64,000 nucleotides of DNA from assembly GCA_948567375.1 (NCBI GenBank), contig OX419762.1:30447465-30511464 (forward strand), given 5' to 3'. The position numbers were made by a program, and so were the translations under genes. Under the pieces are notes generated by a model that did no database searches, was not told the DNA's origin, and was given only the letters and a program-made list of their open reading frames with translations. This document shows, piece after piece, positions 1 through 64,000 of the stretch; within the stretch, counting starts at the first letter, position 1; each line of letters begins with the position of its first letter. This stretch comes from Lunularia cruciata. Its lineage: Eukaryota > Streptophyta > Marchantiopsida > Lunulariales > Lunulariaceae.

Positions 1-673
1 CAATCCCTGTGCTTTGGGAAGCTGATTATAACAAATCCCAGAGAAATAACCATGGTGGTTAACCATGGGTGCATAATTGTTCAACTCAATTCAATGAGAA
101 ACCATTGCAAACTGCCGAATGGACCGGTACCAACGCAGATACCAATTCTAACTATCTTTCCCTATCAAACCCACCCACCAGAATTGGTGCCATATCGGAC
201 TGGAGATCGCTGGCACTCATCACGCCTTTCTCCTATTAGTAGGTCCAGGAGAGAAACTACGGATCGGTATCCATCCTCCTTACTGTAGAACTGCCGCCAA
301 AATGGTGACAGTCTTGACTAACCTAGTGGTGAAACAAGAATAGTCTGGATTTCAGACTTAATCTCCCCTGTATTTTAGCAGGTCGGCTAAACTATAGCAG
401 TTCCAGAAGAAGACGGACAGCGAACCGTAAAGGCCTCCGAACGCTTTCAACCTGAGCTCGTCAACTTCTCGGCAAGTTGGAGGAAAAGCCGTCCTGCCTG
501 CCTACCGGGCCTCGTTCCGACTCACTTTGCTTACTTTCCCACTCTCTGCGAGTCTTCTGGACAGAGGCTTCACCGAGAACCCCTTCCTGGTCGTCTACGT
601 CAAGTTATTGCAGCGCTTTGGCAATTGTTGCTACTGCTGCTCCGGGTTGAGTGATTGATTATCGTTGGCAATC
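1..673 (+). other. Upstream and 5' untranslated region of kish
   Basis: This stretch leads directly into the kish start codon at 674. It is much richer in GC than the repeats to the right, and from about 430 it has the mixed, CT-rich look of a plant 5' UTR. No convincing TATA box or conserved reading frame was found. A 78-codon open frame at 52-288 has no recognisable protein character. The transcription start cannot be placed from sequence alone. Confidence 0.5.
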
Positions 674-1406
674 ATGGTGAGAATGTGTTGGTTTGGTTGC
701 GTTGGAGTGGGAGATTTTGAATTTGTTGGCTGTTTTGGAAGCGGATTGATCGGATGGTGTTTGTACATTTTTATGGGGTTGTCAAAGCTGATGGGGTTTC
801 GATGTTTCTGGTCAATTGTCAGTCAGCCCTCTTCAATTTCCAGTCGTTTCTCACGGTGGTGCTTCTCGTCATCTGCACCTGCACGTATATCAAGATCCAC
901 TTCCCTAAAGTTTTGGAGAAGAAAACTGGGTAGGAAATCATCGCCTGGACTTGTTGGGGGTTTCATCTGCCATTCGATCGTATTCTTTCGCGATTTTATT
1001 TGGACGATATTTGAAAGTAGGACTAAAATTTTTGGAGTAAGTTTGGCTTTCCTAATTCGGCTTGGTATCTCACTGTTCTGGCCGTCTACATGGCAGGTTC
1101 CGAGGGTTTTTCTGGAAGGCTGCTCGAATTGGTGAGCATTTTAACCCAAATCGATTCAGAGTTTATTCATGCGTTCATTCTGATGATGGTTAAGCTCGAA
1201 GGCTTTATAGTGCTAAGTAGTTCGATTTGGAAGTTCGAAGTTAGCCAGGCAATCCTCGGGCTATAGAGATGGGTGCTTGAGATTCTCTTTGACAGCAGAG
1301 AGCTTATATTAACAGAATGGATGTGTCTACTTTATCAGGTGAGCGGTTGAGCCCTTGGGTGGCTGGGTCTTGTCTTATAATGGGTCTTTCCATACTGTTC
1401 TTCTGA
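674..1406 (+). CDS. KISH: Protein kish (TMEM167 family), four exons
   Basis: Kish proteins are small membrane proteins of about 72 residues in the Golgi/secretory pathway, conserved across eukaryotes and of poorly known molecular role. The spliced model is join(674..676, 823..929, 1097..1131, 1339..1406), giving 70 residues. Exon 1 contributes only the ATG, followed at once by a GTGAGA donor. Exon 2 encodes SALFNFQSFLTVVLL and the first hydrophobic segment, then IHFPKVLEKKTG. Exon 3 encodes FRGFFWKAARI. Exon 4 encodes GERLSPWVAG and a second hydrophobic segment ending in LFF and TGA. All introns are GT-AG (146, 167 and 207 bp; phases 0, 2, 1). Every codon joins in frame and the family's signature segments appear in order, so the gene looks intact. 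The unspliced frame across this region is not the product. Confidence 0.96.
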
Positions 1407-2354
1407 GCTGCTCTTCAGATTTTCTGAAGAAACAGGAGTGAAAAGCTAACCGACGAGGAGATTCATGGAAAATCAATACTCTGTGATTTTGGGGTTGAAC
1501 AGGCAGAATGAAAAGCCTACAACTCAGATTGAAGACAAGCGTTATGAAGCACATTGCAGTCCTTTGGCGTGTTGCAATGTCACTTGGTGATATTGAGAGC
1601 TTATCGTGGAGGTTGGGACATAAGGTTCTAGTGAACTGAATCTTGGAAGGCAGTGAGGAGAAGCAGACTCGAGCAGAGAGCAGAGTAACTACTGTACATC
1701 TTTCCTGCAGCATGTACAGTTTTAGTCAGGGCTCCCCGCCCAAACCAATTTACATTCAAGTTAGTTCACTCTCTCGTTTGACCTTGGGCATGCTGGCGTA
1801 TGTGAGATCATCGTGGACGGTTGATAGGTGCAGTCTTAGAGATTTACAGCTCTTCTGTCATGCACAGGATTTACATCTTCGTAGGAGGAGGTACTGTAGA
1901 CCTACTAAGTACTTGAGCAATCTAACAGAAGCATCAAAATTTTGCATTTATATCTATTTGTATATTTGTCAGGCAAGTCAAATAGAAATCGACAGGCTGT
2001 TATTCCTGTAAGTTGCTGGAGGCGTCACAAATACCGGATGGATTGGATGCACAGTTTTGCATATTTATTAAGTTGATCTGAATATATGGGAAAGAGATCA
2101 GCCATAGACTTCTACTGTGATACCGTTAAGGCTGAATTTACCTATAGTGACCTTTTCAGGGACCTTTCATTCCATGAGGCAGAACTTCACTTTAAGCTTG
2201 AAACACGACAGACAGTTTCATCCGCAAGGTCGATTATTGTGTTTCACCCCAGTTAACACTACAACAGACTGGTTTCGCCGAAATGATTAGTTCACCAAAT
2301 TGCTCGCCCATCAGAGCTTTAAGGAAGAAGGCGACCGCGTAGAAAAAAAAAAGA
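1407..2354 (+). other. 3' UTR of kish and downstream intergenic DNA
   Basis: Moderately GC-rich sequence follows the kish stop codon, with no conserved coding frame. Open frames at 1643-2011 and, on the other strand, 1375-1713 show no protein character. Part of it is probably the kish 3' UTR. No canonical AATAAA signal was found close to the stop, so the polyA site is not placed. Confidence 0.4.
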
Positions 2355-2493
2355 GGGGAAGACCCTATCAAGCCGTACAAGGATGAGACTAAAAAGGTAA
2401 AATGTGCAAGGGAGAGAAAAAAAGGTAGAATGAAGCTAAGCCCCAATAGAATAGAGTTTATACGAGAAATCTGCCGTATCGCACCTAAGATGT
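2355..2493 (-). repeat. Dispersed repeat R, copy 1
   Basis: Read on the minus strand, this copy begins ACATCTTAGG, continues GCAGATTTCTC and GGGCTTAGCTTCATT, and ends near TACGGCTTGATAGGGTCT. The same ordered blocks recur at 20758-20867, directly behind the 28S rRNA fragment, and more loosely at 21691-21770. Extra T-rich insertions make this copy longer. It could derive from the rDNA spacer or be a small non-autonomous retroposon. No tRNA-like promoter boxes were recognised. Confidence 0.55.
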
Positions 2494-2499
2494 CCGAGC

Positions 2500-4634
2500 A
2501 AGTTGTACGGTCTACACACAGAGCTTTAAAGGACTTGAACATCAGAAATATGTTTACTTTCTCACTTTACAGTCGTGCGATGCCCAATTGTTTAGATCAT
2601 GAAGTAGAGTTCGTCCTCAAGCTCTTAGACAAAACCACAAAATATAGATTCCAACCGCGTTTCTTTAGGGGCACTTCGATTGAGACTGATATAAACCCGA
2701 TACATTATTCTCATATAATCTTGTTTCTCAGGGATTCTTTTCGGTTTTCTACCCCACAAAAGGAAGGAATCAAAATTCTACAGAAGGATACAGCTCTGAA
2801 CTGTTATTTGAAAAATCAGCCCGATGAGATAAAAAAAAAAAAAATTTATCCTTTGTTAAACCAAAACCAATCCCGAACTTGACAACTTCCTTCAAATTAT
2901 GATATACTGGACAACTTCATCTATCTTGGACTTCCCTTTGAATATAATCAATGACGGTAATCTTTTTAATGTTTGAAAAAAAGACATTCACAAATAAATT
3001 CAAAAAAGAATGTAAATTTACTTCAGCTTTCCTTCTTGGTTGTTAAATAAGAGACCAACATGAGACCAAACATTATTTTTTGAATCAAATTGTCTCCAAA
3101 TAATCATAAACTAGAATAACTAAATGTAGGAGAAGTAGAGCTTGCAACCCATTAGTCATATTTATAATGAATTTGAATAATTTATTATAAAAGAGGATCA
3201 TAGCAGGGTCTACATTCCCTAAAATCTATACTAAAAAAATTTCATTTTAAGGAAAAAAAAAACAATGGTCTTTCGTTGGTTTAGCAAAATTTTAATTGAT
3301 AGCTATTTAATTTAAATAAACATAAATTTATCAGAATACATTATGATTTCCTTCATGTAACATTCACATCGTTTTATCACCAAACGGGTCGTCCTTATAA
3401 GTATAGAGCTAAAGTCCAATAAGCAATGGTAGCTCAAGATTAAAACAATATATAAATATTGCAAAGAGTTATTTTATTCACTCTTCAATAGAAAGTCTCG
3501 TCCAACTATACCAGTATAAGTAAGACAACCATAAAATATTTGGTAATATCAGTAATATTTGTATCAACTAAGTTAGTTGATGATAATTTCGATAGTAAGC
3601 CAAATCTTTAGATATTTGGCTAAGTCAATACCTTTGTTTACAAACTCAATCACTTAGTTGACATTCTTCTAATATTAGTACTATTTGTTGCTATGTCTAT
3701 TACCTCCAACTATACCTTAGATAAATAGTCTCTAATAAGGATAAAAATCTAGAAGTTGAGCTAAAATAAATTATCCATGCATTGTAAAAAAAAAATTCTA
3801 AACATCATTTATACTATTGCCTTGCATTATTAGGTCAATAAGTACACCTAGACATAAAAGTTACAAAATTAACAGAAGAAGCAAAGTAAAGGAAGACTTG
3901 TTCTACATAGTAATAGGTGCAAAGTTGCCAAAGTAGCCGTTAGTAGAAAAGTACATCAGGATGTCAAGCACATCTGCTTGACATCCTAATCTTGAATAGC
4001 ATTGGGCCTAATATATAATTTAGACATATACACAAACTTCTCAAAATTAACTCCAAATCTAATATGCAGTTAAGGATCACTTTCATTTCTTTATATATTA
4101 AAGTGCTAATACAAAGATCAATCATCATCCATCATGTAGAAGAATGATGTGGTTTAGACACAAACACAACTAACACGCTACTCAACTTGATTGCCAAGTT
4201 ACTCTTAATTTTATCTAGCAATTTACTTTTAAATTCACTCACATTTTCACCTAACAACTTTACTAAACGAGACTTCTAACTTTAGTTCTAACCAACCAAT
4301 GATGTGCTAAATGTCAATGTCCTTGTTGTATAATTTTGCAACTTTGCAACTTTGTAATGGTATATCAACTAGATGAGTTGAAAATTTTTATTTTGCTCAT
4401 ACAGTATATATCTTTTCCATTGGACCAAGTACTCAATTTTTTGAATGGACAACCAAATATTTGCTTGCTGAGGACTTGGTTGACCTCAAACTCCTCATAG
4501 TGTTCCTTGGATTCAAGCAAGGTGGTTGTTGATGTATATTTATTAATTGCAATAAATGGGACACTTATTCCTCAAGAGAGAGATATAATGCACAAAATAT
4601 TATGTTTTATGTATCAAAGAGATAAATTAGTATA
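2500..4634. other. AT-rich non-coding stretch
   Basis: AT content rises sharply from about 2900. No gene, rRNA or tRNA was recognised. The part around 4180-4320 faintly resembles 18080-18240 (repeated phrases about Caagttac, Ttactcac and tttagttct), so both may be remnants of one very old repeat. That resemblance is weak. Confidence 0.35.
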
Positions 4635-5205
4635 TGTAATATTCCGAGGATAGTAGAGAAACATAGAAGATAAAGCACAAGTTCACACTCAAACTACAAG
4701 GCCCCAAAGAAGCACCATTGCTTTATTATCTAACGAAGTAGAGACACTCAATGGAAGCATAACCCTTGGATCAGATATATGGATAGGTGACATGTCATTG
4801 ATCTTCACCCTCAGATTAGATGCGGACATGGGTGACATGTTGTATCTGGTCCTATCTGGTTGGTCAAACCAGTGTTGACCAAAGGGAATCTTTAGGGAAT
4901 CTTCGTGTAGGATCTCAAAATTGCACGGGTGAGGTATGGTTGGAAAGCTCAAACAGGGGGAGGGAAGGCCAGCCTTTTACTCTTGGGGGAGGATGCGCAC
5001 ATTTTTTAGGCCTAATTAATTTGTTTAGGCACTCTAAATTGCCTCAAAAGATTTCAGGCATATTTTGGTTTCTGCTCTTTTAGTAGAATTACCCTTTTGG
5101 TGATACCTTTTTCTGATCTATTTTGTCCTTCATGTGTAACATCCATCCAGATGTTACCAAACCAAATTTCACCTCTAGATCATATGTCTGGCTATTGGTA
5201 TTATA
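4635..5205 (-). repeat. Solo LTR, family A (copy 1)
   Basis: The segment starts TGTAATATTCC and ends GTATTATA, the family A ends (consensus TGTAATAC...GTATTACA, a perfect 8-bp inverted repeat). It aligns along its whole length with the LTRs of element A at 36354-36949 and 42784-43370. It is flanked by GTATA on the left and GTATG on the right, a target-site duplication matching at four of five bases. No internal element sequence is attached, so it is a solo LTR left by LTR-LTR recombination. Strand follows element A. Confidence 0.9.
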
Positions 5206-5939
5206 GTATGCAAACTTGAGATGTGATGGTAAAGACACCAATGTACTATAGAAAAATCTTAAGTATGCCCACTAATTGTAGTGGACAACAATCCTTAATG
5301 TCCCACTTTGAACTTTATATTACACCTATGTGCATATTATATTTCTTTTGCTAATTTTGTATAATGTGTAACTTCTTCATTGCATGTTTAACTCCTTGAT
5401 GGACCTGAACCATAAACTCCTCAATTATGGCAACTTGAGTAGTAGTATTACTAATTTGGATGTTCATCATAAATCAAGTAAAAAATGTTACCTTGGTTAA
5501 TTCATTCATAAATTCATTATGTGAAACCCTTACCAGAAAGAGTAAGATATCACATGCTTCTATTCATGCACTTAATGTATGAAACATATCTTCAATGGTT
5601 ATTATGTGGCCTCTCCTTGTTTGCTATGGTTTTGAATGTTGTAAGTAGTAGATATTGCTAACTTTGTAAAAAAACTCGAAACAATGTTCCACAAAATATA
5701 CTTATTTTTTGAGTTCTTCTATCAATAATGAGTAATCTACAAAGACTAAGTTAAAGAAGTTAGAATCTTATAAGATAACCAAACTCTAGGGCACCCTTTG
5801 TTGTAGGTGTATAAGAATCAACATACTAACTTTATTTACACAGACAACCATAGAATCAAAGCCAAAAGATATATGGAATAACTTATACACTTAGTTGTCG
5901 TGTGTGTATACACTATCATAGTGTGCTCACTATATTGCA
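5206..5939. other. Diverged intergenic or LTR-derived sequence
   Basis: No coding frame was recognised. Its position suggests the remainder of the 3' LTR of element B1, but I could not align it convincingly with the B LTRs at 12977-14219 or 58832-60131. It may instead be unrelated intergenic DNA. Confidence 0.3.
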
Positions 5940-6310
5940 AACAATGGGCTTTGATTACACTATCAAGCCATATCCACTCTAGCTAAGAGATTCTATGTGA
6001 CAATCACTAATCTTTTTCCATCATAACTAGGAGCTCAAAGGTTCAACATCAAAGAAGTGAGCTCTTTGGAGCTTCACTTCAAAGGCATACCTCTCTAAAG
6101 TGGCAAAGAATCCAACCTTGACAGTGCATTTGATGGCCCAACTAACACTACAAACAATGTAACAAATGGTAGCTCTATTAATGTGATCAATAGCACAACC
6201 ATGAAATCTAAGCACCACTAAGTAATCATTGAGCAACATTTGGTATAGCTATGATTGCCAAGAAAACCCTCCAATATCCAAGCAAACTAGCTTAGGCATT
6301 ATAAATGTCA
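5940..6310 (-). repeat. Partial 3' LTR of element B1
   Basis: This matches the opening part of family B LTRs read on the minus strand. It shares the phrases about agctaagagattc, catcaaagaagtgagctc, gatggcccaact and ccaagcaaactagct with 13840-14219 and 59750-60131. The edge at 6310 corresponds to the TG start of the LTR. Internal B1 sequence continues to the right and is interrupted by the family A solo LTR at 6543-7292. Confidence 0.75.
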
Positions 6311-6542
6311 TAAAAAAAATTGTGCATATATGCATTGCTACCCAACATACATCACTATCACATCCTACATTATAAAAGCACAACTCATATAAAAGTCATA
6401 GAAAAACTCCTAAAACTCACAATCACCTCCCTAGCTAGTGATTAGGTCCCTCTTACTCTAGATAGTCATCTACTCCAAGGATGTGATATGTCCTATGGCG
6501 GGCAAAGATCAAAAGATAGGGTGTTATCAAGCCACATCATTA

Positions 6543-7292
6543 TGTAATGTTCCAAGGATAGTAGAGAAACACAAAAGAGAAAGCACAAGTTCACACTCAA
6601 ATTCTGATGCCCCAAAGGAGCACCTGGGCTTTATTATATAGCAAAGTAGAGACACTCAATGGAAGCATAACCCTTGGATCAGATATATGGATTGGTGACA
6701 TGTCATTGATCTCCTCAGATTAGATGCATGCATGGGTGATATGTCAGATTTGGTCCTATTTGGTTGGTCAAACCAGTGCTGACCAGGGAGAATTGTTAGA
6801 GAATCTTCTTGTAGGATCTTAAAATTGCATGGATGAGGTACCATTGGAAAGCTCTTGATGAGACAAGGGGGGGGGGAGGGTGGGAACACCAACCTTTTTT
6901 GTTCTCTAGGAAAGGGAGGGGGGGATGGCACATTTTTTAGGCCTAATTCATCCATTTAAGCCCTCTAAATTGCCCCCAAAGATTTCAAGCATATTTTGGT
7001 TTTTGCTCTATTAGTAGAAGTAGACTTTTGGTGATACCTATTTCTCATCTGTTTAGTCCTTCATGTGTAACATCTTTCTGGTTGTTACCAAACCAAATTT
7101 TATCTCTAAATCATATGTCTAGCTATTGGTTCTAAGGTTTTCAAGTATATTTTGGTTTCTGCCCTACTAGTAGAAGTACTCTTTTGATGATAACTCTATC
7201 TGATTTATTTATTCCATAATGTATAACATCCTTCTAGATGTTACCAAACCAAATTTCACCTCTAGATCATGTGTCTAACTATTGGTATTACA
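6543..7292 (-). repeat. Solo LTR, family A (copy 2), with internal tandem duplication
   Basis: It begins TGTAATGTTCC, ends GTATTACA and is flanked on both sides by CATTA (6538-6542 and 7293-7297), a perfect 5-bp target duplication. It is longer than its relatives because the terminal 155 bp or so is present twice: about 6978-7131 and 7132-7288 both contain the TTTTGGTTT, AGTAGAAGTA, GTTACCAAACCAAATTT and tctaactattgg blocks. A G11 run lies near 6868. It is inserted in the 3' part of element B1. Confidence 0.93.
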
Positions 7293-7352
7293 CATTAGTT
7301 GCATGTTTTGCATTTTACACCATATAAGGAGTGAAATAGCTATAGGTCAAGT

Positions 7353-7487
7353 ACATCAAGGACATGGCCACTAACTATGAGGAACCACAATGAGAGGAGG
7401 AGTCAAACATGCCATATGCCATCCTCTCAAATAACTATTGCACACCAACATAGTAGCAACTCCACAACAAGTGCCATATAACCTACA
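7353..7487 (-). pseudogene. B1 PHD finger (C-terminal domain of retrotransposon polyprotein)
   Basis: Read on the minus strand, the translation contains ATMLVCNSYLRGWHMAC followed by LTPPLIVVP, then WPCP-stop-C. This is the classic PHD order MLxCDxCxxGWHxxCxxPPL...WxCxxC. Two ligands have changed to tyrosine (C2 at 7480-7478, and C4 in CNSY). The last pair, C7 and C8 (7364-7362 and 7355-7353), survives, although copy B2 has lost it. PHD fingers usually read histone H3 tails. Together the two copies show that the ancestral element carried a complete C4HC3 finger. Confidence 0.85.
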
Positions 7488-8339
7488 CCACAAACCTACA
7501 CATATAACTGTCCATACTACCATCAATGTTTGGGATGTGGCATGGTGCACAATTGTGCATATGATCCTTCCAAAAAATATCATTGCATTGTTCCAACATG
7601 AGGAGTTTGGAAGGCAAAACCTCACATGTTCATAAGATAGTGCAACCTATAGTTGGATCAAGTGTTGGTGGCGTAGTTTGTTGTAGATATATAGGTATAC
7701 AAGAACAGAAGCCATTCTAGGAATGGGTTACCCAAAACTCATGAAGTGAAAATGATTGGTAAGCAAGATGTACATGATTCACAATGCTAGAATAGTGAGA
7801 AATCCATAAGGTAGAATGCATCAAATGTAACTTGAAGCAAAGGCAACACTAAAACAAATTGAGAATAACATATGGCTAACAGACTAGTAAACCACAATAA
7901 AATTGAGAACTCTATGCAAACAATTGCAAGAAATAGGTAAAGTTATGTAAATGACTGCCTGTAAGCAGTGCATGAATGATAAAAATAAAAAAGTGGGTTG
8001 GAGTCGGGTAGGAACATTGTATACAAAAGAGGTCCCATGAATTAGGCAAAGAGCAAAGGAAAAATAATAAGGAAGGAATTAGTTGGGGAATGGAGGAGTG
8101 GAACAATGCAAGAGCTATAGGATGATGTGGCTATATAAACCTATCAAAGTGTAGCAGGGTGAGCAAAGCAAAAAAGGACAGGATATAAAGTATATCACAA
8201 CAAGTGATATGGATGCTTGAGTCCTAAAACACTAAACATCAAAAGGAAGCAGAAGGCGGCCATAGTAAAACTTCACGAAAACACCTGCAATATATATTTT
8301 GTAGATAAATATGTATCTGCACATACAATTTTCAAGCTT

Positions 8340-9300
8340 GGATCCATACTACCATTAATGTTTAGGAGGTTGCATGGTCCACAATTGCCCACATGATCCT
8401 TCTAGATAGTGTGGCATCCTTCCTTCCAACATGAGAACTTTGAAAGGCAAAACCTCACACACTCTCAAGATAGTATAGCATGTAGTTAAATCAAGTGTTG
8501 TTGGTGCAATTTGTTATAGATATACATAATCATTTGGATGAAATTGATGGATTGAGTGTCTATAACCTCCTCCTCAAATAGTAGCATAATGTAAGGTATT
8601 TTTATACTGATAAATCACTAAGTTCTCAAATTCCATTGGCATCATTCTTTGAAAGGTTATCCCTACAAGAACATGCATTTATTATACATTTGGATCATCT
8701 AAGTTCAAAACTACGATATGATCATGACAAATGGCTATAGGTAAATTTGGATCTTGGCTATAGAATAGAAAGTAAGGAAAGAAGGATGCTATGGAGACTT
8801 TCAAGTTGAACCAATAGCCCATGGCCAACCAAGGTAAGTGGAGATCTCAATTTCCCAAGTGGTCTCTCTACAAAGCATACTTATATGCAATTCTTTCTTT
8901 ACCATCTGAACCACTCTCTTTGCAAATCTATCTACCTCAAGGTGATCTTAAGAGGTAATATGGTGATCAATCTAGGCCTTTTTACACAAAGCCTAAAACT
9001 CTCCCAAGAACTCTATACCTTGATAAGTCAAGATCTCAATTGTTGCACCAAATTAATTGAGAACTTGATCCAAGAATGAGTAAGTTGTACTTTCATTGGA
9101 CTTTTTACCAACTTAATCCACTTTGAGAAGTACTCCACCATAATCAAAACATACCAATGATGTCTCACAATTTATAGTAAATGTCCAACAAAGGCCAAAC
9201 TCTAATCCTATGATAGCTAGTGGGTTTATGGTGGAATAGGAGTATTGAATGATGCTTAATCTCAATCACCAATTGCAAGTTTAGCAACACGCTATTGTAC
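8340..9300 (-). pseudogene. B1 integrase relic
   Basis: The region after the deleted RT resembles the integrase zinc-binding and catalytic regions of B2. Minus-strand translation near 9140-8990 gives MVEYFSKWIKLV, matching MVEHFSKWIELV of B2, and the surrounding DNA aligns block by block with 54660-55070. Several stops and frameshifts make it non-functional. Farther left, the DNA aligns with the integrase C-terminal part of B2 before the PHD finger. Confidence 0.75.
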
Positions 9301-9339
9301 ATTAGTCTACATAACAAACTTGATGTTTACTTGCTACCA

Positions 9340-9800
9340 CCTATCTGCAAGAATCACCCATCCAAAGGAACATTCTCCAAAATGTATGCTAGAAAAACTG
9401 CTTGATGAACCTAGAGATGTCATAATACACATATCATCTCCAAGAATATACCAGAATGGGGATCCTATATAGACCCTAACCTTGTCCAACATGTGCATAT
9501 CCCTGACATGGCCATCAAATAAATCACTAAATGAATGGTACCATGTCTTTCCAAATCTTGTGCCCCCAACAAGGTGTGGGTCTTTAGCCTTGATTTTTCA
9601 TATTGGTAACAAATTTGGATACCTATAGGCCAAGTGTACCAAATGATGTAGAGAGACTTGTCTAGCAATATTATCTCCTTCCACATACAAGTACCTTTAA
9701 ATATATATGTTTGTCTATAATACCGTAGCTAGTCTAGTGTTGATCCCATCAAACAGATCCAATAGGCATACTCCTTCCATTGGGTATTGCCAAGCAATAA
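9340..9800 (-). pseudogene. B1 cytosine-5 DNA methyltransferase relic (N-terminal half)
   Basis: Motif I reads EGVCLLDLFDGINT on the minus strand (9777-9733), very like the LFDGIxTG motif of DNMT3 enzymes. Motif IV, with the catalytic Cys, reads WPCQGYAHVGQG in a shifted frame starting at 9514. Motif VI reads YILENVPL around 9380. The conserved stretch LLGAQDLERHG precedes motif IV exactly as in B3. Motifs VIII-X are missing because a deletion joins this half to the integrase. Broken by stops and at least one frameshift. Confidence 0.85.
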
Positions 9801-10429
9801 GTGTGGTCACCAAAGGTGACAAGGTAATAAACTCCAAAATCTCACCCTCAAATTGGTCTACTTGTGGTACAAAGGCTCCATTCCAAGCATATTATACCAA
9901 TTGATTTCCAAGTTGTTGTAATACTTCATCAAAATGGAACAGATGGAACAACCCTACTTATGCTCCAAATCCAAGTGATCTACTCTAGTATGTGGGTATC
10001 ATGTACATGGGTGTTCCTCTCCAATAACTCATTAGGCCAAGTTAAAAGTGGAGATTGATACATGGTCCTTGACTCTAGTGAACCCAGACAACCATTACTA
10101 AAGTGCATTGGTAGGCAACATACATGTCTCTCACCTGACTACCAACCTAGCCTGTAGGAAGTTGTCTCTTCCCAGTAATTAATGCTGAAAACCTATGGGA
10201 TATAACACTTCTCCACCAACTAGCACATTATATGACTCAGTTAATGTTACAATGGCTTGAGCTATCACCAAAGAACTATCAATCAAATGATTGTGCTAAA
10301 CTTGAACAATGAGCTACTCATATGTGATGTACTATGTGGAACCACCCTCTAGAGATTTCCATATCTAGAATTGATATCCTTCTACATTGGTCTTCCATAC
10401 CCCAAGATCAACAACTACGGCCTTCTCCA

Positions 10430-10840
10430 ACATAAGAGGTTGTGCACCAAAGTCTAATAAGACACTTTATGGTGTATAGACATTTCTTAAAGGTCCAACC
10501 AAACTAAAAATCTCACTTTAATTTCCAATAGGAACTCCAAGTGTAAACCTAGCTCTCTCAAATGTAGGTCTAGCAAGTAACTCTTCCAACCTAGTAGTTC
10601 CTCTGCTTACCATAAGCCACTAGTAGGCAAATGGATCCCATGCTTCTCAACCAAGTTTTCTCCACCAGCAACCACCTTTGCTCTAGAAGTATAAAATATA
10701 CTATCCCTATTCTCACAAAGTGTGAAAGCCAAGAAAAAAACACTAGAGCTAGGTCAACTCCCAATGTAAATATGTCATTGGTTGAGAACAAATTGGACCA
10801 CATAATCAACTAAGCCGCCCCCAATATTTTATTAGACATT
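10430..10840 (-). pseudogene. B1 retropepsin-like protease relic
   Basis: Minus-strand translation has the phrase FTLGVDLALVF upstream and the active-site segment VLLDFGAQPLML near 10480-10450. The equivalent Ty3/gypsy motif is LLDSGA; here phenylalanine stands in second place, as in B2 and B3. The protease would cleave the polyprotein. Stops interrupt the frame. Confidence 0.72.
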
Positions 10841-12493
10841 GTCTCTATAGAAGTAGATGGTTACTAGTAACTAGTCTATCATGCACTCCATCATCACTTA
10901 CCACACCTACACTAGACCATTTAATACCCATGGATGTTGCTTATAGCATCTCAAAGACTTGGGAAGTTTGACCAGTTGACCAAATTTTCCTCTTTGTAGG
11001 TCTATCTCCACTCATGCTCCTTTAGGCCAAAGAGCATGTATTAGACTCCTAGTTATTATGATGGATGCATCTGCCTATGCTAATCCACACATGAAGTCAA
11101 TGATATCATTATAAATAATCTAAGAGATAAAAGACTCAACACCTTAAGTTTGATCTCCTCTAAGCTATAGTTATGCAAGTTTTTGCTCCAATTATTCAAT
11201 CCAAGTAGCCATAGTTGTATCAAAAGCAAAGGTAGGTATTGTGCTCCTACCAGGTATGGGTCCTCTATTGCCACCTCTACCACCTCATCCTCCATGACTT
11301 GGGACTCCTCTACCACTATCCATAGTAGCCCTACTACTCTGTAAATCTAGATGTAAGTCAAAGCATTGGTCACTAGTGCGACCAAATCTATGGCAATAAT
11401 CATACCACCTTTGGGTTGGCTGAGGTGCTCTAGAGGTATTGTACTACTACCCTAGGTTCACTTTCTCTTGTGATGAGGTCTACCACAATTCCAACAAGCA
11501 ACACTACCACTCATTGGCTACTATTGACTAGGAAATGAGGGTAAGGGTCTAGGTGCACTAGGAACTCCTCTTGTTCCATAAGATTGGGGTTGTCCATTTT
11601 AGCTCCAAAAGCCAACATGGTATGGTGCACTCTATTTCACTCTAGAAAAAATAAAAATTTTGGATGAGATCTCCTTACCAATCCTGATATCACCACTCTC
11701 TACTCCACCATGTTGAGCTTAATGCGTTCTGCCAAATCAAAGACCATTGCCAAAGTTGGTGAGATAGCCTTCAAAAATGTAGTATCATGTATTTTATGTT
11801 GCAACTCTTTGTCTAGTATCTCATACTAAAATTGGACAGCTTGGGCCTTAGTAGCTGCTTAAGTGAAATTGATGAGCCATCTCATGCAAGTGTATGCTTT
11901 GCATAGGCTTTCTCTCTTCAGCCTCCTATTGAAACTCCTACAAGCTCTTCAACTTATCAATCCACACTCCCTAGTAGTTTTGCCTCAAACATTGGAAGAA
12001 CTCCACCATGAGGTTAAACCTTAGTACTACACCACCTCTTGTACTAATACCTCCACTCATCATAGGACTATCTCCAATTAGTGCACCTTCATTACATACA
12101 CCAATGTTATTAGAGCTAGAACTTGTGGGTATTACTAGTCTTCCTCTAAAAACTAAGCTTGAACTGATGGAAATGTAGTTTGAGACCAATATTGTTCCAT
12201 AGTTCACTCTACTCCAAATGTGCTCTCTTAAACTTATGATAACCATCCATCTTTGGCCCTCCAAGTGTTTGAACAACCCCTTCTATGCCATGAAGGATGT
12301 GAACAAAGTTGTGTTCCACATTTGTCATAGATCGCACTAACTTTATCAAACTATCAAACTCTTGGATGAATCATCCAACTCAATGGTACCCATCGTACCA
12401 TAGTATGCTTTGTATCTCACCATAAATGTATCCACTCTCAATTGAATCAACTCATGTGTCCAACTCCAAACCAAAATCAATCTTCTCTCTCAT
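10841..12493 (-). pseudogene. B1 gag relic with zinc knuckle
   Basis: The start ATG corresponds to position 12493 by alignment with B2 (start 58327) and B3 (start 53038). Minus-strand translation at 12276-11971 matches gag of B2 in the region before the phrase about FRGRLVIP. A CCHC-type knuckle, CWNCGRPHHKRK, lies near 11500, but the final Cys codon is lost. Gag would package the element RNA. Many stops and frameshifts. Confidence 0.75.
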
Positions 12494-12976
12494 TGGTACT
12501 TGAGATACGGGCTCATATCAAGCACCAATTGTATAAACCCATTTCATATTGTAGCAAAATATCTTCTAGGATCCTTGGAGAACTTTATCATGAAATGTAA
12601 TCCCAAATTGTATTTGTAACTAAAAGAACCACCAACAACCAAACACCATCCACTAAGGTAACTCTAACTGTAACAACTACATTAGGAGAAAGGGCAACAT
12701 GTAACTTACCATCACAATATGCACTTACACGATTTGAAAGTCATCATTTCTTGCCTTATTGGAGAGAAACATAGGTAGTTTGATTGGTCATCAATATAAC
12801 CTCACTATCAAGAGCACACTAGAGCATAAGTGCTCTGAATATCAAGGCACCTCACACAAAACATAGTGCACAAATAGGCAATAGAGAAGGGAAGAAGACC
12901 AATCACAAGAGATATAAAACAAGAACCCACCACCTCAAACATCTAAAGTGGGCGGACTCTACCACCATTTGGCATT

Positions 12977-14219
12977 TGATGTAATAGGAGCATCTATCTA
13001 CTCTTATATTGCCAAGAATGGGATCAATTGTCCTTTCCTAGCCAAAGCTACATATGTATAAATATACTATAGACTATTCCACTAGTGTTTAGGACAACAA
13101 GTGAGTGTGGTATATGACCCATTTGTTGGTAGGGAGCTTGAGGGCTTAATGCCCTCAACTAGAGTCTTGCTACCAAGTCAAAAAATGGGGGTCAAGGAGA
13201 AGCTGCCTCTTGTAGAGATCAAGGTGCAACACCCCAAAATGAATTTTTGAGAAGTTGGGCTTGGCTAATTTAAATTTTGTGACCTCCAAAAGCCTCTCCA
13301 AATCCAATCAACTACACTAAATCTGACCTTAACTTGAATAACCTCCAAATCAAGTCAATCCTTTGACAATCTAGCAAATCTTTAACTCTTCCACTAAATT
13401 TGAACCTCCAAATCAAGCTAAGCTATCCAATTCGGAGAATAAGGAACTCCAAATCCCTTATTCAAGAAAATGGGGTCCTAGATCTAACCCCAATTTTGCA
13501 CCTTGGCCTGATTTGTCACATCCAACCTTCATTTCCACCTTCCAACCTTCAGATTGACTCCTCAATCTAGGAAAATTGATCACCTTCTTGTACAAATCTA
13601 GAAATTTAGACAACTCTTCCACACATAGTCCAACAATTATGAAATCCACCTTGAAATCATGTAGTGCTTCTACACAAGTTCACTCTCAAGAAAATCAAGC
13701 ACAACTATCTCTTAAGCCTAGAAATACCACCAACGTCTGGTATCTAATTTCCCTCTTACTCACTTCTTTAATGTAATCAATTTGATCACACACTCAACTT
13801 AGATAAGAAACTAAACACTCAACTAAACTCAACTCATTCTATTGCCAACCACGGGCTCTAATTACATTAACAAGCCACATCCTAGCTAAGAGATTCCAAG
13901 TGACACTTGTTGGTATCTATCTACAATGACAAAGAGCTCAAAGGCTTAACATCAAAGAAGTGAACTCTCTGGAGCTGCACTTTGAAGATATACTCCTCTA
14001 GAGTATACAAGAACCCAACATTAATAGCACATCTAATGGCCCAACTGACAGTGCAAATGGTGTAGCAAACAATAACTCTAATAGTGTGATTTGTAGCCTT
14101 ACCATGAGATGTGGCCGCCACAAAGTAATCTTTGAGCAACTACTGATATAGTTATGACCACCAAGACTAATACTCTTACATCCAAGCAAACTAGCTTTGG
14201 CATTGCAAATGTTTTGACA
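12977..14219 (-). repeat. B1 5' LTR (about 1.24 kb)
   Basis: The minus-strand LTR starts TGTCAAAAC at 14219 and ends TCA at 12977. It aligns with the LTRs of B2 (58832-60131) and B3 (51183-52517), including the inward tail with the CCCATTCTTGG block. Just inside, TGGTGG-AGAGTC is conserved in the three copies at the position expected for a primer-binding site. I did not match it to a specific tRNA. Confidence 0.8.
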
Positions 14220-17200
14220 TAATCCATTGTCACTTGTTTGCATTATCATTGAGTGACAAGGAGAGGTTGTAATAAACATATAGGATTTTTTTTTAATCTT
14301 TGTTTTGTTGACATATCTTATAACTCAGGTATGTTACTACTTCTTGCATTTTTTGCTCAAAGAAGATTTATTTTAATGCTTCCAATGTCTTCTTAGCCCT
14401 AATATGATGAGTAGAGGCTTAGTGATTATATTCAGTTAATACCTATGTGTGTAGCTTTGGATCTTCTAGGATTTAGGTTCTTCCTTCCTTAAAAACCAAA
14501 CCAGGAATTTTGGTTGGTTGGACTTACATACCTCATCTTCTATTGTTGTTTGTGCTAATATCTTGTACCATGTAATAAATCTTTAATTTGTTGGTCATAT
14601 TTTCTACAAACATGCAAGTTAAGGTATTTAAAAGTTGATTTTTCCTCTCCACATTAGTATTGTTTTTAAATTTTCCACCATTCAACTCATTAGAATTGTT
14701 AATTCCAATAGTTCTTCTTCAACTATAACACAAATTGATATTGAGATTTTTTACAATGAACGGAAGCATGTTATGAACTTTGGATTGCCCGCCTTGGAGG
14801 GACTTTATCTTCTTCTACTTATAAAATAATCCTTGGGGATCAAATTTTACTTGGCAATAAGATTATATTGATATTAAGTCTTTGCTAGAGTTGATCTACC
14901 CAAGATAATCTTCAATACAATTCTTCTCTATATATGAGAGATCTACCATAGAAATTAACTACATTTGGCTAGGTTAAATCCTTATAACAATCTATAGAAG
15001 ATCGCATATTAAGCTTGGTAGCTTTGGATTTTTGTTCTTGTTCCATTGATGAGTCAAAGATAGTACCTTGGAGCACCCATCAAAAATCTAATAAATATAA
15101 TTCTAAGCTTTACAATGTTCTAGTAAGAGAAGCCTTAAGGAGAGCTCATTTGATTATTTTCAACCCTTTGTGTACCTAGATGGTAGTTTTCTAGAGATGG
15201 TCATGACAAGAGAGAAAATGAACTATGCAAAAAGTTTTAAAAATCCAAATAATGCTATGTATAAAACCCTCTTTACCTCATCTACATATTTCTTTGCTAT
15301 CTTAAGTTAACTATACAAAAGCCATAGTGATACAGATGATGAAGAGGAGTCTTCTATTATAGAAATTAGGCAGTAGCATGAGAAGAAGTCAAACAGAAAA
15401 ACTAGCAAGAGTTCCAAAGGAACAATGCCACCTCTTGTATTAAATACAAGAAGATTTTTTAAGAGTAAAGTTGATGATAAGTGAATAGTAGTACTTGTAA
15501 TAATGAGACCAAGATTGAAGAGAAGAAGCCACATATTCTTGAATTTATCATATTATCAACTTTATCTTCTCTTTTCTTCTTATCAAAGAAAGAAGAATAT
15601 AAATTGATGTCATTGAAGTGATCTTATTATCCAAATTCTCCTTCAACCCCACATAAAGTTTTTTCTCTTGTTCCAAATCTAAATGTGATAATCAAGGGTC
15701 AAAAACACTTACCTAGAGTAAAAATTGAATGGCCATAATTTAGCTATCTAGCTAAATCATTTATTAGGCTTAATTTTATGACAATTTACCCATGTTCAAA
15801 TTCTCTAAGTTTGACTTGAAGAAGGAATGCATGCTTGGGGATCTCAATTTATGTGTGCAAAGATATGACATAAAGTATTGGGAGGAGCTTCAAACAAGCT
15901 TCATATTTTTTTAAGGACATATAAAGATAAGCTTTGTACAAAAGATCAAGCCAATGCTACCTTAAAAATTTTAGTTGTTGAGAGATGGAATATTTGATGA
16001 GCAAAAGAGAAAGTAGTAGAGAATCAATAAACCTATAAAGTGCTTGTGGTGCACACTATTTTGCAAAGGTTGAAATTTTTTATTTTTTACTTATTTTCTG
16101 ATGAAGATACAACAAATTATTTTCATATTCATAGGAAGAATGTATTTTTTTGGGTATTCTTTGGATTTCACTTTTGTATATGTTAATGTACAAAGAGGAC
16201 ATCCATAAATATCCATTCATTACAAAGAAGAGTCAAAACCAAAGATACCAATTACAAAGAATTTTTGGAACCAAAGACCATTGCCAATTTGAATTGTGTC
16301 ATCACCTAGATAAAGAAGTTTTGCCCATTGAAGAGTTCTCACATGGGGATAGTGATGGTTCAACCCTTGAGAAATCATTATCAAGAACCCTAACTATAAA
16401 AATAAGTACACATTGACTTGTTTCACCCTTGATAGGAATTTTAAAGAGCACTCCAAAGGATACTTGAGCAATGTTAGAATCTTTGTAGTTAATACTTCCT
16501 CACAATTGTAGTGCACTCAATAGGAAGATGGTTCAAGAAAGGAAAGCCATGATCCTTAAGGTTATCCTTTGATCCCCCTGAATAGATACGTGGTCAATGA
16601 GAGCAAGGAGTGATTTACTCCTTGGCAAACATCCAATATTTTTGCTTTGGAATTGAGAATAAGATTCACCATCCATCATTCAAGAGATGAGGAGTAGAAT
16701 TGAGAAAGCAACTAGGGATCTTCAAGGGAATTCTTGCAATTGGGAAGAAGAACATTGGAGGATAGTACTTGGAGATGATACAAGTTCTTTTGGAATGATT
16801 ACCCACAATACTAAGTTTGGAGATATGGGAGGAGAATTCACTACAAAGATCATTGAATGCTTCATAGAGAAAAAAATCCACTAGTAATGATTGGAGAGTT
16901 GCAACTTACAAAGATCATGCCCAATGGTTTATAGTGAAATCAATAATAAAACATTAGAAACCCAAAGCAAATCCCTTATTTGACTATCAAATATGCAATC
17001 TCTTTTGAGTAGGTATACCAAGAAGAACCTATGAATGAGGCCTGATCCATGTTCAAGGAGTTTGAGGAGGATAGAGGAGTCTCCTACCTTGCCCTATTTT
17101 CAATTCACTTCTACATGAGGCTGAATTTGTTAAGAGAGGATGAGTAGAAGAGATTCCCTAGTCACTTCTATTTGGAGGAGTATTTTGTACCTAACCTAAA

Positions 17201-17700
17201 GGTAAAGCAACCATCAAGGCATATTTAGATACGGTTGCAAAATTTGCTAATTATGGCAAGTTCATGGATGCTAATTCTTTTACTCCAATTATTATTTAAT
17301 TCATGAGAGTTGATATGTCATTGAGATCCACAAAGCAAAGTATCAGTCCTTTTTTTTGAACCACTAGAAGGATACAAACTTGATAAATCCAACTAGGAAG
17401 TAAAAAGACTTTGACATTAAGTGTAACAAGAGAAAAAATACAAAGTTAACTTCCAATTATGCATGTAGTTGTGCTGAGTATGTTGATAAGGCTAGAAGTG
17501 TACAAGATAAATGTAAAGTTCCTTTTTATTGAGACCTTTTGTCAAGTAAGAAGTTAAGATAAAATTCATCCTTGATGGTTCAGTCAGAAGTTAATTCTTA
17601 CTTAGACCTTGGACAAGTAAGAAGTTTATTTGGCTTAAGGAGCCATGTAAGAGATTGGTAACTAAATTTGTGTTACAAACTCACAATCAATTTGAATTTT
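14220..17700 (+). other. Unassigned relic sequence with faint coding character
   Basis: No gene could be named. Between about 15300 and 17400 the plus strand reads as scattered, hydrophilic open segments such as SDTDDEEESSIIEI near 15330, MGILWISLLYMLM at 16150 and a stretch with GGEFTTKII near 16840. The last faintly recalls the GGEFTS motif of Copia integrases, but nothing around it confirms that. Many stops. Most likely an old transposon remnant. Confidence 0.3.
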
Positions 17701-20346
17701 TTTGAGTGTGAGTTCCTTGTCTTGAGTAACTTATTAGGATCATGGACCTGTATACTTGAACTTTGCACTTGGTATAGATGCACATGAATTTTCTACTTTG
17801 AAGATGGTTATTTATCTGGTGTTAAAAATTCCTTTAGTAACAATATGAATAATTGAATAACTATAATCCTTTTGAGAACAAACCTCCATATGTGTGCAAA
17901 ATTGCCATAAGTGGATAAGTGTTTTGGTACATGAACTCCAAAGCTAAGATGTTCTAACTGTCACTTTATCTTCTTTGTACAGTAAAATGATATAACAAAG
18001 TCCACATATCATCTCTCATGTAGATTAATAATGTGGCAGCATATAGGAGAACTAGCATACTAGTGAAAGACTTTACCTACAAGTCTTAACCAACTAAATT
18101 TGGATTTACTCACAAGTTACCTTGACTTCATTAGAAGTTTACTTAACTTAACCCACATGTTTTCACCAACTACTTTATTGGCTAATATCTCTAACTAGTA
18201 GAGAGCTCTAAATTTAGTTCTGGTTAACCAAGATCACAAGTTATTTTTTACCTCCCTTGGAATTCTATGTTTAACTTTACTCACCATTTTTTAGCAACTA
18301 CATAACTAGCTAATATTGTTTACTAATTAAGGATATTTTTAATACTCTTCTTGTAACCATCTAGTTTACCTAAAATCATTCCAAGCAAACCTGTTAAAGC
18401 TATTTGGAATAGCTTACTTCCTAGTACTATATGGTACCAACTTCATCATATTCACAAAAATCAAGATGAGATCCAAGAGTTTAAAACCAAAATATATTAC
18501 AAGGAAATCATCAACTAGCAAAAGGAAATGTGTTATATTTTAGTAATTTAGTAAAATTTATCTTATATGTCTTTCTAAAAATCAACAGAAGATATTTTAG
18601 AAAGAACTCCAAATTTTCATAAAGAGTATAGAAGAGTTACATTGGACTCTTCTAATGGATTGTGTAAGGCAGTAAATGTACTCAAGTACCTTCTTGTAGG
18701 TTTGGACTATAAAGTGACAAGGAACTGAATGATTGGATAAGAAGTTAACTTAGCTAGGAAGATAATTCCAAAAGTCTCCATAGAACAAAGCTTGCACTCA
18801 AAGTATAAATAAGAAGAACTTTGGTCATTTCTACATTAAAGGTTCATTCTATTCAGTTCTTTTTCCACGTCTTCTCTACTATCCTCTTTATTTTTTCTCA
18901 TGTATTCTAGTCTTCTATATTAGTTGTGTTAATTGTATGAAGCTCTTCTTATATTTATCATATTGGATAACCTTTGGTTTAGAAGTTACTAATGGGGATT
19001 AGACAAACTTCTTGATGATTGAAGAAGAGATTATTATTTATAATTGGTTTTGATATTCTTACTTATTCCCCTATCAGCACAAAGTGAAAATAAAATTATC
19101 ACCATAGATGAGTCTTAATGATAAATAGGCTTGGTAGTATTTCTAATTGAAAATCCTTTAGGAAGAGATGATCTAATATGTTCAAGTAACTATTTAGTGT
19201 TTAGAAGAGAGTCAAATGTAGGGTGATTCCAAAATAACCTAAAATAAAAAATATTTATTGAATAAGAGAATACTGGATTCATAACCTATATAATTATGAA
19301 AAGATTATCATCCAACATCATCAATTCAAGGAAATAAAGATAAAGATACATGAGAGGAGTATCTAAAGGTACTAGATAAAAAATAAAAAAATCAATCATT
19401 AAAGATGCATAGGAAGAATAGCATGCATTGGGTGAAAAAAATTTCTTCAAGGACAAGAACTTGCAATATTTGTAATTTTATGAAGTAGTTCTTCCATCTA
19501 AACACAAACCCTTCATTGATGTTTGAAACTTATATAGAATATAATATTATATAAATTATATTTATGTATAATTTATCTCTAAATTATATAAAATATACAT
19601 CTCAAATTAACTAAGCAAGACTAACTATTAATATTATGTAGTTTAACATATTTGTTGACAACACATACCAATTGAACAAGTTTTTGTAGGTTCTTCCATG
19701 ATTCTTGTCATTTATAATATAATGAAAGGTTTGTTATGATGCAACCAAAGTAAATGTAATGTATTGGCAAGAGTATATATTTTAGGTGCAATCAAAGAGA
19801 ATCATGGAACAAGTAAGCATTCCATGATGAGAGGTTTTGTCAAGCCCATAAGATCTAAGATGGAAAGTTAGTACCAAAACATAAGCATTCCATCTATGAG
19901 CAATTACAGTGAGCTACTCTTCTAATATTGATTATAGGCTATGAGTCTAACACTCTATAGGAATAGGATAATAGAAAAATGTATACACTTACTATTATGA
20001 TCAAGTGACAATAGCAAAATATTGTGGTTATAGATACTACACAAGATACACTTTTGGAGGGAATGATTACTCATCCTCTTGGATGTGCAGCAAGCAGAGT
20101 TGTAACAAACAAGGTCTCCAAGTATAAGGGTATGCAATGAGGTAGCTCTTTGTGCCTCTTGCCTTGGAGTTATTTGGATTGATTGATTTGGCATGCAATA
20201 AATTTGTCAATGAATGCACAAGGGCATATCATTTTAGACGGATGTCACTCTTAGTACAATGTGTGTACATTGCTCTACATAAAACACTGGTTGGTGCAAT
20301 CCATAGGAGAGCAATTACACTGGGTGATGTTTCTTTGGGTACTCTA
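17701..20346. other. AT-rich non-coding stretch
   Basis: No gene was recognised. The part 18560-18840 has faint similarity to 27060-27260 (repeated phrases on ccttcttgtaggttt and taacttagctagga), suggesting two remnants of one old repeat. 19500-19640 is particularly AT-rich. Confidence 0.3.
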
Positions 20347-20757
20347 GTAGTAGTTTTACCCTACTGATGATAAGGCGCCGCAATAGTAATTCAACTTAGT
20401 ACGAGAGGAACCGTTGATTCACATAATTGGTAATTGCGTTTGGTTGAAAAGCCAGTGACGCGAAGCTACCATGTGTAGGATTATGACTGAACGCCTCTAA
20501 GTCAGAATCCATGCTAGAAGCGGCGCTTTCTACCTCCCCGGTTGTTACCCGACTAACGGTAGGGGCGCTCTTTGCGTCCCCAAAAGCATGTGTCGAGAGT
20601 CCCCCTCGTCTGCGGAAGAAGCAGGCGTGGGCGCTTTGAAACGCAATTCCAGATGATCGGGGAGATGAATCCTTTGCAGACGACTTAAATATGGGACAAG
20701 GTATTGTAAGTGGCAGAGTAGCCTTGCTGCTACGATCCACTGAGATTCGGCCTCCTC
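20347..20757 (+). rRNA. 28S (26S) rRNA 3' fragment, orphan copy
   Basis: The sequence follows the universally conserved 3' end of large-subunit rRNA: GTTTTACCCTACTGATGA, CAATAGTAATTCAAC, AGTACGAGAGGAACCGTTGA, TTGGTTGAAAAGCCAGT, TATGACTGAACGCCTCTAAG, ATCCTTTGCAGACGACTTAA and GGTATTGTAAGTGGCAGAGT. The sarcin-ricin loop segment AGTACGAGAGGAACC is intact. A few bases differ from the usual plant sequence, for example an insertion after CTGATGA and GTGACGCGAAG for GTGGCGCGAAG. Only about 400 nt of some 3.4 kb are present, and upstream DNA is unrelated. It is therefore a displaced fragment and not part of an rDNA unit. Confidence 0.95.
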
Positions 20758-20867
20758 ACATCTTAGGTATTGTAGTGCAGATTTCTCATACCAACACTAT
20801 TAGGGCTTAGCTCCATTTTACCTCCTATGTCTTTTCCTTGTATGGCTTGATGGGGTCTGCCCATCCT
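20758..20867 (+). repeat. Dispersed repeat R, copy 2, adjoining the 28S fragment
   Basis: ACATCTTAGG, GCAGATTTCTC, ACACTATTAGGGCTTAGC, TCCATTTTACC and TATGGCTTGATGGGGTCTG follow one another. They recur in the same order on the minus strand at 2355-2493 and partly at 21691-21770. Because it starts at the end of the 28S gene, it may be 3' external spacer carried along with the rRNA. Confidence 0.6.
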
Positions 20868-21316
20868 TATTGTTATCCTACATGGTTGCCATTATACTCT
20901 CAAAAAGGAGGTAAGTTGTACTATTGTGTTGAATGTGGCTCACTTCAACGTCTACTGTTTAAGGAGAGTACTAGCAGGTATGACCTATATAAAAGAGCAA
21001 TGTTTCTAGGTGATGTTTTTCACGATGATGTTTCTTTGTATTTTATATATATAGGTTCTGGTCATCCTTAGTAGTACACAAAATCAAAGTTATTGCCATA
21101 AATTTGTTCCCATAAATGTTTTGACCGACAAAGTGTTCTGGATTTTTTACAAGTGTTCTCCTTTGCGGCTCATGGATTTCTACAATGAAGAACAAGAACT
21201 CTGCCAGTAGTGCTACGACGGATGTTGTTAGGATGACATAAACCTAGAAACTATGAAACCTGGGTCGTAAGCTTGGGGTCGGAAGCTTTTCTGCTTTTCT
21301 CTTTGTTGTGTTTTTG

Positions 21317-21320
<4 letters not shown>

Positions 21321-21371
<51 letters not shown>
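21321..21371. repeat. (AT)n microsatellite
   Basis: An uninterrupted AT dinucleotide run of about 25 units. Open reading frames across it give only Tyr-Ile repeats and are not genes. Confidence 0.97.
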
Positions 21372-21372
<1 letters not shown>

Positions 21373-21690
21373 GCAAAAGAGGAAAAGAGCTTGAGGTCCA
21401 ATAGTCCCAAGCAGCCAAGTAAAACATATGGAAACAAGGCTAAAAGGCATCCGAGGGAAAAAGCACCGTAGCAACATATACCGAGGAAGCTAAGAAGAAT
21501 ATAGTAAGAGGGGAACTAGATGCTCATGAACTAGATGATAGAGATCCTCCAAGGGTAAGGGAGGGTTCCTCTTGCAGTTGCTCGTCAATGAAGACATGAA
21601 GCCCGAACGCGTCGTAAAGTATGCACAATTGATATGCACTGTTCTCCTGGTTAGGAGATGATTTAATTCACATAATTTTAAGCGTCTAGG

Positions 21691-21770
21691 ACAAGATTTC
21701 TCGTTCCAATACTAGTTAAGCTTAGCTCCATTTTAAGCTCCTTGTGGGGCTTGCCATGATCTTTCCATCC
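21691..21770 (+). repeat. Dispersed repeat R, copy 3 (diverged)
   Basis: AAGATTTCTCGTTCCAATAC, AAGCTTAGCTCCATTTTAAG and TGGGGCTTGCC match the central blocks of copies 1 and 2. The flanks differ. No rRNA sequence is attached to this copy. Confidence 0.5.
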
Positions 21771-23267
21771 TTCTTGTTACTAAAATCTGTCGCGTTTTAT
21801 TCGCTCTTTTATTGTTTATCATAACTTCCCTCGATCAAGCGTTTATGTGACCTCCCTTCTCCTCCATTATAATATTTCTTGTCGTCTCTCAATGCGTTCC
21901 ACTCTGCTCTTCAACCCGCGGCGGTGGCATATGTAATGAAAAAAATTACAGTTTTGATAATATATTTGACAACACTGAAATCGTGGATGTAAGCATGCAA
22001 TCTTAAATCTACCCTAACTTATCCCTCGCAAAAATCAAGACTGTTCAAAATCTATCATGCCCCTTTTTCACAAGACATAAGTTAATAATATTACAAGGAA
22101 ATAAATATTTGTGAACATTTGAAGAACTCACACATATGCATGCGACCCATCTTGTAAACTTCAAGTAAGCAAGTCCCATCCGTTAACTATCCACAATATG
22201 TAACAGAACCAACTCATCTTTATGTAGGCCCAGTAAAAACTACCATAATCTGGACATGCATTCCTAAGTCTAGTATTAATTTTCAAAAGAATCGTTCATG
22301 TTCATGTCAACACATTTGGATCTATCGATATAATCATATAGACTTGGCACGCACATGGAAGACTTCAGGTACATTGGTGGGCCGGGGTAGGTCTTTGGGA
22401 TAAGGACCCACTAATGCTACAGATCGGTCCACCACTACTTTTCACAACGTTTCTACCCAGATTGTTCCCCTTCATTCAATTCAACGCACCAGTTCCTACC
22501 TCCACCACCTCCACTACTTCCATCACTGTTGTACTGTTCTCTTCTGATCGTACACCGTTCGGAACTCTTCAAAATCAGCAATCGAGCGTTGTAGGTGTGC
22601 AAGACAACTCTTTTTTTTTCCCCTTGTGCTGACACCTGAGATGTGGGAGACACGCGAGAGTATGGGCTGTCGCGTGTCGATTAAGCGTGTCGATCTGTGG
22701 GCTGCTGCTGCTGCTGCTCTACGCTGCTAACGAATGGAAGTGTGGTAGAGTTTGGAGGTGGTGTAGTTGAATCCTCGATTGGTGAGATAGGTTGCGAATC
22801 GTGGATATAATGAAGCCGTAGTTGTCCTGTTCGCTCTGTGATGGATAGGATGAGATGTGAGATGAGGCTTCTCTCGAGCCTGAGTTGATCACAGTCAAGA
22901 GAAGAAACTCAACAGCGCATCAAGCTTGGGAACTGAGATCCTGTTTTCTGAAGCAAGGACAGCGTTACTGGACTCCTATATTGGAGTTTTTTAAATTGCT
23001 GTAGTCTGTCTGCGTACGTTGGGTTTGTCCTTGATCTCCATGTCGTCAGATTCAACATCTGGTTATTAACGCTCATGTGCTTCTATAATTCTCCCAGATG
23101 TCTACAGCACGGATGCTTAGTTTCCCCACGGTGAGCCTGGACTTCTCTGCAGCAAAGCAGTCGGGAAGACAACTTTCTCGGACCGTAAGAAAGTAAGGAT
23201 CTGTCCCCCTGGTATTGTAAGTTGTATGTAAATGGTTTTCACCATTTGCAGGCTCTGCAGATCCTGA

Positions 23268-23402
23268 GCAAGTTCGTGTTTCACGAGTGTATCTAATTTA
23301 CCTTAATAGTCAGCTTTCACTTGCCATATCCTGTGTAAGTTTGTGTTCTTCGAGTATATATAATTTCCCTTAATAATCAACTTTCGGCTTGTACATGTCT
23401 GG
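23268..23402 (+). repeat. Imperfect tandem duplication, about 67 bp x 2
   Basis: GCAAGTTCGTGTTTCACGAG at 23268 is followed 67 bp later by GTAAGTTTGTGTTCTTCGAG, and the downstream blocks TCTAATTTACCTTAATAGTC and ATAATTTCCCTTAATAATC also align. Divergence suggests an old duplication. Confidence 0.75.
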
Positions 23403-24164
23403 CTCCTTGACTAATTTGGACTAGTTCCTTTCCCTAGTTGTCCATCTATGCTTCGTCCTTGGTTGTTCGTCACCTTCATCGTAACCTAAGCTGCGACCGG
23501 TGTTCAGTATCTGCGTCGTATCTGCATTCAGTACCACTGCTAGTGCTGATGCTGGAGATCGATCTAGGTGTGGACACTCCCAGATCCCCGACTTCTCTCC
23601 GTGATCCTGTGGTTTACAACAGTTGTCGAACTGTACCTGACATAAATGGCAGTTTAAATTGCAGTAGGGAATTCTCCAGCTGTGCCCTGGCTAACATCAG
23701 AGCTAAGGACCTTTTCTGTGCCACTTCCATCACATTCCATCTCATGGCTATTAGCGCGGGGGGCTCAAAAATGGAACCCGGCCTGAGTCGTGGGCCAGTA
23801 ACGAAACGTGGTGATAGTTGACCGATACCCTGATAGCCATCTCGTTTCTCACCTCAAGCTCATCGAACTTCAATGAGCGTGAACCGGCTGAAGTCTGATT
23901 TTAAGCACAATGAGATTTCAGTACTCAACTTTGTTCACGTCTAACTCATCGACCTTTGATGACTAATACTGAGCTGAAATGCAGCTCAAACGCAGTCCTT
24001 TCGATCTCACATCTCTATTGTCTTCATCCATTATTGTGTTGCAACTTCTTGAGCTGTGAGTTTCCAGTATGGTATATGATTGTGCTTGAGGTTGTCAGAA
24101 ATGAACAGGAAGTACTACAGGTGTTTGTTCATCTTGAACTACTGAGGGTGGATTACGGTTGGAA

Positions 24165-24382
24165 GTGCTACAAGGAAAAAGGACTACTTGTACCAGGGTT
24201 GTCTTGCCAATGCCACCCATTATCGTTATCAATAGGCAACTGGACGGGCGGAAATGGGAAGCATTGTCAATAAGTGCTACAAGGAATAAGGATTACTTGT
24301 ATCAAGGTTGTTTTGCCAATGCCACCCATTACTGTCATTTCGTTACCAATTGCATTTGCGGAAATGGGGAGCATTGTCAATA
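24165..24382 (+). repeat. Tandem duplication, about 110 bp x 2
   Basis: Unit 1 spans 24165-24274 and unit 2 spans 24275-24382. Both contain GTGCTACAAGGAA, TTGCCAATGCCACCCATTA, CGGAAATGGG and AGCATTGTCAATA. Differences include a short block in the middle (TAGGCAACTGGACGGG versus ACCAATTGCATTTG). The unit length is not a multiple of three and no single frame is conserved in both, so coding function is doubtful. Confidence 0.85.
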
Positions 24383-24910
24383 CCACCATGGTCTCAAGTA
24401 GTGATGCGGCAAGGAGGCTGGACATTTACAAAACGAAGGTGCTGGAAAGTTAGCCTCTGGTTCATGGCGGGGGCGGAGCGGTTTATAGAAAGCGGTCCTT
24501 CGCAGTGCGCAAGTAATGCGTCCGCCAGGGTATTTTTTCCGATGTGCTTGCCTGAGGATAACACCCGTCATTGGAGAAACCACCCTGGTGAATACATTAC
24601 CTTGTGCACTTCTAGTAGGAGTTGACCTGGAAGTTGAACACAGTACAACATCTTCACTTGTTCGTCCTGGTCCAGTTTGTCCTACTGAAGTCTAAGCGAT
24701 ACCATGGTTTCTATGTTGCGGGAACTGTAGAATGTATGACCACCAACCCGCAAAGGTTGCACAATCCGGTCGCCTCATCAAACTCTAAAATGATGGACAT
24801 GTAAGTGGAAGGGATCATCTTTTGAGTTTGATGTGATGAACCGCAATGTGAAACTTTGCTGACTACACTATAGGGTGGTGGCCTCCACGACAATCTTTCA
24901 CAAAACAGTG

Positions 24911-26150
24911 CAGAGTGGTATTTTTATCAAGGAGAAACGAGTCTTGACATTTCGTTTCTGAGAGTACTGCATCGAGAACATCGTGCAAGGCCTAGCAATG
25001 TGTGCGCACAGCAGCGTATTCACAGTTCTATCCCGATCTTCAATTTGAAACCATCATACCGGCACGAGAGGCTAGCAAAACTGTTATGTACTCGGCTCAT
25101 GAATGTATACGGAGGAGCGTCCAGCTATCGTAGAAAATGGAACTTAAAAATAAATGAGACATGCTGACGGGTTTTGTTTCTGCATTCGCCTACGAAGATC
25201 GGTATGGATAGAACAATCATGGGTGCATAGGGATTGCGTCAAAGAGAACAGTTGAAAATTGATTAGATGTGGTGAGTCGGGTCAAAGCTTTGCAAGGACT
25301 ACAGTATCATGCGGGGGTAGGCAGAGTTTGAAATTGGCAAAGCTTGAAAGTAATGGCTAGACACGTAGTACGACTTTAAAGAAGCTTGTAGGACTAAGCT
25401 CCATTCATTGCGCACAATCCAAATTGAGTATTGCAAGTACAGGCAAGTAACGAGGGACCTGAACACTCGCCTTTAACCTGCAAGTCGATCCCAGTTTGAA
25501 CAAACAAAGTCAAAAGCAGACTGGATGTCATACAAAACGCCCAAAAAGGCTCTTCTGTGATTTTTTTTCGCCGAAAGCCAACCAATGCTGTCTGTTGTGT
25601 CTTCGGTCGCATAGGTTGTCCTACATGTGTGCTAGATTCAACGTCGAAGCCACGTACCATACTTTTGAAAGATGATATTCCCCGCTCAATTCAACTTTGG
25701 TTCTTGCTTCTTAGAGATGTCTCCAGATTCTTCAGGCGTCTGAAAGTTCGCTGTCGGCAGGGCAAAAGTGTACAAACTTTTTGAATGACGAACATCAGCA
25801 TACTAGTCCAACGTACATCAGCAGAACAATGTGATGCATCTGCCCGATTGTACGGATTGTGTCCCCACAAGACCAGTACGCGATCATCAGAGTAGTAATG
25901 AACTGAACGACTTCGCATGGTTGATAGGGAAGCTAATATGGTATCGTGATTCTCGAACAAAGCAATCCTTTACTATTGCAGTACCTTGTAAACAAAGAAA
26001 CATTCAATCAAGAGATAGCATTTTAGTCAATTGGCACGAGGGTCCTACAAACTGGATTCCTATGTTAATTCATGGCTCAAGGGAAATAAAAATTTCTGAT
26101 AAATTTGTAGAAATTCTCACGATAATTAACAATGAGAGAAACATATAGGA
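24911..26150. other. GC-richer intergenic or UTR-like DNA
   Basis: No recognisable gene. Open frames on both strands at 25390-25960 (80-105 codons) lack any family signature and lie over each other. Composition changes abruptly to AT-rich at about 26150. Confidence 0.3.
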
Positions 26151-29120
26151 GGAAAGAATTAAAAAAGTGTAGAAAAGTTAAAAATTAATTAATTAAATTT
26201 TGGAATTTAATTAAAATTAATTAAAATTTTGGATTTAATTAAGTAGTTATTTCTCTGAAAAATATTTTACGTGATATCTTTAACCATAAACAGTTGGAAA
26301 ATCCATATTAATCTCCAAGTTACTAGAGCGTAATTACTCAAAAGCACAACTGCCTTCTCAACAAGATTGTGCAGTTCATGTCTCAATTATCTCAAGAAGA
26401 ATATACTAATAAGATTCCCCTTGTTCTCTCAAATTTATAGTTCTTTCTTTCACTCTAAACTTTGGAATCTAAAGTCCAATGAGATCATCAAAATATAATA
26501 TAAAAAAATCGATATAGAATTCATCTAAAATTTTCCTTCTCTTTCATTATGATCAGATCATGCCAAATTTATCGAAGGTTGTCCATAACCAAATTGTACA
26601 TCAGTTCAGTTTATCACATTTAGGTTTATTAGAGTTTATGCGGTACATCTGGTCAGTTTATTACAGATTGGTCAGATGCCCTAAGCTCACATTTCATGTG
26701 ATGGTGTTTTCAACCTTTTACCTCTTTGTGTCATTGTTCAAAATCAGATCCCAATTACAAAATTTTGTTTCTATTTTTTGTCATGGCTTCAAAAGGAATC
26801 TTTTATGTAATCCTATGACAGAAACACACCAATCTACAATACTTGTTGGAATTCATTATCAAATATAATACTTGAATTTTTTGTTTGAATTCAAACAAAT
26901 TCATTATCAATCTATTGTTTGAAGTCTAAAATATTATATTTTAACTGTTAAGAAATTTTGGTGAGAATATCTGTAATAGTATTGCAATTTATTATAGTAA
27001 CTTTATAAAATTTATCGCATCGGCTACTAAAATCTACTCTAAAATTTTCCTAATAATCCTTAGTACGTTAAAACAAATATTTGGAGAGGTATACGAGAAC
27101 CTTCTTCTAGATTTGGTTTGGTTTACAAGGTATTGAAAAAGCTTCCTTAAGTGTTGAGTACCTGGTTAAGAAGCTGATTCTTTTAAAAAAATTAACTTAG
27201 TTAGGAAATTAATGGTTAACTTTACTAAGAAGCAAGCATGTATCGATCTAAGTTATCAATGAATAATGTTTAGACTATTCCCAAAGTTTAGATTACTTTC
27301 CTTTCAATCCTTAGTTCATCTTTTTTCAATTCTTACTTAATCTTTTATACTAAAATCAAAGTAAGAATAAGACAAAGAGTGTATATAATCCTTGAATAGT
27401 TACCTTTAAATTTAACAAATATCTTAAAGATTACACATATATAAAATCCTTGTGATCTCTAAGTATCACTTCTATCAATTTGTATTATCTTATTTTAGTT
27501 AGATTTTCTTGAATATTGAAATTTAGTGTTTTTGAGTATCACTTTTCTAAAGTTGCATGTTATTTATAAATTGATCTAAGAATTAACTTCTCTTTAATTT
27601 GATGATAATAGAAAACAATAGATATTATGAATCAAGCAATGCAAGAAGACTTTGAGCATTCAACTAAGTGTTGAAAGTCTGTGTTCAACTAAAAAAAAGT
27701 AAAGAGCTCCATTCTAAAAAAAAGAAATCCATATTCCTAAACTACCCATTTGATGAAAGACAATCATATGAAAGGTGGGTATCTTTGATTGAGAGAGATA
27801 TTTTTATACTAAAAATAAAAATATATTGATGATTAAAAAAAAATTTGAAGTACAATATAATTATAGATGTTTGTATGTGTATCTAGGGAAATTGATATAA
27901 TATAGTTTTGTAGCACAAATCAATAAGAGTTTAAGAAAACACTCACATATTAATCCCAAGTCATCATTGCATAAAAATACTAGTTTCTTGTGAGGCTGAA
28001 ATAAATTTTTTTGATAAGATTTACTTATTTCAATTTCAAAATACTCTTAAGAAAATTTCAAATATTCATAAAATAGAAATGAATTTTCATATCTAGATTG
28101 AAAAATCATACCAAGATATATATAATCATAATAAAAACTTAATGAAAAAAAGAAGCTACATAATTGGCCAAAAGATTAAAACTCTTATTTTTGTATCACT
28201 TATAATTTCATAACATCCACTAGTCATGCAAGCATATTTTACACAAGAGAATGAAATGATTCCCAAGGAAATTGATGCTATTCAAAGTACATAACTAATT
28301 ACTATTAGGAAGAGATAATTATGTTAAGTGTGGAACGCTCTTCCCATGAACAAATTTAATATTATACTATAAATTGTCCAAATCACACTACATAATCTAA
28401 AATTGTTATAAAAGCTTAATAAATAGATTCTTAAATGTAAATAAAATATGAATGCATAGTAAGACCAATAGAGCTACTTCTAGGGAGCACATTTAATTTG
28501 AATAGAATCAAGAGCTTTAAACACACAATTTTTTTTTCAAGTTTATACTATAAATTTAGACTATCTTTATGAGACATTCATATAAAATTTCAAATCAATA
28601 TAAATAAATAAATAAATATATATAATTAGCAAAGTAGATTTGAACTTCTATTGTACTAATAGAGGAAATTTTTCTTATGATGACCATTAGAAGAAAAGGA
28701 CCATGTTTTGGACTCTCCATTCAATATATCTAAATATCAAAAAATAATGAATTAATAGTTTGTTTATGAATTTATAGTTGCATCTTTGCCATATGATATC
28801 ATTTTAAGATAAGCTTAGCTTGAACATAATTGTTGCTCATGATGATTGAAAAGGAATTAATATATTAAAATGACTATATAAGGCAAACTCCTATATTTGG
28901 GACATTTTTTATATTTGGTAATGAGATCTCTTATTATCATAATTGATATGGTATATAAATATATAATAACTGGTATTGAATTTTAAATGAATAAAGATAT
29001 ACTATTATTTGCAATTTGGATCAAACAAAAGTTACTAAAGCAAAGATGAAAGCATCAAATAGAAATGTGATGGATGAGATTCAATAAGAATCTATAAATA
29101 ATTTGCCTAAGTTTTGACCT
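26151..29120. other. Very AT-rich non-coding stretch
   Basis: Dominated by A/T runs and TTAATTAA-type motifs (26185-26245). It contains a 20-bp perfect palindrome, TTTGTTTGAATTCAAACAAA, at 26880-26899. An open frame at 26560-26868 (102 codons) has no family signature. Nothing else is supported. Confidence 0.35.
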
Positions 29121-29129
29121 TATCAACAA

Positions 29130-29318
29130 AGAATGTTATTCAGATATACTTGTTCCTTAATAATGCACCCTTTAGTAAAAATATCTATCATCAAAGGAAT
29201 TGGAAGAGCTTTGAGAGGTGTGGATATATCTTATGAAAAAGGTTTTAATCAAGCATGATTTTTCATTAGGTTATGGAGACCTTATGTTGTTAGTTCCAAA
29301 GAAAGATGGTTGTCTTAG

Positions 29319-29389
<71 letters not shown>

Positions 29390-29480
29390 CCTCCTTTGGA
29401 TTAAAAAATTAAATAATGAAAAGATATTCTCCTTTATCTTGCATAGATGTTTTATTTGATCAATTAAAAGACCAAAAATT
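29130..29480 (+). pseudogene. Ty3/gypsy reverse transcriptase relic interrupted by (TA)n
   Basis: Plus-strand translation gives LLVPKKDGCLRF, then the (TA)n array, then FGLKN-stop-IMKRYSPLSCIDVLFDQLKDQKFL. In gypsy RTs the order is PKKDGxLRxCIDYRxLNKxTxKNRYPLPxIDDLFDQLxGAxxF, so both flanks are in the proper order and spacing apart from the array. Only the RT fingers region is left. Upstream and downstream domains were not recognised. Confidence 0.8.
29324..29389. repeat. (TA)n microsatellite inside an RT relic
   Basis: About 33 TA units, located exactly where the gypsy RT codons for Tyr/Ile-Asp-Tyr would be. It encodes only alternating Tyr and Ile. Confidence 0.97.
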
Positions 29481-31207
29481 CTTATAGGTATTGATAAATA
29501 CCTATTCCAACAAGTGGTGTATACAAGATGGACATTTACACCAAATGTAGACAAAATTGGAATTATTTAAATATTTAACAAGTTTAACAAGTTTAAGACA
29601 AATATTTAACAAGTTTGCAAGTTTTTGTCAAAATTTAAATATATTATTAGGCACTTACTATAGTAATATATCTCATCTATCTCTTAGGAAAGGATTACAA
29701 ATTCTAATGAAGTGATTGAAGAAGGTTAACGGTAATGATTAAAGGATCTATAGTCAACACATCCAATCGTATTACCATATGATACCATATTACACTATGT
29801 AGTTGACTTATATCTTCAAGCTTTGAGATTAGAGCAATAGTACTACATAAGTTTATAAATTTAGTTCAAATACATTTCCTTTTCCTCAAGGAGATTAAAA
29901 TTTTCCAAAAAAAACTTTCTATAAAGAAAACTAGTTTTCTCATAATTTTGAACAATATATCAATGATATATTTTACCAAGATTTGGCAATAAAATTGTTT
30001 TTAGCAATCTTATTATCACACATATATACTACAAGAGATTGTCATAAACACTTCACTTGAAGTACATGAAAAGCAAACATCACTGTTGGGAGAAGCAAAT
30101 CCAACTTGTAATATCAATTTAGAACACAAAGTAAGTTCCATATTCCTTTAATCTTTTCTCTTACTTGCTCGATTATCAGCAACTTCTAGATTCAAAATCT
30201 AACAATAGAATAATCACTCTAAAGAAGCAACACAAGTAGCAAATAGACAAGGCTTGAAATGTAGAACCAAGTGAATTCCTCTAAGCATTTATCAATCCTA
30301 CCTTATGTTTGTAAAGTATGAGCTTGGATATTATAGCATCTCTTCCTCTTATTGCACAAGACTACATCAAAATTATTATGTTTATTTATAATTGAATAAG
30401 CATATCTACTTAGCTCCTGTAATTTATGCATCTCACTTTTCAAAGCTTTTTTGAAAAGCTATACTTTGACATTATAATTTATTATCATGGTTTGCCAAGG
30501 GTACTAATATCATTGCAATCTATGCTCTATTGCAAGTTTAAGCAAACACTATTTAAGATTGTAAGTACTAAAATTGGCCATAATGGTAGATTTCTCTACA
30601 ATATCTGAATATGACATGTGTATTCATCAATATCATATTCATACATATAATAAATATAGTTCAATGATTAAGTCAATCAATTTTTTTAATTAATGCTAGT
30701 TAACAAAAGAACTACATTATTTGACATGTTCATTATTAATTTACAAAGACCCTAAACTATCAAGGATAAAACTTGACTTCAACTTTTCTCAATATATCAA
30801 AATTTGTTGGAAAATGTCTTTTTATATCTTCAAAATATATGGTTATATGCTCATGCATATAACCTCAGTTAAATTATTTTTTTCAAAAGTATCTTCTCAC
30901 CAATATAAACAATTGATGGAGATAAGATTGAATTATATACTACCAAGCAAAATCTTCATTTGTAACCACTTTCTTTTTGCTAACGTGAATTTATCATTCT
31001 AAGACCAATAATTGTGCTTCAAAATTGAGATGGATTATGATAAAAACCTTCTCTTTTGGACAAGAATCAATAGTTCTCTTGCACAATTTATTTAGTCTTT
31101 TTCTTCTAAAATCAATTAAAACTTTCTTTTATGACACAATATTGTAATAACACAATATCATTCAAATTCATATATTGTGGTCAAAACAGGTCAAACTTAC
31201 AAGGATA
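29481..31207. other. Very AT-rich non-coding stretch
   Basis: No gene or recognisable repeat family. Two open frames (30426-30608 and 30721-31002) are of the composition expected by chance in such DNA. Confidence 0.35.
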
Positions 31208-34200
31208 CTAGTTGGATATGACTAAAGACAAGAAAAAAGTGTCACAATGACAATCTATTGTTTTGTATTTAACCTCTTGGGCAAAGGCATTCCTAGAAGA
31301 GGGTAGTCTCACCCCTATTAATGTACTAAAGAAAGGTAAAAAATTACTAATTACTTCCATGGTAATTGTATTCCAAAGGACTCTTGAAGGTGATGGATCA
31401 CTTGCAACAAAGTCCCTTTGCCATAGAATATCTTTACCTTCCAATTAGCCTGATCAAATTCATTCTTACCATTATACTAACCCTTCTATGATCTACACTC
31501 TACACCATTATTACAAGCATCAGTCAAATTGAGATAGATAGATCTCAAAGGATTTTACAAATAGTAGATTGGAATGTGCAAACTAAATTGAAGTTGGATC
31601 TCTCAATGGTCTTATCTTTTTGTCATCTATGATTGTAACATAATATACTACTCTTCCCAAAAGGCACTACTTTATAGGAGAATAGAAAAATTTCTTTGAC
31701 TTAGTCTCCTAAGTCATGGTACTTAACAATATCAAGGCTTGTAAATCTACTACAATATCATTCTTGGCCTATGTAGAACACTTAGATGTCCTCCTTCTAG
31801 TTCCACAAAAAAGATTCCTTCACTCTAGCACTTATGCCACTATGCTAAGATTCCTCACAACTAAGTGAATAAGTAGGCAAACTTTCATACAAAGAGCAAC
31901 CACATACAATAACTTGATAGTCTTGATGGTAATGCCTTATTTATTACAAAGAAAGAATGCATTGAATGATCATAGTAAACATTAGGCTTGAGCCCTATAT
32001 ACATTTCCTACTTAGCCGCCAAAGCGATCCAACAACTACAAATGATTGGAAATCTTCTACTTAAATCTAATCCTTACTAACCTTATCTTAATCTTATCCT
32101 AATCTGATCTCCCAATAGGCACATCTAACATCTACCAACTCAACATACTTGTCATATCTTCTTATGTGGTATCATGGCTTACTTGGACTTCATATGTATA
32201 CTAAGGTCTACAATCTATTTACAAGGAAAAAGTGTCCTAATATATGACTACAAGAGGTGAAAGAATATGAGATGTAAAGTAACAAAGAGATGAAGGATCT
32301 ACAAGACAATAACAACTACAAGATGTATTGCTTGTTTTGAAGGTTGCCACACCTTGGTTGTATGACATTGTTGGGTCATCACTTGTCTACAATAAAATCT
32401 AGTGGTGCTCGTGACAAACTACATGTGCCTTTGCAAATTTTAATGAGCTCAATGAGCTCCCTTCTATATTTGGCAACCTTGTTGATGATACTTGTCTAAG
32501 CTTCTTTGAGCTTGGAGATTGGATGGCTTTGTAATTTGAGTGACAAGGATGTTAACTTATCATCCATATAGACCTTTCTCTAGAGAATTTTATGTAAGTT
32601 CTGAAGTCCTTAATCTTTGTCTAGTTCATTGTATCATTGGCCATTCATTCCAATTGGTTCAAGAGTTGAGTCCTTATGTGCTCTATGGTTGTGAGCAGAC
32701 TTGTGTATGTTTTCACCAAGTTTGGTGTTGTTGAAAGTTTTGACTTCATGTCCACTCGTACCTTTTTTGTAATCTCTTCCTCCTTCTCTTGGGCTCATTT
32801 CAAACTCATAGTGTATTCTTGGATACAAAGGTTTGAGAACTCCTTCAGATTCTTGCATTATCCCTTTGTTGCAATTGTCTTTGTAGTTACGGCACCCAAT
32901 TTGGTTTGGATAGTCATCAACTCTTTATCTTGTATCTTCATTTGCTCTTTGTGACACATTTGTTGCTTAGCTACCTTTGTCTACACCACATTGAATTCTG
33001 ATTGTAAGCATCATAAGATGACCTTTTATTGGCCTCATAATTCCAATTATTCCTATTGAAACTTCCCTAGCAATTGGTCTTTCTACTTTGACAGTGCAAT
33101 CTCCTTGGTGAGCCATTTGTTCACATTACTCAAGTTAGTACAAAGCATATCCTTGTCTTTGGTTGTTGTGCTTGTCTTATTGTGAAGGTACCTTACAAGC
33201 TTAATTGGCTCGTTGATAGTGGAGTCCAACTCTTTAAAGAAGGGTACAATCTCTTCAATTAGTTCCATTATTTGCATTACTATGTGTACAAAGTTTAGTG
33301 ATATTTACCACGACATTTAGTTATTGTCATATTGTAGACAATTGCGGATATTGCTCCTCATTTTTGGTTTGTACTCTCATGTTGTAGATTGAGATGGTGG
33401 TGCTTTGTAAGGTGCACTCTTAGTATCAATGTGTTCTTATGTCATCCCATTAGCTATGGTAGTGTGGTCCCTACTCCTTGTAAACAAGCTATGGTAGAAT
33501 ATTCTTCTTTTAATTTCCTAGCTTCCATTTCTTGTCTTTTCACTTTTTCATCTATGTTGGGACCTTGCTTGGATTGTGCTCCCAAAATTACATTGATTAG
33601 GTTTACCATAAGATTTGTTGGTGCATGAGGTTGAGAAGAAAACAAGTACTAGTGTGGATGCCTTCTTCAAAACCACAATGGGAGCATTGTCATTGTCTAC
33701 CATTGGTGATTTCTCCTTGGCCTTCATGATTTCCTTTTAACAACTACACATTGCCATTTTTTACCTCCTTTGGTACTTCATTATTGACATCTGGTGACAA
33801 GATGCGGTTAGACAAGTCGTCATTGCATGACCTGCTCTCATTTTGGGAAGTCCCTTCCTTCAAGCCAAAGTGACCTTCATAGATTGTAGAGGCATCATTT
33901 CCACCATGTCTCCTACCTTCACCACTTCCACTTTCTTCAAAAGACACTTCAATGACCTGATTTCTCTTTCATTTCTTGGAGATCAACATTTTTCCCTTTG
34001 TCTTATGTACCTTTTTGGTGATCACAATGGTGTTGTATGATTCTTCAACATGCACAAAATTCTTGGTACAAGCATACTCCTTGTTTGTATTGTAACTCTT
34101 TGTTATTTCCTTGGCCAAATTGGGGTGTCCACTAAAGTAAGCCAGATGATGGAATTGGCTCAGAAATCTCTCCGTCTCCTTGTTTGTAGAAACCCAATGC

Positions 34201-34990
34201 CTAGACAAAAGTACATGATGAAGGGTGCTACAATCATGGCCACTCTTTGCTCCATGTCTTCTAGCAATTCTTTTACTTGTTCACATAACATCCACCCCCA
34301 ACTCATAGGTTTTCCTTCATGTAGAAGTTGGAAGAAAATTGCTTTATTGAGGTTTACATACAAAGTTTATTTTGATCAAAACAACTTCATGGTTGATTAT
34401 GTTACAATTTTTTTGGTTGATTATGTTACAAATTTTCTAATAGGATCTTTAAGATACTTATTTTTTACTCATAAGTGGACTTCCTCCTCTAAATGCATTG
34501 TCCATCTTTGCCTTCATACTCTTACTCGGCCTACTGTGAGGAGTATTGATATAAATCTGCCCAAATGGAGCATACTTTTCTCCTAATATTTGCTACCAAT
34601 GATCTTTTGTCCATGTTATAGGGTTGACTCGAAACAATTTAGTATATGTGGTCTTTTGTATTTTGTCTACCATTGGTAGGTCTATCAAACTCCAATCCCA
34701 TACCAAAATTTCTAAAGTTTTTTCTCTTTAGGTAGTATGCTCTATAGTGAAATCCCCATTTTGATAGTTCAAGAGGCTTGCACATGATTTCATCCACCTT
34801 TTCTAATTTGGACTTGATTCTGACTTTTATTGCTTGTTTCTATTATCTTGTGACTATTCAACTCTATTATTGACCTCTCCTCCACTATCACTCCTACACC
34901 ACTATATTACGCACTTGAGTTTGCATTTTTCACTTCATCATGGATCTTGGACAATGGACCAAGAAATTCCTATGAGAGAAGGCAAAAAAT
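31208..34990 (-). pseudogene. Coding relic of unknown type, probably from a retroelement
   Basis: Minus-strand open segments follow one another from about 34800 to 31200 and read as protein. Examples are LELSKWGFHYRAYYLKRKNF near 34790, INLPKAIFF-type text LNKAIFFQLLHEGKPMSWGW at 34350, EKVKRQEMEARKLKEEYS at 33560 and LVRYLHNKTSTTTKDKD near 33190. The middle is rich in charged residues and plausibly coiled coil. The opposite strand's 178-codon frame at 34050-34586 is the shadow of this. Stops and shifts are frequent. No RT, integrase or zinc knuckle is visible, so it could be a gag-like ORF of a large non-autonomous element or a decayed host gene. Family not recognised. Confidence 0.45.
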
Positions 34991-35845
34991 GATGTAAGTG
35001 AAAGAAAAAATTAACTTCTCATGGGGTGGGTTTGGCATTTTATAGATTCCAACAACCCATTGCTCCTAAACCCTTGCAACATTTGGTGAAAGATCACAAT
35101 CAAACAATGCATGCAAAAGCCTCTTGCAAAATAGTTGCAAATGGTTCTTTGGCAACACATTGCAAGTAGCTATCACTATCATGGATTTTGAATTGGCTAT
35201 GGAACATCATTTTTCTAGAATATCATGGATTTTGAATTGGCTATGGAACATCACTTTTCTAGAATCTCATTGCTTTGCAATTTGTACGTGAATTTCCCCA
35301 AGATTTTATCATCATCATAATCTACTTCATATTGTAGCCCTTGTTGCTAATTCATTCAATAGAAATCACCAAGTCAAACTTGGACTTTGTTCAAGGTAGG
35401 GTGTGGACTAATCATTTTCTTACTTAGTACTATCCTAAGACTTAATCTATTTTCTACAACAACTAAAAACAACTAAAAACATGATAAAATGGGAAAAAAT
35501 AGATAGTAAGAATTACCTTTTAGGCTCAACCTTTTATTAATTAAGATTTTCTCTAAATTTTGTACCTTACTTTTGTCTTAATTCTTATTCTCTAATAGTG
35601 AAAAATAACACTAATTAATTATCCTCTCTATTTACCAAAAAAATCCAATAATTCAGGAGAATAATAAATTCCTAGTGAGGACATACATTTTCATTAATGA
35701 CTCAAAGGACACCATGGAGATATTGCAAGTGACCTTGCAATAAGAAGTACTATATTGTATTCCATGATTTACTATCAAATTGTGCACATTAACTTGTTCA
35801 TGGAAAATAAAGCATCTATTTTGGAATCTTAAGCTCCTTCAATGG
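34991..35845. other. Flank between coding relic and element C
   Basis: No gene. It includes the 44-bp tandem duplication at 35177-35264 and becomes AT-rich towards 35660. The last five bases, AATGG, are the left target-site duplication of element C. Confidence 0.4.
35177..35264. repeat. Tandem duplication, 44 bp x 2
   Basis: TATCATGGATTTTGAATTGG and the following 24 bases up to CTAGAA occur twice back to back (35177-35220 and 35221-35264), with one mismatch that I can see. The near identity indicates a recent event. Confidence 0.93.
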
Positions 35846-36349
35846 TGTAAAAGACCAAGAGAGAAATAGTAAGATAGAAGATTGGAGTGAAAGATCACAT
35901 TGGGACTCTTGAATGAAGGAAACTCTAAATACCTAGCATGAGCTTGGGCTTTGGTATTCATATGCAACATCTAAGGCTCTTGAGAAGCTTTCAAGAAGAT
36001 TTTAAAAAGCCATCTTCTAAAAGTGCAAGCTAAGTTAATTGGGAAGCTTCTTGAGAAGCTTTCTTCTAGAAGTTGTCTACTTGGCATGCAAGCTAAACTA
36101 ATCAAGAAACTTTTCAAGAAGTTTCCTTCTAAAAACCACCTACTTGGCATGCAAGTTAAGCTAGTTGGAAAGCTTGCCAAGAAGCTTCCTCTTAGAATTT
36201 GCCACTTGGCATAGACATTACTTGATACTTGGAAGGTACCAAGAAGCTTCCTAGATGCTTCGTGAATATTCTTATAATTCTTGGCTAATTGGCCTATGTG
36301 CTACTTCATTAATCTTGACTAACTTGTCTATAAACTCCATATTGTTATA
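35846..36349 (-). repeat. Element C 3' LTR
   Basis: Aligns with 48696-49190 through blocks such as AAAGACCAAG, GGGACTCTTGAATGA, CTCTTGAGAAG, AGCTAAGTT, GGAAGGTACCAAGAAGCTTC and AACTCCATATTGTTATA. On the minus strand it starts TATAACAATATGG. It lacks the short AACTTTG array present in the other LTR and is separated from its purine tract by element A. Confidence 0.92.
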
Positions 36350-36353
36350 TTCT

Positions 36354-36949
36354 TGTGATACTCTAAGGACAAGAGGACTCTCCAAGAGAGATACAAGAGA
36401 GAAAACACAAGTTTCACACTCAATACTCCTATGCTCCAAAGGAGCACCTTCTCTTTATTATGTAATAAAGAGGATCCCCTCAAAGGAAGCTCCACCTTTG
36501 GATCAGGTACATGGATTGGTGACCTGTCAATGAGCTCTATCCTTGGGTTAGTTGTTTGAATGGGTGACATGTCAATCCTTCTCCTATCTAGTTGGTCAAA
36601 CGGGTTTGACCAAAGGGAATCTTTAGGAAATCTTCTTATAAGGAGCTCAAAATTTGTGGGTGAGGTACCATTAGAAAAATCTCAATGAGATGAATCATAA
36701 GGGGAGGAAGGCAAGCCTTCTATCCATGAGGGAAGAAATCCTATTAATTTTAATGCCTTATTCATCAGTTTAGGCCTCCAAAATTGGCTCTAAAGTTTTT
36801 AGGCTATTTTGGCTTTTGCCGTAGTAGTAGAAGTACTTTTTTGGTGACATATCTATCTAATCTTCCTAGCCCATTGTACACAACATCCTTCTAGATGTTA
36901 CCAAGCCAATTCTACCCTCTAGATAATATGTCTAGCTACTTGTATTAAA
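36354..36949 (-). repeat. Element A 3' LTR
   Basis: Begins TGTGATACTC and ends GTATTAAA on the plus strand, aligned end to end with 42784-43370. The left flanking five bases ATTCT (36349-36353) pair with ATTCC at 43371-43375. One base of the terminal CA is mutated. Confidence 0.93.
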
Positions 36950-36954
36950 GGTAT

Positions 36955-36964
36955 CTCCCCTTTT
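36955..36964 (-). other. Element A polypurine tract
   Basis: On the minus strand AAAAGGGGA lies a few bases before the 3' LTR and directly after the stop codon of the chromodomain frame. This is the position used to prime plus-strand DNA synthesis. Confidence 0.8.
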
Positions 36965-37178
36965 AAGATGCAATGTCCTCGTTGCAAAGTTGTTGCTCAA
37001 AAGATTGAATAAACATTGGTGCGTTGGTCAAGTTGGTTGTTGGCTCCCATGTTGCCTCATATAGTAGTTACCCTTTCTAATGGACTAGATAATCCACACG
37101 TGGATGGCGAGCACCACAGATGCAGTTCTAGAGAATGCTTTTGACTTCATACTCCTCCGCCTCATCAATAAGAGTTGG
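36963..37178 (-). pseudogene. Element A chromodomain
   Basis: Minus-strand translation in one frame gives PTLIDEAEEYEVKSIL, then DYLVH-stop-KG, EATWEPTTNLTNAP and a TAA at 36965-36963. These are the conserved segments of chromovirus chromodomains (EYEVExIL, YLVKWKGY, ATWEPxxNLxNA). The tryptophan of YLVHWKG has become a stop, and two further stops lie within. Chromodomains guide integration to marked chromatin. Confidence 0.92.
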
Positions 37179-37184
37179 ACAAGG

Positions 37185-38470
37185 TCAACTTTCTTGGATG
37201 GAAGAAAAGTGGGGTGGCCAGCGAGCATATTGGCATAATAAGGAAACATGAAACACCGGGTGGATCTTCATATGCGGTGGTAGCTTGAGGTGATAGGCCA
37301 CGGCGTTGATGCAACAAAGGATGGAGAAAGGTCCAATTAAACAAAGTTTGAGCTTATAAGGACCAACTAACTTGAGGTTGATGGTTGACAACCAAACTTG
37401 ATCTCCCACATTGAACTCCATGTGTTGGCGGTGTGCATCTACATATTGCTTTTGCCAATTTTGGTTGATTTGCAACTTGTGCTTGGCGTTCTCCACACCA
37501 TGTTGGATTCTAGAAAAAAAAGTGTTGACAGTGTCAACCTAGTAGCCACCGGATGGACCTTCATCAAGCTTGGAGGTGTGAAAGGATGCTCTCCATACAT
37601 GAGGAAGAATGATGTGACTTGTGTAGAAGTATTCACTAAATTTTTGTAAGCAAATTCCACCAATGGAGTAAGGTGTCCCAACTCTCTTGCTCATCCAAAG
37701 TAAAGCCCCGAAGCATGGCCTCAATAGTGCAATTCGCTCTCTTTATTTGTCCATTGGTCTATGGATGGTAAGCTGTGGACATGGCCAATTTGGTTTTGAA
37801 GAACCCAATGACTATTCTCCAAAACAGACTAGTGAACTGAGTGCCTCTATTTGTGATGAGCCCTTGAGACAAGCGATGATGGGAAAAGATTGCACCTAAG
37901 TACAATTGAGCTAGTTGTGGGGCAATCACATCCTTGGTGGTAGGACGCACATGAATCATTTTTTTGAGTTGGTTGACAAAGACTACAATGGAGTCAAACC
38001 TAGAGGTGATCTTGGGCAATTCTCAAACCAGATCCTGGGCAATTCTCAAACCAGATCCATGCTTACCTCTTCTTAATGTTGTGTAGGAATGGAGAGAGGT
38101 TGGAGGAGTCTTGTGGGAGCTTGATTAGAAGCCTTATTTTGTTGACAAAGTAGGCATTTTTAAATATATTTCATCATGTTATTGCTCATCTTGGGTAATA
38201 GTAATGGTGTTTGACTGCATCCAATGTCTTGTCCACCCCAACGTGACCTACAATGGTAGAATCATGACATTCTGCTCGGATGGTGGCTCTTAGATCTATG
38301 TCATCCAAGATCCACAACCCGCCATCATAGAAGGTGAGTCCTTGGGTGATGGTGATGCCTTTGGATGATTGAGCACCTACAATTTATGGATCAGTTTTTG
38401 TAGCAGCAAGAATCTTGAGCCAAAATTCAAGGTTCATCTTAACTTCCACCACCAAATTGTTTGCCATCGG
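37185..38470 (-). pseudogene. Element A integrase
   Basis: The catalytic part at 38019-37759 reads MPKITSRFDSIVVFVNQLKK, then TTKDVIAPQLAQLY, and ITNRGTQFTS with the second catalytic Asp changed to Asn (usually SDRGTQFTS). The C-terminal part at 37496-37185 has HRQHMEFNVGDQVWLST and the phrase PHMKIHPVFHVSLL typical of gypsy integrases. A 24-bp tandem duplication near 38012-38060 adds to the damage. Frameshifts at several places. Confidence 0.9.
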
Positions 38471-38553
38471 CAAACAAGTGAATGCATCTACAATTTGCTT
38501 CTTGCCTTCCATGTATTTGATTGTCATGTTGAATTGTTGTCTCCACTCTGCCC

Positions 38554-39245
38554 TGTAACACCCATTTGTGCATGTGTGTGGTATTATGATATTTAGCTTG
38601 GTATTACAAGTACTTAAGAGATATTATTTATATAGAGATAAATGATGGTTCTATATTAGTCATGGTTAGCTAAAGTTAGTCATAGCTAAGATAGAGGGGA
38701 CCTTACTTTAGAGGAAATAGAAAAGATGAGCACCATTATTTTGGATTTTAGTGTTTTGACTTGGTATTATTCCTATGTGTTTGGCTTTGAGGAAAGAGTT
38801 GAGAACTCTTGGGCCCGCAAGCCTTTTTTGTTTTGGATTCTTCTTTAGTCCAAGGATAGCCCATGTGAAGGAATCCTTGACTTAGTGGTTGGGTCAAGAT
38901 AAGACCACATGCTTAGGGGAATATGCCCATGTGAATGGATATTCCTTCAACTTTTTGACTTTACTTGACTTTTAGTCTAGTAACTTGAGTTACTACGGTA
39001 ATTAGTAACTTTGGTACGTAACTATTTCACAAGTATATAAACAAGGGGTGAGGAGGTACTCAACATCCTTTCATTTGCAACTATCTCTCTTTCATTGAGT
39101 TCTCTAGTGAGCAATGTCTTGAGTCTTGGAGTGTTAGCTTTGAAGGAGTATGATGGAGTTGGGGTTCCTTGCCTTCTTAGTCCATGGTGCACTACCATAA
39201 TAGCCATCAGAGGTTCATCCTAAGTGAGAGATAGGCCGGCTCACA
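38554..39245 (+). repeat. Solo LTR, family D, in element A RNase H
   Basis: Begins TGTAACACCC, ends GGCTCACA and is flanked on both sides by GCCC (38550-38553 and 39246-39249). Removing the segment and one GCCC restores the RNase H frame of element A without a shift (QEIWWA-EWRQQFNM). A TATA-like sequence GTATATAAACAAGG at about 39034 supports plus-strand orientation. No relative of this LTR is seen elsewhere in the window. It is the youngest layer of this nest. Confidence 0.9.
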
Positions 39246-40300
39246 GCCCACCAAATCTCTTGACAAGAAAAATATTTTTGTGCCTCAAGGTAGACTAGAG
39301 ATTTGTGGTCCATCTCTACCACAAATGCCTTCTCACCCAAATAGTGCTTTCGATGCTTGGATGCAAGGACAATGGTCGGCTCTTCTTGTTTGGTGGTGTG
39401 ATAGTTGCATTCTATGGTAAAAAAATTATAAGAGAAATATTCAATTGGGTGCCATTCATCTTGCCATTCTTGTTGTAAGACTCCTCCAATTGCTGCACCT
39501 TATGCATCTATAGCCATTTTGATTGGACATTTTGGGTCATACCATTTCAAGATTGGTACATGTAGTAATGCGTCTTTCAACTCTTGAAAGGCCAATTCTT
39601 GTGTTGTTCCCCATATCTACTTCTTTGCCTTGCACAATAGTGCTGTTAGAGGTTGTGCAATCTTGGAGATGTCCTTTACAAATAAAACCCCGTCAATCCC
39701 AAGAAACTCTTGAGTTGTGTCTAATCTTCTCAAGCACTCCACTTTTGAATGACCTCTATTTTATCTATTAACACTTGGATACCTTCTTCACTTACTCTAT
39801 GCCCTAAGTAGTCTACTTTAGATTTGCCAAACTTGCACTTTGAGATTTTGGCATACAATTGGTTCTATTGCAGAATTTGGAGGACTTCTTGTAGATGTTG
39901 CTTGTGCTCTGTCAGTGTCCTATTATAGACTCAAATGTCACCAAGAAAAATGATAACATATTTATCCAAGTATGGAAAAAATATGTTATTCATCAAACTC
40001 ATGAAAGTGGCTATAGCATTGTTGATGCCAAACAACATCACCAGGTACTCAAAGTGACAATACCTTGTTCCAAAGACCATTTTGTATATATCTTCTTCCA
40101 CAATTCTGATTTGGTTGTAATTGATCCGCAAATCAAGTTTAGTGAAGTGCTTTGCCCCATTGAGTTGATCAAACAAGTCATCCATGCAAGGTAATGGATA
40201 TTTATTCTTCATTGTTTGTTTATTCAGTCCCTGGTTGTCAATGTACATGCATATTGTTCCATCCTTCTTCTTCACAAACAATACATGAGCTCTATATGGT
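39246..40300 (-). pseudogene. Element A reverse transcriptase and RNase H (N-terminal part)
   Basis: RT at 40281-39931 reads [46 protein letters not shown] and ends with IIFLGDI, where the catalytic FLDDI motif has an Asp to Gly change. RNase H follows to the left, with HKSLVYLEAQK near 39290, then the family D insertion, and resumes at 38553 with WRQQFNMTIKYMEGKKQ. Stops and shifts present. Confidence 0.9.
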
Positions 40301-40499
40301 GATACATTGGGTTAGACAAACCCCTACTAAAATACATCCTTGATTTGAGCCTTACACTCCTCTAACTCATGAAGCAATAGTCGATATAAAGCCTTACAAG
40401 GAGGTGTTTTCCAAGAAGTATCTCAAATATGATCTACTCTCTTTTTTGGTGGTAAACCTACGGGTAATTCATCCAGAAAGACATCTTGGAACACATTGA

Positions 40500-40900
40500 C
40501 CACATCTTTCAATTTCTCAAGAATTTTTCCATTGTGTTGGGCAATCTAGACTTCTCTTATCAAACCCATGAAACATCTATCTATCTTACCAATAGATGTG
40601 GTCCTTATGACATACAGAGGCAACTCTTGCCTTTGTGATTTTTCTTTAACCCCAAAGATCTTCCATTGACTAATTTTCACTACTTTCTTTCTCCAATCCA
40701 TAGTGGGGTTGCAGTGCTCTATCCACGGCATACCTAAGATCACTTATTAATGAGCTAGTTGTATCACTTGCCACTTGATTGCTTCTTGATACCCTCTTAC
40801 AAAGAGTATTACCTTTCTAGGTAATGACTCGATCCTCTCTGTCTAACCATTAGGTAACTCTACTTTGTTCTTCTCATCCTTCTCTAATTCCATCCCCAAC
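40500..40900 (-). pseudogene. Element A protease region
   Basis: Minus-strand translation at 40743-40546 gives ILGMPWIEHCNPTMDW, the conserved segment that follows the aspartic protease in Ty3/gypsy polyproteins. The active-site triad itself lies in more damaged sequence to the right and was not resolved. Confidence 0.72.
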
Positions 40901-40931
40901 CTTATTGCTATAGAGCAAGAGAAGAATTTCT

Positions 40932-42640
40932 CTATTTCAACACTCCCACTAGATTGCCTTCTAGCACTCCATTTACAACAATTAATTGTGTGTTTCTCTT
41001 CCTCCATCTTTGCACACTTGTCTTCTTCCTTCTCCTGTTTTTACTCTTCTTTATTGAGCCAATAAGGTTGCAAGGTACATTTACTGGTGATCTTTGTTTT
41101 CCACTATGGTTTTCATATCTTCCTTGTTCATTTGTCTCTCCATGTGGTGCAGAGGTCACTTATATGGAGGCCGAGGGCCTTTAAGATGATGAGCACAACA
41201 ATTGGTGGCTATGTGCTCAATTTGGCCGCAATTGTAACATCATCATTGTTCTGCTTGAGCCCTTTCTCCTTGTAGGACTCCTTCTCTCCTTTTTTCAACT
41301 TGTCCACATTCTCCTTGGAGAGATCTTGCTCCTCAGTCTTAGAATTGAATGTTTCCCAATTCCATAGGAATTGGTCCACCAAAATGGTGTGTCTCAACCC
41401 AATAGTTTTGCATTGATGTTATTGCTTCACCTCCTCCAAGTGCTCTTGCTATTCTTTGAGTGCATGCAATGGCTTAAAAAGTAGTACAAGGATTTTGTGC
41501 CATTACCTCTTGGTGAATCCTCTCTTTTAATCCTCTCTTGAGATTAACAAGAGCTTTGATTGGACTCATATCGGCTATTGCAACCTGTAGATCTAGAAAT
41601 GCTTGCATGTACTCATGTATGCTATTCTTCTTCTTCAATCCTAGAGTTCAGGCCATTTGCATGGAATTCACCAAATTAGAAATTCTTGAGTAGCCTTTCT
41701 TGCATGGCTGCCCAAGTGACCTCTCTTCCTTCTATGAGCAATGATCTTTCTTAAGCATCATACCATGTGAGGGCTTTATGGGTCAAGTACCCACATGCAA
41801 ACACACATGCAAAATGATCAGTGATCTCAGTTGTGAACAATCAAAGGTATCAATTCATTCTTGAAATCCAGTTTTCCTCTACTCCCAGGGAATGCTACCC
41901 CTTGTAAGGCTCAATGTTGCACATCTTTTTCATTTTTAGTAAGAACGTGGCTTGGTTGTTGATTGTAATCGGTGTCATCAACATGCATAACTTTCCAAGC
42001 ACTTTGATTGTTGGTGTTGGTTTTAAAATGACTCTCCTTCTTGCATTACTTGATCATTCTTGACAGTAAATATTTGATTTTTCAATTCCTCCATGGTCAT
42101 CTTGATTTCCTAAAACTTTTTCAACATCCCTTGCATTCCTTACTTTCAACTCTTGCAATTGTGGATCCATGATTCCTACACACGGCCAATATTCAGTTGC
42201 TATTTCTTACTTCAATAGAGTGTTAGAATGATCACTTGGGAGGAAGAACAAACTACATGGACTACCATTGGGATCTTAAAGCCTATCACTCATTGATATT
42301 ATTCCTCACCAAAATTGCAGACTACAAAATCCCTAAACATCACTTTTGGTCTAACTACATAACGGATTTCTACTTACTTGTTGAAAGGGTGAAGATTTGG
42401 TACATTCATATCCATAAACATCATAATAGAATGTAGATTGTCAAATCTCACTCTTTGTTGTATACTATCATAGGTAGAATCATCAAATTTGGTGATTTCA
42501 TCATTCTATCCATGAATTCTGCTCCAAAGTGATAAACAAGAGATACCTTCATTTGCTCATGCTGGATGTACATAATCTTGATGTGGAATGGATTCAAGAA
42601 TGAGATGCTAGGTGTAGGAAATTATCCTCCCGGTACATCA
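40932..42640 (-). pseudogene. Element A gag with CCHC zinc knuckle
   Basis: The knuckle CYNCGQIEHIATNC (41255-41214 on the minus strand) fits C-x2-C-x4-H-x4-C. It follows a lysine-rich stretch at 41397-41260. Upstream sequence to about 42600 has the length expected of a gag N-terminal region but is full of stops. Confidence 0.75.
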
Positions 42641-42768
42641 ATCCCATCTACTCTCTAAATCACTTCCCAAGTCTAGCAATTGTGCTATGTTTTCTCCCCT
42701 CAAATTACTCAATTTCAATAGCTCATGTTCTTCCATTAGGAGTGATCCACTCTCTTGGATTAAAACAC

Positions 42769-42782
42769 CCGTTCTGATATCA
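42769..42782 (-). other. Element A primer-binding site
   Basis: Directly inside the 5' LTR the minus strand reads TGATATCAGAACGGG, close to TGGTATCAGAGC, the usual complement of the plant initiator tRNA-Met 3' end. Confidence 0.78.
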
Positions 42783-42783
42783 T

Positions 42784-43370
42784 TGTAATACTCCAAGGAT
42801 AAGAGAACTCTCCAAGAGAGATACAAGAGAGGAAATACAAGTTTCACACTCAATACTCTGATGTCCCAAAGGAGCACCTTCTCTTTATTACATAGCAAAG
42901 AGGATCCACTCAAAGGAAGTTCCACCCTTGGATAAGATATATGGATTGGTGACCTGTTAGTGAGCTGCATCCTTGGATTAGTTGTTTGGATGGATGATAT
43001 ATCAATCCTTGTCATATCTAGTTGGACCAAAGGGAATCTTTAGGGAATCTTCTTGTAGAGAGCTCAAAATCATGTGGGTGAGGTACCATTAGAAAGCTCT
43101 CATTGAGAAAATTCATAGGGGGAGGAACGCAAGCCTTCTTTTTCCTTGAGGAGATAAATTCTTTCCATTTTGAGGCCTTATTCATCTATTTAGGCCTCTA
43201 AAATTGACTCTTAAGTTTTTAGGCTATTTTCTACTTCTGCCCTATTAGTAGAAGTACTATTTTGGTGATACTTCTATCTGATCTTCCTAGCCCATTTTAC
43301 ACAACATCATTGTAGATATTACCAAGCAAATTCTCACCTCCAGATAATATGTCTAGCTACTTGTATTACA
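42784..43370 (-). repeat. Element A 5' LTR
   Basis: Starts TGTAATACTCC and ends TGTATTACA on the plus strand, 587 bp, aligned end to end with 36354-36949. Confidence 0.94.
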
Positions 43371-43371
43371 A

Positions 43372-43381
43372 TTCCCCCACT
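43372..43381 (-). other. Element C polypurine tract
   Basis: On the minus strand AGTGGGGGAA stands here. Joined across the element A insertion it would directly precede the TATAACAATATGG start of the C 3' LTR. Element A has split the tract from its LTR. Confidence 0.82.
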
Positions 43382-43431
43382 GCTAGTTGGTGATGTCTTC
43401 ATCACCATGGAAGCTTCAAACTCTTGGATGG

Positions 43432-44066
43432 TGTAATATTCCACGAATAGAAGAACTTCCAAGAGAAACACAAGAGAAAGAGAAGAGAGAAAAGAAAAAG
43501 AGAGAAAAAGCACAAAGCTTCACACTCAATACTACAATCCCTTGTCTTTATTATATAGCAAAGAGAACTTCCTCAAAGGAAGCTCCACCTTTGGATAAAA
43601 TACATGGATGGTGACCTATAAGTGAGCTCCATCCTTAGAATAGTTACTTGCATGGGTGACATGTTGGTTCTTGTCCTATTTGGTTGGTCAACCAATTTTA
43701 ACTAAAGGGAATATTCAAGGAATATTTTTATAGGAATCTCACAATCATATGAGTGAAGTACCATTGGAAAGCTCTTGATGAGACAATAAGAAGGGAGGAG
43801 GGAAGGAGAGGGGGGGGGGCAAGGAAGTCCAACCTCTTTTCTCCTAGGAGAAAAATACACTCACTTTTTAGGCCTAATTCATCAGTTTAGGACTCCTAAA
43901 TTAGCTTTAAATTTTTAGGTTATTTTGGGCTCTTGCACTATTAGTAAAATTAACCTTTTGGTGACACCTCTATTTGATCTACTTAGCCCATCATATATAA
44001 CATCTTTCCAGATGTTGCTAAACCAATTTTCATCTTTAGATAATATGTCTAGCTATTGGTATTATA
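43432..44066 (-). repeat. Solo LTR, family A (copy 3), inside element C
   Basis: Begins TGTAATATTCC, ends GTATTATA and has perfect flanking duplications GATGG (43427-43431 and 44067-44071). It carries a purine-rich expansion (GAGAAAGAGAAGAGAG) near 43475 and a G10 run near 43812 that the other copies lack. It lies just downstream of the chromodomain of C. Confidence 0.95.
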
Positions 44067-44084
44067 GATGGCCATTTGTGCATT

Positions 44085-45600
44085 ATGGAGATAAGAAAGA
44101 GATTCCCAAGTGGCATCATGAAGAGGATAACCTTTCCAAAGACTTTGTACCCCTTATGTTGTTGGTGGCCATGTTGAATATGGCAAACTTGCCAAGATAC
44201 AATGAGCTTTATACTCATGATTGTTGGTAGGGACGTGCAAAGGAGGGGGTTGGACTAGAGTGGAAAGTGAAGATGGATTAAAAACAAAGGGTTTGAATTT
44301 AGAAACATGAAAGATAGGGTGAATTTGCATGTGAAAAGGCAAGGCAAGTCAATAAGCAAAAGGAGAAATGATTTGGGTGACCTCAAATTGACCTATCCAG
44401 TTAGGAGTAAGTTTATGAACTTGGGTACCAAGTGGGAAGGATAGATTATTAGAAGAAAACATGACCTTATCATCAAGTTGAAATCATAATGATATTGATC
44501 CGCATATTTCTTTTGATAATTTTGAGCAACAAGGAGATGAGATTTTGCTTGTTGTAGGGAGTGGGATATTGTGAGATCATAATGATATTGATTCACATAT
44601 TGCTTTTGATGCTTTTGAGCAACAATGTGATGAGATTTGGCTTGTTGTAGAGAGAGGGATATTGTGGTCAAGAAGATGGAAGTATGAGGAATATGAGATG
44701 GAGGAGGAGCAAGAAGGGAATCTAGGACAAGTGGATCTTGGTTAAAATTAACAAAGAAGGGAGAGAATCTGGTGCTTGCATACTTGGAGTTATTGTAGGT
44801 AAACTTAGTAGCCTTAATGCATTCATCCCAATTGGTATGATGAATGTTGACAAAGGAACAAAGCATATCTTCCAAGGTGCAATTTTCATGTTTGGTTTGT
44901 CTATCAGTTTGAGGATGATAGGACATGGACAAGTTAAGCTTGGTGCCAAGTAGTTGGAAGAATGCTTGCCAAATTCTTTTGATGAATCAAGTATCATAAT
45001 TAGACATGAGTAAACAAGGAATCCCATGATGCTTGAAGACATTGTTGAAGTAGATCTGGACCAATGTTGGAGCATCCATATCAAAAAACACCAATTTTTT
45101 TTTTAATCTTATTTTATCTTTGGCAAGGATGTGATAAGATCTAAGCTCATGTGTTCTCATTGAGTGGATAGGATGGGAGTGGTTGAAGGAAGCCACTTGG
45201 CTTTTGGTTACTACCCTTGTTGCATTGGTAGCTCTCACAAGTTTGGATAAAATCTTGAGCTTCTTGTGTCATGTTAGGCCACCGCCATTAACATTATAAG
45301 GTACATAAGGTCTTGTTCTCACCCATGTGACCAATGATTGGCAAGTCATGAGCTTCTTGAACACACACAAGTCAAAGATCCACCTTGGTTGGAATATAGA
45401 TACAATTCTCACAAAATAAAAGGCCTTCCTTGAAGAAGAATTTGTCATATTCCTTGTCATGTATTGCAAGATGACCTTGTACCATCTAAAAGAAGGGGTC
45501 TTATTGTAAAGTGATCCTAAACTTGATTTGGACCTTTGCATCAATTGACACTCTTGTAATTGCCACTATGATGAGATGCTCAAGAAGAGTCTTCAAATCA
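44085..45600 (-). pseudogene. Element C integrase and chromodomain
   Basis: Integrase core: minus-strand translation includes GFLVYSCLIMILDSS and, at 44932, MSMSYHPQTDRQTKHENCTL, equivalent to STAYHPQTDGQTE. The C-terminal phrase PFHMQIHPIFHVSKFKPFV is at 44342. A chromodomain follows, with NNHEYKAHCIL, LWKGYPLHDATWESLSYLHNA in adjoining frames down to 44085. The region 44485-44665 is tandemly duplicated in frame. Stops and shifts present. Confidence 0.88.
44485..44665 (-). repeat. In-frame tandem duplication inside element C integrase
   Basis: The translated segment SLQQAKSHxxVAQxxQKxYxxQYHYD appears twice in succession on the minus strand (SLQQAKSHHIVAQKHQKQY and SLQQAKSHLLVAQNYQKKY). At DNA level the unit is about 90-100 bp, and the copies have diverged at several bases. 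Confidence 0.85.
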
Positions 45601-45649
45601 AGTTGTTGTGATAGGACATGGAGGATGATATAGAACCTATTGATTTGTA

Positions 45650-46750
45650 CTCAAGTTTGATGTCAAACAACTATAGTTGTTCTTCCTATCAATGATATTG
45701 AATCTTCATGTGCTCCATTTGTAATTTCTACAACAAAGGTTTGTGATTGGTTCATAGAATCACTTATTTCTCTAAGAGATAATGCTTTCATACCTTGGTG
45801 GCATACACCATTGCTAGTTGTTCTTGATCTCAAGCAAAGTAATTTTTTTCTATGGTGTTTAATTGATGAGATACAAAGGCAATGGAATGTAACCTATCTA
45901 GAAATTGCTACTATAACATAGCTCTAATTGTAGAGTTGGAAGCATCAAAATCAACCACATAAGGGAGTTGAGAATAATATGGTTGAAGAATGTGTCTTGA
46001 AGATACTATATGCTTCAACTTCTTGAATGCTTCTTCATGCTTGGTGATCTATTGAAAGCTTGACATCTTCCCCAAGCAATCAATCAATGGTGCAGCTACA
46101 TGAGCATGTTAGTGAATGAACCATTGATAAAAGCTTGCCAATCCATTAAATGCCTGCATTTCTATGGCATCTTTTGGAGTAGGTCAATCAATAATGGACA
46201 TAGTTTCTCTTCTTCCATCTTGATCCCCTTTGATGAGACATGATGACCCAAGAAGGTAACTTCCTTTTGCCAAAAGGAACACTTTGACTTCTTAGAATAA
46301 AAATTCCATTGAAAAAGTTGTCTTAGGACTTCTCACACATGATTTGTGTATTTTACTTCTATCCTAGTATAGATTAAAATGTTATGCAAGAACACCACCA
46401 TGTACTAATCCAATAGCTTATTCAACACTTGATACATCTGATTCATGAAGACTATCAGACATTAGTGAACCCAAAAGGTAGAACTCTCTATTCAAAATGC
46501 CAATACCTTGTGTGAAAAGTAGTCTTTTGCATGTCCTCTCTGTCAATGAGAATTTGCCAATAACCACTCCAAAGATCCAACTTGGAGAAGTATTGTGCTC
46601 CACTCAATTGATCTAGCAAGTCATCAATTCAAGGTAAAGTATATACATCTTCTTTGTTTTTTTGTTGGCCATGATAATCAATAAAAAAGAAAATTCCTCC
46701 ATCCTTCTTTGGGACAAATTATATTGGTGCTCCCCATGGAGATATACTAT
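45650..46750 (-). pseudogene. Element C reverse transcriptase and RNase H
   Basis: RT reads PKKDGGIFFFIDYHGQQ near 46710, [19 protein letters not shown] and [11 protein letters not shown] near 46500, then LPFGFTNV. RNase H follows with VVDFDASNSTI, KNYFA and NHKPLL-type segments around 45990-45680. Numerous stops and changes make it inactive. Confidence 0.85.
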
Positions 46751-47594
46751 GTCATATGAAATCCTTTTCCAACAACTCCATCAATATTTTTTCTAAGCTC
46801 TTCCACCTCCTATAGTGAAAGTCAATAGATTGATCTAATCATTGAAGTACTTCCTTATAGTAACTTGATCTTGAGAGGTATACCATGATTGGAGGATAAC
46901 CCATTTGGAAGATCATCTAGAAACACATCTTCAAACTCATGAACTATCAGATCAACCATTACTTGAGGCTTTTTGGCTCTCATCAAATTTTAGCATAATA
47001 GGCTTGATCCGCATTGCAAAAATATGAATATCTTCCTCCAAAGCTTGCATTATTAACAAACTTCTCACCTTAGGAGTGATTATTCTTAGATGTCTAACTC
47101 AAAGATGTTAAACAACCTAATTTGTAATTCTTACCTTGGTATTGTACTTGAATTTGTTGTCAAGTCCAATCAAATTAGACAATATGATGCTCAATGCAAG
47201 GCAAACCTAGAATGATATCATAGTGTAGAGGTGTCACTACAAACCTCCTACACTCCAAATACTACTTCACAATCTTGAATGTAACAAGATGTGAGATATG
47301 GAATGACTCTTTTTACCATCCACCACCATCTCTCTACTTCTAATTATTTGCTTGATAGGAATACTAAATTCTTTTGTTAATTAAGTGGACATGCAATTCT
47401 TGGAACTTCCAAAATCAACCAAAATTTTACAACCATAATCATACCTTGCAAGTGAAGCAAACTTATATAGGTCAAGCCTTCAATTCCATTGGAATTATTC
47501 AAGTTCCCATAGTTAACTCAAACTCTCCTATTGGGATTCTTTGTTTCCTTAGATCACCATGCTCCATGAACTCTATTTGAGCGATTTGTCAAGG

Positions 47595-48690
47595 TCATCT
47601 ATTCTTGAGTAGACATTCAAAAATGCAAAATCCAATTTGATGACAATAAAAGAAACCATCATTTTGTTGTATTTTTTCCATATTTTCAATACCAAGTGGT
47701 CTTTGTGGGACAATATTAATCTCCATTGTTGTCATCTCTTCCACTTGTGTATAGTGTGTTGGTGTGTTATCTGAAGGTTGAAGTTGAGACCAAGTTGTTG
47801 CAACCAAGGACTCAAAGCACTCAACCAACTGCATGGCTTCCTCCAAGTGTTTGGACTCCCACATGGTCACTTCTAAATTGGTGTGTGACTTCACGCCCTT
47901 CATGAATTGATCCAAAGCTTCACCTTTTAGTATATCTAGAACTTGCATTATGGTGATCTAAAATTGAGTGGTGTAGCTTCTCACAAAATCAATCTACTTC
48001 AATTCTGGCAATCTATCTCATATGGCTTGTGCAATATTTATAGCTTGAAATCTCCTAATTATTGTTCTTGAATTCTTTCCATGTCAAATTGGCATAACAA
48101 ACAATAGTTCAACTTGCTCCTCTTGCAATCTATACCATAATTTTGCCACTCCATCCAATTGGTTTGAAGCCAAGAATTTGCCTCTACTTATCTTGAAGTT
48201 TTGTAGTTTCAAAATATCATTCATAATCAAACAAAAAATTCTTCATCATGCTTGTGAGATTCTTGCTTTCAAATAATTTGGGCTTTGGAAACTGGATTTG
48301 GTTTTTTCTTTCTCAAAATGGTGCTCTCTCTACATGCTCTTGTCATTGATGGTCTCTTTCTTCCAACAATCAAGTAAGGTGCTTGATTTGTTAGTACATA
48401 ACAATGATAACTTTAGGCATTGCTTCCATGGCTACTACTCTATCAAACTATCTACAATTATCTAAGTTAACATCTAGATGCAACATGTTCATTGTTCTCC
48501 TTAATTTACAATTGGAAGTATCAAGGGTTCATTGGACAAGGTGATTGCATTCAAAAATTCTGTCCAAAGTGTGAGATGATGAACTACATGAAATGATATT
48601 TAGGTAATACATGGACATAAAAATCTCAATGGTTTGGAGGAAATAGATTTGGTGCTCCATAAATTCCATCCATCCCATTCTTGCTTTGAT
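47595..48690 (-). pseudogene. Element C gag
   Basis: Minus-strand translation at 47948-47595 includes FMKGVKSHTNLEVTMWESKH and LEEAMQLVECFESLV, matching the conserved FLxGLKxxxxxxVxxxxPxxLEEAMxLAE segment of gypsy gag. The N-terminal part is recognisable only as diverged sequence up to the PBS. A zinc knuckle follows in damaged form near 47640. Confidence 0.78.
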
Positions 48691-48695
48691 ACCAA
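48680..48695 (-). other. Element C primer-binding site
   Basis: The minus strand reads TTGGTATCAAAGCAAG immediately inside the 5' LTR, a near match to the initiator tRNA-Met complement TGGTATCAGAGC. Confidence 0.85.
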
Positions 48696-49190
48696 TATAA
48701 AAGACCAAGTAGAGAAATAAGAAAATAGAAGATCTGAGTGAAAGATCATATAGGGACTCTTGAATGAGTGGAACTTTGAACTTTGAACTTTGAACTTTGG
48801 CTTTGGTACTTATGGATAACATCCAAGGCTCTTGAGAAGGTTCTCAAGAAGCTTCCTAAAAGCCACCTTCTTAGAGTGTAAGTTAAGTTAATTGGGAAAT
48901 TTCTTGAGAAATTTCTTCTAGAAGCTGCTTACTTGGCTTGCAAGCTAAGCTAGTTGAGAAATTTCCTAAGAAATTTCCCAAAAAATTTCTTTCTAGAAGC
49001 CACTTACTTGGCTTGCAAGCTAAGTTTCCTCCTAAAAGTTACCACTTGGTATACATATTATCTTATGCTTGGAAGGTACCAAGAAGCTTCTTAGATACTT
49101 CTAGAATATTCTTTTAATTCTTGGCTAATTTGGCTTATTTATTACTTTTTTAGTCTCAACTAACTGATTTGTAAACTCCATATTGTTATA
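48696..49190 (-). repeat. Element C 5' LTR
   Basis: Plus strand TATAAAAGACC...AACTCCATATTGTTATA. Contains four AACTTTG units in tandem at about 48773-48800, absent from the other LTR. Confidence 0.92.
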
Positions 49191-49739
49191 AGTGGGCTTA
49201 GAGGAATCATTATCTCATGAATATCTCCAAGCTACAAATATGTGGACTTGTAGGCATCTAATATATAGGATGACATTTGTAATATTTATCATTTAACCAA
49301 ATGTTAAATGTCAAGAAATATTGACATTTAACATATATGATTATGTGAAATATTTGATAAATTAATTAATTAATTACATGAGATTTGCACAATCAATCAG
49401 TTCGGCAAAATGATGTTGAATTGCATGACACTTTTGCCATAATATATAGGCTCTTGCTATTGCTCACCCAGATTTGGCTATTGTCTCACATGTATACATA
49501 CATACAAATCTGCTATTATCTCACCCATACATATACAAGCACTTGCTACTCCTTCACCCAACTAGTAATGCATATCTAGTGCCTTGTCAAAAATGATCAC
49601 TTCACTTTTTGATAATTTTAACTACCCAAGCTAGTAAGTAGCCAATGCATGAAAGCCATAATGCTCATCTGTCAATGTTTGGATGACTACAAAGAAAAGT
49701 GCAGGCACCATGCCCGGTTGCACCAAAGTGATTATATGC
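49191..49739. other. Flank between element C and the MULE relic
   Basis: The first five bases AGTGG are the right target duplication of C. The remainder is AT-rich, with a short TTAATTAATTAATTA run near 49360, and shows no gene. It may hold the 3' end of the MULE, but no terminal inverted repeat was recognised. Confidence 0.35.
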
Positions 49740-51182
49740 ATGCTCCTTTTCATAAGGCAATTCCTAACATCATGTCCAGCACCAAGACATGACAGACACC
49801 AAAATATAGCCCAACTTTAATCCTCAAGTTGACAATCTCAAATCGTGATAAATCACACTTAGCTGATAACAAGGGTAGCTTATTTATCAAACTTGTTGGC
49901 CTCCCTATTCCGTCTTTTGCTAATGGGTCCTTGATACATTTTGTCTCTTGAGTCATTAGTTTGCATGCTTCATCAGCTCTTGTTGGTGTGGAAGATCTTG
50001 GTTGAAGCACGTGCAAATGGCACCAAACAAGGAGTACAATTTATTTTCCATGTATGGCACCAAATGTTTGAAGTTAGGGGTGATCTTGCAACCACCAATG
50101 CTCATAAAATTGTGATAATTCTAGGGAGGCATCCTCCATACAGATCAACAATGCAACTTGATGTGCATAGTGTAAACACATTATCATTATCATTGTGAAG
50201 TTCTTTGCGCATGGATCCAATGGCGGCTTGCCATTCTTGGCTGTCACCACAAGAAGATGTAGATCATTGACAAGGCTCAACACAAATTTGGATACCTTCA
50301 TCACAACTTTTTTTGTAGAAAGGTCCAACAAATGCTTGTGGCTTTTGGATCTTCCCAATTGAGCCAAGAACTCTCAATGTTGACTTTCCCATGCAAGTCT
50401 CATATTTCCTAATGTTGATTCAAGGTCACATGTTAATGTTTGAATATATTGTTTTAGTACTAAATGAGCTCCTTCAGCCCAAGATATGTTGATGTTCCCA
50501 AGGTATAGGAACTTGGATATTGATGGTTGAGCAAACATCTCCTTGTGTGGTAGCCAAGTCTTCTCAATATTGGAGCAACAAATGATATGCAACACATTCT
50601 ATCTTGAAAGATAGCCACCTTGACGTGACTGTAGCATGGTTGATAGATTGCACTACTTTGTTCTACTCTACCATGACTGCCTTCCATTCTTCATCATCTT
50701 TAACAATTTTGTGACAATGCGCCAAAAGGTTTTGTTGATGTGCCAATTGCAAAGAAGGTTCTTGTTGTCGAGAAAGGTATCAACTATTGCATTCATTAGA
50801 GCTAACTCCCAACTTGTAAGGATCACTCTTGGAACCATGACAAACATCCTTTGCATGCACTTTTATGCCCTAGCATAGTCTACCTTAAGCTCAAAGTGGA
50901 GAAATGGGAACATCATGTTACTCCTACAACATTTAGGAGTAGAAGTTTAATTTTTTTCATCTTGTAAGTCAAATCATGATGAAGGTCAATGAGAATGACC
51001 TAGCAAGCATGATTGCATACATATGGGCGACAAACAAGTGCAAATTGTGCTCATCTTCATCCTTCTTGAATTCATCTTTGTATTTCCTTGTGGATATGTC
51101 ATCCAACAAAGCTTGCAACAACATGACCTTTGAATCTGCAAGATGAAGAGTCAATTTGTCAAGGTTGTCACACCATGTGTAG
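49740..51182 (-). pseudogene. Mutator-like (MULE/FAR1-type) transposase relic
   Basis: The minus strand reads DEHNLHLFVAHMYAIMLARS near 51040, then TYKMKKIKLLLLNVVGVT. Next come VPRVILTSWELALMNAIVDT (50840) and NLLCNWHINKTFWR. These are the hallmarks of the MULE DDE domain (DCTYKTNxYxxPLL, VxVTDRELALMxAI, LLCxWHIxKNV). C-terminal parts include HLVLKQYIQTLTCDLESTLG, a KDPLAKDGIGRP basic motif, and a zinc knuckle CLSCLGAGHDVRNC at about 49795-49755. The catalytic Asp of TDREL is changed to Ser-Trp. The N-terminus is cut at 51182 by the B3 LTR. Inactive. Confidence 0.9.
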
Positions 51183-52517
51183 TGTCACACCTTGATTGCT
51201 TGGACTCTAGAGTAGTAGTGTTGGTAGTTAGGAGTATTTTGGTAGTTACTCATAGGCTACTTGTTGATGGTCAGCTTTCATGTTCAAAGTACTAACTACA
51301 TGGTAGGGCCTACTATCACTTGTACCATTTGCACTATTGGGTGTGATGTTAGTGGGACCATTATATGTTAAGACTTAGGTCAAGTCCAAGGGATACACTT
51401 TTGAAGTATAGCTCTAGAGAGTTCACTTCTTTGATGTTGAGCCTTTTGAGTTCTTGGCTATGGTGGACAAAAGCCAGCAAGTGTCACTTGGATTCTCTTA
51501 GCTAAAGTGGGTGTGGCTTGATTGTAATTAGTATCCAATTGTTGATAGATTATTGAGTGATAGATCAACTATTGATCTGATTGAGTGTGATTTGAGTTGT
51601 GTAAACAAACTGATTACATCAAAGAAATGAGGTCAAGGGGAAATTGATGCAAGAACTAAAAGTGTTTGTGGTATCTCCAAGACTTGCTAATCATTGGTAG
51701 CTTGATTGGAGTTCTGGTTTTCCCTAGTGTGAAAAAGCTCATTTGATAGATGTAAATTTGGCAATGAGGTAGACAATGTGCAGAAGTATTGGCCAAATTT
51801 TAGCAAAGAGAAGTAATTTTCAAGCGATACTTGTGATTTTGAGCTCAAGAGATGAAGGGAGGACCAATTTGGTGGAAGTTGAGTTCAAAAAGTGAAACTA
51901 AAGGTGGAGTTGAGAACCCATCCTTGTGAATTTATGATTTGGAGATATTTCAATTTGGCATGAGTGGAGAGTTAGCAGAGGATTTGATGGTCAACCAACT
52001 TTAAGGATTTATGTCAAATTTTATGTCAAATTTTTGTTGGAGTTTATGTCAAATTTTGGCCAGATTTGGAGGAGTTTTGCTTGTTGGTTAGATTTGGAGG
52101 AGTTTCACTCAAGTTGGAAGAGTTTTACAGATTTGGAGGAGTTTTGCCAGATTTGGAGAAGATTCAAAGGCAAGAAGAAAGGCCTCATTTGGACATCTAG
52201 AGGCTTTGAGGCATAAGGTTGTGGGCTATGAGAGGCTACAAAGGCCCAGCAAGCCATTGAGGCTAGCTAGTTTAGAGTAGATTTTGATCATTGTTTGGCA
52301 AAGTCTGCCCATCTTGCTAGATTGTGCACAACAAGGTTTGACCTCTAGATCTTTGGTTCCTAGACTAGTGCCCTAGCCAAATGGTCCACCTTCACTTGTT
52401 GTCCTAGTGACTGTTCCACTATTATCTATACACTTGTAGCTTTGGCTAGGAGAGAAAATTTGATCCCATTCTTGGTGATCTTGGTAGCTTAGGAAGTAGA
52501 TAATTCATATTCTATCA
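51183..52517 (+). repeat. B3 5' LTR (about 1.33 kb)
   Basis: Starts TGTCACACC and ends ATCA, aligned in opposite orientation with 58832-60131 (B2). It contains several units of about GATTTGGAGGAGTTTTGC between 52063 and 52160. It interrupts the MULE relic. The matching 3' LTR lies beyond the window. Confidence 0.85.
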
Positions 52518-53037
52518 AAAGCCAAATGGTGGCAGAATCAGTCCAATGTTGATTTATGAGATGGAAGGTTTTCATTTAGATTTCTTATGATTGGATCTCC
52601 TCCATTCTCTACTTCTTGTTTGTGCACCATGTTTGTGTGAGATATCTTGACTTTAGAGTGTTGGTGCTCTGGTGTGCTCTTGGTAGTGAGGTTGGAATGA
52701 TGACCAATAGGACTACCTATGTGTCTCTCCAATGAGATAGGAAGTGATGACCTATAGACCATGAGAATGCATGTTGTGATGTCATGTTACAGATTTTTCT
52801 TTCCCCTAGTGTAATTGTTGTAGTTAGAGCTACATTAGTCGGTAACGTTCAGTTGGAGGTATTGGTACTTGGTGGTGATTTTTGGTGGGGTACTCGCGGA
52901 GGTTTGGGTTACGGGTTGCAGTTCTTGGTTACTTTGTCACAACTGAGTTCTTTGGGCATTCCAAAGGAGATAGTGCTATAATATGTAGTGGGTTAACATG
53001 GAGTAGCGCTTGATATTAGCCTATATCTTAGGTCCCA

Positions 53038-53744
53038 ATGAAAGAGGAGATTGACTCTAAGTTGGAGTTTGACACAAGAGCTGATTCACTTGAGAGTGCA
53101 CTTGGTGTGTTTGCACTATTGTTGTGGGACATGGACAAGATTCATGGGGCCTCCAAAGGTGTTACTTTGGAATGATCTGCAATAGATGTGGAACCAGACT
53201 TTGTTCACACCCTTCATGGCATGGAAGTGCTTATTTCAAAACTTAGAAGGTCCACCAATGGATGGACAACTATTGTGAGTTTAGGAGAGCCCACTGAGAG
53301 GAGATTGAGCTATAGAGACAATATTTGTCTCCAAACTATGACTCCATTACTTTAGGCTTGATTCCTAGGGGTAGATTGGCAATACCCAAGAGTTCTAATT
53401 CTAGTAGTGTTGGTAGATCTCTTGGGATGGTGCTACTACAAGTGAAGGTACTACTACAAGAGGTGGTTTAGTATCGAGGTTTAACCTCATGGTGAAGTTC
53501 TTCTAGTGTTTGAGGCAAAAATACTAGGAAGTGCGGATTGACAAGCTAAAGAGCTTGCAAGAGTTCTAAAAAAAAGCTAGAGAGAGCCTATGCAAGGTAT
53601 ACACTTGTGAGACAATCAATTATTTTTACTCAAGGAGTTACTGAGATCTAGGCAATCTAGTTTTGGTATGAGATACTGGACAAGGAGTTGCGATGTAGAG
53701 TCCATGATGCTATGTTATTATATGCAACTTTGGCTATGTCGTGC
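53038..53744 (+). pseudogene. B3 gag, N-terminal part
   Basis: ATG at 53038, after the leader, opens MKEEIDSKLEFDTRADS, matching B2 gag starting at 58327. The text ends near DKELRCRVHDAMLLYATLA, where element B2 interrupts it. Stops occur, and one about 50-bp stretch present in B2 is missing near 53175. Confidence 0.82.
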
Positions 53745-53957
53745 ATAAACATACATTTTTGTCAACATCACACACTATAGAAGCACAACTCACACATAAG
53801 TCATACATGGACTCTAAAGTACCACAATGATTAGGAGGCCTGGTACTATTGAGCCCCATCATTAGTTGCCTATCTGCAATCTATACCATATAAGGGATGA
53901 ACCAGCTATAAGTCATAACAATTGTCCTTGAGTGACCACCATGAGGGGAGGAGTCAT

Positions 53958-54038
53958 ACATGCCATATGCCATCCTCTCAGACAACTATCACACAATAAC
54001 ATAGTAACAACTTTACTAAAAGATCCGCATAACATACA
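53958..54038 (-). pseudogene. B2 PHD finger
   Basis: Minus-strand translation: C-M-L-C-G, eleven residues after C2, then C-D-S-C, LRGW, H, MA, C, followed by MTPPLMVV. Spacing C-x2-C-x11-C-x2-C-x4-H-x2-C is exactly a PHD finger. The six ligands are at 54038-54036, 54029-54027, 53993-53991, 53984-53982, 53969-53967 (His) and 53960-53958. The last cysteine pair is lost after QGQLL; it is still seen in B1. A frameshift separates it from the preceding integrase C-terminal region. Confidence 0.9.
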
Positions 54039-54134
54039 CCGCAAACCTACACATATAGTGCCAAACTTGGGTCCATAGTACCATCTATATTTAAGAGGTG
54101 GCATGGCATACAATTGCACACATAATCCTTCCAA

Positions 54135-55250
54135 ACAACACCATCATGTCTTTCCAACACAAGGACTCCAGATGGCAAAACCTCACGCACTCTCAAGATA
54201 ATATGGCCTATAGAAACATCAAGTGTTGTTGGTGCTATTTGTTATAGATATACATAGGTGACTAGATAAAATTGATAGATCAAGGGTCTATAACCTACTC
54301 CTTGAATGGAAACATAGTGTAAGGTATCCCTAAGTTGAGCAATTGCCAAGTTCTCAAAAGCTATCGGCATCACTCTCCAAAAGATCTCTACCTATTGAGA
54401 ACAAGCATTCATCTATACATCTGGATCATCCAAGTCCAAAACTACAGTAGCATCTTGATGGATGGCTATAGGTAAATCTAGATCTTGTCCATACAATAGA
54501 AAGTAACGAGAGAAGGATGTTAAGGAGGCTTGCCTGCTGAACCAATAGTCCATGGCTAACCAAGGTAACTAGAGATCCCAATCTCCCAAGTGGCCTCTTT
54601 GCAAACCATACTTTTGCAATCCTCTCTTCACTGTTTGAACCACTCTCTCTACTAAGCTATCTACCTTAAGGTGATCTTGGGAGGTAGTATGATGATCAAT
54701 CAAAGCCTTGTCACACAAGACCTGAAACTCCTCCAAGAACTATGTACCTTGATCAGTCAAAACCTTAATTGGTGCACCAAAATGATGGAGAACTCGATCC
54801 AAGAACAAGTAAGTTGTCCCTTCACTGGACTTGTCAGGAAGTACCACCAACTCAATCCACTTGGAGAAGTGCTCCACCATCATCAAAACATACCAATGAT
54901 GTCTCACAGTCAATGATAAAGGTCCAACAAAGTCCAAAATCCAATGGTAATCCAATCCCATGATAGGTAATGGGTGTAATTGTGGTGCAGGAGTATTAAA
55001 TGATGCTCTAACTTGATCACAAACCACACATCTGGCAACAAATTGTTGTACATTGGTCTGCATACCGCATCATCAATAATGACTCTAGAAAAAGCTATAT
55101 GTATGCTTTACTCCAAAATGTCCCAACTCTTCATGAGCATGACGGACCAAGTGTTGTCTTTGAGATGAAAGTAGTACTACTCACACTCTATCATCCTCTC
55201 GTACATGCAAAAGGTGTTTACTCTCGAATCTAAACCGTTTGGCTTGCTGA
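54135..55250 (-). pseudogene. B2 integrase
   Basis: Zinc-binding end CVVCDQVRASF near 55030, catalytic core with LDYHWILDFVGPL (first Asp), MVEHFSKWIELV and VLTDQGT (second Asp), then LVERVVQTVK with the catalytic Glu near 54640. A C-terminal domain with ENLAIAQLRDTLHYVSIQGV, TLDVSIGHIILRVREVLPSG and WKDYVCNCMPCHLLNIDGTM leads to the PHD finger. The three catalytic residues are still readable, but stops and shifts interrupt the frame. Confidence 0.9.
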
Positions 55251-55489
55251 AGAACACGATCTCTCTCCTTGGCCCCAACTATGCTACCTATAATACCAAT
55301 GTGAAGATAGTCCATCACTAAGACAACATCATGAATGTCTGTACCACTATCTCCACTCTTTGGATCTATGATCTCAATAACTCCTCTTGTATGTGTTGAG
55401 AGAGATACTACCAAAGCCTCAAAAAATATATAGATAAAGGCAGATGCATGCCAACCTAGCACTATCTCCTCATCTATCTCACCATGCCA

Positions 55490-55750
55490 ACATGCTCCGG
55501 TCTGATTTTGCTGGCTAGGACATGGGTTTCTATTCAACTCATCTGCATCATGGTTCACCACTCCAGGTCTATGAATAACCGTCAAATCATACTCCTATAA
55601 AATCAAGCCCATCATGCAAGCTTCCTTGAAAGCTTGTCGGATTCCATCAACTACTTCAATGGCTGATGATCAATGATGAGAGTAAAAAGGTTACCAAATA
55701 GGTAACATAAAAAATGTACTACTGCCCATAGCATTGCCAAGCACTCTCCC
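55490..55750 (-). pseudogene. B2 RNase H C-terminal part
   Basis: Reads ECLAMLWAVVHFLCYLFGN, LIIDHQPLK and MESDKLSRKLA, then EYDLTVIHRPGVVNHDADEL. These match the end of gypsy RNase H (ECLAxxWAxxxFRxYLxG, TDHQPLKWL, VxHRPGxxNxxADALSR). The upstream RT is absent. Confidence 0.87.
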
Positions 55751-56119
55751 TTGTACTCCAAATCCAAGTGATCTCTGTTGGTATTGGAGTATCTTCTGCA
55801 TGGGCAGTCCCCTCCAATAAATCACCAAGCCAAGTAACAAAACCACTAAAAAGTTGAAACTTATGTTGCTATGGTCCCGGACTGTAGTGAGCAAAGACTA
55901 CCACTACTAAAGTGTATAGGTAGGCAAAATACCCATCCCTCACCTGACTACCAACCTGGTCTATAGGAGATTGTCTCCTCTCAATAATCAATACTAAAAC
56001 CCATGGAGTATAAAACTACTCTCCCAACTAACACATCATATGACTCAGCCACTATCGCAATGGCTTGAGCCCTCACCACAGAGCTATTAGTCAAATGACC
56101 AAGCTGAATCTAAACAATA

Positions 56120-56620
56120 GCTCTCCATATGTGATGTATTGTGTAGAATCACCACCTAGAGATGTTTGGATCTGAAATGGACACCTCTCCACAATGGTCT
56201 TTCATAACTCCAGACCAACAACTACAACTTTCCCCAACATAAGGGGCTATGCAATAAAGTCTAGTAAGATCTTCTGTGGTGTATAGACTTTCCTTGAAGG
56301 TCCATGCAAACAAAAAATCCCCCTTTGGTTATCCAATAGGACAAATCTGGGTGTACACCGTGCCCACTCAAAGGCCGGTCTAGCAGGTAATTCCTCCAAT
56401 CTAACTATTGCTACCTGCCATAAACCATTGGTTGCTGAGCAAATGCCATGCCCCTCAACCAAGTCAACTCCACTATCACCTACATTTGATCTTGTAATAG
56501 GAACCACATCATCCCTAATATCACAAAGCATGGAAGCCAACAAAAACACTAGGGTTGGGTCAACTCCCAATGTACACACATCATTGGGTAAGAATAATGG
56601 AAAGTGCATAATCAGCTAAC
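56120..56620 (-). pseudogene. B2 protease
   Basis: Minus-strand text begins MHFPLFLPNDVCTLGVDPTL, then FVLLDNQRGIFCLHGPSRKV, YTPQKILLDFIA and PLMLGKVVVVG. The aspartic protease site is LLDFIA, in place of the usual LLDSGA. Mutated at the Gly position as well. Confidence 0.78.
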
Positions 56621-56699
56621 CACCTCCAAATCATGCTAGACTTAGTTTTTGTAGTAGAAAGTAGCTGGCTAGTAGGCAGTCCATCATACAACCCATCAC

Positions 56700-58327
56700 C
56701 ACTTACCACACCTACACTAGGATGCCTAGGACCCATGGATGTTGTCTGAAGTGCCTTAGAGAGTATAAAAGATTAGGGAAGTCTAACATGTCTACCGGCC
56801 TCTCTTCTTTGTGGGTTCAACTCCATTGATATTCCTCTAGGCTCTAGAGCATGAACTGCATTCCTAGTCACTACGGTAGATGCATCTACTTGTGCTTCTC
56901 TGTACATGAAGTCTAAGACATCTCTATCACCTGCATATGAGGTAGAAGCCTTAGCATCCAAATCTGATCTCCTCTGAGCTATGGCCATGCTAGCCGATCT
57001 CTTCTCCAACTGCTCAATCCAAGTAGCCATGGCTGTATCAAAAGTAAGGGCGGGTATTGCACCTCTACTAGGTGTGGATCTTCTACCACCACTTCTACCA
57101 CCTTGTCTTCATAACCTAAAGCTCCTCTACCAGCTGCCATAATAACTCTACCACTCCATAACTTTGGGTGTAAGTTAAAGCATTGATCACTAGTGTGACC
57201 AAATCTTTGGCAACACTCACACTGTCTCTATGTTGGCTATGATGCACCAAAGGTATTAGGTCTGCTGCCATGAGTGCACTCTCTCTTGTGATGAGGTCCA
57301 CCACAAGTCCAACAAGCAACAGTACTACTCATTGGTTGTTTTTGACCCAAAAATGAAGGTAAGGGTCTGGCCACATTAGGCCCTCCACTCACTCCATAGG
57401 ATCTAAGCTGTCCACCCTGTCCTTGGAAAGCAACATGGCATGGTGCACTTTGCTGCACTCTAGAAGAAGTAACAACTATGGATGAGGTCTCTCTACCAAA
57501 TCCAGATGTCACCACTCTCTCCTCGACCATGTTGATCTCAATACACTCAACCAAACCAAAGACCACTGCCAAAGTAGGTGAAGTAGCATGTAGTAATGTA
57601 GCATCACAAACTCTACATTGTAACTCCTTGTCCAGTATCCCATACAAAAATTGGATTGCTTGGACATCAATAACTCCTTGAGTAAAACTGATCAGCCATC
57701 TCATGAAGTGTATGCCTTGCATAGGCTCTCTCCAGCCTTCTATTGGAACTCTTGCAAGCTCCTTAGCTTGTCAGTCCGCACTCCCTTTTAATTTTGCCTC
57801 AAACACTAGAACTCCACCATGGGGTTAAACTCCGGTACTACACTACCTCTTGTAGTAGTACCTCCACTTGTAGTAGCACCATCTCCAAGAGATCTACCAA
57901 TGCTACTAGAGCTAGAACTCATGGGTACTACCAATCTACCCCTAGAAACCAAGCTTGAAGTAATAGAGATATAATTTAAAGACCAATACTATCTCCATAG
58001 CTCAATCTCTTCCAAGTGAGCTCTCCTAAACTCATAGTAGTTGTCCATTAGTGGAACCTTCAAATGCTAAAACAACCCCTTCCATGCCATGAAGGGTGTA
58101 AAAAAAGTTGGGTTCCACATTTGCTATTGATCACACCAACTATTGAACTCTTGGATGAAGTCATCCAACTCAATGGTACCCACTATACCAAAGTAACACT
58201 TTGGACCTTTGGAGGTTCCATAAATCTCATCCATGTCCCACAACAATAGTGCAAACACACCAAGTGTACTCTCAATTGAATCAACTCTTGTGTCACACTC
58301 TGATTCAGAGTCAATCTCCTCCTTCAT
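56700..58327 (-). pseudogene. B2 gag with CCHC knuckle
   Basis: Starts MKEEIDSESECDTRVDSIES at 58327 and continues through LYGILDKELQCRVCDATLLH and VVFGLVECIEINMVEERVV. The knuckle CWTCGGPHHKREC lies at 57314-57276, and a C-terminal helical part (MATWIEQLEKRSASMAIAQR, 57030) follows. Long open stretches make it the best preserved gag of the family in this window, but stops still break it. Confidence 0.85.
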
Positions 58328-58831
58328 TGTGACCTAAGATACAATTTGATAACGAGCACCGCTTTGAGTAAATCCATTGTGTATTGCAGCGCTATCTCCT
58401 TCAGAATCCCTAAAGAACTCCATTGTGAGAAAGTAACCAAGAACTGCAACCCGCAACCAGAACCACCACAAGTACCCCACCAAAAATCACCACCAAGTGC
58501 CATACCACCAATTGAACGTCATCAACTAGTGTAGCTCTAACTGCAACAATTACACTAAGCAAAAGAGCAACCTGTAATGTACACTCTCATGGTCTATAGG
58601 TCATTACTTCCTATCTCACCAAAGAGAAACATAGGTAGTTTGACTAGTCATCATTCCAGCCTCACTACCAAGAGCACACCGTAGCACTAATGCTCTTAAG
58701 TTAAGGCACCTCACAAAAACATGGTGAAAATAGGAAGCAAAGAATGGAGAAGGCCCAATCATAAGAAATCTAAACAAAAACCCTCCATCTCATAAATCAA
58801 CTCTAGACTAACTTTGCCACCATTTGGTATT

Positions 58832-60131
58832 TGACATAACATGAGTTATCTACTTCCTAAGCTACCAGTATCACCAAGAATGGGATCAAACTGTCTCTCC
58901 TAGCCAAAGTTATAGGTGTATATATAACATTCAAACCATCACCAAGACAACAAGTGAAGGTGGATTAATTAGCTAGGGCACCAATCTAAGAACCAAAGAT
59001 GTAGGAGTCAAACCTTATTATGTGCAATCTAGTAGGGTGGGCAGATTTTGCTAAACAATGACCAAAATCTACTCTAAACTAGCTAGCCTCATGCCAACAA
59101 GCTGACCCTTCTAGGCCTTTGTAGCCTCTCATAGCCCATAGCCTTGAAGTCTCTAAGTGCCAAAATTCAGCCAAATGAAGCCTTTCTTCTTGCCACTTCA
59201 ACCCTCCAAATCTAGCCAAAATTTGATGTTTAAATCCTCTCCAAATTTGGCCAAAATTTGACATAAACTCCAACAAAAATCTGACGTAAATCCTTAAAGT
59301 TGCTTGACCACCAAATCCTCTACTAACTCTACACTCAAGCCAAATTGAAATGATAGGTTTCTCTAAATCACAAATTCAAGTCGATGGGTTCCCAACTCCA
59401 CCTTCAATTTCACTTTTTGAGCTCAACTCACACCAAATTGGTCTTCAAAGTCACAACTACCGCTTGAAAATTGTTTCTCTTTGCTCAAAATTTGGCTAGC
59501 ACTTCCACACACCGTCTACCTCATTGCCAAACCTACATCAATAGAATGAACTTCTACACAATAGGAAAAATCAGAACTCCAATCGAGCTACCAATGATCA
59601 ACAAGTCTTGGAGACACCACCAACACTCTCAATTCCTGCATCCGATTTCCCCTTGACTTGACCTATTTGATGTAATCAGTTTGTTTACACAACTCGGATC
59701 ACACTTAATCAAATTAGTACTCAATCTGTCACTCAATAATCTGCCAACCACCAGGCACTAATTACAATTAAGCCATACCCACTCTAGCTAAGAGAATCCA
59801 AGTGACACTCATTGGCCTCTATCCACCATAGCTAGGAACTTGAAGGCTCACCATCAGAGAAGTGAGCTCTCTAGAGCTGCACTTTGAAAGTAAACCCCTT
59901 GGACTCAAGCTAGGTCTCAAACTCTAACGGTCTCGCTACCAGCACATCTAAGGGTCCCGCTACCAGCACATCCAATGGTATGAATGATGCAAATGACGGT
60001 GGGCCTCACCATGTAGTCAATACCATGAACATGAAATCTGACGGTCAAGTAACCACCAAAATCTCCTAACTACCAACACTACTAGTCTAGATTTTGAGCA
60101 ATCTAGGTGCAAAGCTACGGATGGCATGACA
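58832..60131 (-). repeat. B2 5' LTR (1.30 kb)
   Basis: Minus strand TGTCATGCC at 60131 to TCA at 58832. It aligns along its length with the B3 LTR (51183-52517) in inverted orientation. A short local duplication (GCTACCAGCACATC twice) is at 59935-59985. Confidence 0.85.
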
Positions 60132-61020
60132 CCTACTTTCATAGTGGTCTTTGGTTTGGATGAGCGTATTGAGCTCAACATGGTAGAAGAGAGAGTGGTG
60201 ACCTCTAGATTTGGTAGGGAGACCTCATCATAGTTGTTACTTCTTCTAGAGTGCAATAGAATGCACCATGTCATGTTGGTCTTCAAAGACATGATGGACA
60301 GCCAGATCCTATGGAGCGAGTGGAGGGCCAATTGTAGCTAGATCCTTACTTTCCTTTTTGGGTGAGAAATAGCCAATGAGTGATGGTGTTGCTTGTTGGA
60401 CTTGTGGTGGACCTCACCATAGGGGAGAGTGCACTTAGGGCAACGTACCAATGCTTTGACTTACACCCGGAGTTACGGAGTGGTAGAGCTATTATGGTAG
60501 GTAGTAGAGGAGCTCTAGGTCATGGAGAACAAGGTGGTAGAGGTGGTGGTAGATGATCCACACCTAGTAGGGGTGTAGTAGTGCCCTTACTTCTGATACA
60601 GCCATGGCTACGCATTGAGCAGTTGGAGCAAAAATTAGCTAGCATGGCCATAGCTCAGAGGAGATCAAATTTGAGTGCTAAGGCTTCCACTTCATATGCG
60701 GGTGATAGAGACACCTTAGACTTCATGTGAAGAGCAACATAGGTGGATGCATCTTTCGTAGTGACTAGGAGTGTAGTACGTGCTCCAAGGCCTAAAGGAG
60801 CATTAGTGGAGTGCTCCAAGGCCTAGAGGAGCATTAGTGGAGTTGTACACACAGAGAGAAGAGGTTGGTAGATAGGTCAAACTTCCCCAATCTTTTACAC
60901 TCTCTAAGGCACTATAGACAACATCCATGGCTCCTAGACATCCTAGTGCAAGTGTGGTGTAGTGATGGGGTGCATGATGGAAAACCTACAAGTCAGCCAC
61001 GTGCCACTACATAGACTAAG
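60132..61020 (+). pseudogene. B3 gag, C-terminal part with CCHC knuckle
   Basis: Resumes PTFIVVFGLDERIELNMVEE in line with B2 gag. It contains the knuckle CWTCGGPHHRGECT near 60390-60430. A 36-bp tandem duplication (GGAGCATTAGTGGAGTGCTC-type text) is at about 60782-60842. Stops present. Confidence 0.82.
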
Positions 61021-61500
61021 TCTAGCACAATGTTGGAGGCAGCTCAACTGATTATACGCTTTCCATTATTCTCAACTAGGGATATGTGTACATTGGGAGT
61101 TGACCCAACCTCAATGTTCCGGTTGGCTACCATGCTTTGTGAGAGAATGGATGATGAGGTTCTTACTACTAGAGTAGAGGTGGTTGATAGTGGAGCTAAG
61201 TTGGTTAAGGAGCATGGGATCCACTCAACGGACCTGTGGTTTATGGCAAGCAACAACGGCTAGATTGGAGGAGTTACTAGCTAGACCTACCTTTGAGTGA
61301 GCACAGTTTACACCTAGAGTTGTCCTATTGGATAACCAAAGGGGGATTTTTTGTTTAGTGGGACCTTCAAGGAAGATCTGTACACCACAGAGGATCTTAC
61401 TAGACTTTAGTGCACAGCCTCTTATGTTGGGGAAAGCTATAGTTGTTGGTTTGGAGTTACGGAAAACCATTGTGGAAAGGTATCCATTTCAAATTTAGAT
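61021..61500 (+). pseudogene. B3 protease
   Basis: STRDMCTLGVDPTSMFRLAT at 61072, KLVKEHGIHST, then PQRILLDFSAQPLMLGKAIV from 61385. The active site LLDFSA again has Phe after Asp. Upstream VVDSGAKLV is not the catalytic site, because the flap-side LLDxxAQPLML context identifies it. Confidence 0.78.
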
Positions 61501-62112
61501 ATCTCTAGGTGGTGATTCTACACAGTAAATCACATGTGGAGAGCTTGTTGTTTAGATTCAGCTCAATTTTCTAACTGATAGCTCTATGGTGAGAGCTCAT
61601 GCCATTGCAATAGTGTTGAGTCATAGATATGTTAATTGAGGGAGCAATGTTATACCCCATGGGTTTTGGTATTGACCATTGGGAAGAGACAACCTCCTAT
61701 AGACCAGGTTGGCAATCAGGTGAGGGATGGGTATGTTGCCTACCTATATGCTTAAGTAGTGGTAGTTTTGGCTGACTATAGTCCAAGACCATGGCAACAT
61801 CCATTTTAGCTTTTTAGTGGTTCTGTTACTTGGCTTGGTGATTTACTGGAGGAGAACGCCCATGCAGAAGATACTCCAATACCAAAGGAAATCACTCGGA
61901 TTTGGAGTACAAGTGGGATTGTTGCATCCACCTTGGATATTCCATTGTGGAGTTTAGAGGAAGCATTGTAGCAACATGTAGATCAATTGGTGCAACAAGC
62001 TTGGAGTGGAGCCTTTGTACCACTAGGTGACCAATGTGAGGATGAGCCTCCAAAGTCAATTACCTTTTCACCTCTAGATACCACACTCATTGCTTGGCAA
62101 TATTCAAACGAG
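61501..62112 (+). other. B3 linker between protease and methyltransferase
   Basis: Translated fragments include YPMGFGIDHWEETTSYRPGW and, in the methyltransferase frame, VDQLVQQAWSGAFVP and SPLDTTLIAWQYSNE. The same linker occurs in B1 (minus strand, about 9960-9790) and its first part in B2. No catalytic motif was recognised. It may be an N-terminal extension of the methyltransferase. Confidence 0.6.
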
Positions 62113-63054
62113 GGAGTATGTCTATTAGAGTTTTTTGGTGGGATTAGCATTGGAGTAGTTGCGGTACTACATGTGAGTATATGAGTACATATGTACTTGT
62201 ATGTGGAGAGAGATGAGATTGCTAGGCAAGTCTATCTACATCATTTGGCACACTTGGCCTATTGGTATCTTGAGTTATTACTGATGTCAATAGTCGAGGG
62301 TTACCAGAAGACCCTACCAGCAGATATTTCCTTGTTGGGAGCGCAAGATTTGGAGAGACATGGTTCCATTCATTTGGTGATTTCTAGATGGCCATGTTAG
62401 GGACATACACATGCTGGACAAGGTTTGGGTCTTCAAGATCCCCGGTCTGGTGTGTTTTTGGAGATGTTATGAATACTACAACACCTCCAAGTTCATCAAC
62501 CTATTTCTCCAACTTAGATTTTAGAGAACATCCCTTTGATAGGTGATTCTTGCATCTAGGTGGTGGCAAGTACACATCATATCCATTCTTGGATGGGACC
62601 TGCCATGTTGTTAGATGCATCAAGAGTGGGATCACGGGCTCAATGTCTTTATCTTTGGTGGACAAACCTCTTACTTAGAGAGGTTCTACAATGCGCTTAT
62701 GATGAGATTCAGCTACTAGGCCACATCATTATTGATGACATCTTGGATGTTGGGCATCAATCTTAGACGGTGGTATTGCTTGATAGGTTACCTATGGTAG
62801 AGGTGAACCTAGTTGGACAACCCCAAGCAAGTTTCCCAAGCTCCCATGCTTTTTTCAAGAGGGAAGTCTTGGATTGGTTTGGGACTCATAGTTACAACAG
62901 TTGGTGGAACCCAACGCCAATGAGAGAGAGCGGGCAATGGGTTTTTGCACCAATATTACCATTGTTCCAATAGTGTTAGAGGCATCAAGTATTAGGTCAA
63001 GCTATGGACCTGAATTGTTTGACTTGGATTGTGAGCCTTGGCAGAGCAATGTAA
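62113..63054 (+). pseudogene. B3 DNMT3-like cytosine-5 DNA methyltransferase domain
   Basis: C5 methyltransferases transfer a methyl group from S-adenosylmethionine to cytosine in DNA. Motifs appear in linear order. I is GVCLLEFFGGISIG (SAM binding, 62113-62157). A YLYVERDEIARQV segment follows. IV is ISRWPC then a stop in place of Gln, then GHTHAGQGLGLQDPRS (catalytic Cys codon 62395-62397). VI is ILENIPL with Glu at 62524. VIII is RVGSRAQCLYLWWTNL (62623-62670). IX is MRESGQWVF. X is HQVLGQAMDLNCLTW from 62983. The length of about 313 codons fits the family. The order I to X and LFDGI/ENV features (clearest in B1) point to DNMT3-like, unlike plant DRM with permuted motifs. In-frame stops occur but no frameshift. 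It lies between protease and RT in the RT frame, so it is part of the element and not a host gene. Confidence 0.92.
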
Positions 63055-64000
63055 GATGTGCTTGATAGGCATCACCACTTAGACACTTATGAGCTCTGTG
63101 CTTATCAAAGCAATTCAAGCACATGCTTGGAGCGATGGACCAAGTGGACAAGGTACTCTTGGGACACAACCCAATGGCTATTAGGGAGAATGGTCTACTT
63201 GGAGTCCATCCAAGTGAGCATGGTCTACTTGGATTACACCCTTTAGTCTACTTGGGATGCAGCTCAAGGACGTATGGAGCTTGTGGCCAAAGTAGAGAGA
63301 GTTTTTCACACTAAGGTTGGGACCTCTAATGCTTGGGAACATACCACTACTGCTCCCAATGGCTCAATATAATAGCCAGTCAGTACATCTTCCACTCCTA
63401 TGATAGTTATAGAGGATACTTGGGAGCTAGATCTTGGACCTAAGCTCACAAGAGAGGAAAGACGGAGGGTTTGGAGATTCTTGAGGAGCTACACGAGTTA
63501 TTTTGCCCTCAGTACTAAGGATTTGGGTGCTCTAAAAGGACCTGGTATTTAGATTGAGCTGACTAGCAATACACCAGTTTTCCAATGTCCCAATCAATAT
63601 AGTGACATGGAGAGAGCACTAATTCAGAGCTAGAGTAGAGACCTTTTTGAGGTTGGTATGGTAGAGATTTCACATGGAGAGTATGCATCAACTACAATGA
63701 TGCCAACCAAGAAAGATATGCATGGCAACTACAAAGATAGGCAGATTTGTGGAAATTTTACTATCCTATCAACCGACAAACTAGGGCTGATTGGTATGCC
63801 ATACCTACAATGGGGGAGATCTTTGATGTAATTGGGCATGCAAATGTCTTCAGCACTTTGGATCTTCAAGCAAGATATCATCAGCTGCCGATCAGAGAGG
63901 AGGATAAGTCCAAGATAGCATTTTGTGCTATTGATCCTCATGGCAAGGATGGGTTATATCAATGGAGGTTCTTACCATTTGGGTTAAAGAATGCTCCTGC
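63055..64000 (+). pseudogene. B3 reverse transcriptase (N-terminal part, cut by window end)
   Basis: A linker with LGPKLTREERRRVWRFLRSY, TPVFQCPNQYSDMERALIQ and VEISHGEYASTTMMPTKKDM leads into RT: DRQICGNF, then after a 1-nt frameshift near 63755 NRQTRADWYAIPTMGEIFDV, ANVFSTLDLQARYHQLPI, KSKIAFCAIDPHGKDGLYQW and RFLPFGLKNAP at the window end. These are RT blocks 1-4 (FSTLDL carries the first catalytic Asp); the YxDD block lies beyond. The sequence is notably better preserved than the other RTs here. Confidence 0.93.

Follow-up and report, generated by a model that had tools for sequence, protein, structure and literature searches.

The genome of the liverwort Lunularia cruciata contains a family of Ty3 retrotransposons that carry a C5 DNA methyltransferase (DNMT) of the DNMT3 type. 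It comprises at least a hundred copies, is numerous and recent in this bryophyte genome, and includes copies with open ORFs. Purifying selection acts on the DNMT, with a level of constraint similar to that of the other enzymatic domains of the element. One copy, here termed B3, lies at the end of the window (the whole stretch of 64,000 nucleotides that was analyzed) and is a dead fossil.

Decayed elements in the window

The DNMT of B3 lies between the protease and the reverse transcriptase (RT), in the place and order given by an earlier sequence-only reading of this DNA (Table 1). The element itself is bigger than that reading had claimed. Its left end is at 51166; another element, B2, interrupts it at about 53731–60131, after which B3 resumes at 60132 with collinear protease, DNMT and RT and extends to at least 65618. 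In blastn, the ORF-bearing copy L025 from the same genome (collinear with B3 over 3.55 kb at 82.8% identity) aligns with its positions 1–2647 at 51203–53730 and 2650–6593 at 60132–64000, in two pieces each, while its positions 6429–8179 correspond to 63836–65618 in L084, the continuation of B3 past the window end.

Table 1. Features of the DNMT-bearing Ty3 elements in the 64-kb window
Feature	Position	Strand	Basis
Element B3 (Ty3, DNMT-bearing, decayed)	51166..64000, on to at least 65618 past the window end	+	blastn to L025
B3 terminal repeat A, 5'	51166..51616	+	76% to L025 repeat A (449 bp in L025)
B3 Gag, part 1, upstream of nested insertion	53167..53730	+	L025 positions 2072-2647; tblastn Marchantia P0004
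B3 Gag, part 2, with CCHC knuckle region	60132..60947	+	tblastn P0004, blastn L025
B3 aspartic protease region	61244..61666	+	tblastn P0004 585-728; protease string at P0004 636
B3 DNMT3-type C5 DNA methyltransferase	62113..63054	+	protein search, tblastn, motif reading
B3 decayed equivalent of the UAG-CAR-YYA junction, Gag-protease-DNMT ORF / Pol ORF	63370..63378	+	
B3 reverse transcriptase, truncated by window end	63421..64000	+	tblastn P0006, P0017, P0071
Element B2 of the same family, inserted in B3 Gag	53748..60134	-	tblastn, blastn to L025
Element B1, older copy	7295..13110	-	71.9-77.7% to L025, three pieces

The methyltransferase motifs had been reported from a single frame, which is correct for five of the six. 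The frame starting at 62113 contains motif I (from 62125), the retained catalytic Cys of motif IV (codon 62395–62397), the Glu of motif VI (62524), motif VIII (from 62623) and motif X (from 62992). At 62922, the string ERERAMGF of motif IX occurs in a different frame, which indicates a local frame disturbance. The domain that B3 was said to encode is present, but this copy is unable to make the enzyme because of nine in-frame stops in 62113–63054, a point missing from the sequence-only reading.

The Pfam profile PF00145 matches the B3 segment with an E-value of 0.15, under the Pfam cut-off, and a PDB search listed five sequences (E 1.2), all of them C5 methyltransferases (four DRM2 and one tRNA C38 enzyme). 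When the segment, with X at the stops, was compared with 5.8 billion proteins, it matched 18 at E ≤ 1e-3, the best from Calypogeia fissa (2.4e-92, 52% identity), followed by Marchantia polymorpha and, lower, Sphagnum fallax; alignment with the Calypogeia protein P0001 gives a single HSP (61813–63048, 50% identity). The C5 methyltransferase match sought by the sequence-only reading is therefore found in spite of the weak Pfam score and, judged by these alignments, the relation of the segment to C5 methyltransferase proteins is certain. A chance match or a wrong frame is excluded by the searches of large protein collections (these 18 proteins and the 78 described below).

Both other elements of the window are damaged members of the family. 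B2 has suffered a single internal deletion from the protease linker to RNase H, with loss of DNMT and RT, and retains the integrase with its PHD finger (54071–53934). We considered and rejected B2 as a sign of a DNMT-free lineage: the RT was lost in the same deletion, which makes it a decay product. In B1 the DNMT is kept from motif I to VI (9942–9357), followed by a deletion up to the integrase, and a weaker piece of its 3' end lies at 6542–5936. Six-frame Pfam analysis of window positions 1–3002 and 20001–26002 yielded just one domain at E ≤ 0.01, and no tRNA was found in the window search.

Copies, repeats and selection in the Lunularia cruciata genome

The genome holding the window comprises 565.77 Mb; published values for L. 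cruciata are 565.6 Mb, with the size attributed to Ty3/Gypsy bursts (PMC12885004, PMC9985172), and 580 Mb for the assembly in PMC9985172. A PF00145 search of the genome gave at least 123 matches, a few of which are host-type genes. With the Calypogeia DNMT domain as the query, the best 125 of 12,757 candidates were scored; all 125 cover 317–318 of 318 residues at 72–75% identity, 75 are free of stops within the match, and eight have an open frame of 1,428 codons. A search with the RT segment, independent of the DNMT, gave matches of 98–100% identity (best 150 of 33,125 candidates scored), 47 of the 150 being 100% identical in protein.

From this RT list we took 20 copies, spaced by hand and with none (by eye) in the DNMT lists; all are closely related to the query RT, so the sample represents near relatives and not remote, possibly DNMT-free lineages. 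Family copies without the domain would have spoken against the sequence-only reading, but the DNMT is at the expected place in all 20. Its motif strings I, IV (PC) and VI (ENV) are recognizable in every one of them and IX and X in 18 each, while motif VIII stands out in the family DNMT alignment as an almost unchanging block. The 0.8-kb DNMT piece is open in four copies, contains 1–3 stops in 13, and is gapped or frame-broken in L062, L073 and L077 (with the gap inside the DNMT in L073). Most copies of the family are decayed.

A second sample of 20 long loci, selected for long open frames around the DNMT, shows matches to Gag, protease and DNMT followed by RT, RNase H, integrase and PHD, many with stops or frame breaks; L028 lacks the first part of Gag. 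Pfam analysis of the open frames of L022, L024 and L025 placed the DNMT in ORF1 and RT, RNase H, integrase and PHD in ORF2 (L025: PF00145 at 1.5e-7 in ORF1; RVT_1 121–279, RNase H 342–471, H2C2 616–669 and rve 688–781 in ORF2), the integrase ending in a PHD finger (E 2.2e-10). The upstream protease is supported by tblastn and also by Pfam in the relatives P0024, P0041, P0046 and P0054, the first three below or near the cut-off. The expectation of protease, methyltransferase and RT in one ORF needs correction: open copies have the DNMT as part of the Gag-protease ORF, with RT downstream of a UAG codon that looks leaky. We rejected the idea of a domesticated host gene, since protease and RT sequences flank the DNMT in 20/20 long loci and repeat A is present in 19/20 long-locus pieces (absent from L028).

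The repeats of the family are arranged as A-coding-B-A-B, with A (449 bp) at the 5' end and B-A-B (B of 107 bp) at the 3' end, so that there are no two equal LTRs. All five loci with both ends (L023, L026, L029, L030, L038) show TG...CA termini and, by eye, 4-bp target duplications. Pairs of repeat A of at least 250 bp were found in 16 of the 20 long loci; they are 96.5–99.7% alike in 15 and 88% alike in L024.

Over the 190 pairs of the 20 long copies, pN/pS is 0.383 for DNMT, 0.475 for Gag, 0.496 for protease plus linker, 0.558 for the ORF1 tail, 0.257 for RT, 0.263 for RNase H and 0.469 for INT-PHD. We also compared N/S with a null in which changes relative to L025 were re-dealt among sites of equal trinucleotide context (500 shuffles); all these comparisons share L025, and the picking of open frames biases stop counts more than N/S. 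Relative to this null, the 20 copies have N/S values (in brackets, the number of shuffles as low) of 0.62 for DNMT (0), 0.54 for RT (1), 0.69 for INT-PHD (8), 0.66 for RNase H (26), 0.68 for Gag (32), 0.82 for protease plus linker (37) and 0.90 for the ORF1 tail (226). The corresponding values for B3 are DNMT 0.58 (0), protease 0.60 (0), RT 0.60 (21), Gag 0.61 (30) and tail 0.75 (110), and for B1 DNMT 0.50 (0), protease 0.65 (0), Gag 0.56 (0) and INT-PHD 0.73 (6). RT and RNase H are more constrained than the DNMT according to pN/pS, which could suggest that the latter is passive baggage, captured once, its use since lost, and now hitchhiking; other LTR families multiply without any DNMT. Yet we consider this explanation very unlikely, given that all three comparisons with L025 put DNMT N/S under the null (0 of 500 shuffles as low in each) and that the domain is present in 20/20 RT-picked copies as well as in liverworts, mosses and green algae. 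The purifying selection shows that the DNMT matters and says nothing on what it does.

Relative to L025, C-to-T changes affect 39% of CG sites in B3, 46% in B2 and 49% in B1, with 33%, 33% and 41% at CHG and 10%, 11% and 17% at CHH, respectively, against 4–6% A-to-G change in the three elements; the CpG observed/expected ratio is 0.46 in L025, 0.18 in B3, 0.15 in B2 and 0.07 in B1. Judging from this pattern, B1–B3 were probably once heavily methylated at CG and CHG. The decay is neutral with respect to self-methylation, because the MET1/CMT pathways of the host alone would explain the CG and CHG pattern.

Relatives and type of the enzyme

With the stop-free relative P0005 as the query, 78 proteins were found at E ≤ 1e-3 (8,000 candidates scored), and the named ones come from Marchantia, Calypogeia, two Sphagnum species, the charophyte Closterium and the chlorophyte Monoraphidium. 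In the DNMT, L025 shares 73% identity with Calypogeia P0001 and 72% with Marchantia P0004. Several of the Marchantia polymorpha, Calypogeia fissa and Sphagnum proteins have the Gag/protease-DNMT order of the B3 family, but unlike the retroelement family described here they are annotated as genes ("hypothetical" or unnamed); we found no paper in the open-licence literature searched that names them a retroelement family.

On the type of the enzyme, for which the sequence-only reading had proposed a phylogeny, sequence, fold and a tree without DNMT2 agree that it is of the DNMT3 type and not DRM-permuted. A tree of the relatives comprises 63 rows, namely B3 and those 62 of the 79 proteins that cover 85% of the domain or more (the 17 dropped include Sphagnum and Monoraphidium). 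B3 groups in a 15-row clade (support 100/100) whose other members are Calypogeia, ten rows from Marchantia and three unnamed ones; its position there is weakly supported and its branch long. A second architecture, with the DNMT between RNase H and integrase, is exemplified by P0050 (Pfam positions). All 10 rows labelled with this slot belong to one clade of 13 (100/93), and all 18 rows labelled with the protease-RT slot lie outside it; some of the slot labels are Pfam-checked, the others being taken from domain lists and coordinates, several on fragments.

A bacterial or phage origin was rejected, as 14 viral contig loci and four of five genome-contig loci match only part of the domain (26–63%), and the nine of these partial matches that were placed in a tree branch apart. 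The fifth genome-contig locus, L055, which is filed as a cyanobacterial MAG, has Gag, protease, DNMT and RT of the type seen here, and we take it most likely for a misbinned contig from an alga.

Read-through and the possible role of the methyltransferase

A single codon separates the two open frames of L024 and of L025, which share a reading frame; this agrees with the earlier claim that the methyltransferase frame continues without a shift into RT, apart from the single stop between them. In 20/20 long loci the stop is a UAG at a constant position, and the six bases after it match CAR-YYA in 19 (L039 deviates). L055, a distant relative with 51% identity in the DNMT, has UAG-CAA-UCA at this junction amid dissimilar surrounding residues. 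UAG_CAR_YYA is the consensus of efficient read-through of the tobamovirus type (PMC3542737), and the two cases are alike in the stop codon, the six next bases and the appending of a polymerase; the published one operates in RNA viruses, whereas here it is a retrotransposon Gag-Pol junction with predicted read-through. Based on this one conserved context, in one genome and one distant contig, we predict with considerable confidence that Pol is supplied by UAG read-through. The metagenomic relative P0046 has protease, DNMT and RT without a stop, so the stop is not universal and belongs to some lineages only. Instead of read-through, the element could use splicing, reinitiation or a second promoter to get past the stop, and the Marchantia gene model P0006 (a prediction) joins the DNMT straight to RT as if spliced. 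The retention of the frame and of one UAG with CAR-YYA in 19/20 copies and in L055 makes such a bypass improbable.

Cytosine methylation is one of the main weapons of plants against retrotransposons, so an element with a methylating enzyme maintained by selection presents a paradox. Self-methylation and silencing mimicry, the roles suggested by the sequence-only reading, are ones that we too can only infer. Our overall reading combines a DNMT3-type enzyme as the last part of the Gag-protease ORF, Pol made by read-through, and self-methylation of the cDNA before or at integration, and we assign it a probability of roughly 55%. If read-through in the tobamovirus-type context does yield Pol, the DNMT would be produced at the level of Gag, above that of Pol; the conserved leaky-stop context predicts the enzyme dose. 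Inside the particle the enzyme would be released by cleavage and would methylate the element's own new double-stranded cDNA no later than integration, with CG as the probable target, and the new copy would arrive pre-marked as methylated, host-like DNA. The benefit could be a lower cost to the host and the hiding of the cDNA from sensing of unmethylated DNA, and the price would be later C-to-T decay. Taken by itself, methylation of the own cDNA in the particle is a possibility to which we give slightly less than even odds. The DNMT3 domains of SymbioDIRS carry out de novo CG methylation in yeast, and cDNA methylation has been discussed there as self-marking or protection (PMC5890265). KnitGypsy-Dnmt3, the nearest published enzyme, showed no de novo methylation in yeast, a result that its authors deem inconclusive because human DNMT3B failed too (PMC5890265).

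RNA methylation of the DNMT2 kind occurs within the C5 methyltransferase superfamily, and the DNMT of the liverwort family adjoins the RNA-binding CCHC region in the Gag ORF; the enzyme might thus methylate the genomic RNA or the tRNA primer in packaging or priming. Such a role has been raised for a LINE-borne enzyme (PMC5890265). We regard it as quite unlikely here, since sequence, fold and tree (the last without DNMT2) group the enzyme with the de novo DNA methyltransferases of the DNMT3 type. Alternatively, a nuclear Gag-DNMT or a cleaved DNMT, perhaps guided by the PHD finger, could alter host chromatin or methylation at integration sites. This would fit the PHD finger at the integrase end and the DNMT in the first ORF, and the host's own DNMT3-, DRM- and CMT-like genes (DRM identified by search, the others by motif reading) could maintain the added marks. 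However, P0050 combines a PHD finger with a DNMT in the other slot, so the two modules need not cooperate, and Klebsormidium, which bears such elements, has a plant-like methylome (PMC5890265); we consider a host target unlikely.

DNMT-bearing retrotransposons are already known (PMC5890265; restated in PMC12344493), so the present family extends the charophyte case to a land plant and is no first of its kind. KnitGypsy-Dnmt3 of the charophyte Klebsormidium nitens (de Mendoza et al. 2018, PMC5890265) shares with it a Gypsy-type pol, a DNMT3-type enzyme and purifying selection on the DNMT. That element is described as having DIRS-like direct repeats with Gypsy domains (Fig. 4c legend, PMC5890265), comparable to the A(449)-coding-B(107)-A-B order found here. 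The shared odd repeat order makes common descent of the two likely, on a comparison by description and not by alignment. They differ in the place of the DNMT, which is in the Pol ORF of KnitGypsy-Dnmt3 (PMC5890265) and, in our family, in the Gag-protease ORF, upstream of an in-frame UAG. For our family, the liverwort host, the PHD finger on the integrase and the 4-bp target duplications are further features shown here. No Klebsormidium sequence was among our 18 and 78 matches, in searches that covered proteins up to about 1,740 and 1,650 aa, respectively. SymbioDIRS-Dnmt3 and SymbioLINE-Dnmt from Symbiodinium are likewise retrotransposons with a C5 DNMT, that of SymbioDIRS being DNMT3-type and CG-active in yeast (PMC5890265). 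They belong to the DIRS (tyrosine recombinase) and LINE classes, unlike a Ty3 element with an rve integrase, and represent independent captures; the Klebsormidium case is regarded as an acquisition independent of Symbiodinium (PMC5890265).

Methylase transposons are said to be absent from land plants such as tracheophytes (PMC6338049), and we found no report of a DNMT-bearing LTR element of a land plant in the open-licence literature searched by title and abstract. Within that literature, several features appear to be new: the large recent land-plant family, a DNMT that sits in the Gag ORF ahead of a stop of the read-through type, an integrase with a PHD finger, and a domain history that involves two slots. 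A joint reading of these features would have a single capture of a DNMT3, made in green algae, as the origin of such green-lineage Ty3 elements, with a later move between two polyprotein slots, Gag-level enzyme in every particle, cDNA methylated at CG before integration and a PHD integrase that targets tolerant chromatin; the spread of pre-silenced copies would have multiplied the family and contributed to genome doubling. As a whole this scenario is speculative, and we hold it to be rather doubtful. Marchantia carries the family and liverworts are tractable, so methylation of the own cDNA and its payoff can be tested in a model plant.

As for the host's own enzymes, we take loci L001 and L004 to be DNMT3-like genes, and presumably there are CMT-like genes as well, by motif reading. 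No Marchantia DRM was among the best 120 of 1,002 matches of the DRM-type host gene L002. Three proteins of Riccia sorocarpa share 63–74% identity with this gene, and the others among those best 120 (including Calypogeia, Sphagnum, ferns and seed plants) reach 56% at most.

Integrase terminus and split repeats

The integrase of the DNMT-bearing Ty3 family of the liverwort ends in a PHD finger (Pfam E 2.2e-10 in the reference copy, L025), whereas chromoviruses carry a chromodomain at the same place. This PHD finger could serve in the reading of histone tails during integration. The 3' ends of four copies (L021, L023, L025 and L032) belong to a layout of split direct repeats in the order A-coding-B-A-B, where A is the 449-bp terminal repeat and B a repeat of 107 bp. 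In this family the layout is combined with target duplications of 4 bp and an integrase of the rve type.

Positions of integrase features and of other Ty3 fragments
Feature	Position	Strand	Method
Span with the integrase and its terminal PHD finger, family copies	L024:907-4017; L025:5968-9078
PHD finger, window copies	54071-53934; 7508-7353	minus
RT pieces, other Ty3 elements	window 39242-40386; 45698-46805	minus	tblastn

DNMT position in relatives

A DNMT of the same kind is sited between RNase H and integrase in the related protein P0050 and in a clade comprising 13 rows of the 63-row DNMT tree. This clade is a sister group, and the DNMT slot has changed inside one polyprotein family. The contig CADCWO010000201.1 (L055), assigned to a Synechococcales MAG, contains a eukaryotic retroelement with its Gag-protease-DNMT and RT regions, and for this reason we regard the bin as probably contaminated.

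Host genes

The liverwort genome has DRM-type methyltransferase genes (L002 and L015), in which the exons are long and open and the motif order is permuted, together with putative DNMT3-like genes (L001 and L004). The window itself contains a DUF1242 match (about 847-933, Pfam E 4.8e-10), a probable host exon, and a eukaryotic LSU rRNA gene fragment (20372-20770; Rfam RF02543, 232 bits) that covers the 3' end of the model.
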